Below are positions 1-64,000 of a DNA stretch of 64,000 bases, one piece after another. Positions within the stretch are counted from its first letter, which is position 1. Every line of letters starts with the position of its first letter. Location: the NCBI RefSeq assembly GCF_032854445.1, contig NC_088300.1:69478984-69542983 (forward strand). Reading direction: 5' to 3'. The DNA comes from Liolophura sinensis (taxonomy: Eukaryota; Mollusca; Polyplacophora; Chitonida; Chitonidae). Made by a program: the position numbers and the translations under genes. The notes below the pieces were generated by a model. That model saw nothing but the letters and a program-made list of their open reading frames with translations, ran no database searches and was not told the origin of the DNA.

Positions 1-449
1 TTCTTTATATGGTAGATCTGATTATAGAGCCTTCTGTCTTAGTCCTGGCAGTCGGGGGTATTCAACATATATCAGCGATGTCATGATCAGCACATGGAAG
101 TGACTAGCCTTGACCGAAAATGTGAACAAGTGTCAGAATAGAGTTGCTGGCAAAGATAGCTTATCGTAGAATGGAAAGAAAAGATAAGATACAAGCATAA
201 AAGTATCAGTATTCATATGCCCTAAGGATACAAACACCCAATAAATGTGGCCATTTTTTTTTATCTTTCCTCTTCTTTAAAGACGTAAACCAAACTCAGA
301 TTATAAATTCATTAAATTTGGCAAAATATACAAATTGTTGTAAACCAAGACAGTAGTGTTTTCTTAGTTCACATTGGGTAAGGTGGATTACCTTCTGGGA
401 TTAGACATGCTAAAAGCTTATGTCTGTAAACCTTTGCTCATGCAGGAAG

Positions 450-454
<5 letters not shown>

Positions 455-510
<56 letters not shown>

Positions 511-528
511 GTGTGTGTGTGTGTGTGT
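455..528. repeat. (TA)n then (TG)n compound microsatellite
   Basis: About 27 TA units run straight into about 9 TG units. Any reading frame across it gives only Tyr-Ile or Cys-Val repeats, so the open frame here is not a gene. The flanking 1-454 shows no recognisable gene or mobile element. Confidence 0.95.
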
Positions 529-699
529 TAATAAAAACAACTTAATCACCCAGGAAAAACTGGAGGAGCCGTTTTCAACATGGTTTTGCTCAGAACTATT
601 AATATAAACACTCAACGCTTACATGGAGCATTATAATTTATAAATTGAAAGTATCTGGATCTATTCACATTGTGTTTGAAGGCAGCACAATTCTGGAAT

Positions 700-752
700 A
701 GTGGGGTAGGAGTGGGTAGGGGTGGGTAGGGGTGGGTGGTGGTTGGGGGGGC
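700..752 (+). repeat. G-rich run, possible G-quadruplex
   Basis: A series of GGG to GGGG blocks separated by TA or T, ending in seven G, lies directly before a SINE head. It fits the four-block G3+ pattern of a quadruplex; function is unknown. Confidence 0.6.
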
Positions 753-990
753 TCCGTGCATGGCCGAGGAGGGTAGCACGCCAGCGTAGCACAATGACCA
801 GGAACCTCTCACCAATGGGGTTGCTCTGAGCTCAAGTCCAGATCATGCTGGCTTCCCCTCCTGCCGCACATGGAAGGTCTTCCAGTAACCTGCGGATGGT
901 CGTGGCTTTCTCCCGGGCTGATGGTTTCCGTCTATAAGTGAAATATTCTTGAGTGTGGCGTAAAACAACAATCAAATAAGTAAATAAATT
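751..990 (+). mobile_element. SINE family A copy (tRNA-derived, near full length)
   Basis: This copy shows the family layout. It has a tRNA-like head with a B-box-like GAGCTCAAGTCC, then the conserved block around ATGCTGGCTTCC and CCTGCGGATGGTCGTGG. The diagnostic 3' block GTGAAATATTCTTGAGT..GGCGTAAAAC follows, and the tail is AAAT-like. The 3' block recurs throughout the window in both orientations. Confidence 0.9.
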
Positions 991-1420
991 CTCGACTGAA
1001 ACTTTACCGACAAATTTATGACGAATTTTTACACATTTTCACAAATAGGGCTGCTCGAGACATTTGCTCATGTTCTGCCTTTCTGCTTTTAGACAGCAAC
1101 AATAATTTAAATTCTGGCCTATTTTCCAAAATAGTGCCTTGAAATTGGGCGCATAAGTAGCTGAATATTTAAGGTAAAATTGTTCTACGTATTATAGATA
1201 TCTTTATTAGTTTTTAAACTTTTTAGTAAAAGAAGAACACTTTTTGGCATTTTTAAAATTACATTTGAAAGTTCACATGATCACTCAGAAAAGCTTGGTT
1301 AAACATTGAAAGTCTGTGGCTAGTTTAAATATGCACTTGGACGACACACATTTTAAAAACAGCCCTGAGCGTTTTATCTTTATTTTCGCTAATTTGCTTA
1401 GGAGGGCTTCTAGTATCCTT

Positions 1421-1708
1421 ACCTTAAGACCTTAAAAGAGGAAGCTGTAACTTCCTCGGAATGGCGTTCAGCATGAAGGGGATAGTGCAACGACTGGTTT
1501 ACCCGTATCAGTATAATGGCTTGGGCGGGGCAGCTTACTTGCCTTCGGTAAGGCGTCTCAGTGAAGCAGCACTAGATAAAAGAGCGGTGGAAATCCGTCC
1601 TGCAATAAGGAGGCACATTACATGCGCTCTAAGGATTCCTTCGTCATCATATGACCGAAAAATTGTTAAGTACGACGTTAAACCCCAATCACCCCTTCAC
1701 TCACTCTA
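1421..1708 (+). mobile_element. SINE family C copy
   Basis: It matches the minus-strand element at 60235-60580 almost end to end: the hairpin around AGGAAGCT, the ACCCGTATCAGTATAATGGC block, GGTGGAAATCCGTCCTGCA, and the end GTACGACGTTAAACCCCAA followed by CACTCACTC. The tRNA-like head is missing here, so the copy is 5' truncated. An 82-codon open frame at 1461-1709 lies wholly inside it and is not a host gene. The 991-1420 stretch before it holds nothing I recognise. Confidence 0.85.
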
Positions 1709-2042
1709 ATATCCTTGAACTATCCAAAAGCAGTTCAAGTTCGATAGATTTTCGACATTACGTTAAATAGAAAGAGGCAAAAATCAACAAAAACAAAGAA
1801 ATTGTGCTTTGTATCCTTTAAAACTGATTATAATTTTTTACAATTATTTTTGGGTATGAACGAAAAAACCGTTGTCTAGTCGCTGTTTCAAATCTTTGTA
1901 TGGAGCGCTTCTGGATTAATGCGCAAGTTTGAAATTGGGGATATGAATGCTAACAAAAAAAAACATGACCAATGTGACCGCTCCTTTCGATCATAAACTG
2001 GGCAAAATTATACTTTGTTATTAAAGAAAAAGACCATCACTC

Positions 2043-2119
2043 GTGACTCGTAAATGTATGCTTACGGGCCATCAGGAAATGTACGAGTCACTACGTGATG
2101 TGGTGGGGCTAATATAAAG
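2043..2119 (+). promoter_or_regulatory. Core promoter of EF-hand gene A, with inverted AP-1-like pair
   Basis: A TATA box TATAAAG is at 2113-2119, giving an expected start near 2143. A perfect 9-bp inverted pair, GTGACTCGT (2043-2051) and ACGAGTCAC (2083-2091), sits 22-70 bases upstream of the TATA box; each arm contains a TGACTC AP-1-like half. The short noncoding first exon ends at 2164 before GTAAGT. The paralogue also has a TATA box at the same place relative to its first exon, which supports this as a real promoter. Confidence 0.65.
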
Positions 2120-3323
2120 GCAGGTGTGCGAGGTCACAACCGAGTAGTACAGAGGTTTTTCTTGGTAAGTAGTTCTCTGCAATTTCAGCAGGCTTGTTTG
2201 ATAGTTCCAAGTGTGGTCATTCTTTGTTGGATATTTTCTTCATATGGTTCTTTTTATTTTCTTTCATTTTTCATCATAGTTCAACAAAAGCGTCGCCATA
2301 GTTATTTTTTTTCAAAGAAAACTATTCATATATTATGAATTTGTCGGAAAATAACAGGCTTGGTTTGACAAGGCCCATTTTAGTTTTTGAATTAAACATT
2401 TTAAACATGATCAGAACACTTATTTTATAAGCAGAAGTGTCATATTTGTAACTAAATGACAAGGAACATTTTGAAGATGGTTTTTTATACGCAAAAAGCG
2501 AAGCCTTAAGGAATGGACCTGACATAATAGTTCAGAAAGATTTACCAAGAATAGTACTGCTTAATGGATATAACAATAGTGCCCCCCCCTCCAACAACAA
2601 CATTTCTTTCCGTTTTATGTCCTGGACATTTTTCTAATGTGACGTTGAATAAGAAAGATGTGGCGTTAACAGAAAGCAATTTTGTTGGAGTGACATAATT
2701 CATTTGATAGTATCATTTGTGGCCATGTGTCAGTGACATTCGACGACATGCTTTCTTTGGTGATAGGAACAGCAAAATTTTCGTACGATCCCCAAGATAA
2801 TGATATATTGTACAAGTTGGTTTTAATTCAGGATAGCAATCCAGGCTATCTCGATCCTTATCATTTCACCTTTCTTGGTAAACGCAAAAGTTTAGGAACT
2901 GAGTTGCCATTTTAGTGCCCTGGAAGATTTAACATTTGGTTATTGAAATTTTTTAAACGAAAGATCGGTTATTTGGGCTTCCCATGATTTTTGGCTTATT
3001 TTGTGACATTTGGCTTTCGTGTTGTTCTAATATGCTTACGCGTATGGTTGTTGAAATTTAAAAGTTTTAACTGCTCTGAAAGACTCATTATTTTGTCTTT
3101 TATTATTGTGGTTGTCGTCCGTGATAACTTTCATGTTGAAGCTTTATTTCTATTATCCTAAAAAACCGTTATCTCTCTATTTTAGTGGTCATATATATTA
3201 TTCCTTAAGACCCTTCAATCGCCCAAAATATCTACGTATTTGGGCTCTGGTATGATATCTTCGTCTATAGTATTCCTTACCAACCTTAATTTCTCTCCCG
3301 AAAGGTCCATATCTGCAGACAAG

Positions 3324-5790
3324 ATGAACTCGGCAGTCGCATTTCTTTTGTGTGGTCTGGTGGCCTACGGGAGTGCCAGCACCTGTCAGAACATCTGTAC
3401 TCCGGTCTGCACTGGTGGTGCTGCAGCTGGTGGTGCCTTGATTGGGGACATCCCTGGTGCCATCGCTGGTGGTGCTATGTCGGGTGTCTGCAGCCCAGTG
3501 TGCCGGAAAGTCTGCAGCTTGGGCAAGAGAGACGTGGAAGTAAGCAGTTTGATCCATCTAAAACGTTGCCCTTAAATAAAGAGAAACAAACATTCAAAAT
3601 AAACATGTATGTATGTATTGCTTGAGATTCATCAAAGTGCTGCCGCCACTGAAGTATCATTACGCAGACACCAGACATGACACCCATCCAATCACATTAT
3701 TAGTGACACCGGGCCAGTAAGTCCTGTTTCCTTGCTCTAGCTTCTGAATGGTGAGCAACAGGCTCGGCATCAACAAGTACCATTTTTAAAGTCTGTGGTT
3801 TGACCCGACACGGATTTGATCCCAGGTCTCCCGACTTTGATTCTGACCCTCTAACCACCAGCCACCGAAGCGGTTTTAAAAATGTAGTAAACAGCAAAGA
3901 CCATTGAAAACCGTATCTAAAAAAAGTCTTTAAATATTGTTTTCCATTTATTGCTACGTGTCCTGAAATGTTTGGATTGTAAGGTGGTGGTTTGAACTGT
4001 AGCCCACTATTAACAGTTCAATAACCTAAACCAACTTCTTCTGTACTTTATGGCGGGGTCTGAATAAAAGTTTTGTGAACTTAATACAAGTGCTAGAAAA
4101 AAGCGAATCTGACTATAAATGCCTGTTTTAGGGATAGACAAATGGTTGTTTGACGTCACTGGAGAAAAGGCAATTTCAGATACAGTGAGAATCTTTCATC
4201 CGATGTTTCTTGAAGGAGCAGTATTCGTAATTACCCGCTTCTCTATACAGGTTCCTGAAAAATGTTTAAGGATAAATTATTTATGGAGACAAATTATAAG
4301 TGATAAAAGAATTCCTATCTTCACTTGCAAACTCCTGATGCTTCATTGTAGTTGTAGTCAGGGTATTTCAGGTAAAATCAATAATTTCTGAACGCTTACT
4401 TACTGTCATCGTCTTCAAATCTGCATCACGATCTGTATCACGATCTGTACCATGAGAAACATGGGTGATGTACATATAGATCTGCCTATATTTGACGCAG
4501 TAAAATATCTTTATATGAATAGGAAGGCTTTCATATATTTATATGAATAGGAATCTTTCATATATTTATATGAATTGGAAGGATTTCATATATTTATATG
4601 AATAGGAAGGCTTTCAAATATTTATATGAATAGGAAGGCTTTCATATATTCATATGAATAGGAATGGCTTCATATATTTATATAGAAAAAGGAAGGTCTT
4701 CATATATTTATGAATAGCAAAAACAATGTACATGTTTTCAATTTTTATCAGTTAATATCAGTGGCACTTTAATATTCAGCTTAAAATGAGCTTCTTGGGT
4801 GTTTTCAGACTTGGTTCGAGACTGTTTTCCCATCACATATCAGTGACTATGATCTGAACGGTGATGGACAGATCTCCCTGAAGGAGTTCGCTTCCGGTTT
4901 CAAGGGGGACCACTTGAATTTCGCCACACGTCACGTATTCCACTTGTCTGACAGAGATGGTATGATGAGATGGTCTTTAGCACTGGTCGATCATAGTGTA
5001 GTTATTTAGCATGGTCATTTAGACTCCCATACAAAAAGCATCATACACAAATACATTTCTTGCTGAGGGATCGTATAATTTTTTCTTAAATTTTTCCTTA
5101 GATTTTTTCCGATCGGCTTTCAACAACTGCAGTTTTGTGGCAGACTTTCATTTCGCTGTTTCACCTGTGCCCTACCCGGTTTCCTCCCATGCTGGCCGCC
5201 GTCTTATCAGTGAAATATTCTTGAGTTCGGCGTAAAACACCAATTAAATAAATAAATCATTTAAACGTCGACATTATTAGCGAGTATCGCTTGTTTGAAG
5301 CTGGCTGTTGTAAATATCTCACCGCTAGAGTAATTTTGTTCAAGAGTTATTGCCCTTAGATCGGTCGAATTGAGTGCAGCCAGTTATGTATGTACGATCA
5401 AAGGCGTCTACACCAATGTCCAAATATGAATTAACAATGGAATGGAGAAAACTTTATCGAATTTCATTTGTTTTTTTAGTAATACTGATAAATTTGTCAC
5501 CTCCACCAGATTGCTTGTGCACAACAGATTAGTAGAAAGGGGCTCTCGATGGTTCAAATGGTTAAAGAGTATAGCGTTTAACACCTAAGAACAAACCAGT
5601 ATATTGTGCACAGTGTGTCTTGACCAATCCACATATTCGTTATCCAGGACCCGCCAAACAACGATATGTAGTTTTCCGAAATGTAGCTGTGTTGAAAGTC
5701 AGAGGAGCTGATATCATGACGTTTTGTTTTTCAGGTGACGGATTCATGTCCGCCTTGGAGTTGGCCCGTGCCCCTCTTCGCTTCGTCTAA
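3324..5790 (+). CDS. Secreted cysteine-rich EF-hand protein, copy A (4 exons, 140 aa)
   Basis: Exons: noncoding about 2143-2164; 3319-3539 (ATG at 3324); 4809-4959; 5735-5790 plus 3' UTR with AATAAA at 5812. All junctions are GT-AG and the phases match (0, 1). Seen in the product: a signal peptide (residues 1-19, ending GSAS); a symmetric Cys region, C21-x3-C25-x3-C29 and C56-x3-C60-x3-C64, around a Gly/Ala-rich stretch; GKR at 67-69; then two EF-hand loops, D87-E98 (D-x-N-x-D-G-x-I) and D120-E131 (D-x-D-x-D-G-x-M). Known: such loops bind calcium. Inferred: a secreted calcium-binding protein, perhaps processed after KR. I do not recognise a named family. A tandem paralogue lies 6.4 kb downstream. 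Confidence 0.86.
3640..3875 (-). mobile_element. SINE family B copy (tRNA-headed)
   Basis: Read on the minus strand it starts AACCGCTTCGGTGGC, a tRNA-like A-box region. It continues through a GACCTGGGATCAAATCC-like B-box and the block ending in GCGGCAGCACTTTGATGAA. It aligns with the plus copy at 63624-63905. It sits in intron 2 of EF-hand gene A. Confidence 0.8.
4510..4715. repeat. Minisatellite, ~28-bp unit, about 7 copies
   Basis: The unit is close to TTATATGAATAGGAAGGCTT followed by TCATATAT. Units differ by small indels and substitutions. It lies in intron 2 of EF-hand gene A, about 90 bases before exon 3. Confidence 0.9.
5161..5259 (+). mobile_element. SINE family A fragment (3' part)
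   Basis: It carries CCCGGTTTCCTCCCA, a shortened GCTGGCCGCCGTC, AGTGAAATATTCTTGAGTTC and an AAATAAAT tail. It is 5' truncated and lies in intron 3 of EF-hand gene A. Confidence 0.85.
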
Positions 5791-5819
5791 AGTCTCACCA
5801 TATTTTACTGAAATAAAAG

Positions 5820-6287
5820 ACGTTTTATTTCACTACTCAAGTTTTTTGTCATTTAAAGTTATATATATTTACTTGTCATTCCCTCTGGGCATTTTTAATC
5901 TTGAACTACCTGGAGTCTAAGGCAAGGTTAGTATCTTCCACTTATAAAAAATAGGTCAGGAAATAGGTCAGTTAAATTGTTGGTGTCGTTGATGCTGTCA
6001 GAAAGACATGTGGTCTTCAACGAATGTTAGACTGTGCAAAACAGACCCACGAGTGCCTTCGACTATTTACTTCACCAATGTCCCATCAATGACAGCGGGA
6101 GTGCAGAAATCAATACATAGTATGTCCAGTCAGAGACACAATTCCTAAAGTTCGAATAATTTCTTTATAATTGTAAAGGTTTAATGTTATCAATTTTTCA
6201 ACAATGAAGCTATTGAAAGAAAAGAAATCATCAGCAAAGCAAATTTCGACCAGCAAAGTTTAAGTTCAAACTCAATTTGATAGTACA
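5820..6287. other. Intergenic, nothing recognised
   Basis: This is AT-rich sequence between the poly(A) region of EF-hand gene A and a family B SINE. No frame of interest and no repeat structure was seen. Confidence 0.6.
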
Positions 6288-6545
6288 AACCCGGGTCGGG
6301 TCATACCGAAGACTTTAAAAATGGTAATAGTCACGCTTGATGATGAGTACTGAGCGGTTAGAGCAAGAAAACATGGCTGGTTCGCCCGATGTCAGTATAA
6401 TTTAACTCGGTGGGTTGTCATGTCTAGCTATTGTCTTCGGCATGATACTTTAGTGTCGGCAGCACTTTAGTGGCATAGACTAGCCCTGCCACAAGAAGAC
6501 ACAATATGTATATACGAACACTTAACGACTACTTGTGGTGATATG
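6288..6545 (+). mobile_element. SINE family B copy, 5' truncated
   Basis: It begins inside the head at CCCGGGTCGGGTCATACCG and keeps the GACTTTAAAAATGGTA block, the GGCATGATACTTTAGTG block and the CACTTAACGACTA block near the 3' end. It lacks the CATA tail seen at 63.9 kb. Confidence 0.75.
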
Positions 6546-7847
6546 ACTGAAAGGTGGATAAGTATATTTAAACCTCAAGCATACACACACGAATGCATGC
6601 AATTTGATAGTATAATTCCTCATAAGTTGAAGACTAAAATGTATTGTGCGGGAAGGGACATATATGAACTTGCCAGACATCTAATAAGTACCTATATCAG
6701 ATAACATCCCTTTTTATGCCGAAATATTCCCTATTTCTGGGATTGAATTTTTGAAAATTTCAGGTATGTCTTATTTATCCAGTAAGGTATGAGAAAACAT
6801 ACTTTCTTGTATCTCCAGTATAAAAGGAATTTTTTTGGCTTATTTTGGTATGCATGTAATGGATGATTTTGCAAGTTTTGAAGAAATGATGACTGTAGGA
6901 GGTATTTTGATTTTTAGATGAGAAGTTCTAATGACAAACTGAATATTTTGGGGCGTTTCTATTTATTCGACACGGTAGATTTGACTGAGTGGTCTCCCTT
7001 TTAAGCGCATGAGCTACTCCATTCCGATGGTAAATAAAGTAAAGCACTTTAACCCGAAATTTCTCCCGCTCATTTACCTAAGGCAACATATTCATTCACA
7101 ATCAAAATAAGTGCTTCGTTTTTAAACAAAAAGCTGTTACAGCTTAGAAACGGGCTTGATGTTTATTGATAAAACTGTCCTTAGTATCCAAAGGGATGTA
7201 TGTATTATTGTGATTATTTTTGTTTATATTGAGTGTAAACGTATTAACAATGGTAAACATGTCACATGTTTACATAAAAATATTTATTATAGTGAAGACG
7301 TTTTCATCTTTATTGGCTTTCTACACTTAATAAAAACACAAAATCATGCTTACTGAACGATTTGTGTCCATTGGAATTATCCTTCACATTACTGTGTAAA
7401 CATCTGACCGGTCTACTACTTGTATAATAAATCTCTCCAGTTACCAAAGATAGTTTTAACCAGGACACCAGGGCGTGTTTAAACAAAGCACTTAGTTTAG
7501 TGAGTAAAGGTTAGAGGGCAAAATGTATCCCGTTCAGTTCGCAGGAGTAAATAAAGCTTGGTCGAATCGTTCTGATTCATATCTCAATTTGACAAAAGTT
7601 ATCAAGCATCTTCCAAGTCTGAAATATCACCAATATCATCATGGAAACTTCCCGTCTAAATTTATGTCTATTACAGTGTGTGCTGTTTGTCTTCATTTTT
7701 TGAAGTTTCCCTTATCATGGTCTCTTTGTGATGATGAAATCGTGGTGTTGTCAGCGGAGAGCGAAATATAACGCATTCATTCGATTTCATACAGATTGTG
7801 GAGATTGGCGTAATCAGTTCAAATTGTCTCATCTAGAGCATTAGATG
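6546..7847. other. Intergenic, no gene recognised
   Basis: Open frames of 66 and 82 codons (7156-7356 and 7523-7771) have no recognisable motif, no hydrophobic leader and no splice context. I regard them as chance frames. Confidence 0.55.
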
Positions 7848-7914
7848 AGGCTGTATGTTTTCGTATAAGTGAAATGAGTACGGGGTGAAACATCAGTCAA
7901 ATAAATAAATAAAT
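7848..7914 (+). mobile_element. SINE family A fragment
   Basis: Only GTATAAGTGAAAT..GAGTACGG.GT.AAAC.TCA.TCAAAT and the AAAT tail remain, with an internal deletion in the 3' block. Confidence 0.7.
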
Positions 7915-8286
7915 CCAACACATAATCTTATATACAAAATATATGACTATTTTTTAGGAACTGGTTGACGTATTTTGAAACCGGTGTCACCTGTCTAGGT
8001 TACACATGCGCCTCAGAAACAGGGTCACATACATGACGTGCCTACTGCATATTCTTAGAGAGGCCTTATCTTTACCAGATGCTAAGATCTCATCAAACCT
8101 TTCCATATCTTAACTTTCACTGTTGTGGAACAGTGAATCCCGCAATGGCAATATGTACCACTCATGATATTAGCACTCAAGGTCACCTGATAACTTCTGT
8201 ATGTGTGTAAACTGTATTATGTATGCATTAGTTCTACAGACGAATGTAAGCTAATTTTCATTTAAGCTACGTTCATTTTGACTCTT

Positions 8287-8508
8287 AGCGCGCTGGCGCA
8301 GCGTAATGACCCAGGAGTCTCTCACCATTGCACTCGTTGTGAGTTCAAGTCCAGCTCATGCTGGCTTCCTCTCCGGCCGTACGTGAGAAGGTTTTCCAGC
8401 AACCTGCGGATGGTCGTGTTTTTTCCGCCCACCATAATGTTTCCCGCCGTCGTATAAGTGAAATATTGTTGAGTACGGCATAAAACATCAATCAAATAAT
8501 AATATTAA
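8287..8508 (+). mobile_element. SINE family A copy, near full length
   Basis: It has the tRNA-like head GCGCTGGCGCAGCGTAATGA, B-box TGAGTTCAAGTCC, TGCTGGCTTCCTCTCCGGCC and the 3' GTATAAGTGAAATATTGTTG block. It lies upstream of EF-hand gene B. Confidence 0.9.
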
Positions 8509-8696
8509 TCATTTTGACTCAACAGTGATTTCATTTATTTTGATTTATATTGCCTTAGTCAGGTGCTGGCCTATCAAATATCGTCAAATCATTATGTGCC
8601 TGTTTTGCGTCATCTTTCATCGATTTCTTTAATAAAATGGAATCAAAAGTGTAAGAATGAGTGGAAGTGATCTGGAGTAAGATATATCTATTTAAA

Positions 8697-8895
8697 TGAT
8701 GATGTTTAACGCCGTACTCAAGAATATTTCACTTATACGACGGCGGCTAACATTATGGGTTGAGCAAATCGGAGAGAACCTGAAGAAAACCCACGACCAT
8801 CCGCAGGTTGCTGCAGGATCTTCTCGCGTTAAACCGGAGAGGAAACCAGCAAGAGGTCAACTCGCAGGTGTCATTGCGTCACGGAGGCCTCGTCT
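8697..8895 (-). mobile_element. SINE family A copy, minus strand
   Basis: The reverse complement of the family is clear: ACGCCGTACTCAAGAATATT, CGACGGCGGC, CCCACGACCATCCGCAGGTT. With the plus copy at 8287-8508 it forms a tail-to-tail inverted pair about 190 bases apart. A 77-codon open frame here is SINE sequence. Confidence 0.88.
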
Positions 8896-8899
8896 GACT

Positions 8900-9372
8900 G
8901 GAGTAAGATACATAACAATAAAGATATAATAATGTGTGCTATCGAATCCTTTGGATGACACTTGAGAATTAACATTTACTTAAATATTATATGAGTTTGA
9001 TACTAATTTGATCAAATCAAACACTCGACCTTTGCGATTTGAAATAGGCAGCTTCCTATGCTTAATTATAGTGCTGATTCCAAGCACTCATCAGTCTCTA
9101 AACGTATCAAAATCCACCTTCGCCTTCTAGGCAACTCATACGAATAAATCTTTGCATGAGAAGTCTTTGCATGTGAAATACACGAATTAATAACAGAAAC
9201 AGAATATATTTGCGCGATACTTTCCCAATAGAATGATTAAAATAGAGGAGCCTGTTTTAAATTTTCTTAATTTGACAGAATACTGTGGACGTATCAAGGT
9301 AAACATGAATTAAAATAGGTAAAATAGGTATGATTTGTAAATTTACTTTCATGACAAAGAATGTCACAAGAT
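8900..9372. other. Upstream flank of EF-hand gene B
   Basis: This is AT-rich. No ORF, SINE or repeat was recognised between the SINE at 8.7 kb and the GATA-pair/TATA region of gene B. Confidence 0.5.
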
Positions 9373-9373
9373 G

Positions 9374-9423
9374 AGATAAGCAGTGCTCTTATCTATTTCT
9401 TGAAGTTCACAGATAATATAAAA
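9374..9423 (+). promoter_or_regulatory. Core promoter of EF-hand gene B, with inverted GATA pair
   Basis: TATAAAA is at 9417-9423, about 50 bases before the end of the short noncoding first exon (9471, donor GTGAGA). An inverted GATA pair, AGATAAG (9374-9380) and CTTATCT (9388-9394), lies 23 bases upstream of the TATA box. Gene A lacks this pair and has an AP-1-like pair instead, so the two promoters have diverged although exon 2 has not. Confidence 0.65.
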
Positions 9424-9735
9424 GGGTGTGAGTCGTGTGAGAATACAGCCTAAACTGAGGAACACCTGCAGGTGAGAACACGTGCCGCTTTTTGCGCTTT
9501 ATTTCTTTGTGGATCTGAAAGCAGACATTCTACACCAAAATATGCTATGTTCTGGCTAAGTACAATGGCTTTGTTAATCTGAAAAGCGCATGACTTTTAT
9601 TTGTATTTTCAGACTTATTAAATAATGACATTCACTGAAATACAAAATTTGTAAAGCTTGATTATTTCAAATTAAATCGACATTACTTCGATTCATAAAA
9701 GTTATGGGTTTACTATTATATTTCTCGCAGACAAG

Positions 9736-11812
9736 ATGAACTCGGCAGTCGCATTTCTTTTCTGTGGTCTGGTGGCCTACGGGAGCGCCAGTACCTGTGA
9801 GAACATCTGTACTCCGGTCTGCACCGGGGGAACCGCCGGAGGTGGAGCTCTCATTGGGGACATCCCTGGTGCTATCATCGGAGGGGCTCTGTCGGGGACA
9901 TGCAGCCCTGTGTGCCACAAAGTCTGCAGCTTGGGCAAGAGGAACATCGATGTGAGTTCAAAGACTGATGGGGGAACTTTCTACTGTGACCTAAAATCTG
10001 GGCCAAACGCTGAATGATCTAATGTCTATTCATATCTTGGCTATAATGGCCTTTGCCAAAAGATTTAAGTACCATTCATGTATTGCAAGAAAACAATGAT
10101 CAATCCCACTTCGATGCTAGTCGCTAATCCGGAAGGAATTGTACTCATTAATATAACATACTTAAATGTCAATCAGCAAACACATATGGAACAACTCGGA
10201 CTCCTTTGTTATACTGGAAGCGTACCAACGTGCGACATACTTTTTCCCGTTCAGTGGCGGCTCGGGTCCAAGCTGGACCTACCATTGTTCTCTTGCAACG
10301 CATGAGTAATACGTCGCCAGTTTGCCCAAAAAATCACAAGGGCAGGAATGAACAATAGACTAAACACAGCTTGGGCCAAAGTTGCTTCAGGCGGGGAAGA
10401 TTCCCCATTCTAATCAATGGAAGATTAAATAAGGAACAGTTTAACAATGTCTTCGAAAGCTGATTCAGTAAGTTTAAGGAAACCTCGAACAAAATGTTTC
10501 ATTTCAAGAAATTAATGGCATGGAAAATGCTAAGCATACTGACGAGAGATGTGTGAGAAATGAGTGAGCAAGATGATTGGTAGGTGCTCGTTTCTCCACG
10601 GTCTATACTTACTTTATTTATGCTGACAATGATACAGTCTGCAGGAAAGACACACGATTGCCTCGACAGCTGTACTGTGCGCTTTTCACTGTTACTTATA
10701 CATTGACAGTCACGTGTGCAGTTTGATGAAGTCCGATAAAACGAGAGACTTAAAGAAAAAACATTTCATGAGTTACTCTTTAAACATTGTCCATAATAGG
10801 CCACAAGTGTTCCGTCAGAATACATAGACGTGTATTTTAATGGTGTATAATGTTGCCTTATGTTTTAGAGGTGGTTCGAGACCGTCTTCCCTCCACATCT
10901 CACAGACTATGATCTCAACGGTGATGGACAAATCTCTCTTAAGGAGTTCGCTGCTGGTTTCAAGGGCAGCCACCTTGACTTCGCTACCCGTCACATCTTC
11001 CACTTGTCTGACAAGGACGGTATGTAATTTGTTCCGTATCCAACTATTGGTCTGGAAAGTTTTTAGTTTCACAAACTTCTTCAGAATATTTTCCAGAGGG
11101 CAGCGTTTTACATGAATAACAGTAAAAAGTGAAAAGTGAAATGAAAGTGATGCTAATTAAACCGTCCTTTTGTATCAAGCATTTGTATTTATGCGTTACA
11201 TCATGACTTAGCAGCAGGAACGATACACTTATGACTGATCTTCGTCCATGGTGGTTAATGTTTGTATCACCACGATACAAACCGTTTATGCAGTCTATTG
11301 ATCACATGGCTGTTTGTGCAGTCTGTTGCTCACATGGCTGTTTGTGCAGTCTATTGCTCACATGACCGTTTATACAGTCTATTGCTCACATGACCGTTTG
11401 TGCAGTATATTGCTTATTGAAGACCACTTTTCTACTAGCGTGGCGTGCATATATGTGCGGATACTTCCCTTTCTTCCAACCATAAGAATGATCGCCATCG
11501 GAGAAGTGAATAAATTCTTGAGTGTGACGTTAAATAAGCGTCAATCAAATCAATCCAATCAGTTGTGTGAGCAGGTAACGTTTGTGTTTTTGAAGACCAT
11601 TGTTTTACATTACCAGAGCAACAGTATATGTTCAGCGCGTTCCACCCCTAATTAGTCATTATATTAAATCCATGGGCTAGGTATCAGTTCCATTACTATC
11701 TATAGCTGATTTTCTGGAAAATAATCCATATATATTTTCCTATTTCTGTTTGCAGCCGATGGATTTCTGTCTGCCCTGGAGCTGGCTCTTGCTCCCCCTC
11801 AAGTTCAACTAA
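9736..11812 (+). CDS. Secreted cysteine-rich EF-hand protein, copy B (4 exons, 3' frame disrupted)
   Basis: Exons: noncoding about 9447-9471; 9731-9951 (ATG at 9736); 10869-11019; 11756 onward, with AATAAA at 11823. Intron positions and phases equal copy A. The product keeps the signal peptide, the two C-x3-C-x3-C clusters at identical residues (21/25/29 and 56/60/64), GKR at 67-69, and EF-hand loops 87-98 and 120-131. In the last exon a CCCCC run has one base more than the aligned copy A. The frame therefore misses the stop at 11810-11812 and stays open to 11908-11910, beyond the poly(A) signal. Either the assembly has a homopolymer error or this copy has a changed or non-stop C-terminus. 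The coordinates given end at the homologous stop. Confidence 0.76.
11285..11416. repeat. Minisatellite, 28-bp unit, ~4.7 copies
   Basis: The unit is close to TTTGTGCAGTCTATTGCTCA plus CATGACCG, with perfect 28-base spacing from 11285 to 11397. It lies in intron 3 of EF-hand gene B. Confidence 0.92.
11487..11560 (+). mobile_element. SINE family A fragment (diverged 3' end)
   Basis: A diverged AGTGAATAAATTCTTGAGTG..GTTAAATAAGCGTCAATCAAAT block. It lies in intron 3 of EF-hand gene B. Confidence 0.6.
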
Positions 11813-11849
11813 GTTCAGTGAAAATAAAACTTTTGTTCGGACATAAACA

Positions 11850-12900
11850 AAGTAAGTCTTGTTTTTGTCTTTGGTTCCCGTTTAAGTCGACAAGGCCTGC
11901 TTTGTGTTAAAATTGCTCTATAAAAACCAATGCGGATATGCAGCAGGAATAAAAAAATCGCAAATCTGTGTTTGGGTATGTGAGCAAAAAAAGGGAAAAT
12001 TCGCGAGGGCGATGTCTTAACATCCAACATAACAGATAATGTTTGTTAAACTTCCTCTAACAATCTTTAGTCCATTTTGCACAGTAGAAGAATAGTGAAA
12101 ATGATTGAAGGAATCATCAGGGTCATTAAAAAATTTAAGCTTTATGTTCTGCGAAAATGCCTGCAAAATATCAGAAGTCAAAATAAACTGATTCTGCTAT
12201 GCACTGTAAATACATGTATATGTGTGAGTAGTACATTATATATCGCTGGGGGTGAGGAAGGTTACACAAAACTTTGAAGTAAGCCACTTTTTTCTTGTGA
12301 TGGGTTCTGTCTTGTATAAATGTAGTACATTACTCCAAGTTACTGTGCTTTTTTTCCTTTTTATAGTCAAGTACCAGCTAGCCTAAGACAGAAATGTGTT
12401 GCTACTTCGAAAAACGCAGCTCAGTAAATTGTAATGGGAAGCCTGTAGCAAGAGAGACAATTTTGCTCAATAAACCTAAAGTTAGTAAAGTCAAAATGTA
12501 AATAAATACACTCTCAACGGCCGAAAATTGTCTAAATGTCAGTTGAGAGTTTCACTTCAAGATCAAACCCTGTACCAGAAGTGTTTTGTTTTGTGGTAAA
12601 CTGTAAAAACAGGTGTTCTCTTTCCACACCCACACATATCGTGACTTCGTGTTCCATCAACGAATTAAAGTCTATTGAGAAACAACGAAAAGGTGACAGG
12701 GAGCCCATTGGGTCAACACCAGAGTCTTTTTTTATGGTATATTTTAACACTGACGGAAATTTTCGGGTTGTAAGTGGACTGGATCAAACATTTCAGCTGG
12801 GTGATCTCCCCTTAACTGGATTAATATCCACTTTTTACAATAATAACATTATCCATATTATCATGTTATTAACGGCTTAATACCAGGACCGTAAAGCAAG
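11850..12900. other. Downstream flank of EF-hand gene B, no gene recognised
   Basis: Open frames of 66-114 codons exist on both strands (for example 12077-12277 and 12536-12880), but they overlap one another and show no motif or leader. I leave them uncalled. Confidence 0.5.
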
Positions 12901-13805
12901 CGAGCGATAAAATTCCGCCACAGTAATGCACGAAGCATTGTAGCCCGAATGGAGGATGACTTTTCTACCCTCTCTAGACTGGACGAAATGAACACCTTGC
13001 TGCGTATGAAATATGATTATGATGTGATTGGAGTGAGTGAAACGTGGCTTGATGAAGGGATTTCGGACGAAGAGGTGGGGCTACCAGGGTATTACATTGA
13101 ACGTAAGGATAGGAATCGGCATGGTGATGGCGTCGCAATTTATATAAAGTCCCCATTAAATGCAGTTCGTAGGAAAGATCTGGAAAATGATACCGAAATG
13201 GTATGTATTCAAACTATTCAATGTTCTAAAAACGTTCTATTTGCCACCTGTTATAGGACACACAAATGAAAAACTCATGTAGGACAACAGTTCCTAGACA
13301 AGTTCGAACACACTTTATCATCAATGCTATTGGAAAACTCGGAATGTATTGTTATTACGGGAGATTTCAGTGATCGTTGTTATGACTGGTATGGAGGTCA
13401 TGAAGGCAGTGAGCTGAAACTGGAACTCTTTGACCTAGTAACTGGACAAAATTACTCTCGGATAATTAATGAACTAGATACACTGATAATACTGCTAATG
13501 TTCTCGACCTTATAATAACTGACAGCGTTGGGTATATAACAGAATCCGGAGTATGTACTCCCCTAGCTAACCTAGATCATAGCACTATCTACTGTTGTGT
13601 GGATATCCCATGTAGCTCAAAGCCCCAAGCATTTATACGTTATGTTTGGGATTACAAATGTGCCGACTGTAGGGCTTAAACATAGCGCGAAGCCAGATTC
13701 CATGGATTACTGTATTAGACATCTTCGATAGCAATGATGACAAGGTTTATGCTTGGAGTTCTCTGAAAAAAAAGTGTCCATCGACGTGCTGCATAAGTCT
13801 GCACT

Positions 13806-13822
13806 GGGGGGGGGGGGGGGGG
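13806..13822 (+). repeat. Homopolymer of 17 G
   Basis: An uninterrupted G run inside the LINE remnant, at the join between the endonuclease part and the 3' RT part. It may mark the deletion joint or an assembly weak point. Confidence 0.95.
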
Positions 13823-14023
13823 TTGAGACGGATTTCCTACAATGTTCTCATGAATGAACTGAATTGGGAACCCCTGTACTCTCGGCACCAGGTTCATCGT
13901 CTGCTTGCCTTCTATAAAATTATACATGGCCTCTCACTAATCTATCTTCATGTACCAGTGCAGTGAATAGTGTTTACAACCTCAGACATGTAAATAGAAC
14001 TAAACCTTCCAATTGTTGCACGC

Positions 14024-14190
14024 TGGCTTCCTCTCCGGCCGTAAGTGGGAAGGTCTTGCAGCAACCTGCGGATGGTCGTGGGTTTCCTCCGGGCTCTGCC
14101 CGGTTTCCTCCCACCACAGTGCTGGCTGCCGTCGTATAAGTGAAATATTGTTGAGTACGGCATAAAACACCAATCAAATAATTAAATAAA
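14024..14190 (+). mobile_element. SINE family A copy nested in the LINE remnant
   Basis: From GCTGGCTTCCTCTCCGGCCG to the tail AATAATTAAATAAAT, with GCGGATGGTCGTGGGTTTCC and GTGAAATATTGTTGAGTACG. It splits the LINE 3' coding region and so inserted after it. Minus-strand open frames here are SINE sequence. Confidence 0.9.
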
Positions 14191-14889
14191 TCAAATCGAA
14201 TTGTTGTATTAATCTTTTTTATTCCTCCTTTTTGCCTCTGACAACAAAGGACTGGAATAATTCGCCTATAAACTTTAAATAATATACACATTTTAGGAAA
14301 TATATATCGGCTAATAAACCCAATGACCTCACATTTGTATACAATTCTTTTAATCAATAGCTCATTGTAGAATGATGATGGGACTACGCCCCTTACATGG
14401 TGATCTGTTTAAATTTGTGAGTCTACCTGCCCAGAGTGTGGATTGTATTGAAATGACCCAACACTATCTATTCACCTGTCCCGCTATTGTCGCCCTAAGG
14501 AATCACATGCTCATCTTACTGGCCCGTGTCCTTTGCCCTGGTGCACACTTCTCTATACTCGACGATCTTTGTCAAAAGCGCAAGTACATATTAAATGGGT
14601 CTACGGATTTGAGTATTGCTGACAACTTGACTGTCTTCAGTATAGTGCGTCAGTACATCGCTGACACTCGACGTAATAATGTAATGTTTATCTATATGTA
14701 TACATTTATATCTGTATGTTTGCATGTTCATTGTTGTTCTTGCCGAATTCTGTCCTTTATATCTCTAATTATCCCTTTATATTTGTATGTAATATGTTGT
14801 TTTTTTGAGGAGATCCCCTCGTGGCCATTGGTTGTGGGTCATCCTCATTAAAATAAATAAAGTATTAAATTAAATTAAATTCTATTTAT

Positions 14890-15865
14890 AGGGGCAAAGA
14901 GATCTTGGCATTAATTACTCGAGTGGATAATCGATCGATATTTATTAATCACATTTGAAAATACAAACATTCCGGCGAATCTGCAAATATATCTGTAGTG
15001 CGAGCGCGCCGCTCTGATTCTCTTCCAATAGACCGTGGTTCTGTTTGGGGAGAAATATTTATGCGACGTAGCTATTTAATATTAATAGACACATTTATCT
15101 GATTAACCAAACCAGTGATACTGTATGTAGTTAACAGTAGCATGAATCTGTCCTTGCACGACTTACTAAAGCGATTGCATCACTGGGCTCAGCTCTGGTG
15201 GCTGGGCTTGAACAGATTGCAAGTGGTTAATATTTGTTTCATATTGGTGAACGCTGATGTACGTTTGGCACTAAAGGTATGTGTGTAAAGTGGTCTCACA
15301 CAGTGGGGCCACATGTGGGGTGAGATGTGATACAATGTTACTGAATTCGGGAGAACAGGAATTGGGGTTGCTAGGTTTGGGGTGGGGTTGGAGTTGGGTT
15401 AGTGGATAGGGATAAATTTCGGAAAAAAGAGCTTATATCAAGCTTCATATTGGTTAACACCGATGTACAGTGGATGCTAAATTCTTGGTGAAGGCATGTG
15501 TTGAATGACTCAATGTCACAGAATTTGGAAAGAGGACAGAAATGGGGTGGTGCTGGTGGGGGCGATTCTGTGCAGGGGAATGATTGCAAGCACACAGAAA
15601 TATTGTCTTATATATATTCTTATATTACTTTTTATTGCACGTAAGCTGTCCTTCAAAATTAAACAAGAACACGAATACACGAACACAAATATAGACTCTA
15701 ACGATTCACACAAATTAACAGTGGATATGGTGATTCTCATGGAAATCAGTGTAAACCTTGCTAAATCAGAGAATTAAAACCACAATGTGTACTGGCGGGC
15801 AGGCAATAGAATGAGGCAATAGAATGATTTACGTGGAATCCAGCATAAATTACCACGGATATGTC
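14890..15865. other. Intergenic up to the assembly gap
   Basis: There is a G-rich run of GGGG/GGGT blocks around 15362-15400. Two loosely similar stretches (about 15230-15310 and 15440-15550) share CATATTGGT.AACGC.GATGTA and G.TGTGT.... wording, and look like an old partial duplication. No gene was recognised. Confidence 0.45.
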
Positions 15866-16065
15866 NNNNNNNNNNNNNNNNNNNNNNNNNNNNNNNNNNN
15901 NNNNNNNNNNNNNNNNNNNNNNNNNNNNNNNNNNNNNNNNNNNNNNNNNNNNNNNNNNNNNNNNNNNNNNNNNNNNNNNNNNNNNNNNNNNNNNNNNNNN
16001 NNNNNNNNNNNNNNNNNNNNNNNNNNNNNNNNNNNNNNNNNNNNNNNNNNNNNNNNNNNNNNNNN
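15866..16065. other. Assembly gap of 200 N
   Basis: Exactly 200 N. The round number suggests a placeholder of unknown true size. An (AT)n tract begins 52 bases later and may explain the break. Confidence 0.98.
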
Positions 16066-16116
16066 CGCGTCACCACCACAACGCTCGGCATCACTCTAGC
16101 TAAAGAAGGAATCACC

Positions 16117-16117
<1 letters not shown>

Positions 16118-16202
<85 letters not shown>
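16118..16202. repeat. (AT)n microsatellite
   Basis: About 42 uninterrupted AT units next to the assembly gap. Confidence 0.97.
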
Positions 16203-16205
<3 letters not shown>

Positions 16206-16730
16206 TAAGTTGGAAGGGTGAGTTTGCTTTATACCACAACATCGACTGTAGTTTCGCTATGAGAAACCTCAGTACGTCAGGATGTCTAGAATGCTAAAGT
16301 CGATATGCAAAATTCTTACATCCTTAGTTCTTTAATAATTAATCTAATACAAATGCACAAACCGAAGACGCCAGTGGAGACAACCAAAAGAAAACAGAAA
16401 ATAAGGACAGTTTAAAACAAGCACGTATTTGCGTAGACATTTTTCAACGAGTTATCTGATATTTAAACGACTAGCTCAGCGATTTATGGAGAGATTTATT
16501 TACCGATTTTGAAAAATGCCTTTGAAAACTATTACTCCACACGAACCAAATATCGACCAACTTTCAAAGAAAAATAACATAAAGAATCCTCATTACATCT
16601 TTGGTGGAACGTGGTACAACGAGTGTTCTTTCAGAATGATTGATCAACGACTCAACCTCAAATTACACTTGATGTCTCAATCGCTGTTGTCCAGATTGTA
16701 CAGTAAGCCGGGTAATGTCAAGGAATCCCG

Positions 16731-17022
16731 TCAGAATCGAAATCACAACTTCTGTCACATTTTTCACCCTGTATACATAGTCTTGGTAATCTAACAATCG
16801 GCCGATATGCCTTATACAGTTTCTGTCAGAAATCGAAATCACAACTTCTGTCACATTTTTCACTCTGCATACAGAGTCTTGGTAATCTAACAATCGGCCG
16901 ATATGCCCTTATACAGTTTCTGTCAGAAATCGAAATCACAACTTCTGTCACATTTTTCACTCTGTATACAGAGTCTTGGTAATCTAACAATCGGCCGATA
17001 TGCCCTTATACAGTTTCTGTCT
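16731..17022. repeat. Tandem array, 96-97-bp unit, 3 copies
   Basis: The landmark CGAAATCACAACTTCTGTCA recurs at 16738, 16834 and 16931. Units differ at a few bases (CCCTGTATACATAG versus CTCTGTATACAGAG). Minus-strand frames here give a repeated 32-residue peptide and are not a gene. The surrounding 16203-16730 and 17023-17814 hold nothing recognised. Confidence 0.93.
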
Positions 17023-17814
17023 TGACGTATCAAGGCACATGTAAGGATCGTTCTATAAAGTCACATGTACATTATAACTATACAAGGCATGGTACACAGT
17101 GCTTAATTGCACCGTAAGAACATTTGTTGAGACATATATGGTGTAAACTAATAATTCACTGATTGAATCAACAACATAAAGACCCCAAAATGATGCAAAA
17201 GAATAAGTATGCGTTTTTTAAACATCGAAAACCTTGACAATACCGACACCATTCTGTGCTTGAGTGTCAATCTATTTAGCGTTACGCGTTATGGATAAAG
17301 AAAATAAATAAACAAATTAATTACTAAATTATTCTGAAAACGATAGATAACAAGAGTAAAATAATGCTGTCTCTACCCTGGACAATCGGCCTCAGGCAAA
17401 AAACAGTACGAAAGGGTTAAAGAATATTAACTTACAATGAACTCTTAACACTGTTAACAATTCACATACTGGATAGAAAACTTTAGATGACATAAAAACT
17501 TTTTTGGATTTCCGTCTCGGACATTATCTTCGCTTTCCCTTGTATGTTTGTCATCTGATGCTGGACAAGCAATATCCTCTCTTCCATGGAGGAGATAGGG
17601 AAGAAACAAATCCTAGATAGTTCACCTATAATTTCGGTGTGTTCAATTTCAAAGATAGTTGTTGCGTCAACAGTGGCCCCATGGCTGCATGTTACACTAT
17701 TTTTTTACAACACATATAAGGTTTCACAAACCATCTGGTACGTAGGCAAATAAGGTGGTTATTTTTCTAGCAATACTTTAGTCTTTGAAAATATTCCGAG
17801 GAGAAAGATTAACC

Positions 17815-20800
17815 CTATCGGCAACTGCTGTCTAAGTGCTCAGTATTTTTTGAACTCTTCGAAAAGGCGACTGGCTCCATTATCTTGTTACAACGACAGC
17901 ATACCTTCCTGAAGAAGTCGCGAATTTCCTCGAGCTTGGCGGCGTAGATGAGGGGATTCAGCAGGCTATTCATACAACCCAGAGCCACCAGAACGGTAAA
18001 CAATGGAAAACTTGTCTGGTTAGGATCACGACCTATCGATGCCCCGACCAAACTGTATAGACCTGAAACAAGAAAAGGGAACCATTGACCAGGACAGGAT
18101 TAGAGGTTAAAGTTCAGCCAGGCATATCAGAGAATCGTATCAGTGTTGCAAGATCCTGATACACAGAAATGTCAATCAAAATCATCCAAAAGAACAAGGT
18201 ATTAAGCCTAACGCTTTTCCTTGCCCGTCATCAAGCTATTCGTATAATTTGACTACATTCCGAGAGGTGAAGCACAGAAAGAAGAATTAATGTTTTCAGG
18301 ACATATGATAAAACGTTGATGTAATGGTGAGCCTTAGTGCGTTTTATGGCAGAACAGATGTAGTGCGGATGTATGCAAAACAATAATCATGGTAAGCCTA
18401 GTTTGAACTGAGTCGCCATTTCACGGGAACGGTGTCCTTGTGTTATGGTCCCTGCAAAGATTTGGAGTTGTAACGTTAATTTTTAATTTTGTCATAAAAT
18501 GGTAGGCTCGTGGTATTAACATGAGATGTACCAAATAAGATTGTTTTGAAGCTAAGATTACAACCAGCTTAAGACAACCTTTAAGACGCCTTCACAATCC
18601 CCCGCTGAACAACATTGAATGGTGACAGAGCTAGCAGTGTTCATCAAAGACAAGCCCCGGAGATGCACGCTTAGTTTTCGACACAGGTAGACAAATCTTT
18701 GGCATCCACATTGAGGCTGTTTTCATCAAAGATTTTTCAGTGGGACTAAACTTTAAGTGAGCTTGAGCCTTCACCTAAAGACGGCTTAGTGAAAAAAAAA
18801 AGACAGCAATTCGGTCATTGTACTTACAGCAGAAGTTAACTGTTAAAGTAGGTAGGCGAGTTTTTCTTGACAGAACCAGTGCTCTGGTAGTTCTGTCTGA
18901 GATACAAAATATAGTTTCCGATCGACGGCAATAAAACCGACATTAAAAATCACAATGCAAGTAGCTACCGTCACTGAGCGTAGTATGCATAAGCCAAAAT
19001 CTTTCTGGTTGGCTGCTAAGCAACCTGAACGTTTATAAAGCAGTCTTTGTAGTAATTAGGCTTGTTTGTATGGCCTCGGTTCCACGGTCCATTGTGACTC
19101 GAGGAAAATCGCTCAACGACACGCAAGACTCTCGCTCTGTGTTTTTCTTTGATTTCTTGAATCGGCTATCTGTACATTATGTGACAAAATTGTACATGTG
19201 TAGATCTCCAACTGTATGAAATCTCTGACAGCAAGCTTGTATGTCTCATAATATATGGCACAACCAAACTATTGCAATTAAGTCTGTTTGTTTGTATGGT
19301 CTCTAATGACACCTCACCAAGCGAAGGGAAGCTTAGCGACGCTTACTAAATGCCACTGGCCTCATAGAGCCAACCCCCCTAAGGGCTGATTTAAATGACC
19401 TCGCTTTTACTATTGTTATGCATTTGCGTATAAAACTGCAGACAGCGCTCATAGCTGGGTGAATCTGGAAAGGAAAGGGAATCTCCATTGAGAGCAATTA
19501 TACATCACACAGAAGATAATAGTTTTGACGTCATTTAGGGCCTGGTCAATCTTTATCATTGTATACTTCCGCGTTATTGTGCAGATGTGCCGGTTATCCG
19601 CTCAACTAATAAGGTGTCACACCTGACTATGGTTAGGAGGACACTCAAAAAATGGATCTGTTAATTTTAACGGAAAGTCTGTTGTCTGAGTAATGCTAGA
19701 ATGTGTTCTGCTATTATAGCAGATAGTTCTGTTAAATATAACAGACATATTCTATTAATTCAACATAAAGATTCTATTAGACTAACAGGATATCATGTTG
19801 GATATGACAGAATATTATGGTATTATAACAGAATACATTCTAGCATCACTCAGACAACAGAATTCTATTAAACTTAACAGATCAATTTTTTGAGAGAAAC
19901 AAGAATGTTTCTGTAGGCTGGCCGCTATTGTCATCATGGCACATGTCCATATGAGACAGAAAAATGTGTTATGCTAGGAGTTTTTGCTAGATTAAATGCA
20001 ACGCTTGTTATAGATATGCTTTAATGCTGTAACAAGGTTACAAAGATTCATTAACAAGATCATTATGAGTTTTACTGACATGCGTATTACAGGCAAATGT
20101 GGTGAAATAAAATGTGATAAGCCCATAAATCAATTACATTTAAAAATTACACGTAAATTTCTTTAAATGGAGATCAGGATAATGTACAAGACATTTCCTC
20201 AGAGTGTTAACACAAATATGTGATGTATCTATCTGTGACACCTGTAAATATTTCATCTGTGAAGGACATTCGTGTACATACCGACAGGTAACCAACAGAA
20301 TAGGTACGCTCCAATAAGCATGAAAATGGAGCGCATGATTTCGGTGGCTTTTCTCAGCTCCCTCTTCTTTGGGCCGTCTCTAGATTGCTGTACCTCTATC
20401 CGCCTCCGGTGCTGTCTCGATATTAAATAGAGTTTTGTGTAGGCAACAATCATACAAAGGGCGGGAATCATTCCAACGGTAAAGTTAAAGATGATATAGC
20501 TGGAAGGGTAGTGCTCCAAAAATATTAGCCTGGTCACGTTTGGGTTATACCATCCCATAAGAGGTAAAAACCCGAGGACTACGCACACTGTCCAGGTGAT
20601 AATACACAGAATATGGTGAGTCCGGGTCGTCACCAATGCGGTGTAACGTAAATGCATGGCCACTTTCAAATAACGGTCAATGGTAAGATAGTTTAGAAAG
20701 AAAGCAGAAGCCACCAGAAAGGCGCAGATAAATCCCATTCGAAAATGGTATTCCTTCGCGTTGTGCGAATCTAATATATTTAGAACAGCAACGTAGCACA

Positions 20801-21053
20801 CGAAAATCCCTGTGAAAAAGTCAGATGTTGCCAAGTTCTGGATGAAAACGTTGCCTGCAGCCTCTCTCACTTTCTTTTCCTTAATGAAGCCAGTGATAAC
20901 AATACCATTCATTACGATTATTGTTAAGCCAACAAAAAATAACCCAATGTTTATGAGGAGATCCATGGACGTCAGCGGGACTGTGTTATCATCGACACTT
21001 AAGGCTGAACTGTTAGTAGTGTTACCCTCCATAACGTTGATTCTGTACGACAT
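17815..21053 (-). CDS. Rhodopsin-class GPCR, adenosine-receptor-like (2 exons, 339 aa)
   Basis: Exon 1 is 21053-20282 and exon 2 is 18062-17815, joined GTATGT..TTTCAG in phase 1. Seen: N-glycosylation sites near residues 11-15; TM1 about 32-56; TM2 67-92 with NLATSD; TM3 ending in DRY (126-128); HLRYTALVT after it; TM4 ending PLMGW; TM5 185-211; TM6 ending FCWLPV; TM7 with NPLIY in exon 2; and a cytoplasmic CCRC that may be palmitoylated. The LRY..LVT and GW signatures are those of the adenosine/MECA group, so a small-molecule ligand is plausible, but the ligand is not known. Odd: Tyr replaces the conserved TM3 Cys and ECL2 has no Cys. A second in-frame Met is at residue 8. An orphan receptor related to adenosine receptors is the safest name. 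Confidence 0.93.
18063..20281 (-). other. Intron of the GPCR gene
   Basis: The 2.2-kb intron has a clean donor (GTATGT) and acceptor (TTTCAG). It contains one palindromic MITE (19644-19894) and otherwise no coding similarity. Confidence 0.85.
19644..19894. mobile_element. Palindromic MITE, ~251 bp, long terminal inverted repeats
   Basis: The left end CTCAAAAAATGGATCTGTTA and the right end (reverse complement CTCAAAAAATTGATCTGTTA) pair over about 75 bases. The arms share TCTGTTGTCTGAGTAATGCT then AGAATGT.TTCTG. The centre is rich in CTGTTA/TAACAG motifs. No coding capacity. No convincing target-site duplication was seen. It lies in the GPCR intron. Confidence 0.85.
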
Positions 21054-21384
21054 AGCAGCCTGCCATATGCAATGTCACTTCACCGTTTCCCCAATGTACT
21101 GCAGGCCATTTACTAAGCCGTAAGACAGTCTCATCTACGATCCGGTAACGGAAGGATTATCATTGGCTAGCTAGAAACCTCAATTAAACATCCTCAGATC
21201 TTTTGTCTCTCTGCACGATATGTTTGTTCCTAAAGTGATAACACCGTTCATTGTTACGTCCAGAGAAACCTATCAAAATATTGTTTACCTTTCTCTATTT
21301 AGCATAGCGTATGACCCAAGGCAGTACATGACGAAACATTTCTTATATCATTATATAAGGGCAATCATGACCGAGGCTGTTAAC

Positions 21385-21625
21385 ACGCCAGAGCAGCGCA
21401 ATGACCTCAAGAGCCTCCCACCAATCCGGTCGCTGTGCGTTGAAATCCAGCTCATGCTGGCTTCCTCTCCGGCTATACGTGGGAAGGTCCCCCAACAACC
21501 TGCGGATGGTCGTGGCTCTCCTACGGGCTCTCTTCTATCGTGGTTCCTCCCACTATAATGCTGGCCGCCGTCGTATAAGTTAGTACAACGTAAAACACCA
21601 ATCAAACAAATAAATAAATAAACAA
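21385..21625 (+). mobile_element. SINE family A copy
   Basis: It holds the head CAGCGCAATGACC, the TGCTGGCTTCCTCTCCGGC block and a 3' block with an internal deletion (GTATAAGTTAGTACAACG). It is followed by AAAT units and a TATC/TATA simple repeat to about 21690. It lies about 330 bases upstream of the GPCR start codon. Confidence 0.88.
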
Positions 21626-21894
21626 ATATATCTATTTATCTATCTATCTACGTACATATACCTATATATCTATATCTATATCTATATTTACCCCATGCTT
21701 GGAGTAAATTCATCTTCTGTAGATTAAGGTGGTTAAGATCTGGAAAACAAGAGAAATGTCAATACCGTACTCAGAAATTTACTTGGATGTTCGTTCATAG
21801 TGGCCAGAGACTAGCGCGGTTGTTTTCCTATATAACTACATGTAATTGGTATTGATATCATAGGGTTATAATGCGTTCATTCCTGAATCAAGAC

Positions 21895-22158
21895 GTTCAG
21901 GTTAGCGCAGTGCAATAAGTGGGGTGCCCCTTAACAATGCTGTCCCTGTGAGTTCAAGCCAAGGTCATACTGACTTCCTTTCCGGATGTAAATGTGCATG
22001 AGCAGATCTTCTAGCAACCTGGTGGGTTTCCCCGGGCTCAGCCCGGTTTCCTCCCACAATAATGCTGGCCGCCGTTGTATAAGTGAAATATTCTTGAGTA
22101 CGGCGTAAAACACCAATCAAAAAAATAAGTAAATAAATAAATAAATAAATAAATAAAA
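21895..22158 (+). mobile_element. SINE family A copy with long AAAT tail
   Basis: It has the B-box TGTGAGTTCAAGCC, CCCGGGCTCAGCCCGG, the canonical 3' block AGTGAAATATTCTTGAGTAC and a tail of about ten AAAT-type units. It is in the same orientation as the copy at 21385. Confidence 0.9.
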
Positions 22159-22159
22159 A

Positions 22160-25100
22160 TGAAAATACCGTTATCATGAACATGGCTTGGTTATATCTAT
22201 TACGTAAATAGTTTGCAAGCTATCTCAACCGTATCGTTTACTATTAAAAAAATTCCATAAATGGTATCCCATAATATTTTGCCTTTATCCCTGGTAACCA
22301 TCCCTGAAATGTTCTATTTATTTTTTTTCAACCACGTGGTGATCCCAATTAATCCTCCTTTGGGATAACTAATCGCCATAATGCTAAATGGTACGTCGAA
22401 ATTAAATGATCATGATTATTACTAGCTACATGGCACTTAATCATATGGCATAAAGTTTCAGGTCATCGATAGGAAAAAGCTGTAATGGCGTAAACTAAAT
22501 CGTAACTCTGTCCCGAACGCAGGCATATCCGTGTGAAAATTTTCTGCAGGAATGAAAATAAGAACGTCTCTTAGATCCAATAGTTTCCAGAAACGAGAAA
22601 ATAAACTACACGGAATGGGTCAGGTCTACGGGGCTAGGCAGTAAATAGATGATGCCATTGGGTTCATTCGGTTGACAGGTAAAACAATTTTCTGTGATTT
22701 GCCTAGAGATTTAAATAATCATGTGTGGAATTCCTAGCTGATTAGGGTGGAAATAAACTCAACAGATATTACTTTTAGGCCGTAATCATAATATAACTTA
22801 GTTATTGCACCACCCAATCTGAATAGATTTTCCTAACCACACACATGCAGTAAAATCTAATCACATTTAAGCCTGGACACAACAGTTGTAATTCGTTGTT
22901 CGTAGTGGCTGTTCAAATACATCCAGTCCGTATATTAGTCTAACTGAAATTTTAACAACGTTTTGCAATAGGTTTTAGATTTTGGATCAGCAGTGGCAAA
23001 CTTGGAACAACTTCCTGTACATTTACATAGCATTGAAGCATTATGCATTTGCAACTTACGGGACCGTATCTGAGGTCGGGACTTATGTACTATTCACAAG
23101 TAAATAATAAAAATGCTACGGCAACAGCATTATCCTTTAAAGGGCTAATCCATAATTGCAAACTATCCTGCACATACTCCAGTCAATATGTAATACTGAC
23201 ACACGCCTCTTTTGGCAATAGATTATGTTCCTTGAATTTTCAGTGGTGCTGGCGGTTTTGTTTGGAGAGCAGCAGCTGTGGACCATTCAGTGTATTGTTT
23301 ATCGGGAAATAGTGAAAAAAAGACGCGGACAAAAAGGAGGTTCAATGAACCCAAGTGGCCAGGAGTTTCAAAGAGAAGGAGTATCAGACGTTAAGGATAT
23401 ACCAAAATGAGTGCAAAACACAGCCATAAAGTAGATACTTGACGGCGCGGACGAGTGAATACCTTCCGTCCTATATATAGATTTATAAAATCTCCACATT
23501 CTCCATGTCTAACGAGATTAGTTTCTTCGCATCCAACCACCGTTGAATCACCCTTGCTTGTACCCGGTTGTTTTTTGTGGTAATTTACTCATGCACTCCA
23601 AATGCTGTTAGAGAGATGTTCAGAGCTGAGAGCAAACCGAGATGTAAATGCACAACATGTTGAGAGGTGAGAGCACATTCTCTAGAGTGAAGCTCTGATA
23701 CTGGCATTAATAAAGACAAATCTCGCATCAAATGCATCTGATACTCTTGCGGGTGAATGTATAGTCTCTTATCTTAAGAGGACAAGAAAGTTCCAGTGGC
23801 TCTCTTCTTTTTGATCTTACCATTACGCAAACTGTGCATAGTCAGTGGGCACAGCGTGAAATGCTTGATTTTGAAAGCATTAAGAGAGGTACGTTGCGTC
23901 TTATGGATCGTGCTTATGCTTTTAACACGATACAATAGCTTTTCAAAAATTGTGTAATGTATCACGGGGTCATGTTGCTTTATTTGGAAGGTGCTGGGAT
24001 ACTAGAGGCACTAACCAGATAGCATCGATTGGTTAGTGCCCGCCCAGATTGTAGCTCTCCATGGAATCCACCACGCAATGCATATGTGCATATGAAGTGA
24101 TCTGGATTCCTACAAGAATACACATTCTTGTTACCAAAACCAAACGGTTTTAAATCTCGGTAAAATTATATTTATAATGGAGTTTTAGATACATCACTAT
24201 TCAGAACATGCCACAAAAGTGTTTATTTAATCTCTGTTCTTCAGGACTTCTCGGTTGCAAATATTTGAAGCTCTGTTTTGTACGGTCTGTACATTTCGAC
24301 TAAAACCGATTATGGAAACGCAAAACTTGATCGTGTATCAGTACCATTTCCCTATAGAACAATATCGATGAAGCAAATTGTATATGAATAATACTGAATG
24401 CTACCAACAAGATAGTATTCATGAATACTGGTAATTGATTTATTGGCCTCCCAGATCACCCTTAATCCGATTTACGAGTACGCCACATGAATACAGAATT
24501 ATCGAGGTGACGTATCAGACATTAAATACACATTGTGTGGACCACAACCGAAGGTAAAATAGCTAAATTGAAGCGCAGACCTCATCGGTTAGGAAATGTA
24601 ATGAGTTAACGGCTCTTACCTTGAGTCGGTCTTCATAAATTGTGTATTAAATAATTGACCTGTCATTTCCGCTATATGCGTATTTTTGTTGTTGTGGTTT
24701 GTCTGAGAGTAACTGTCTGTTGTAAGTGTGTGTTGTTGTAAGGGCTGGTGTACAGGGCCTACAGGTGCAGGCATGAACTGAGCATGAACATTTCTTGGCG
24801 TTTTAAAGATGTTCAGATCGAAAGTCCGAATTTAACATAAGGTAACACGAAATCAGATTCATGCAGCGTTTGAGAACGTCAAACGTCCACAAGACTGTCC
24901 AGCACGGTAAAGGCAAAAGCATCTGATGAGTATGGTCATCGTAGGTCCTGTATTAATCGTCATGCTGGGCTCCTATATATATCAATAATCTGTCCAGGTG
25001 GTATTTGAAGAGTGGAAACTTATTGTACTAAAATAAAAAGCGTGATATGATTTTCATGGATTTTATGCTCTTCCCACATCTAAGGCCATGTGCACGGTCT

Positions 25101-27343
25101 GTTCCACGGCATCGTGATTACAGGCTTACATAGAGACAGATGTCTTGTGCAAATTTAACAGGGTATGAAAGGGCAGGTTAACAACGATTTACGGCAATTT
25201 AAGAATAAATCTAGAAAGGAAGATCAAGGCATCAAAACACATTCGTATAGCAATCGTCAGCCACGATCATAATGGACGCTTCGAGTCAATAATCACAGGA
25301 TCAATTTCTAAAAAAAGACAACGTTCAGCCCAAACTACCGAAGATCTAAGAATGTAGAGAAAGTAGGAAGTAGGGTGGAGTAAAACCCACCTGTCAAACT
25401 ACATTGCTACATTGCTTATAAGGAATGGAGCGATTGGCAAAGGTCTCGGTTCTCACACCTAAACGGACAACAGTGGCCACCAAGTAACAAATGTTACAAA
25501 CCACTAGAGGCAAAACATGCTTTTAGCCACTATCCAAACCGTTTATTATGCAAGAATGTAAGATGTCGTTACCCAACACATGTGGTTCAGAGGTTGACTG
25601 ATCGCAACTATTTATAAATAATATTCCGCATTTAAGATAACCTGGTCGAGACCCTGTGTCCACGGTAAGGATTGTCAGCGTTCTGGGTCAGAGTTACTAT
25701 AGTGTTGCGCTAAAAACTTCTGCTTATAGCGCTCTCGCATTCGATATATTAGGAGACAATTCGTGATTGTAACTGTAAAGGAGAGGGCTGCTGTTATTGG
25801 AATATTATATTGTAGACTACATCGCTTAATTTTGATATGTCCTCACATGTAATAAAAAATTGTGCAGCTTATATATTGACTTGAAATGCAATATGTTTAC
25901 ATTCGCTCTACAATGGCCCTGGGCATCGCCTGATTAGGTCCATACAGCCGGCCTGTATGCACTTTGAGAATCTTAAGCCGCCATTGCAGCCCACTAGATC
26001 GACATTACAACTAGATGTGCCACTAAATGCAGTTTATGTTTATAATGGAAAAGGGAAAAGGTGTGGTATCCCGTTTCTTAAGCAAGTGGATGTGGATAAG
26101 TGATCATTTAACACTGTGCGTTCCTTTCAAACGACAGGCTACACTTTTCCTGTATTTGTTATATCCATTCAGTCAAAGAATGCAAAGACAGAACTCTTCC
26201 GAAATAGCTGTGTATGTTTCATCGAACACACAATTGTGCTGGTTGTAAAATTTGTTTTTGAACAAAAAGGAGATCTGGGTTAAAATAACTTCATAAGTGA
26301 ATTATGTAAAGTCATTCGTGTTAACTCCATACGGCTTACATGAACTAAACACACTCTATACCTGATCTAATACTTATCCAAGACACGAAATACCGGTTCT
26401 GAAATTGCAGTCATTTTATTCCTACGCTGTCATTACTTGTTCAAATTACGATTTTGGACGAGAGAACGCCATTCTCTTCTACTTGATCTCACACAGAAGA
26501 TATTAGTGATGTCACAATGTTTGATATTGCGACTATAAGTTCACAATAACGAGAAAGGGAAATCTTCTGCATGTAACGCTCTCCCCTTACGTTGCATTTG
26601 TCCTGTACGATGTCGAAATTGCAACATTAGGGAATTCTACAAAGCGCTAGCCTCGAATCATTTATTGACAGACACTCACTTATTGTCGAAGTAGCGTAAA
26701 ACATAAATCTTTCATACATTTCCCCTTATATAATGAAAGTCAAGGTGCATGGGCGTCCTTTTGAATGTATGTAGTGTGCAGATCATGTTAGATCCACTAT
26801 TTTAGAGTCCTCTAAAGAAACTGAAGCTATTGAGTCATGAGAAGCATAATCTCCTGAAATATTTATGGTGACGTAAATCAGCCTTATAGATTATCATTTT
26901 AGGGAATTCAGTTCTGCTGCCTTCTAGCTTCCTATAGCAAAAGTTTGTGAGCTCCAATGAATCAACTGAAAATTTGATATGGACGCACGACATAAGCACT
27001 TATAAGCCTTCCTGATAGGGTGCTCTGGGAACTCGTCCAAGTATCTCCAATCTGATCAGGTATCTCAAAACATTTCTATGCTTCAAGCTGAAAAACATGT
27101 CATGGTTTTCCTGATTGGCAAATGTTAGACGAAGACGTTGTACATCTTCTACTGTGTTCATATAGGCTTTCAACACGACCCATGTAAGACCTCCGATTTA
27201 CCTGTGGAAGTAATGTGGGTTTTTTGCATGTGCTCGACATCAGTCGCTTGACCGGGAGTTTGGGCTCTGTTAATTTCCCCCAGTAAAGTGTCCATGGGAA
27301 ATTGTAAGCTCTCACCATACAAGGTCATGCGGTTGGGTCGAAC
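22160..27343. other. 5.2-kb stretch without recognised gene
   Basis: AT-rich with only short frames, the longest being 89 codons at 23043-23312 with no motif. One perfect hairpin, CACTAACCA/TGGTTAGTG with a 12-base loop, is at 24009-24038. I specifically looked on the minus strand for a TM7 exon (NPxxY coding pattern) belonging to the GPCR exon at 28.6-29.4 kb and found none. Confidence 0.5.
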
Positions 27344-27345
27344 TA

Positions 27346-27853
27346 CACTGTTAAGAGAAAAGGGTCAAAACCATCAGAAAAACTAGGGTCGGATGTGACC
27401 CTGATCTTCAGGATATAGACATGACTAACTCCATATTATTAAGGTCACTTATGAAACTCTATAATTTAGGGTCTTCGACCCTAAAAATCAGGGTTGACCT
27501 AACCCATGGATAAGGGTGACACAATCCTAAAATCTAGGCAACATTGAATATAGTGAGTGAGCGAGTGAGTGGGTGAGTGTTTGTGGTTCAGTCATATGAC
27601 GACGAAGGAATCCTTAGAGTGCATGTAATGTGCCTCATTGTTGTAGGACGAATTCCCACCGCTCGTCCCAGGATTGATCCTGGATCTACCGCTTCCGAAG
27701 CGGACGATCTACCAACTATGCTACCTGGGTCTTTGATCTACTGATGTAGAGAGTCAAACAATTCGACCCTTATTTTCCGAGCCTACATTCCAGGGTCAGT
27801 TTGCCTGCGACCCTGAAAAATTGGGTCGAGTTGACTCTAAAGTTTTGACAGTG
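27346..27853. mobile_element. TA-flanked MITE with repeated GGGTC/GACCC motifs, carrying a nested SINE
   Basis: Terminal inverted repeats start CACTGT(T/C)AA at both ends and are flanked by TA (27344-27345 and 27854-27855), the target duplication expected of Tc1/mariner-type elements. The body contains many GGGTC and GACCC copies in both orientations that can pair (for example AGGGTCTTCGACCCT). A family C SINE occupies 27553-27731. No transposase frame is present. Confidence 0.8.
27553..27731 (-). mobile_element. SINE family C copy with tRNA-like head, nested in the MITE
   Basis: On the minus strand it starts GACCCAGGTAGCATAGTTGG, an A-box-like region. It then has a perfect anticodon-like stem CCGCTTCGGAAGCGG and a B-box-like GGATCAATCC. 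It jumps to the 3' block GGATTCCTTCGTCGTCATAT and ends in CACTCACTCGCTCACTCAC. The middle of the element is deleted relative to the 60.2-kb copy. Confidence 0.83.
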
Positions 27854-28603
27854 TATTCCGCTGGTGTCTGTTATTACGTCCTACTTATAGATGATAAATA
27901 TCAGAATATTAAATATTCTGATGTTTAATTGAATTCCACAGATGCGGTTCTTAACCCAAGTCCTGACCGATACAGAACTAGTAGGGTGACCGGACAGAGT
28001 TTCTCTTCTTTTGCTCTGAAGAGTATTTATTAGTGGTGTAACCCATTGAAATTTTCAAATATCTTCAGTAAAACAATGGATTTTAAGTTTAGCGTGAAAT
28101 ACTTAAGGCATTAAGAAACTATCAATTAGTGTAGAAAAAAATGGATCATAACCTCCAAGATATTGCATTGAGGAAATTTTATAAAAAGATATTCCTTGAA
28201 CTCATTTGTAATTGGGGTTCCTGACTGAACATACCTTCATTAGGATAAGGCCTTCTTGCTTTTAAGAAAGACTGCTTTTAAGAATCAAAATCGCACAATA
28301 ATTAATGTTCAAAAGAAAAGAAAAGAACCTCTGGAAGAACCTTTTAAAAATGTGCTTAATAAAATACAAATTAACCAGCACTTTTTGCTTAGTACAAATA
28401 ATAAATGATTTTCCTTTAAAACAGTGTTTTGATAAGCACATGAAAATGTCATTATAATGCTAGATATTTAACACCAGTTGTTTTAGTACAGGTATTTTAA
28501 TGAGACTCATAAGTCGTATAAGTAAAATAAATGAACAAAATTTAGGGAAGAGAAATGTAAAATGAAGCTAATGGCCATTTAGTCTACCTCTTCATATACT
28601 TAC

Positions 28604-29354
28604 AAACTGGCGACCAGCACACAATGAGGGCTCCAGTCATGAACAAAATGGATTTCAAAATCTGTCCACTTTTCCTGGCTTCGGAGTTGCCTGGTGTGTT
28701 TTGGCACTGGGTGGCGATCTGCTTACGATGCTGATTTGATATCATGTACAACTTGATGTATGCCGAGATGATACACAGCAAAGGTATCATCCAGCCTATC
28801 GTAACATTCATTATGATATATGATGGTGAGAATGTTTCAAAAAATCTGTAGCTCTTGACAATCGGTCTGTGCCACCCGAAGATCGGGAGAAAACCCAGCA
28901 GCAGATAAAATACCCAGGCTGCGAGACACAGGTAAAGGTGTTTTCTTGTGGTTACTAAGGCCACATATCGCAGGTGCATTGCTACTTTAAGGAAACGGTC
29001 AATCGTAAGCAATGTGAGGAAGGATGAAGATGCAACACAAAAACTGTTCGTCATCCCCATTCGCAGGAGGTATTCATAGTAGTTTTCAAACTTACACAAG
29101 TTAAGAATGGCGACATAACACACAAATAGCCCGGTCAGGGTGTCTGAAATAGCTAGGTTCAAAATGAAAACGTTCCCTTGTGTATTCCGGCATTTTTTGT
29201 CCTTTATGAACCCAGCAATGACAATGCTGTTCAAAATGACTACTGTAATTCCCAATGAACCAAAGATTAATTGCACGACAATTTCCGCTACAGACATGGT
29301 CAAGTTGTTTTCCAAAGCTCTATCCATGGAAGAGTTGTTTGTGTTGCCGTACAT
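28604..29354 (-). CDS. GPCR exon, TM1-TM6, paralogue of the 17.8-21.1 kb receptor (no own TM7 exon found)
   Basis: An open frame of 250 codons plus one base ends at CCAGTTT|GTAAGT, a strong donor in the same phase and place (after CWSPV) as the neighbour. Seen: N-terminal NNSS glycosylation sites; TM2 with NLAISD; TM3 ending in DRF rather than DRY; HLRYVALVT; TM4 ending PIFGW; TM6 ending CWSPV. It lacks the TM3 Cys and any ECL2 Cys, like its paralogue. Known: a class A receptor needs TM7 to function. No NPxxY exon was seen in the 7.5 kb downstream. It may splice to the phase-compatible exon at 18062-17815, splice to an exon I missed, or be a partial duplicate. No stop or frameshift is present within the exon. 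Confidence 0.82.
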
Positions 29355-29369
29355 ACCAAAGGTTTAAAA

Positions 29370-30902
29370 TAGCCTGCACCACTTCAGTGATTCACTCCAC
29401 GTGATGGTTGTCACCAAGCCGTCTGGACCTTAATGCTATGCTGATATCATTGATTTCGGGATTAGAGAATTGTCAAAGCACAAACGTTGCGAAGAGAAAC
29501 ATCATAGTACAGAACTGCTTACTGTACAACAACTGTTTCCACAACTGAAACCAAGGTGAATTTGACGACTTCGTTTTGGCTGTCCATATCAACGGTGGTT
29601 GTAGTTTAAATATGGACAACGCACTGATATCCTGTACAACACAATGAAATGCTTCAAGCGCAAGAAGGCCAACGTTGAAGTAAAATGTCATCTAGTCCAA
29701 TTAATATTGGCTATGAAACCGATGAAAGCTCCAGAATCCCTATCATCATCTAACAGTGGTCATATTGCTGCGTGCACTAATGATCGACCGAAATGGCTTC
29801 TGGGGCGTGAAAAAGTGGTACAGAAGGAAACAAAAAATCCTGGAATCATTTGATGGAAGCGACACCTGAAAGACATAGAATTAACGAGCGTCATTCCATG
29901 AAACTTACATGCCGACTGAAGTCATTAAATTCTCTATAGGAGAGGCAGACATGGGCGTTGATTGATTTTTCCCTAATTATGGTAGAAATCAAAATATGGT
30001 ATCAAAATTAGCGCTACCATAAATGCTATTACGTTGAAGTACTGTTTGTGGAAAATCGATTATGACGGTTTAAATTCTTTGTGTCGGCACTGCAGGGTAT
30101 CTGTCAGTTGTTTCGCCTTCCAAATTCAGTGTCATCAATAGAAATAAATAGCCAAACACTTTGTCTACTTATGTCACCCAGAAATATCCATGTAGTGTTC
30201 ATGCGTTCAGAACGATTGAAGTGTGATTGCAAGGAAAAGAACAAAGAAACGCCGTTTAAATTACGATGAAATGAATAAGACTCAAAACATGTTAGACATG
30301 TATAATCCTATCGTGGGTGGAGGAAGGAAGCCTAACTACTCCCTCCTCCTCCACTCCCCGTGGTAGTCCATGCAAATAAAGACGACTATCCATATAACAG
30401 TCAGCGGGTGCTTTTATTAACGTCTGTTCTCTCTTCATGTTTCAGAGACGTTTTGATGACGTTTTGATGTCCAAATCGTGACAACGAATTTGTGACAGCC
30501 TTTTAATATCTGTCACAGATGAGGTTCTGATTCAGAATCCCATTCTCCTATATACGAGGTTGCTGCGATCACTGTCATCTGGGCTGTCCTGACAATAACT
30601 GATGAACAGCGCCCTTCAAGACGATCCTGTGGTCTTACATATGATTTGTAAGATGTCACTTTTAGTGTTAAGTCCGTTCTAAAATAAATTCGACAATAGT
30701 CGATTGGTGGGTGGGGGTGGGGTAGGTGCTGGGGGTGGAATGGAGTAAATCTATCTATGCGTTGAAATATATATTCGTATACTAGCTCGTATGGGTTCGT
30801 TTACTTCCCAGGTCAATAATCCCAAGGTCAATTCCCACAAAGACGTTTAACACAACATACTAAAGAAGACAGTATATTAAGTATGAAATTTGGACTTCCT
30901 TT
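29370..30902. other. Intergenic upstream of the GPCR exon, no gene recognised
   Basis: A 69-codon frame (29644-29853) rich in Lys and a 62-codon frame (30081-30269) show no family motif. A G-rich run with several GGGG blocks at about 30704-30740 could form a quadruplex on the plus strand. Confidence 0.45.
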
Positions 30903-31250
30903 AAATAATAACTGGGGAACTTTTTCACGTGTGATCCACATATTTAAGTAATAACTGACTAACTTTACCACCTGTGACGCACAGATTTGACTAATAACTG
31001 AGGAACTTTCCCCACGTGTGATACACAGATTTAACTAACAACTGAGAAACTTTCCCCACGTGTGAGACACAGATCTGACAAATAGCTGCTGAACTTTCCT
31101 CCCGTGTGACTCAGAGATTTGACTAATACTAGTAACTGACGAACTTTCCCCACGTGTGACTCAGAGATTTGACTAATCCTAACAACTGACGAACTTTCCA
31201 ACGTGTGGCACACATATTTAACTAACAACCGAGGAACTTTCTTTCTACAG
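30903..31250. repeat. Minisatellite, 43-50-bp unit, ~7 copies (same family as 53.9 kb)
   Basis: The unit is close to AACTTTCCCCACGTGTGACA then CACAGATTTGACTAATAACTGACG in two pieces. Two units are expanded to 50 bases by a TACTAG/TCCTAA insertion. The core GAACTTTCC.ACGTGTG.....CA.ATTT..CTAA..ACTGA resembles the array at 53884-54370. A 129-codon minus-strand frame overlaps its end and is not a gene. Confidence 0.88.
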
Positions 31251-33370
31251 ATAATAGAAATTGATTGTTTACTGACTAGGCGTATGGAGATTCTAGCAAT
31301 TATCTGTGGAAAAAATGAGCTGCTGCACAGAGAAACGTGCCTATGACTTGTCCAAGACATCACACCATAACCGACTTGGAGTAATCGTTGAGGAATTGTG
31401 GGACTCATTTCAATACACATAAATCAAATGTCTACTGATTGGAGTGACGTTACACAATTCAACCAGCATAAATATCTATTCTACTTTTGAATCATTTGTC
31501 GTATATTTTCTTCCTCTGTGTTTGGAGAATTACCACATTTATAGTGTATTAGGGCGGCTTACGCTGGCTGAGATGTTGCCCCGCTAATTTCTGACACAGT
31601 TTGCGTGGCTTTTATTTTAGTAAGTGGTCAACGACGCTCGTCTGATCGTTTGCACAGTCTGGCGTTTGTTGAAGACTACTTGTATTCCACCTATATATAG
31701 TGTGCATATTCATAAGCCGAAGTTTGCCGGATGAATATGATGCAATGCGGCAATAAGTTTACAATGCTACTTCACATTGATCGGATGATGAATTGTTCGT
31801 ATTGCTATCCCGGGGATATTAGCTGAGGTAATGATGAAATGTAAAAGGTTTCTTGTCAAAATGTCCTATAGCAAAACGTCTATAGGCTCAACTCAAGTGA
31901 TCCAATGTCCAGCTTGGCTTCCTTTCTATTAGGTGACTTTAGAATAAATGCATCACTGTCGCTTTAGATGTTTCCTTTGGAATGCATATTTGTCAATGTT
32001 CTTTTCAAGTTAACCATAATCTCATTTCCGAAAGGCATTAACGTACAACGCTTGGAACTTGCAAGCATTTCCTGCCATAGAATATGTTAAGTCTTCCATG
32101 TGGACCTAGACATTCATTTGTATGTTAATCGGGTGAATGCTTTTTAGAGCAACATGGTTAATCTTTAAGCCATGCTGACTGGATTTGTGTTGGTAGGCAC
32201 AATGAGGAGTGAAGGCATGTGTTCCTTTCTATATATTTTGACAATATGTCTCCTCTTCCTCTCAACACACCAGCTATTTCGCATCTTGGATATTTAATAG
32301 ATTCGATGATATTATTTTAGACTTTTCTCCCGCTTATATGTCAAGCTTAAATGACACAATGGACTATATTCCTATTTTCGTACGGGCAACTTTTCTTTTT
32401 TCTGTCATACCGTGATGACAGTGTCTCCTTCTTGCGGATTCCATTTCGGAAGTAATTATAGCCCTGTCCAATTACAGTATACTTTACAGTCGACAGTTTT
32501 TTGGACGATTATCCTACCTTGGGACCCATGACTTGTATCAACATTTCCAATGTTAAAGCCCTCAATCTGAGAGTCTTAAACCTTAAAGGTCAACAAGGGC
32601 TGGTTCTCTCTCTATTCAGCCATGGTGTCTATCAATAATACACAATACTTATTTTGTCATACTGCTGAAATCAAACTGGAGTCTATAAAAACTTGCAGCT
32701 GTAAGGATGAAGGAAGAAAAAACGTGACTCATACCTGTAAATATTAGAATAAGGGCAACATGTCAAGAATATGTTAATGTCAGACTGAAGAAAAAATGTC
32801 CAAAGCGTGAAATTAATTGCGAGATCGGAAAATGTTCTGAGGAAAACCTTTGTAGAAAATGATTATGGTGGTTCGTCATATATCCAGGAGCCGGAGAATA
32901 ATGGCATAAAGCTTAATTCAGGTCAATAAACGAGATTTTATGTTTGTTATACTATAAAGCCAACGAATAAATAACGCATTATGATTGTCACAGCCACCGC
33001 ATCGTGGTGCATCGTGGTGAGCTTTGCAATAAGGGTATTGCAAAGGGTAATAAGTGTGTAGGTTTTAATTTTTCTCAAAGGATTTTCTATCGTAAATTTC
33101 ATTATAGATCATTAATTATGGATTTCTGTCAAATAACCGTCGGTGAAAGGAAGTCCTGAGTGATAAGCAGATACGGTTATTACCTGCGAGCCGGAGTTAA
33201 GGTAAGACAGGAAATAAGATCGTAATTAGCCAGGTTGAGCCTTGACCAACAATGTCGGTGTGTTGGCTTCTTAAGCTTTCTGCACTGTTACATACAGGCC
33301 ATCGTCAGAAGTTGTGCTGTTAAGGGATATGAGAAGGCCTTCATTACCTTAATATACTTAATACATTAAA
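31251..33370. other. Intergenic, no gene recognised
   Basis: AT-rich unique-looking sequence, with short frames only and no SINE 3' block. Confidence 0.5.
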
Positions 33371-33693
33371 GCGACTGTTGGTATATGTCTACAGCGACTG
33401 TTGGTATATATCAACAGCGACTGTTGGTATATATCTACAGCGACTGTTGGTATATATCTACAGCGACTGTTGGTATATATCAACAGCGACTGTTGGTATA
33501 TATCTACAGCCAGTGTTGGTATATATCAACAGCGACTGTTGGTATATATCTACAGCCAGTGTTGGTATATATCAACAACGACTGTTGGTATATATCTACA
33601 GCGAATGTTGGTTTATATCTACAGCGAGTGTTGGTATACATCTACAGCAACTGTTGGTATATATCTACAGCGACCGTTGGTTTATACCTACAG
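33371..33693. repeat. Minisatellite, 23-bp unit, 14 copies
   Basis: The unit is GCGACTGTTGGTATATATCT plus ACA, with exact 23-base spacing throughout. It has no stop in any plus frame, so three overlapping frames of 114-144 codons appear, all reading the same 23-residue peptide. This makes them artefacts of the repeat rather than genes. Confidence 0.97.
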
Positions 33694-34426
33694 CTTATCT
33701 TCAAAGAGGAAGAGGGATTATTTAATTAATATCCATTGCCCATGTATTCATAAGGTAAATGCAACTGCCCATTGGACAAGAATTCGAACTCAGAAACTGC
33801 ACCTCAGAAACTGCACCCAGCCGGCTGTTATGTGATGTCTGGGGTTGTACTGATGCACCGTGGAGTCTGCTATATCTATGCATTGGGATTTGCAGAATAT
33901 TATCTAAGGACAGTCTATCACGGCAATTTCTACTTGCATTTACCCAACCACCATCTTGTATTTCATTGTAACGACCTCGTTGCCATAATTCTGTTTTAAT
34001 TTACCATTTTCTAGGATTTGTTTTAGAGGATCTTCTCGGTTCCTGCCTTTGTTATCTCTAAGATCAAATAACATCTTTATATAAGCCGTGGTTACTCTTG
34101 AAAAAATTGATGACTGCAGGCTTTATGTTTATACCCGCGAATAAAGGTGAGATAATCTGAGCTGGTTGACTGAGGACGGCTTTTCATGATCTCCCAATTC
34201 TGGAGGCTTAAGTTAGAACGGTTTAGTTTAGTTCACCGCCTTCGTTCGTGTAAACGCAAACGTTAAATGTTAACTGAGATGTACACTAGTTCGCGATGTG
34301 ATACGTGCAAGTTTGCACTCACTGTTGGCGAATCAAATGTCAGATCTACTAATCCACCTGTAAACACAAACAGCCATAATTTTGTGGACTGAACGGAGTC
34401 AACCCCAAAGACGGCATTTTAAATTT

Positions 34427-34520
34427 ATTTAGTTATTTATTTGGTTGGTGTTTAACACAGTACTCAATACTATTTCACTTACACGACGGCGGCAAGCACT
34501 ATGTTTGGAGGAAATCGTGT
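34427..34520 (-). mobile_element. SINE family A fragment, minus strand
   Basis: It has an ATTTATTT tail, GGTTGGTGTTTAAC, TACTCAATACTATTTCACTT, CACGACGGCGGC and AGGAAATCG. It is truncated and diverged. The flanks 33700-34426 hold nothing recognised. Confidence 0.8.
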
Positions 34521-34904
34521 CGGTCTTTTTCAGTATGGCACATCTACGCTAGCGTAACCGTGTATATAAGCGTGGTCTCCAGAACAAGTTCAAATCGTTT
34601 TTAACACGATGGTGTATATCAGGTAACACTGATGTATAAACTTGAAATTCATTTCAAAGCGTCAACAACTAGTACAATTATTTTGAAAGAGAAAGGTACT
34701 AGAAATGGGTTTCTTCCTTTACATTCAACAGTCAGCTAATAAAGATCTGTGTTGGTATTGTTTTAACCATTGACCAATAGCATGAAAATCTTCACATCGT
34801 TTTTAAAAAATATAAAAAATGTATTTATCTAACGCATTCGGCAGTGTTTGGCACCGTTGTTTGCTTCGTGGGTAACATTTGCTTATTTAAGGTCACACTC
34901 CCCA

Positions 34905-35030
34905 TGCTGGCGTATCCCAGGGTTCTGTCCTTGGGCCTCTGCTCTTGTATGTTTTATCAAGTATTTTCTGCTTGATGTTATTAACAGTATTCATCTGTAC
35001 GTAGGAGACCTGTCTTCATATCATCCTCTG
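34905..35030 (+). mobile_element. LINE reverse transcriptase scrap
   Basis: One frame reads GVSQGSVLGPLL (from 34909), the canonical RT GxxQGSxLGP motif. After a frameshift, 34980-35024 reads INSIHLYVGDLS, matching the RT catalytic region but with Y-V-G-D where an active enzyme has YADD. It is therefore inactive. Confidence 0.78.
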
Positions 35031-35089
35031 ACCATTTGTGATATCAGAAATAAATTATATAAATCGTTAGAATTTTATCCTCTGAAATA

Positions 35090-36040
35090 AAGTGTATCCA
35101 TTAATAATACGATAGAGATGTGTAATTAAATACTAAGTCCCTAAATCCCCGTGTAACAACGTGACTAAAATACGGTATCTAAACCAACACGTATCGACTC
35201 TGTTGTCAACATCATTTGTTGTGGGAAAATCGTTTCTTCAAAAACTGTCTGTTTTATTTTTTTTTTTTTCGCTTTTCTATGTTGGTCGAGTTACTCGAGA
35301 TGCCATAACAGTTAGGTGGCTGAAACTAACTATTTGTTAAATACCGCGATAATTTGCTGACTATTTCATTCTCAATATGGCAAGAGAATTCTCTTCATTG
35401 TATCCCCCATTTCTTGTGCGAACGACAAACCACAAAACGACACAGAGAATATATGAATACAAAAAGAACAAGATTCAGGCAAACTATTTAGAGGTGTGCT
35501 GAATCCTCATTCTTTATTTAAGAGGCTATACAACGACGTGTAATTATGGGGGGGAAGACAAAACTATACGGGGTCAGATGTACACACCTGGCAGCGTGGC
35601 AAACACTGTACGCAGCGTGCCTTATAGAATACTCTCATCAACTAAACGTATGCACTCGGCTGAAAAGCTTATACAAATATACTGTCTGGGTGTACGAGAA
35701 CCTAATTACTTGTTAAGCATATTAAGTAAACTGCCTGAGGGGGGGATGTGCAGAAACCTTATCTTCAATTCGATCCGCCTCATGAAGCGTATAAGAGGTT
35801 ATTACGAACACATGCAAACACACCGCATCCAGAGAACCATATCCCGAATGGAATCACTTTGTCTTCGTTCAGCGAATTTTGATCTCATACATGTATTTCA
35901 AAATAGCATATCTATCTAAGATGAAAGTGCAAAACTTCTGCTTCTAAAGTAAGATAAAAACAATTGCACGCCGTGACCAGTAATCACTGGTCATTTCGAG
36001 TGAGTGGCAATAAGTGGGGGATGCGTATATGTTTATGGGT
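35090..36040. other. Intergenic with one uncharacterised 113-codon frame
   Basis: A frame at 35578-35919 (+) is basic (many Arg/Lys) with no leader, domain or splice signal that I can name. It could be chance; I do not call it a gene. Confidence 0.4.
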
Positions 36041-36418
36041 GATTGAAAATATGGTACCGACTGCTGATACGTGTAGAGGTGAATGAAAATATGGAGCCGA
36101 TGGCTTATACGTGTGGGGGTGAATGACAATATGGTACCGATTGCTTATACGAGTAGGGGTGAATGACAATATGGTACCGACTGCTTATACGTGTAGGGGT
36201 GAATGAAAATATGGTACTGACTGCTTAAACGTGTAGGAGCGATTGACAATATGATATCGACTGCTTATACGTGCAAGAGTGATTGACAATATGATACCGA
36301 CTGCTCAAACGTGTAGAGGTGAATGAAAATATGGTACAGACTGCTTATACGTGTAGGAGCGATTGACAATATGGTACCGACTGCTTATACGTGTAGGGGT
36401 AAATGAAAATATGGTACT
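36041..36418. repeat. Minisatellite, 40-bp unit, ~9.4 copies
   Basis: The unit is GAATGAAAATATGGTACCGA plus CTGCTTATACGTGTAGGGGT, in exact 40-base register. Variants (GATTGACAATATGATA) are interspersed, giving a patchwork of two unit types. Confidence 0.96.
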
Positions 36419-36929
36419 CGATAAATACGATACCATTTCCATCAAACCATTGATTTCCATTTTTAATCTTTCAAAAGGAAATGTTTAGAAGGAAGGCGGT
36501 GGTGACGACTTCTCATTACCAAATGTGCGGGTTATTTGAGGGATCGGACAGTCAGCCCAGGACAGAGGTCCGTTCTTTTGGCCGATGCGTTGTTTTCTAC
36601 AGTTGTTATAAATGCAATGACCGCATATATCCATTCAGACCTATATACTAAGATAATCTGTTATACTAACATGCTGATATAATCTTATATTATGACATGC
36701 TAACAACTGAACACAAGATACGTATCTAACTGTACTGCATTTGTAGGCCGTATTAGAACACCCTACTTGGATAGGTGTTTCCTTCAAGCTTGGAGCTTTG
36801 CATTTGAGGCTGATTGTGGTGAACTATAAGATCAAATCCTTTATCAAAATGCATGCATATCAATGCACCCAAAAATAGGGCACTTCCGCCAGCGTTGTAT
36901 TTGCATGGGTTGAAATAGCCAACCTACAA

Positions 36930-37190
36930 GAACACTTGGGAGTTTATTTTAATTCAAGGCTGTCTGGGACATTACATATTAACCTTATAAGTAGGAAAGT
37001 ATCCAGAAATATTGGCATCATCTAACACATTCGAACAAAAAATAACTGGTTATTTTGTACAACTTCCTGAAATTCCCATATCAAGAGAGTGGATAAGGCT
37101 TCATCCAAGCCTAAAGGTAATCAATGCCACGTCATTATTCAAATCCAGGTTAAATTTTTTAAAATTAAATATATTTGATTCGCATTAGTC
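36930..37190 (+). mobile_element. LINE reverse transcriptase 3' scrap
   Basis: The frame from 36930 reads EHLGVYFNSRLS then HINLISRKVSRNIGII and stops. This matches the LGV..D..L.W..HI....K.S...GI region after the RT core. The following frame carries LKVINATSLFKSRLNF, the usual end of such domains. Dead copy. Confidence 0.75.
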
Positions 37191-37591
37191 ATATACTCTA
37201 TGACACAGAAGGTGTGACGCAAAATATTATTCACACTACAGTGTATTTAACTTAGGTGATTATAGGTTTTCTAATTAACTTCTTTCTTGTTATTTTGTTA
37301 TAATTATTCACTAACAATCGCTCCTCACCAACCATGTATTATTATTCTTAGTCAGGAATTAAACAAGTCCCTTGGAGTTTATTTCCGCATTTTATGAGAT
37401 AATCTGTCATTGTTCATATATTTACATTTCGTGAATAAATATTCAGTTAAAAATTTTTAAATTCAATTCTATGATGGAACTGTCAATTAAATGAGTGTTA
37501 ACTCAGATTTGTGTTGTACTGGTATTACAAAAGTTAGCTTTTACTTAAGGCTAGTTTTTCTTGAGGGAAGAATCTTCACATGAAGACTCGA

Positions 37592-37757
37592 TCAATGCTC
37601 TAACGTGAGTGAACACTGAATCAATGCTGTAATGTGAGAGAACACAGAATCAATGCTGTATTGTGATAGAACACAGAATCAATGCTGTATTGTGATAGAA
37701 CACAGAATCAATGCTGTAATGTGAGAGAACGCAGGATCAATGGTGTAATGTGAGAGA
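37592..37757. repeat. Minisatellite, 29-bp unit, ~6 copies
   Basis: The unit is TCAATGCTGTAATGTGAGAG plus AACACAGAA, in strict 29-base register with two TATTGTGATAG variants. Confidence 0.95.
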
Positions 37758-38194
37758 TTAACCCAAAAGAGGCACAGTTTGATCGAGAAGGCAGATCTAG
37801 GTAATGAACAACTTATCCAGAAGAATAACGTCCCTCCAAATAACACGAGCACACTAAAGCACATGCACACTTTAAAACTATAGAATTAAAAACAAAATCG
37901 CAGATAATCTCGTATAAAATATACACATACTATTGCATACACACATAATATTTTTGCTGAGAAAAAAGACAAATGGAGAAGACGTAAAAAATACAGTACA
38001 GACAAGAGTAGCTGCAATTTACGGCATTAACTTGCTTTCGAATTATATACACACGTTTCAGATGTTTTTGTCAGTTTTACATCATGTTGGTGTAGACTGC
38101 GTCTTGATTGGGATTCACATGAAACGCACGCAGTTTGTTCACTTGGTGTCCCTGCATGTCGAGGGTAACAATATTACTAGGTAAAGCTTGATTC

Positions 38195-38342
38195 TTATTC
38201 AGCGGACAGTGTAACGTTGGCGGCCCACCGCCGGTCGACACCGGTGTAGTTGAAACGTTCCACGTTCCCGGTTAGTGCCGTTGAATCAACGGCCTTGGAA
38301 CACTCGAACCAGCCGGCCACCGGGATTCATCCACCGGATGTA
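38195..38342. other. GC-rich island of nested palindromes
   Basis: About 150 bases clearly richer in GC than the flanks, made of short inverted repeats: GGCGGcccaCCGCC, ACACCGGTGT, GCCGTTgaatCAACGGC, CCGGccaCCGG and CATCCaccGGATG. It starts 150 bases beyond the P450 stop codon. I do not recognise it; it may be part of a mobile element or a structured RNA. Confidence 0.55.
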
Positions 38343-38493
38343 TGACAAATCAAAGAAATCCTGGTCATGTAAGTCAACACAGCTATCCGACTTATGCCAA
38401 ATATTTATGCTATAAGTCCAATAACAGCTCGTATTCAATGAGCAACATGTTCTTAACTGCACGGAAATGATACTAAGAGTAGCCGGCAGTTAT

Positions 38494-38710
38494 TCACTGC
38501 TGTCTGGGTATTACGCGCATGGTGAAGTGCTTCACCCCCTGGACAATGCCTGACTCGAAATTCAGTGGTGACAGGACTGGTAACTCTTCCATACTGGTGC
38601 CAGGCAGAAAGGTGTATCGCTGAAGCAAATAGGCTATCCAGAGAAAGATTCTGTGCTTAGAGAAGGCTTCGCCAGGACATATCCTCTTCCCAAGACTAAA
38701 AGCAAGTATA
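38494..38710 (-). CDS. P450 exon 6: heme-binding loop and C-terminus
   Basis: It starts after TTTCAG by completing a CG|T arginine codon. It carries [14 protein letters not shown], with the cysteine thiolate ligand at residue 446. Ala438 stands where Pro is common before the Phe. It ends in RVIPRQQ and stop. Confidence 0.95.
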
Positions 38711-41700
38711 CTGAAAATGGTAAACAATTAAGTACATGTAATACAAGGCAATGCACAGTACCACTTCTAAACTAATTTCCAAACAAAGCTCTATATACAA
38801 CTTTAAAATATTAAGATACAAACTGACACACCCGTCATAAAGGTTTGAAAAAGGTTTGATAAAGGTTTGAAATTTGACACTGTTGTCCTATGAGGATGTG
38901 ATTATACTGGTAATATTATTTTGAATGTAGACTGGAGACGATCTGGCTAGAGTTGTAGCGGAACTCCCAATCAGCCATGTTTTCTTCAAAGCTAATGACA
39001 TCTCCAGCTGGTTAACATGTGCCGGTCAACATGTGGTTATCCCGAACTATGACTGGGCACGGAGCTTCATTAGGAACCTTAGGAGTTTGATCTTTATTTA
39101 TGGGCGCAGCTGTAAGCTGATGAAGGCCCTTTGATGTCATTGGCTGTTGTGACAGAAGATGTTGCATTTGTGGATGTGGCCTACTTTTGTTTTAAATACT
39201 AAGAGTCGTTGTAGTAGCAAGGCACATTTTGCCAGAGGCTAGCGGTGCACACCCTATGGTTGTGTATTTGTGTATTTCCCCGGGCGCTGCCCCTTTCCTC
39301 ATCACTATAATGCCGGCCTCCGTCGTATAAGTGAAATATTCTTGAGTACGGCGTAAAACACCAATGAAATAAATAAATATATAAATACTTTTACAACTGG
39401 TTGCATGTCTACATTCTATCTGTCATCACCTGCCCATTCTTGCTGATTAATACTTGTAGACACGAGATTATCCTGTGTATGGCAGCAGCAATAAAAACTA
39501 ATAATTCCTACTACTCCCAAACCACAGTAATTGTGATTTATGAAGTTGTTGTTTAATGCTGTTAGATAACTGTATATTATAGTATACTATATTATAGTCT
39601 CATTAGTGACGTTTATTTTAGGCAGAAAATTAAAGCGATCAAATGTTTATACCATAGCCCAATATCATGAGAGCCAACGCGCAAACACAACCATATAATT
39701 TTGATTCAACTTTTACGCTCATTCTTGAAGTAGCGAAGTGTCTTCGAATTTGAACATTTTGTTATATTTTCCATTTCTATAACATTAGTGGGACCTCCGT
39801 GGCCAAGGGAGTGCACTCCAGTACAGCGCAGTGACACAAGAGCCTCTTACCAATGCTGTGAGTTCAAGTCTCGGTGATGCTGGCTTCCTCTCCGGCCGTA
39901 CGTGGGAATATCTGACAGCAACCTGCGGATAGTCGAGGATTTCCCCCTGGCTCTGCCCGGTTACCTCCTACCATCAAGCTGTCTGCCGTCGTATAAGTGA
40001 AATATTCTTGAGTATGGCGTAAAACACCAGTGAAATAAATAAGAAAAGATATAACATTAGTGATAATCTAGTCATATCCCCTTCGTCATTCTTTTATTTC
40101 ACTGCTTTACTCCAAATTCAAGAAAATTTCACTTATGCGACGGCGGCCAGCATCATGGTGGGAGGAAACCGTTTACAGAGCCCTGGGAAACCCATGACCA
40201 TCGACAGTTTGCTGACAGACCTTTTCAGGTATGGCCGGAGAGGAAGTCAGCATGGGCTGGACTTGAACTCACGGCGATCGATTTAGTGAGAGGCTCCCGA
40301 GAGGCTCCCTTGATATTAATAAAAATATTCTATCCCTTAAAAGAAGGTCTATATAAACCTGAAAAACTTTATCCCTACATCAAAACTAAGAAATGTTTTA
40401 TGACGTTCGACAACGACACCAATAATACATGCCCACAGAACTCTCACGAAAACAATTGAAATTTGGAATGAAATTAATGCAGAGAATTATTTGGCAATTC
40501 CCTAACTTTATGGCTTACCGTTTCCTTTTCGGATGGTCAATCGGAAGAAGCTTCCCGTGTTCGTCTAAAAACCTGTCAGGCTTTATTTTACTAGGCTCGT
40601 CCCAAAAAGTTTCATCGTGGTGTATAGTCCAGAAGTTCTTTAATATCTGCCAATAGACACGTAAAGAAACTCACCGAAAGTAATATCTGAGTCAAAGCTC
40701 ATGTTCCAATGTCATGCACCAATATAATCAAAATACACCCCACCCCCACCCCAAAACAAAAAAAGAAAAAAAAAAAAAGAAAAAAAAGAAAATGAAAATC
40801 CCAATAGCTAAAATTGATGAAGTAAGCATAAACATATGTACAGGAAGAAAACATAAATACATTCAGAAAGGCTTCAACTGACTGACTGACGGTCACGCAT
40901 CAGTCAAGGTCTGACAGCTGACTATATTACACTTGAGATTCATTCTCCTAAACCGACAGGTATATAAAGGATGCGCACAAACACCTTTTGATGGCTCTTT
41001 TAGGTTAATTAATTGTTTGTCTGGGGTTTAATACTGTTTTCTACATAACTTTCCTTACATGTAAGCTGGCCCCACTGTTATACCGTGGAATACCATGACC
41101 AAAATACCAGGCATGACCATGGGACCCGTCACATTATATTGACACCGAGCGCCGACGAATGCATGGACTATAGTTTTGAAATAATTCACAAACAAGGAAC
41201 TTTTGGAAAGCGTATATAAAGGATGTCACAAAAAGAAACGCGCTGGGGAATTTCCACATGATAAATCTGCCCTAGTAGTCCAATTAGGATAATTAATTTA
41301 ATTAAGGATTAACCTTAATAACTTTTGTATGAACCCCTACGCGGATTTGTACAATTTGCACAGCGGTTTTTTCGTTTATACCCCAACTATAAACCTAAGA
41401 AATATTACAGTCAATACTTATAATTTAATTTAAGGAATAAAAAATGTTTTCTGACTTTTTGCTTTCATTCCAAATCGTGAGAAATGTTAGTCGATTGTTT
41501 TGAACAAGGGATCGCCACAGGCTCCTGAATACACATTTTATGAATGAGTCTTTGGGCCAATGAAACTGGTTATCGAAATTCTACCGTTATTAAGCATCGT
41601 CACGTGCCCTACGAAAGCCCGGGGGAAACCCACGACCATCCGCAGGTTGCTGGCAGACCTTCCCATTTACGGCCTGAGGAAGCCAGTATGAGCTGGACTT

Positions 41701-44700
41701 GAACTCACAGCGACCGCATTGGTGAGAGGCTTCTGGGTCACTATGCTGCGCTAGCGCGCTAACCAACGCGGTATCTTGGGTCTTGGGTATCAATGAAACC
41801 TACCTGATTCTCTTTGCATGAAACTGTCTTAGTTTCGTGCTTTGTGTAGTTTATTAGTTCTTTAGTGGTTTGTTTTTAACGTTGTTTTGAGTTTGCCCTT
41901 GCGATCATGGACGTAGAACGCCCTTTACCTTTTGAAGCCTAGATTCGTTGCAAATGCTCTTGACAATCTCGCAGCATTTCCACCTGAAGTTTGGAATTCA
42001 TATTGCCACCATGTAAAGAATGTGTTTTGTCTGAGTGAACTACTGAAAGGAGAAAGTAGTCTATATTGGTTTGTTTGTCGAAGGCACTGCGGAATATTTC
42101 ATTTTTTTACAACATTGGTCGTGTTTGTAGAACTCGAAAATCACAAAGAGCTCGGGAAAAAGGCCCCGTCCTTTTCAAAGCATCCTACAAAACTTCTGAC
42201 TTTAAGCCCCAAACGATCCAGCAGAAAGTTATTTGCGTTACAATATTAGAGATTATATTTAAATAAATTACACATTTAGTGGGAAATGTTCGGGGGAAAC
42301 CGAAGTGTCCGGAGAAAACGGTCGATCTTTGCCAAGTAATATTTTCTGAAAGGCATCAAATTGTTTATTCTTGGTAAACAGTGAAAATTTGTCATGATTA
42401 GCGAATATGTATTTTTTGCCTCTTTAATAGATAAAGAGTATACCTAGGGTATTCGCCCTGACCAGATTCAAGTAACGTGTTGACTGGAACATGCACCGTA
42501 CCTGACTGCCCTTTGGGATATGATACCCTCGAAAGGTGACATCTTTGACCGTCGTTCCTGGAACAGATATAGGCAGCGTTGAGTGGAATCTAAACACCTC
42601 TATCATAGTGGCCTCTGTGTAGGGCATGTCTTTACGGTCGTTCATTCTGGGCTCACGGTCAGTCCCCAGTACACGGTCTATCTCAGCCTGGATCTCTCGC
42701 TGTATTTCCGGGTGATGTACGAGCACCAGTATCAACATTAGCAAGAACATCTTCGTGCTTTGTACTCCTGGAAAGTGATATATAATGCTATGATTTCAGT
42801 AATAACACCACACCAAGAGCGAAAAACCGAAGATGAGTGTTTAAGTCAATACCATTAACTGGTGTTCAGTAGACACCTTTCGTCAACACTGTTTTCAAAC
42901 CTCTTTCTGAACACCGCTTGTCAACACCCTTTCTAAACACCGTTTGCTACAGATATTGAGAAGGCATTTCTTCAAAATCTTTTCAGGAAAGGGTGCTCAG
43001 TAGTGATTGAAATCTTTTGTCAAAACCCTTGCTACACAATTTTGAATGTCGTATAACAATTTGGCGTTCTACATGAGGGATGAAATTTAATTACATTCTT
43101 TCCGACAGGATTTTTAAATTAGGATTCACAAATTATTAAATCCGCTTGAAAAGAAAAATTGCTGTATCGGGGACCTTAGCAAATAATACGTAAAAATGCA
43201 AGCTTTCATTTTGTTAATATCACTGGTATTGATTGCAATATATTTTCTACAGGCTGTACAGAAAACCTTGTCATCTATTCAAGTTGTAAATGTCTTTCAG
43301 AAACAAATGCAGCAAAGATCTGTTCAATCCAGGTCTTTATTAATTAATTACATGCAAACGGTTAATGACAATGGACTTAGGGGACATGTAATCACATTAT
43401 AGATGATATGAAGATAATAACGCCTATCCCACATCCAATGACTGTTCAGCGTTTTAACTGGTTCATCACATACAGTTTTTTATTGCTTGTGTTTAATGTC
43501 AGTGTAATTATTATCACTATTCAAGATATACGATTTATTTATTTATTTATTTACTTGATTGGTGTTTTACGCCGTACTCAAGAATATTTCACTTATACGA
43601 CGGCGGACAGCATTATGGTGGGTGGAAACCTGGCAAAGCCCGGGGAAAACCCACGACCATCCGCAGGTTCAAGATATACGAAGCACAGGAGGTTGTAAGA
43701 TAGATACATATTCCTATAGCACTTTCGACCTAGTGAAAGAATGATAACGACTTAACTTCAGCACAACTTAACCCACTAAATGTTAGGATTTATTACAGTG
43801 TAGTAGGCACGCTTTAAAAGAACCGGTTGTCATTAGATGAGTTCAATTCTTTTGAAGTTACAATATTTCCCTCCTTAGATGTTTAGCGATGTTTATAGGA
43901 AGTCTTGAGATTGATTCAACCAGAAGACCCAATTAAAACGCCACTGACACAAGTTTAATTAGTTTGTGTCAGATCTGTTCAAAGTACAATATTCGCTTCC
44001 TTGGAGGGTATTTGTTGGCTGCGCACAACGTTTACAAATATATTCGTGAGCATATATGTGTAAAAGTGACACGGACTGGGCCAGTGGATTGGACATACTG
44101 AGGGACAGGAAAGATTCTCTATCCCCGTTGGCAAACATTCTCGGAATACTGAACTGTATTTTCCATGCTGACCACGTTATACTCTTTACTCATGATTAGC
44201 ATTAGAAATGGGTTTCATGTAGGTGTATACTGCGATAAGTAAGCTTCAGTCTAGCACGCAGATTAACCTGGTGTATCCCATCATTTATTACTTCGGTTTA
44301 GAATTGCTATTGATTCAGAACTGTGCCATTACATCGAGGTATTGGCGGGATTATGTAGATAGCTAACTAAACCAGTATACAAGCTCACGTTTTTTGAGCA
44401 CCGGTTCAAGTCAGCGAGAGGAGAATCGTGTAGCACAATGCTATTACTGGTAAGGATAACTAGGAATATTGCGCTCACTGGGAATATTCAGCTTGTAAAC
44501 TTGTAGAATATGGCTTACAGTCAGTATTTGCTTAAACTTAAATGGTCCCCTTAAAAATGGTTGTCAAACAAAGAAGATATGATGATATTATACATTCTCG
44601 ACAGTAGCAACTTTCTTGTAAATCAAATATTTATTTAGAGTCTAGAAATATTCTCAGTCACGTTTAGGAGACAACCAGACACGTGGCAACCATAATGCAT

Positions 44701-47700
44701 CATAATACATGTATTGATTATATAGTTATGCATCGATATCAAAGATAAACAGAAACAGAGATGTATTGTCAAATAAGTAAGGCTTCTGTTATTTAGTATA
44801 CGGAATGCAGGGTAGGTATTCTGTATACCGTGAGACTTGAGATTCTTAAAGCAAGGTCTGGCCCACAAGTATTGACCGCCCTCATAAAGGGAGACGCGAA
44901 TGGCGCTGATATACAGCAGATGCAAGATATATTGTAACAGTCGAACATGCACAGCTTGCTAAATGGTGACATCTTTATTGGGAGAGACAGTTCCGGCTGT
45001 CAGTGAGCCCGATCAATATCAGTCAGAATTATTTCCTTGATCTGAGATTTTTTCACAGTTAGCATTTCCAGGATTGAATTATCAGGAATTTTTCGGGTAT
45101 TGACGCTATGCAGATTTACTGCCCGGGTGTGTTTAGTTGTGTGTTACTTACGAATATGTTACATGGGACGGTGGTAAACTTCAAAAGCTTTCAGCTTGGA
45201 AGCCTAATTACACGAAAAAAGGGCAAAAATGTTGTCTTTCATTCCAACATGCACGTGTGTCACCACTACGTATCCACCTGGGCTTACCTGTTTTTCTTAC
45301 GTAACATCTGTATAACGATATCTACTTGAGGCTCTCGTTGGAAGCCAGTGAAATAAACCCTGGAGACATACGACATGTCACTTTGTTTTCCCGCCTATGT
45401 TTTTATTGGAAATTGCACTCTGTTTCATTGGAAGTGTGGGAGAGTATCATTTATTTATTTATTTATTTGATTGGTGTTTTACGCCGTACTCAAGAATATT
45501 TCACTTACACGACGGCGGCCAGCATTGTAGTGGGTGGAAACCGGGCGGAGCCCAGGGGAAACCAACGACCATCCGCAGGTAGCTGGCAGACCTTCCCACG
45601 TACGGCCACATCGTGGCGAGGTATCAACTGGCAGAAATATTTTCTAATTTTGTACGCAATTTTGTATGACAAACTAACTACTAAGTTAAGCTTATTCATA
45701 ATGTACTTTATGAGTAGTTTAAGTCCAAACCTTCGTATTGTAATACAGTAAATCTGTTTAGAATATATTTTACAATCTGTGGAGAGTATGTGTTGTTGAG
45801 TAAAGCTATACAGTTTGAGGCATAGTACAAACAATAGTCTGGGGAAAGTATTAACGTTCACTCAGGTAACAATGAAAGATTAATTAATTTATTTATTTGA
45901 TAGCTGTTTTACGCTGTACTCAATAATATTTCACTTATACACGGCGGCCAGCTTTATGGTTGGAGGAAACAGGGCAGAGCTCGGGGGAAACTCACAGTTA
46001 TCTCGCAGGTTCCTTGCAAACCTTCCCAAGTAGACATACCAAACAATAATTCGGGAGGCCTGTACCCCTACCTTCTCAAACGGTGGATAACTCCCGTCTG
46101 CTGTATATTATCTAGGTGATTTGAACATGGCAAACTACGTTTTATTTCTCAACTAACCTACATTATTTGGCATATAGAATGTTTTCGACAAGCAGAACGA
46201 TGAACGAATATATTTGTAAAACCTCGGAATGTGTAGAGTGAAGGTAATGGTGGGCGTCAAATAACAGTTAAAGTCGAGCGCATAACACCTGTGTCAACAC
46301 CGTTTATGGGGTTTTCAAAAACTGGGCACTCATATTTGTGGAACACACTTTCTTCCAGAAAATCTGGGCAAAACATATGCAATTTGTTTAATATACAAGT
46401 TATGCTCGCTCAAAAAGCTACTGCTTCAGTTGCGTAGGATGAGCGAGATGGATACGTGGTGGGTGGGTGTCGGGGTGTCATTTGCTGTTGTGAGAGAAGG
46501 GGGGACACACCGCACTTTGAGGGCATACGTTATCCCGGTGGAGTGTAGTCATTTTTGAGCCCCCAACATTACACCTTTATATGTCTGCGCATTGGCACGC
46601 TGTAACTTAGGCACTACCACAGAAACGTATGCTGCCTTCATCAATAAAATTGTTTCACGTCTTGGTTAATACCCTGTTGTGAATACTTTAGATAGAGAGA
46701 ATGCATCTTTGCAAAGTTTTATTAGAAGCAGTTATCCCAGCTAAGACAGAGTGTTTGTGTTTTCTGACATCACTGCCTGCGTCTCTTCACAAATGAAGAT
46801 CCATATGCTTAGAACGAATACAAACTGAGTGTTGGCTTGCCTAGACAAGTTATGAAATGTGTGTGCTTCTCCGCATACGTTTATTCCTCTGTGCGTGTGG
46901 TCACTTTCCATTAATAGGGGGCGCTGCCATTGTACAGCAACTACATATGACTGCCTCATGTGTTAATCCAGGCTTTTTAAAGGCCATGTTCTCATTATTG
47001 TACGCACAGCCCAGTGACCTGTTGCAGGAAGTGCCAGTGGCCGATTCCACAAAGCCATTTTAAAATGTGATTTTAGATCTTATTTTGCGGCTGTATAAAT
47101 TAAAATTTTGACCACGTGATAAATGTGATCGAAAGATAAATGTGTATAAATTTCATTTCCCAGTACCAGACACTAAGCGATGTGATGAGGTTTTAAATTT
47201 TGACTTAAGTAAGAAAGGCTTTGTGGTATCGGTCCCAGAACTGTTATCTTCTTTAGAGAACAAAGTATTTGAAACTGATAACTCACACTTAAAATTATAC
47301 CATCAAAGCATACACAAGTCATTTTCTATAATGTTGTTATAAATTTTATATCTATAAAAAAGTATATATTTTCTTTCTTTAAAGCTATAAAATCAACTTT
47401 AGTGTTTCATATTTATTCTTGCAAAGTGTACACGTGGATTAGTCTAAATTGGAGTATACGGTGCTCACGTCGTGTGAAACAAATACCGTGGTCAGGCCAG
47501 AGGGGAACGTGATATATCCTGTACTTGGACCGAATAAATAAACAAACTGAAAAAGGTGAGAAATAAAAAGATTTTAAAAAATGATTAGAAAAATCCAAAG
47601 CTTTTATAGCACTGACTTTTGAAGTAAACTGACAGTTTGCACGTGACTATGTTAAAACCTGTCACGTGATCCTGGGGAGTTCTTGACTGCATACCCCAGA

Positions 47701-48345
47701 GCAAGTTATATGCGGTATATATGTATATAAACTGTAGGAGCTGTGTACTGCACTGTGTACTAAGGCATGTTGGCCATTGGTATAGGCGTAGTATACATGT
47801 ATGGATGGATATATAGAGATTGCTCAATATCCCAGAAAATGTAAGGGGATTTACGTTGTTTTACTTTTGGACAAAGGCAACACGTTTCAATTTGGAGGTA
47901 AGATGACAATTAAGACTATGATATTTAATCCACACTTGAATCTGTTTTTAAGGCGTACATAAAGTAAAAAAGAAACATCGGTGCATAAAACACAAGCAGA
48001 ATTACATTAAGTGTACATATAGTCGGTCGCAAGACGATAGAAAACGGTGACCAGAAGTCTACATGCAATTAATCTTTTTCTGCATTCTTTTTCTTGTCCT
48101 GAAAGAGCCCAAAAGAGATTAAGGTGGGTTTTTAAGACCATATTTAAACTCAGAATATTTTGATTATATATTTTGAGCGCTTAAAATCCATTAAAATCAG
48201 AACGATAAAGTAGTTCACATCACTTGATATACAGACTGATTTACCCTACTTTAAGCGCATTTAAGTAACAACAAAATATCTATGTAAGTATGTTTGAGAC
48301 ATGCAGCTGTGCTTGGCGCTTTTGAATGTATATATATATATATAA

Positions 48346-48427
<82 letters not shown>

Positions 48428-50224
48428 GCTTTTCAAACTTTCTTTCTCATCAGGCATAAGAACGAAAGTTTGAAACTGCAGTTGGAATACAACGATGTAG
48501 AAATTTGAGAAGGTTCCTTTGTTTTTTCTTTTTTTAACTATTCTCTGCATCAGAACAATCAACTTGTTTCTCAGCTGGTATTGGCGCTAGTTATGCTCAC
48601 TGTGCAGTTGAATCTTGTAGTCGTATGTTTTTCGGAGAACACGGTACGACGTATAGTTGTAAACATGTAGCTCTGATCCGAGCTGCGCAGTCATCGCGAG
48701 AGTTACAATGCTCATTATGCAGTTGAATCTTGTAGTCGTATGTTTATCGGAGAACACGGTAAGACCTGTAGTTGCAAATATTTAACTCTGATTCGAGTGG
48801 GGCAGTCATCGCGAGAGTTACAATACGAAACGAGCTGAAAAGAGTTGTAGTTTCCGAAGGAGGATATTTTGCGCTCGATTTCTTCAAAGAAAAAGGGATG
48901 ATTTAAGTCACATACTCACTGATACTTGTGCATTGTCCGAGGGCCGTGTACACGCTCTTTTTTTTTTTTTTTTATCCCAGAGGCCCTGATGCACAGCTAC
49001 TGAAAAATGGCTTTAGTGTGGTGCCTTGTCTCACATGTCATGCAATTGTCGGGAGAAAAGGTATCCGAGTAAAATAAAAGTCATCTGCGCAGAGATGGCC
49101 CGACATACTCTACCACACGTTTAATGCCGTCTGTATTACCTTTAACACCTCGTGGCTGCGTCACTCAAATCAGAGATATATTTGCAGCTGGGAACGATTT
49201 GCTTTTTAATCACTGGTGTATGTGGAGATTAGGATAGGAATGTACTTGCTCAAAGTACAGCATTTACCAAGCGTGCATACACAGGTTCTGTTCACTTATA
49301 GTTTTACACAGATACCGGGCTTTGATTTGAGATATTGTATTGGTCCCAAATTCTTAAAACTATATATAGCATGGACAAATATTTCTACAGCATATAGTCA
49401 AGAACAATATGGTCTCATCTCACTGTACAATACACGGAACAATTGTTACCTTAGGTTTTATGTTGGTCCTATTTTAAGCTGTAAGACATTGAACTGTATT
49501 TTCCAGATTCATGTTTTATGTATATTAGCTTAACTGAATGGGGATAATTGACAAAAGTATGTTGGAGATCTAAGCATAGATATAATACGTTACATCCACA
49601 CAGTACTTCATTCAAAAGCGCCCCAAATACCCTGCAAGTCGGTGTCTACGACTTAAAGTTCCAGGTATAGCGAGCCAGTTTAGATTTGACGCGTTTTTAA
49701 TGTGTGATTTGTTTCCCCCCAAAATTCCCTGATAAAGAGCTCTATTCCATTCTGGTTGGAGAGGGAATGACGAGCTCTGAACTTTACTGATTAACATCTG
49801 AAATGTGAAGCGAACATCACGGATAGGCCAATGTATTTTTACGCCGTGCCGTTCTAAAGGGCCTGGTACCGTAAGGCGGGGAGTAGTCCCCAGAGAGGTA
49901 CGATAAGAAAATTTCAAAATCACAAATCAATTCTGTAAATTTCCATATCAGACGTATAAATCTTGGTCAAATCACCCATAAAAGTTATATGGCCATTAAC
50001 CAGAAAAATATATTTACTGAAACTTTCATGTGAGTGTATCTACGTGCTGTAAAGTTTTGGTTGGTTAACGCTCGTCTTCATATGTAAAACATAAACTTAA
50101 TAATGTGATCAATTTTGTCATATTTTGGCAAGGCTAAAATCCATATTTCTGCGACAGTCTGTCGGTTAATCTCCATAGTACAGTACATTAACGAAGTTGT
50201 TGTTGAGAACACGTGAGCCTCAAG

Positions 50225-50263
<39 letters not shown>

Positions 50264-53200
50264 TCTTATATATATAAGTCTTTTATTCACAGTAGCAGGG
50301 AATTTTTCAGATAGTTACAGATGAAGTGATTGTCACAGTTCTACAGTGTCTAATGCGAAAAAAAAAAGAAGATATTTCAGTGATGACGGCAGCCGGCTAC
50401 AATTCTTCGATTTTATGACCTGTACATGGCTTCAGTGCATGTTTGGAGCTTTACAAGTCGCATGCTTGTCATACAACAGGAAAAGAAGAGTAAAACAGAA
50501 CTGAAAAAAAAAGTAGCCTTACGAGTGTGTCAGTGGCTGTCACTCACAGCTATGGTCAGTTTCGCTACTTGTGGTGCACAGTTTCTCGCACTGGGGCCGA
50601 TTTCCCATCTTACCGTACCAGGTCCTTTGCTCTAATTTCTTGTCTTTGATCATGCGTAAGACTTTTGCCATATTTTTTTTTATTTATTATGGGTTGCCTT
50701 TATATAAAAAAGGAATAAAATACAATTGGAAAGAATACGCACACAAATTCGGTTGAATACACCTATAAACATTGTCAAATGATGTTCTGCGGTCGCTGCG
50801 AGTTCAAGTCCACCTCATGCTGACTTCCTCTCCGGCTATAAGTGGGAAGGTCTGCCAGCAACCTGCGGATGGTCGTGGGTTTCTCCGTACTCAAGAATAT
50901 TTCACTTATACGTTGGCGGCCAGCATCATGGTGAGAGGCACAGCCCTGGGCAAACCCTCGACCATCCATAGGTTGCTAAAAGATCTTCCCACGTATGGCC
51001 GGAGAGGAAGCCAGCATGAGCTGGACTTAAACTCACAGCGACCGCATTGGTGAGAGACCTTACTAAATGAAGATGCAAGTATACCTGCGCTGTGATCTGT
51101 ACTGAAGAGTGGCTAAAATTGCAGGTGTTCAAAGCTCTGTGCCCGACATGATCGGTAGAAACGGAATGCATGCAAACGGACCGAAATAGAACCACCCGCT
51201 GAATCAATGAATCGCAAACAGTTTGAGGGAGACGTTAAGCGCTACGTTAACGATGCTCTTTTATAGAGATTCCTACTGTACACATATAATTATCAGCCAG
51301 GTAAGTGATAAGGTTGTGCTGTTAAATGTATACTGTTCTTCTACTTCACTAAATGCACACCCTACCCTCTCGCCCTCACACACCTGGACACCATACCACT
51401 CACCCACACACCCGCACACAAAGGTCATGGGAAGGGGTTCAGTAAAACAAAGTTCAGCTTAATCTTGATCACCTTATAAATGTAAGGTTTTTTTAACAAT
51501 TTAACTGTCCAGATGTAGAGTATACATATCGAAGAGATCACTTTGCTAAATTACGATCGTTTGATTGGGAGAGGGGGGGGGGTATTGTTGAAGTGTACCT
51601 GACTACGTGTTGGATTAGTGCAACTCAATTGCCATTTAATAGAGGTTATGATCAACTGGCCGTGCTAACTATTAAATGACATTTTAGTCAGTCGAATCGA
51701 CTAAACTGTTGATCAAAAAATAGATCAAATAATTGTGGACAGTCAGGACTGAATCAAGAAGTTTTGCACAACTTTATTCATTTGTCTTTGTCTTTTTATT
51801 TATTTTAATCAATTGGATTAAGTCATTATTGAAGTGCCTATTTGTAAGAATATATTAGATCGGATGACTGTATAAAGGTGACCATACCTGCAGCGCATAT
51901 ATCTATCAGTATATCGGCGATGTTGTCATCGGTGATGTAGTTTTCCTTGCTGACGTCACATTGCCCCTGTGTATGACGTAAGTGGCTCAGCAAGCCGCGG
52001 ATCTCACCTTCACTCTTGGACCCCTAAACAAACACAACAGAGCTTTTACACACACAGACCTGTGCAGTTTTGCCACAATTTCAAACGTTTTTTATTTCAC
52101 GCCATCTTGACAAAGGCATCGAATGATCTCTACTGAGGGATATAATAAAACATAACCATCTATTTGTAGGTTTGTGAAAGCCAATCTCTCCGGTATCCCT
52201 TTTATAACAATTCAGAGAAAACTGTGGGCCTGTGATTGGTCTATCCGACTTAGATGAGTTACATTATGCTCAAACATGGGGGGATATTTCTTCCAGATAA
52301 ATACGCAGTCAGGAAGGCACGTGCCAGCCAATAGATACCCTCGTCTGTATACTTACAGAGTCAGGGATGTGCGTGCAGGCAGAAACAACAGTACTGGCTA
52401 GACACGTTAATCGACAATGTACGAGTCATCAACTTGCCGTCATTTTCAAAAGAGTTGAAAACAATTTAACTAATGATTCAGCAGCTAACAACAAAAACAA
52501 CTGGAAAAACTTGTCGCAACATCTTTTTGAGACAATTAAATTGCACACCCTTGCAAACTGAATCGAAAATGACTGACTAGCAGTTCACCTCTCAGCTCAA
52601 GCTATGCCCCCAGTTGGACTTCGTGTTTTTCTGTCAAGGTGTATGTCGTAAGGTCCGTGAAAACACGGCGAGGGTTGACTGAAGTACCAGTATTAACTGA
52701 AGGAAAATTGTCCGATATGCTCTTTCATTGTGATAAATTCGTATATCAGCGTTTTGCGTGGGTATACGACCTGATATTTCGTCTCGAAGATCAATATTTC
52801 CACTTTTGTATTCGCAAAAGTATACCTTTTAAGATTGTATTTCTCCACTTGAGACTATCTGTTGGTACATGCAAACCGCCAATATACGGTCACCAGTTAA
52901 TTGATGCAGAAAAGTTGTCAGTCATATACACTGTGTCGTCTTTCCAATTATCCTGCTACATTTATGTATTTACTTGAATTGAGTTTTATGCCGTACTCAA
53001 GAATATTTCACTTAGACGACTGTTAGAACCTTCTAACATGTGAGGTACAAATATAAGTGCATTATGGGAGAAGGAAACCGGACAGAGCCTGGAGGAAACC
53101 CACGACCATCCGCAGTTTGCTCACGGACCTTCCGACGTTGTCCTGCTAGAGTGAATTATCCTTATCAAAATGTATGTGGATGATAGACAGCACCAGCACC

Positions 53201-56200
53201 GGATAACCAGTTTCCTGACATTCTCATCGATGTCGTACCACTTTTCGCGTTTGAAGATAATCGGTCCCAGCGTTCACGAGTTATAATTAGGAGCGGAAAT
53301 AATTTGCGCGACAGAAAGACGAAAGCACGGAATGATGGACAGTGCAAGTCTTTAAGCCCCCCAGCCCCACCCTCACCTACCAGTTTGCGGTGGCGGTGAA
53401 TAATCAAACGGATCTGGATAGAATGGTACTGTGAATAAAAGGCTTAAACTTAAAGCGCCAGGCCTTACCAGCGTGAAGCATTTTAGACACTTATGTTCAG
53501 TATGCCGTTACCTGTTCATCTTTCAGCATTAAATCTTTTAGCTCTTTGATGTCCCTTTTTATTTGCTGGTACCTTCTTCCGCTCTCACAAGGAAGATGTC
53601 GTATCCATGGAAACAGCATCATCATTGTATTTATGCCGGGATTAGACAGATAGCTCAAGTTTGCATCTACTTTATTGATCAGCTTCACCGAGGGGTTATT
53701 GGTCGGCAGTTCTCTTCCTGTCACCTGAAACAACAACCTAACATTAGCAGCATATAAAATTTTCTATTGAAATCCTTGATTCTATTAGTTACATATTTTG
53801 CCATAGACAGGGCTTTTTCATTTCTACGATGACGTCATTTTTATGGGTGTAGGAGACCGGCGTGAACCAGTATCCTTTTGCAAGTTTATACTGACGAACC
53901 TTCCCACATTTCAGGTACAGAAATAAGTTTATACTTTCGAACCTTCCCACATGTGAGGTATAAATATAATGTTTATACTGACAAACCTTCCAAACTCGTG
54001 AGGTACAAATATAAGTTTATACTGACGAACCTTCCAAACATGTGAGGTAGAGAAATAAGTTCATACTGACGAACCTTCCAACACGTGAGATGCAAATAAA
54101 AGTTTATACCCAGGAACATTCCCACATTTGAGGTAAAGTTATAAGTTTACATTGACGAACCTTCCCACATTTCAGGTACAGAAATAAGTTTACTCTTTCG
54201 AACCTTCCCACATGTGAGGTACAAGTATAAATTTATACTGACGATCTTTCCAAACATGTGAGGTACAAATATAACTTTATACTGATGAACTTTCCTACAT
54301 GTGAGGTACAGATATAAATTTATACCCAGGAACGTTTCCACATGTGAGGTACAGTTAAAAGTTTATACCAGATTTTAGACAGGGAAGACTAGTGCTCTTT
54401 AAAGAAGAGAATTTAAATATCAATCAAATACCACTGAAAAGAGTATGCATTTCCTCCCAGGTAAATTCCAATATGTACCTCAAGTTGATAAATTACAAAT
54501 AAAATCAACGCCAAAATCCGCTGTGGGGGACTCCATTTTGTCTAAGATCTAGCCCTAAAGTCTTCTGTTTTAGTACGAGAATTGCCGTCGGAAACCGCCG
54601 AAGTGCAGTTCGTACATTTCCGGTAGAGCTCTTCTTCCCAGGAGGTAGCAAACAGTACAGTTCGTTTTCCGCTTGACGATCGGGAAACCGGAATGTTGGA
54701 CGTTGAGGGTAGTTTACACGAACAAGCTGGCACTTTTAACAACTCTCACTGGCTGAGAGGCAACACACCCCCAGCATAAATTATAGGGTGTTAAAGATCG
54801 AGGACGCGATGGACAGCGATTGATGCCAGCTTTGACGTTTTCAGGCTTTACGTGAATGCAAATGAAAAATCACAGAATTATGCAGCAGACACCACCACAT
54901 AGAAAAATAAAATTTTCTTCTCCTTTAAAGAGAAAGACGGCACCTTACCAATGTTTTTGTCTACTGAAAGACTACCATTCAAAGTATCTTAAACCTGCAT
55001 TAAATATTTTTTTAGATTTCTTTCAACCCAATAAAGGCTTAGTGAAACTTCGTCTTGACACGGCTTTAACACACCTACATTATCAAGAGCAAGGTGACGT
55101 CACGTTTACTCTAGCTCTCTAACGTCGAAGGCATTTTCCGTTTAATAATCTAAGCGGTAGCCTATGATATATGAAAGTTGCGGACTTGGGCGACGAAGAC
55201 CCAAGTGATACATATAATGTCGTCGCATCCGAATTCCCTGTTCGAGGACGCGTGGAGCATTTTGGTGAGCCTTACAGTAATGAAAAGGTAAGCGCAATAA
55301 CCAATCATTTACTCTAGAAACAAGAAATAAAAGTAAAAAAATAAATATGTTCGAGCAAATAAAAAAAGCTTGCCGGTGAAGGCGAATGGAAAGCCACATG
55401 CATCTAAACAAAGCCATAAAGAAATCGATTTGAAGGAGAGGCCACAGCGGTTAAATGTCTGTAGTCTGCACCAGAGTTCAGAAGATCTAGGGCCATTTCT
55501 CACTTACATGTAGTTCAAAGATTAAAACCTCAATGTAAGTATATACTTGGATGCAGTTTATGATGCCAGAAGTTTAATTGATGTGTGCCTTCACTTCAAG
55601 GCAAAGTTGCTTTTTTTTTAAATGCATAAAATTTGAATAATGATTTCAATACATGAATATTGATTCCTTCTTATAATATGTTTTTCCCGGGTACCCTATA
55701 CACTCACAGACAAGATCGGTGTCATATATAACTGAGAAACTGTAAAAAAAACATGTACATGCGGTGCTTAATATCAATCACATACCCAGACTTTGACCAC
55801 ATGAAGTATTATGCCGAAGACACCATGCATCACGCCACCAAATATATAATACTGACACCGGGCCAACCAGTCTCTTTGCCCTCACCTATCCGTGCCCAGG
55901 CGACAACAACTTCCATTTTGGTATCACACGACACAGGTTTGGTCCCAGTTTACGGAAGCAAAAGATATATTAATGCGATTAGCCACATCAGAAAGACATA
56001 TGCGACACTCACCAAAATCATGATTATACGGCAAAGAAAATTATTGATGTCTTCAAAGGGAGAAAATGCTTCGCCATTGCGTGAATGGAAATTGCGCGCC
56101 ACTGTTTGCACTTCCTTGAGAATAAGCGGTTCGGCAGCCCTCAGATCATTTCCATACAACCGCATGCCTTTCGTCAAAACTTTCTTTAGATGACTCGTCT

Positions 56201-56573
56201 TCTCATTCCAGGCCTGGAAGATGACGTCATTAGGCAAAACGTAACTGCCGGAGAAGTTCCGCTGTCGGCCGGAAAATGCTTCAGCTACTTCCGGAGATAA
56301 CGATGCTTCTCGGAGAACTTCAAATCCTTGAAGAATTATGACAGTGTCAGTGAAGACATGAAAAGACATTATGTCACCGTATTTTTTCGACCACTCGTTG
56401 AACTTGAGGTGCATTCGTTCGAAATCCAACTCAAACCAGTTTCCGAACAAAGGATAGCCAGGTGGCGAAGGCGGAAGTCGAGAATTTCTCGACATCCTAG
56501 TCACCCAGAGAACTAGAAGAAACAACAGTCCAGAAATTATCATCATGTAAATAAGATCTGTACCCATGTTCAT
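38494..56573 (-). CDS. Cytochrome P450, clan 2 type, complete (6 exons, 506 aa)
   Basis: Exons on the minus strand: 56573-56013, 53724-53512, 52023-51888, 42767-42502, 40646-40519, 38710-38494. All introns are GT-AG and the phases (0, 0, 1, 0, 2) join to one frame of 506 codons plus stop, the usual P450 length. Seen: N-terminal membrane anchor (about 7-25); hinge [14 protein letters not shown]-helix EVFR (360-363); PDRF (415-418); heme loop [10 protein letters not shown] with Cys446. Known: such enzymes are ER-bound haem monooxygenases supplied with electrons by P450 reductase. The substrate is not predictable. Odd: the I-helix reads AGVQST where AGxET(T) is usual, and the C-helix lacks the W-x3-R arginine. 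Closest in motifs to CYP1/CYP2/CYP17-like enzymes. Introns carry many SINEs. Confidence 0.95.
39270..39388 (+). mobile_element. SINE family A 3' fragment in P450 intron 5
   Basis: CCCCGGGCGCTGCCC, GTCGTATAAGTGAAATATTC, TTGAGTACGGCGTAAAACAC and an AAAT tail. It is antisense to the P450 gene. Confidence 0.88.
39792..40044 (+). mobile_element. SINE family A full copy in P450 intron 5
   Basis: It begins CCTCCGTGGCCAAGGGAGTG, continues with a CGCAGTGAC head, TGAGTTCAAGTC B-box and canonical 3' block, and ends AATAAATAAG. It is antisense to the gene and forms an inverted pair with the next element. Confidence 0.9.
40110..40310 (-). mobile_element. SINE family A copy, inverted partner in P450 intron 5
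   Basis: It reads CAAGAAAATTTCACTTATGC, GACGGCGGCCAGCAT, then GGCCGGAGAGGAAG and TGGACTTGAACTCAC. It is tail to tail with the copy at 39792-40044, about 65 bases apart. Confidence 0.9.
40519..40646 (-). CDS. P450 exon 5: PERF-region exon
   Basis: This exon starts after TTGGCAG and ends at the donor GTAAGC. It encodes 42 codons plus two bases: [25 protein letters not shown] and LDEHGKLLP. This is the usual N-W-x-x-H-x-D and P-E-R-F segment between the K-helix and the heme loop, with Asp in place of Glu. It is too short to stand out as an open frame but fits both neighbouring phases exactly. Confidence 0.94.
41085..41165 (-). mobile_element. SINE family B fragment
   Basis: A short diverged match to the centre of family B (CAGGCATGACCATGG..CC.GTCACATTATATTGACACC). 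It lies in P450 intron 4. Confidence 0.5.
41600..41784 (-). mobile_element. SINE family A 5' part with well-kept tRNA head
   Basis: On the minus strand the head reads ACCGCGTTGGTTAGCGCGCT then AGCGCAGCATAGTGACC, with B-box GAGTTCAAGTCC. This is the best-preserved tRNA-like head of the family here. The 3' block is missing. It lies in P450 intron 4. Confidence 0.85.
41785..42501 (-). other. Part of P450 intron 4, no element recognised
   Basis: A 105-codon plus frame (41932-42249) has no motif or leader and lies antisense within the intron; I treat it as chance. Confidence 0.5.
42502..42767 (-). CDS. P450 exon 4: I-helix end to K-helix
   Basis: It completes the glycine codon of the I-helix, then [24 protein letters not shown] and [14 protein letters not shown] with ExxR at 360-363, and ends GYHIPKGSQ before GTACGG. 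The exon is intact, with 88 codons plus two bases. Confidence 0.95.
43534..43667 (-). mobile_element. SINE family A, 5' truncated, with 14-bp target-site duplication
   Basis: The tail and 3' block are intact (GATTGGTGTTTTACGCCGTA, CGACGGCGGACAGCATTATG) and the copy stops at CATCCGCAGG. The flanks 43520-43533 and 43668-43681 are the same 14 bases, TTCAAGATATACGA, so the boundaries are exact. It lies in P450 intron 3. Confidence 0.95.
43745..45445 (-). other. Part of P450 intron 3, no element recognised
   Basis: AT-rich intronic sequence. The minus frame 44635-44952 (105 codons) has no motif. No splice-bounded P450-like segment was seen, as expected because exons 3 and 4 join exactly. Confidence 0.5.
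45446..45605 (-). mobile_element. SINE family A copy, 5' truncated
   Basis: An ATTTATTT tail, GGTGTTTTACGCCGTACTCA, ACGACGGCGGCCAGCATTG, and on to CTTCCCACGTACGGCC. A short repeat GTATCA flanks it and may be a weak target duplication. It lies in P450 intron 3. Confidence 0.9.
45883..46035 (-). mobile_element. SINE family A copy, diverged
   Basis: TAATTTATTTATTTG, TGTTTTACGCTGTACTCAA, ACGGCGGCCAGCTTTATGG and CTTCCCAAGTAG. It is more diverged than its neighbour at 45446. It lies in P450 intron 3. Confidence 0.85.
46036..48328 (-). other. Part of P450 intron 3, no element recognised
   Basis: Short frames on both strands (for example 47142-47342, 66 codons) carry no motif. Confidence 0.45.
48329..48422. 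repeat. (TA)n microsatellite
   Basis: Nearly uninterrupted TA over 94 bases with one AAATACA break. Tyr-Ile open frames on both strands are repeat artefacts. It lies in P450 intron 3. Confidence 0.97.
48593..48824. repeat. Tandem duplication, 115-bp unit, 2 copies
   Basis: Landmarks TGCAGTTGAATCTTGTAGTC and GCAGTCATCGCGAGAGTTAC recur 115 bases apart, with about a dozen differences. It lies in P450 intron 3. Confidence 0.92.
50227..50261. repeat. (AT)n microsatellite
   Basis: About 17 AT units, followed by a shorter TATATATA at 50268. It lies in P450 intron 3. Confidence 0.95.
50785..50885 (+). mobile_element. SINE family A 5' half, arm 1 of an inverted pair
   Basis: GCGGTCGCTGCGAGTTCAAG, CTTCCTCTCCGGC, GGAAGGTCTGCCAGCAACCT and GCGGATGGTCGTGGGTTTC, ending exactly where the minus copy starts. 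Confidence 0.9.
50886..51060 (-). mobile_element. SINE family A copy, arm 2 of an inverted pair
   Basis: CGTACTCAAGAATATTTCAC, GGCGGCCAGCATCATGGTG, CCATCCATAGGTTGCTAAAA, CCGGAGAGGAAGCCAGCATG and GCGACCGCATTGGTGAGAG. No spacer separates it from the plus copy, so RNA across the region can fold into a hairpin of about 95 pairs. It lies in P450 intron 3. Confidence 0.9.
51888..52023 (-). CDS. P450 exon 3: up to the I-helix
   Basis: This exon follows TTTAG and ends GCTGCAG|GTATGG. It encodes 45 codons plus one base: [20 protein letters not shown], then [17 protein letters not shown]. The TDDNI and DI.xAG pattern is the usual start of the P450 I-helix. It has no ATG and is too short to show as an open frame, but it joins exons 2 and 4 in phase. 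Confidence 0.94.
52024..53511 (-). other. P450 intron 2
   Basis: It holds one family A SINE (52968-53140). The 112-codon plus frame at 52639-52977 runs into that SINE and has no motif, so it is not called. Confidence 0.6.
52968..53140 (-). mobile_element. SINE family A copy with a minisatellite monomer inside
   Basis: The 3' block (TATGCCGTACTCAAGAATAT) and the CCCACGACCATCCGCAG block are present. Between them, 53021-53058 replaces the usual GGCGGCCA with GAACCTTCTAACATGTGAGG then TACAAATATAAGT, which is a monomer of the array at 53884-54370. Confidence 0.85.
53512..53724 (-). CDS. P450 exon 2: F-G region
   Basis: 71 codons in phase 0 on both sides (TTTCAG before, GTAACG after). It begins [10 protein letters not shown], the equivalent of the xFGxR segment after helix E, then [12 protein letters not shown] (typical FPWLxxLP) and a charged helix ending LKDEQ. 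Confidence 0.94.
53884..54370. repeat. Minisatellite, ~43-bp unit, ~11 copies (same family as 30.9 kb)
   Basis: The unit is close to GACGAACCTTCCCACATGTG then AGGTACAAATATAAGTTTATACT. A two-unit block with CATTTCAGG and TTTCGAACC recurs about 260 bases apart, showing higher-order duplication. It lies in P450 intron 1. Confidence 0.93.
55795..55935 (-). mobile_element. SINE family B fragment
   Basis: The plus strand reads ATGCCGAAGACACCATGCAT..ATAATACTGACACCGGGCCAACCAGTCTCT, matching the centre of family B reversed. It lies in P450 intron 1 next to exon 1. Confidence 0.6.
56013..56573 (-). CDS. P450 exon 1: membrane anchor to helix E
   Basis: 187 codons from the first Met (a second Met is at residue 3) to IIMIL before GTGAGT. 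It contains the hydrophobic anchor, the proline hinge, the helix A-B region (WSKKYGDI), W122 in the C-helix and MRLYGNDL. The start is chosen because it precedes the anchor directly and no in-frame Met lies further upstream in the open frame. Confidence 0.94.
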
Positions 56574-57668
56574 AGTTTTGGCTCTTCTTATTGTCGATCC
56601 GCGATGAGTAACGCGTTTAATACTGGCTAACGGCGAACACTATAGTTTCACTGCTGAACAGAAGGATAGAACCAAGCTGGATGTTCCCACGTCCTAACTC
56701 CTGTTAGACCGGCAGACTAGAATCTGACCCTGATAGTTTTGGTGAAGTGTTCTACATATTAACACAGCTCGTCTTTCAACTGGTCTCCCCCCCCCCGCTC
56801 CCTCCCCCCACACTTGTCTGAACGGGCAACCGTCTTATCTTATTCCACAAAGTGTTATATGCGCCTCGTTCACTGGGATAAAAACTTGACACAAAATCAA
56901 CAAACGTGCTTGGCTATACCGCGAATTGTTGAAAAGGAGAAGCCCGCAAGCGTAGTGGGTGCTTGAGTTCGTTGTGGTTAAAAATAGTACAAATTCCTCT
57001 TTCAATATTCCCTCCGCTCTACTCGACTGAACAAGGTAACAGGTTCGTTCAGATCTGGGTTCCAATGCTTTTTTACCCACCCATGCAGAAAAATGTGTAT
57101 TAATGTTAATTGCCTAAACCCTTCATGTGTGATGACAGTTATTTATGACATTACAATGTCAAATTAAGCCATTTACACGTAATTTGTCTATGATTCCTTT
57201 GAACAGTGGATACGAATAATTGCACTGAACTGTGGGAAGAATGGTGGTCCGTTAGTAACACTGTTTTTTCTATTTCACCTGTTTTTAATTCTCTAAAACT
57301 GAAAAAAAACAGTTCTCCCGTCAGAATATACTTTCTCCTTCAAGAAACTCCTAAAATACACATTGCTAACTTTGACAGCCTTTCTTTTTGACTTCGGGGC
57401 GTGTCGCTAGTGAAGGCTGAGGGCACTCTTTGCATATACACGTTAAAACCTCCAAGTTCGTCCCAGTGTTGATCTGCGCGGTAACCAGATTTTAGAAAAG
57501 ACACAGCGAAGACTGTCCAGTCGGAGGCAAGATGTTACGTCTGCTGACTGCAGGCTTTCTACTGAATTTATTTACCTTCTACAAGTGGCCCATGTGTACC
57601 TGACAGTTCATATTATCATTTGTATCGGAAAGAACTTCCACATAAGGAGAAAACTCAAATCACGTACA
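56574..57668. other. Upstream region of the P450 gene
   Basis: No TATA box is obvious within 100 bases of the start codon. A C-rich run at about 56787-56811 (quadruplex-capable on the minus strand, the gene's coding strand) lies about 215 bases upstream. No other gene was recognised. Confidence 0.45.
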
Positions 57669-57870
57669 ATTTATTATTTATTTGATTGGTGTTTTACGCC
57701 GTACTCAAGAATATTTCACTTTAAACGACGGTGGCCAGCATTATGGTGGGTGGAAACCTGACACAGCCCGGGGGAAACTCACGACCATCCTCAGGTTGCT
57801 GGAAGACCTTCCCACGTACGGCCGGAGAGGAAGCGACCGCATTGGTGAGAGACTACTGGGTCTCTACCAA
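57669..57870 (-). mobile_element. SINE family A copy with internal deletion
   Basis: TTTGATTGGTGTTTTACGCC, AACGACGGTGGCCAGCATTA, and CGGCCGGAGAGGAAG joined directly to CGACCGCATTGGTGAGAG. The TGAGCTGGACTTGAACTCAC block (the B-box) is deleted. Confidence 0.9.
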
Positions 57871-58224
57871 ACAACTGAGAACTTATTTTCTCCCAGAATG
57901 GGTTTGTTGGACAAACTAACAAATATAACATGGTGCTTGACTTAACCCGGATAAAGTAGGGTTCGTCTGAACAGAAATTCACACTGCAGTCTGCGTGAAA
58001 AAGTTACTTTTCTCAAGTAGTACACAGGCCCGATCTGCAATCTAGGCTCGAACTCCAAATGCTTCCAACTCATTGTCCACTATGGTGGTCAAACATACTT
58101 AAGCCATATAACGGAAGCACACAGAAAATCTATGTACCATACGGACCTGTCACCTTCCTACATGTACATGCATCAATCTAGCTACACATACAAACAACTA
58201 GCGTTGACACAAATTCAAGTTATA

Positions 58225-58428
58225 TTTATTTATTTATTTGATTGGTGTTTTACGCCGTACTCAAGAATATTTCACTTATACGACGGCGGCCAGCATTATG
58301 GTGGGTGGAAACCGGGCAGAGCCCGGGGGAAACCCACGACCATCCGCAGGTTGCTGGAAGACCTTCCCACTTACGGCCGGAGAGGAAGCCAGCATGAGCT
58401 GTAGTTGAACTTACAGCGACCGCTTTGG
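58225..58428 (-). mobile_element. SINE family A copy with 13-bp target-site duplication
   Basis: It is close to the family consensus throughout (ATTTGATTGGTGTTTTACGC, CGACGGCGGCCAGCATTATG, ACCATCCGCAGGTTGC). It is flanked by AATTCAAGTTATA at 58212-58224 and 58429-58441, so its ends are exact. The 5' end stops within the head. Confidence 0.96.
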
Positions 58429-58441
58429 AATTCAAGTTATA

Positions 58442-59799
58442 AGTCTAATACATAAAAATACGGCGTTTTATATATGAAACTGAAATTAATTTCTGCAACA
58501 TGTACAGGGATAGACAAGACATAGAAAAGGTGGTAATAATACAGTTCTGCAAAACTCCGCTAAGATTTATATATAGGTCTTTTTATAAAAACAAACTGTA
58601 TGAACATAAATTTCTACTTTGGGTAAAAGCCATATTTAATCTTTATAAATGTTTTTCTCTTTTTGTACATTTGATTAAAAACCAGTATAGAAAAACTTAT
58701 TTGATATTACGTAATGTGGTTGGACCACTCTAAAGTAGAAAGCATTTTTCAAAACGGGTTGTGCCAGCAAATCAACACCATATACATAATGCCGCCTTTC
58801 AAAAATATTGATGATATCTGCAGATTTTCACCAGGCGCCTAATATTGACGGTTTGCCAAGTTAGTGTGGCTAGATGATGTTCCGCTCGCTGAAATCTGAA
58901 CTTTGGCCACCCTGTTTTTGATAACCTTCACTTTTTCTTGCAACTGCTTTCCACGGCTTGCTCAGATTACCTCTAGTCGAGAACAGAATGCTATACACTG
59001 AAAAATGTTTATCCAACAACTGATAATAAGACCGCTTTATAATTTTACTCATAGTGACTGAACACTTTAAATCACTCCGTTTAAGCAATAAACCCATTCG
59101 ATTTACTACATAAATTATTGCAATTATTCTATAAATACTGCATGTATTGATAAAAGAAATCAATATATTTATGAAACATACGCGTGTGGTTGAAAAATAA
59201 AAACACCTTGAACATCTTAAAAGTAAGCATTCATTATAGTGTGTGCACGTGTTACCGGTCAAAATAGTTTATGAGTTTCCTAAAATGTATAAAATCAAAA
59301 ATCTATAATCAAATTATAGCTGTTTGAAACTTTGGAATCCTCTTAACGCTCTAAATAGTATAGGTACGAGTCCGATATTTACTGGAAGGCATTACTTTGT
59401 TAAGCACGTTCATTATCTGTTGCAGAGATATGTTTAAATGATGAACATTTGTTTTCTCAATGTAAATCTATCCTCCAGGTGCACACGAGGGAGCTCTAAG
59501 TTAGTGGGCTTTGATTTGTCAAGATGGTCGAGCTTGAATTATGTTTTTGAATTTAAATATTTGAAAAAATCTCCACCTTAGAAAAGGATTCCACTTATCT
59601 CTAGTGGCAAACTTTCGCATCGTGCGAGACGCTCGTTGCTTCCAAAAAGCATTAATTTTGTCTTATTATAAAATTTAGATATATTTTGTTTTTTGGACAA
59701 CCTATAGCATTTATTTCGGTCATTACCTTTTCATTTATAATGACAAGTATAGCCCTTAGCGGGCATAATATAATGAAGCTTTCGTCCAGGCTTGCCAAG
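58442..59799. other. Intergenic, no gene recognised
   Basis: AT-rich. The 130-codon minus frame 58870-59262 has hydrophobic patches but no domain that I can name, and no Kozak or splice context. Confidence 0.4.
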
Positions 59800-60060
59800 A
59801 CGTCTTAGTCTAGATAGGAAGACCTTTTAGTCAGCTGGATCAAATGTTTTCTTTAGGTCGAGAAAAACAGCACGTGCCAATATTATCTAACACGGCATCA
59901 TATTCTTCTGTTAGAGGAGTTGTTGTTGAATGGGTGACGTAAGAAGTGATACATCTGCTCGTGAACAGTCTTTTGTATTATTGAACTGTAGCAGGCAACA
60001 TTGAGATTGGTTTGTACATAGTGGTGCCCATTCTTGCGGATTGGCGTGACCGTGTTTTCG
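59800..60060 (-). mobile_element. LINE reverse transcriptase scrap, minus strand
   Basis: Minus frames read YKPISMLPA (about 60020-59994, the RT NYRPISLLP motif), then IIQKTVHEQMYHFLR, then after shifts VFLDLKKTFD (about 59872-59840, the RT FLDLxKAFD motif). It has stops and frameshifts throughout. Dead LINE. Confidence 0.78.
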
Positions 60061-60234
60061 AAGACAAGTTAAAAATCAAGGAAAGCAATACATGATGTTA
60101 TGGGTTATGCCGAAAAATTCGAAATGGAAACCACTTTCGTGTCAAGAGCTTTTATCCAGAGGCAAGTTGAAAGCTGTACATAATTTTGGCCATTTTTAGA
60201 GAAGAGGGAATTGATTGAGAGAGTACTTGGGGTT

Positions 60235-60580
60235 TAACGTCGTACTTAACAAATTTTCAGTCATATGACGACGAAGGAATCCTTAGAGTGCATGCAATGT
60301 GCCTCCTTGCTGCAGGACGGATTTCCACCGCTCTTTTATCTAGTGCTGCTTCACTGAGACGACTTACCAAAGGCAAGTAAGCCGACCCACTCGTGCCATT
60401 ATACTGATACGGGTGAACCAGTCGTTACACGTCCCCTAAATTCTAAACGCCAAGCGAGGAAGCTACAATTCCTCTTTTAAAGTCTTAGGTGCGAACCGAC
60501 CCAAGATAGACCTTGGATCCCTCCCCCCAACCCCACCCCCCACCCAGCGGACGCTCTGTCAACTGAGCCATCGGAGCAGG
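60235..60580 (-). mobile_element. SINE family C, longest copy, with A- and B-box
   Basis: On the minus strand it starts CTCCGATGGCTCAGTTGACA then GAGCG (A-box) and has GGTTCGCACC (B-box). The body is shared with 1421-1708 and the end is GTACGACGTTAAACCCCAAG. Between the boxes lies a G-rich run of about 27 bases (60519-60545) that is not expected in a tRNA-like head. Confidence 0.87.
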
Positions 60581-60589
60581 TAAGAAGTC

Positions 60590-62870
60590 ATTAAAGTCAC
60601 AAAGATGACAACATGTCTGAGATAAAAAGCAATGCTGTTAATTACGGCATCTATGCGTCAGTTTAGACATATTGGCAATGTAAATTACGAAATTTTTATA
60701 TATGCAATCCCTCGGCCATAGTTCAAAACTCTGTGAAAGGAACGATTATTACACCTATTTGGTTGTATTTCTCATTTAAAATAATCAAAACTATTCGAGG
60801 ACTAACTTATAACGTAATGAAACCGTGACAGTCAATATCAAGGACTTTGCTCTTAAATGGTGTACGACTTGTCGGATCTACTTCAGTAAGGCTTTGGCAC
60901 GTTTCATTGAGGTTGTTAGACAGGATTGCTGAACATTCAAGATGAATTCCAAATGCGTATTGTAAAAATATGGCAGTCTGTTACCGAAACCATGTCGAGG
61001 CTTTTCACAAAAACATGTTAAGTTCTTGCTCTATGAATATTACTTTTCTGGTTCAAGAAGTCATATTTTGTAAGTATAAAACAAAATGAAAAAGAACAGT
61101 AGATATACATCCTAAATGTACAATTGTTGAGGAGCGGTTTACAACAGTGCACATTCGTATTTCTGAAAATTGCTTGCAATGTTTTGCTATGGCAATCTAT
61201 ATATGCAGAAGCAGGAAACAATATTAACTTCTCCAGTAGAAAAGAGAATGTTACACTGACGTGGAAAATGCCTGCGTGTTATATTTAAACATTGTCAGCT
61301 CCCGGCAATCACCCATGCCTACATAAAATACACGTATAATCGACCACTTAGTGCGGCATATATTCAAATCACTTATTCTAGATATCACACAATACCCGGC
61401 AAAAGGCGTAGGCGAGGAGGACTGTGGCTTTGTCCAACAAGCATTCATCGTTTTTTACCTAACACTTCTATTGAGAATTTTTATTAATATGGCGAGTATA
61501 GTGTGAGTGAAAAATAGCTGGGTATTCATGTACACACGCAATATTCCAATTTTGTAGGGACTCGGGCTACACATCTCCCGCTCTGTTCCTATTCTTATTT
61601 TCCTCTATCATAAAGAATTTGCCTTGTGTTCACTTTGTATGAAACGCACCTGTTCCCTAATCTGTCATGGTTTAATTGTTTTACAGAATTGCAACAATAT
61701 TGCAGCAATACGTCATAACGTGCATTTCCAAATGACAGATACATGTAACATGATACAATAATATCATCCCCATTTGCTTGTAACTACCCATATTTAAGTA
61801 ACAATAAGGTGCAATTAAATGGTTAATTACAATAAACATTCCTCTGCTAGGTCTCCAAAACAGTCAGAGGATCTAAATGTGGCTTGTGGTATGTAACACA
61901 TATTTTATTGCCAAAGTCAGAGTTTTGGTTGTCCAATGCCGCGCTAAAATATCTTAATTATATGGTGATCGTCGGGTTACAGTACTTTTGTCATGTATCC
62001 TTATACAACTTTCACACCTGCAGAAGGGGAGGCCTGGGTAAGATGAGCCACCCCCTTTAAAAAGTATCAGTATGTACGACGTGAACCAAAAGCACCATAT
62101 ATGTTGTCAAAAACAATGTGTTGACTTTTTTCACCTTGTTACATAATAGCATCTATTAACATCACCGAAGATAAACAACAAAATCTTTTTTGTAACCAAA
62201 AGTGAATACTGTTGAAACAGATATGAGCTCTTCTGGTAAACAAAAAAAATAGCATTTGGCGTGGAACTAATTTTACATCTAAGAACTTATACTTTAACCA
62301 TTTGGTTTGTAATGTAAAATCCATTTTAGCATCACTAACATTTTCCTAGCTCCCAAGAAAAAATTATTTGTGCGGTTTGGTCTCTTATGATAAGCATTAC
62401 CAGATGGTAAAATATGATCCATGGACAAACTTACCCAATTTTCTGTTGGTGACATATTTTGATGTTGATATCTCAGTTATTTGTTGAAAAATATTCATAC
62501 ATTTGTATTTTCTGCTGTCACACATTTCTCATGTTGTCAATCATATACGCCTAGAAATATCCGAGTTGGTTATTGTTTGGGCATAGAGTTAATAGGTATG
62601 ATATCAGATCAACTCTGGTTAATATAAGTGCGAGATAAGCGAAGGGAAATGGTGCTTATCTGTGTGTACTTTCTCGGAAGTAACTGAGTGAATGAACTTG
62701 TTTTTTTTCTCTTATGAAACCCCGTTTCAGAAATAGTAACATTTTTCATTCTCCATAAATCTATCACTCTTCAGGGATCTGCCTAAAGATACTCTGCTCT
62801 AATTCTTGTGTGATTTACAAAGCTACAATTTAAAATAGACACTTTTAACTGCATTCGCATTATTATTCGC
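60590..62870. other. Intergenic, no gene recognised
   Basis: AT-rich sequence. Minus frames of 61-67 codons at 61018-61448 and 62139-62324 have no motif. Confidence 0.45.
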
Positions 62871-62871
62871 A

Positions 62872-63050
62872 TTATCTCTATCTCTCTCTATCACTCTATC
62901 TCTCTGTCACTCTATCTCTCTCTATCTTTCTATTACTCTATCTCTCTCTATCACTCTCTATCTCTCTCTATCTGTCTATCTCTTTCTCTCTAACTCTCAG
63001 TATCTCCATATCTCTCTCTATCTCTATTTCTTTATCTCTCTATATCTGTA
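62872..63050. repeat. (TCTATCTC)-type microsatellite
   Basis: A pyrimidine-rich repeat of TCTC, TATC and TCAC units over about 180 bases with irregular phase. Confidence 0.93.
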
Positions 63051-63517
63051 TGCATTACATGTTGGTGCAGTGGGCGCGTTAGAATATACAAGTTACTTTT
63101 TTAAGCCAGAGTGAGCCCGGAAATCAAGGTGCTATCACACACAGACTAGAGCGACGCCTGATCCTCAATACAGCTGACTAGTTCTCAACCAGTTATACAG
63201 TTACCTGGAAAACCGCTTGTTTACATATCAAACCTCTCCTAGACCGATCTCAGATTACCGTATCAACACTTGAGCCCATCAACACTGACCCTGCGCTTAG
63301 GATAATGGTTCACTATGAATCCAGCCCCCTGGAGAGCGCGAGAGAATACCCTGCACCAATGACAAATATATTTAACCGACTGTGTTTACCTCTCTGTACA
63401 TATCAAAACGCTTTAGATCATTATCAATCATCAAGAGCGTTATACCATCTGTACAACAACTTTACAACAAAACTTATAAGTATCTATTATACTGCCTAAC
63501 GATATTATTCGTAACAT

Positions 63518-63565
63518 GACTGAAAAATTGTTGAGTACGACGTTAAACCCCAAGCACTCACTCAC
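63518..63565 (+). mobile_element. 48-bp SINE family C stub with 13-bp target-site duplication
   Basis: Only the last 48 bases of the family are present (GACTGAAAAATTGTTGAGTA, CGACGTTAAACCCCAAGCAC, TCACTCAC). They are flanked by TTATTCGTAACAT at 63505-63517 and 63566-63578. Confidence 0.93.
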
Positions 63566-63623
63566 TTATTCGTAACATCATGGTTTTCTATATCGTTGTT
63601 GTTATCATATCTGTTTAAAGGGA

Positions 63624-63905
63624 GACCGCTTCGGTGGCCTAATGATTAGAGCCCCTGCTTGGAAGTCGGGAGACCCGGGATACAACCCGGGTCCGGTCAT
63701 ACTAAAGATGTTAAAAATGGTACTTGTTGCTACTGGCTTGTCTCTGAACAACTGAGAGGTTTGTGGGGTGAATTGTCTGGTGTCAATGGGCACGTCTGGT
63801 GTTGGCATGATGCTTTCAGTAGCAGCGGCATGAACTCGTCCTATCCCAAGAAGACGCAGATCACACATCTAACGACTCTTAAAGTACGACGTTCAACTCG
63901 AAGCA
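63624..63905 (+). mobile_element. SINE family B, full-length copy with tRNA-like head
   Basis: The first 75 bases fold like a tRNA: GACCGCTTCGGTGGCCTAAT with A-box, anticodon-loop-like TTGGAAG, and B-box GGATACAACCC. The rest matches the copies at 3.6 and 6.3 kb, and the element runs into a (CATA)n tail. Anticodon-arm mismatches and the non-tRNA body argue against a functional tRNA gene. Confidence 0.85.
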
Positions 63906-63990
63906 CACATACATACATACATACATACATACATACATACATACATACATACATACATACATACATACATACATACATACATACATACAT
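63906..63990. repeat. (ACAT)n microsatellite
   Basis: About 21 ACAT units forming the tail of the family B SINE. Confidence 0.97.
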
Positions 63991-64000
63991 CGGGCATGCA

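Follow-up and report, generated by a model that had tools for sequence, protein, structure and literature searches.

The window, a stretch of 64,000 nucleotides from the chiton Liolophura sinensis (contig NC_088300.1), was found to contain a tandem pair of genes on the + strand, which confirmed this part of a preliminary description of the same DNA. Copy 1 encodes a product of 140 residues, the length first claimed, from three coding exons (3324-3539, 4809-4959 and 5735-5787). Copy 2 has ~82% identity to copy 1 and coding exons at 9736-9951, 10869-11019 and from 11756 onward. The six cysteines of an N-terminal Cys/Gly module and both EF-hand loops are in register between the two copies, and the intron borders of both genes are AG/GT. 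Three of the four exons first described are thus coding, while the fourth would be a 5' noncoding exon, placed by eye; in an alignment, the donor context of this exon in copy 2 was resembled in a third, diverged copy (copy 3). The features are as follows.

2113..2119, + strand: TATA box of copy 1 (TATAAAG), putative promoter element
2140..2164, + strand: putative 5' noncoding exon of copy 1, placed by eye, start uncertain, GT at 2165
3324..3539, + strand: coding exon 1 of copy 1, with signal-like peptide (residues 1-19), Cys/Gly module (21-64) and GKR (67-69)
4809..4959, + strand: exon 2 of copy 1, with EF loop 1 (87-98) and the first part of EF loop 2
5735..5790, + strand: exon 3 of copy 1, with the remainder of EF loop 2, the C terminus and the stop codon (5788-5790)
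5812, + strand: AATAAA of copy 1, downstream of the stop codon
9417..9423, + strand: TATA box of copy 2 (TATAAAA), putative promoter element
9445..9471, + strand: putative 5' noncoding exon of copy 2, placed by eye, start uncertain, GT at 9472
9736..9951, + strand: coding exon 1 of copy 2, with signal-like peptide, Cys/Gly module and GKR
10869..11019, + strand: exon 2 of copy 2, with EF loop 1 and the first part of EF loop 2
11756..11910, + strand: exon 3 of copy 2 as assembled, with EF loop 2 and then a frame diverging from copy 1 ahead of the expected end; end computed from the codon count

Two details of the layout had to be revised. The EF-hand loops had been assigned to separate exons, but the exon 2/3 junction splits the codon of position 4 of EF loop 2. 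Copy 2 had been described as ending at 11812, but in the assembly the TAA at that position falls outside the reading frame, which continues for 173 codons and overruns the AATAAA at 11823.

In both window copies the module cysteines lie at residues 21/25/29 and 56/60/64, so that C-x3-C-x3-C occurs twice at identical residues, and the Gly/Ala linker carries GGALIGDIPGAI, common to copies 1 and 2; both observations agree with the preliminary description. When the 53 exon-1 residues after the signal were shuffled, a double C-x3-C-x3-C with a gap of 10-40 residues arose in 3 of 200000 shuffles. The same double pattern was searched in six frames of 273,901 bases (22 sequences: the window, the 9.9 kb stretch L005 that holds copy 3, and the loci L006-L025), and it was found at three places, of which two are the genes themselves and the third is a simple repeat. 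The scan missed copy 3 because its exon 1 spans two frames. The finer symmetry proposed for the module did not stand out consistently from shuffled sequence. C-x3-C-x3-C mirrors itself, and a mirror identity as high as that of the linker turned up in 5.2% of 5000 shuffles for copy 1 and in 86% for copy 2, so the term mirror-symmetric cannot be demonstrated; the whole-module mirror scores, 7 and 9, are raw values not set against shuffles. Similarly, the four-step GxxxG run read as a glycine zipper was matched in 11% (copy 1) and 17% (copy 2) of 5000 shuffles. The structure predicted for the 53 residues had helices at 2-6 and 39-47 and a mean pLDDT of only 53.9, a model too weak to show the helical hairpins that had been suggested.

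The architecture had not been recognized in a named family, and none of the module's Pfam matches exceeded a curated cut-off, although the module does have a named neighbor below threshold, C_tripleX (PF02363). This model matched two stretches in copy 1, with E 6.8e-4 and 20.1 bits for exon 1 and, for the full proteins, 17.5 and 13.5 bits, all under the cut-off of 22.9, which does not support membership. The likeness lies in the C-x3-C-x3-C spacing in probably secreted proteins, whereas the chiton triplets are parted by the Gly/Ala linker and joined to EF-hands. Peptides of the alpha-hairpinin type carry paired C-x3-C motifs across a linker; the chiton module differs from them in that each arm has three cysteines and the Gly/Ala linker is long. 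PDB searches with the module returned nothing better than E 0.28; all matches were to Gly/Ala stretches of prion proteins (E 0.28 and 1.5 for the 2 sequences of one search, E 0.28 to 9.7 for the 36 of another) and were attributed to composition. Matches to Pfam Conotoxin_I2 (E 0.59 to 3.8; 8.2-10.7 bits where the cut-off is 27) were regarded as noise.

The EF-hand half gave much clearer matches. With a hand-written pattern, each of the two window proteins showed two EF-hands, the first from residue 87 and the second from residue 120; these are canonical 12-residue loops with starts 33 residues apart, and both loops of copy 3 fit the pattern too. EF-hand_1 scored 36.5 and 33.9 bits against a curated cut-off of 25.4 (E 2.4e-9 and 1.6e-8), EF-hand_5 and EF-hand_6 likewise exceeded their cut-offs, and the pair models EF-hand_7 and EF-hand_8 stayed below theirs. 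These results upheld the two intact loops first reported and place the proteins beside known EF-hand pairs (PF00036/PF13405/PF13202; calmodulin-type lobes). In the PDB, the EF part matched calmodulin residues about 49-108, with E 5.8e-8 at best (best 60 of 265 sequences, E up to 1). Calmodulin itself, a cytosolic protein with four EF-hands and no signal peptide, was rejected as an identity. Unlike calmodulin-type proteins, the chiton proteins have two loops rather than four, one of them split by an intron, a leading Cys/Gly module, and an N terminus that, judged from the sequence alone, is hydrophobic and signal-like, with the cysteine module directly after it. The calcium-binding half thus looks ordinary, and it is the combination of Cys/Gly module and EF-hands that appears unusual.

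The family first described as two genes is larger, since the scaffold carries a third relative 9 Mb away. Exon 1 of copy 3 lies in two frames, with its six cysteines retained across both, and no TATA match was present in the 152 bases taken upstream of it. Searched across the whole genome, exon 1 of copy 1 had at least 4 matches at no fewer than 3 places (5/5 candidates scored). When both proteins were compared by tblastn (E up to 1) with the 20 loci L006-L025 (200 kb: the 100 kb preceding the window, together with both 50 kb flanks of L005), no match was obtained. Degenerate module-pattern scans gave 34 pattern matches in viral contigs and 36 in prokaryote genomes, with 0 confirmed in either, which is weak evidence from the wrong place for an animal gene, and Rfam had no match in the window at gathering score.

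Comparison of the copies pointed to selection on the proteins. Over the first 136 codons, copies 1 and 2 differ at codon positions 1/2/3 by 18/10/48, with dN 0.103, dS 0.755 and dN/dS ~0.14; the last four codons were left out because the copy 2 frame departs there. When the gene regions were aligned to each other at E 0.01, only exons 1 and 2 matched, and the introns and the short exon 3 did not. Since the introns are unalignable while dN/dS is ~0.14, constraint acts on the proteins. The comparison of copy 2 with copy 3 gave a dN/dS of 0.08 in exon 2, and of 0.18 and 0.31 in the pieces into which exon 1 falls.

We infer that these genes encode a small family of chiton proteins that are secreted and bind calcium outside cells, belonging to mucus, cuticle or a mineral-associated matrix, a reading to which we give roughly an even chance. 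The signal peptide would be removed, the 44-residue Cys/Gly module would form internal or intermolecular disulphides and may serve as a compact anchor or cross-linker, and the C-terminal EF-hand pair, with its canonical loops, is predicted to bind Ca2+. As Ca2+ is abundant outside marine cells, the site would be structural or act in assembly in such a matrix, rather than as a signalling switch. The secreted calcium-responsive protein proposed at first is in line with the signal-like N terminus and the EF-hand_1/5/6 scores, and the guess of a mollusc fits the chiton source, but its glycine-zipper and mirror components find no support beyond composition. Each window gene has a TATA box and an AATAAA signal, which counts in favor of the secreted reading. 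Counting against it are the sub-threshold scores of the EF-hand pair models, the low pLDDT of the module model and the absence of a TATA match in the 152 bases before copy 3.

A Lys-Arg pair follows the module in all three copies, a point absent from the preliminary description. In the two window copies it occupies residues 68-69, and its presence in 3/3 copies makes processing possible. Gly-Lys-Arg is the textbook amidation signal. These proteins could therefore be precursors in which a prohormone-type enzyme cuts after Lys-Arg and frees a six-cysteine Cys/Gly peptide, with an amidated C terminus in copies 1 and 2, while the EF-hand pair, as a separate fragment, might assist with folding or sorting along a secretory path rich in calcium. 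The dibasic pair persists despite differing flanks (GKRDVE, GKRNID, EKRGTG), and the exon 1/2 border lies three codons beyond it. However, the Gly is lost in copy 3, three related sequences are few, and constraint is stronger in the EF half (for the window pair, dN/dS ~0.11 in exon 2 against 0.19 in exon 1 after the signal), which is not expected of a throw-away part. We regard this reading as possible but somewhat unlikely, and the site fits cleavage and an intact two-domain protein equally well. The full version, in which the EF-hand pair would depend on calcium to help fold or sort an amidated six-cysteine Cys/Gly peptide that is released, is highly doubtful; if true, it would make these proteins peptide precursors of a new kind.

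A one-base length difference in the coding region of 2/3 copies means that one or two may be non-functional, and in the extreme only copy 1 would make protein, with copies 2 and 3 being recent pseudogenes. The missing stop ahead of the polyadenylation signal in assembled copy 2 and the frame change inside copy 3 exon 1 are what such decay would leave, but the remaining exons, splice borders and cysteines are intact and the substitution patterns indicate constraint. Moreover, HiFi coverage of the assembly, ~14x in an excerpt of its report (PMC11068029), makes one-base length errors plausible, and we consider decay improbable. RNA-seq data for digestive gland, foot, gill, gonad and heart (PRJNA973839) are listed in PMC11068029 as well. 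A membrane-active defence peptide, whose hydrophobic Gly/Ala-rich centre would enter membranes between disulphide-braced ends, is extremely unlikely: the core is mildly hydrophobic with GxxxG spacing, but this run is no more than composition gives, the module charge (+1 in copy 1, -1 in copy 2) is unlike that of typical cationic defence peptides, and no family match of the module rose above cut-off.

According to an excerpt of PMC4232772, the nematode pharyngeal cuticle is formed by the APPG group, whose C_tripleX-bearing, mostly signal-bearing members are prion-like PQN proteins and contain 9% cysteine or more; copy 1 has 7 cysteines in its 140 residues, and the parallel to the proposed chiton matrix protein is an analogy only. 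A 214-residue EF-hand protein is described for snail salivary gland in an excerpt of PMC11359391. The main texts of the radular-teeth and A. granulata genome papers (PMC6351634, PMC7850002) contain 0 occurrences of EF-hand or calcium-binding, and thus lend no support to a tooth or shell role. Among the papers listed in literature searches, none showed a protein of such build by title or abstract start, and six short peptide strings from the module had no match in the literature searched, a body with subscription journals mostly outside it.

Chitons are studied for their shell plates, sclerites and iron-bearing teeth. The present work is a sequence-level description of one genome's gene family, and if expressed, these genes would add a small defined family to the secreted proteins of chitons. 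The union of Cys/Gly module and EF-hands would make it a compact candidate for extracellular calcium-dependent assembly, or an unusual peptide precursor.

A tandem pair of plus-strand genes, copy 1 and copy 2, lies in the window, which corresponds to C6:69478984-69542983 of the chiton assembly. The genome searched contained 609,464,459 bases on 632 contigs, with C6 accounting for 82,489,547 bases. The species of the published Liolophura japonica chiton assembly (PMC11068029) has since been corrected to L. sinensis (PMC12441733). When the exon-1 protein was searched against this genome, matches were obtained at no fewer than three places. The two tandem genes were found as the preliminary description had stated, but the family is not limited to two, as a third, diverged relative (copy 3) is located elsewhere on C6. 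The features of the three copies are as follows.

Features of copies 1 to 3
3324-3539, 4809-4959 and 5735-5787, + strand: coding exons of copy 1, with the stop at 5788-5790; 140 residues encoded
9736-9951, 10869-11019 and 11756 onward, + strand: exons of copy 2
2113, + strand: TATA box of copy 1, by sequence match
9417, + strand: TATA box of copy 2, by sequence match
5812, + strand: AATAAA of copy 1, by sequence match
11823, + strand: AATAAA of copy 2, by sequence match
C6 near 60,463,797-60,464,001, - strand: exon 1 of copy 3, from the genome search with the exon-1 protein

The introns of copies 1 and 2 were bordered by AG and GT. By eye, splice donors could be seen downstream of both TATA boxes and AG-ACAAG before each ATG, which suggests that each gene has a 5' noncoding exon, making four exons in total. 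Near the C terminus, the frame of copy 2 as assembled diverged from that of copy 1 and stayed open to 173 codons, running past the AATAAA; at 11812, where the preliminary description ends, the assembled sequence lacks an in-frame stop. Tandem arrays with a 28-base period and differing units were observed at 4505-4711 (intron 1 of copy 1) and 11281-11414 (intron 2 of copy 2). By eye, a repeated SINE-like sequence with a tail of the type 'gcgtaaaac..caatcaaataaataaa' was seen at 901-990, 5180-5260, 8290-8510, 8700-8900 and 11500-11550. Downstream of copy 2, the fragment 12949-13269 (+) matched endonuclease/exonuclease/phosphatase at 1.5e-6 and is perhaps a retroelement remnant, and an open frame at about 15774-16115 translated to a run of X, indicating an N stretch within the window. 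Further along, rhodopsin-family receptor-like open frames were present at 20253-21053 (-) and 28584-29354 (-) (Pfam 7tm_1, 1.2e-27 and 2.6e-24); they resemble each other by eye and probably form a receptor pair arranged in tandem. At 42424-42750 (-) and 55950-56573 (-), Pfam p450 matched two frames that look like cytochrome P450 exons.

The proteins of copies 1 and 2 both begin with MNSAVAFL, and by inspection, without a predictor, the N terminus is hydrophobic and signal-like to about residue 19. Cysteines were found at residues 10, 21, 25, 29, 56, 60 and 64 in both copies. The module, a cysteine/glycine segment spanning residues 21-64, carries C-x3-C-x3-C at 21/25/29 and again at 56/60/64 in each copy, bearing out the identical placement described earlier, and this double motif was reached in only 3 of 200000 shuffles, far above chance for its composition. 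Two further properties ascribed to the Gly/Ala linker did not hold up in shuffle controls using a simple model of our own: mirror symmetry was equalled in 5.2% of 5000 shuffles for copy 1 and in 86% for copy 2, and the glycine-zipper GxxxG run in 11% and 17%, neither being consistently above chance. EF-hand pattern matches begin at residues 87 and 120 in both copies, showing that the loops are intact as claimed, but they are not confined to separate exons, as the last intron splits loop 2.

The C-terminal half was identified as an ordinary EF-hand pair by Pfam, with PDB matches to calmodulin. The module scored 20.1 bits (copy 1 exon 1) against Pfam C_tripleX, below the cut-off of 22.9, and had no PDB match apart from prion-protein stretches, which were rejected as relatives because the likeness is compositional (E 0.28 or worse). 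An AlphaFold model of the module built from two input sequences was unreliable, with a mean pLDDT of 53.9.

Copies 1 and 2 were 81% identical in the exon-1 part after the signal and 82% identical in the exon-2 part. When 2000-5900 was compared with 9300-11950, only exons 1 and 2 aligned at E 0.01, while the introns and the short exon 3 gave no alignment at this threshold. Over the first 136 codons, 18, 10 and 48 differences fell at codon positions 1, 2 and 3, with dN of 0.103 and dS of 0.755. In copy 3, Lys-Arg, the six cysteines and a GGALIGD stretch were present; exon 1 was spread over two frames as assembled, and exons 2 and 3 were open frames with both EF loops intact. In the comparison of copies 2 and 3, dN/dS came to about 0.08 in exon 2 and to about 0.18 and 0.31 in the two pieces of exon 1. 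The stretch examined before copy 3 contained no TATA match, and there were no additional copies in 20 loci (200 kb: the 100 kb before the window and 50 kb on each side of the copy 3 stretch). Judged from their sequences, the copies are a real, constrained gene family with a domain combination that looks unusual but is modest.

As an alternative, the product could be a precursor cleaved at the conserved Lys-Arg that follows the module; against this, exon 2 is under stronger constraint than exon 1 after the signal (dN/dS about 0.11 and about 0.19, copies 1 vs 2). In C. elegans, one group of proteins bearing C_tripleX forms the pharyngeal cuticle, with signal sequences predicted in 27 of 29 (PMC4232772), and a functional analogy between them and the chiton proteins is possible. 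Most likely, the copies encode a small secreted protein of mucus, cuticle or mineral matrix, in which the disulphide-bearing module would anchor or multimerise the protein and the EF-hands would hold structural calcium.
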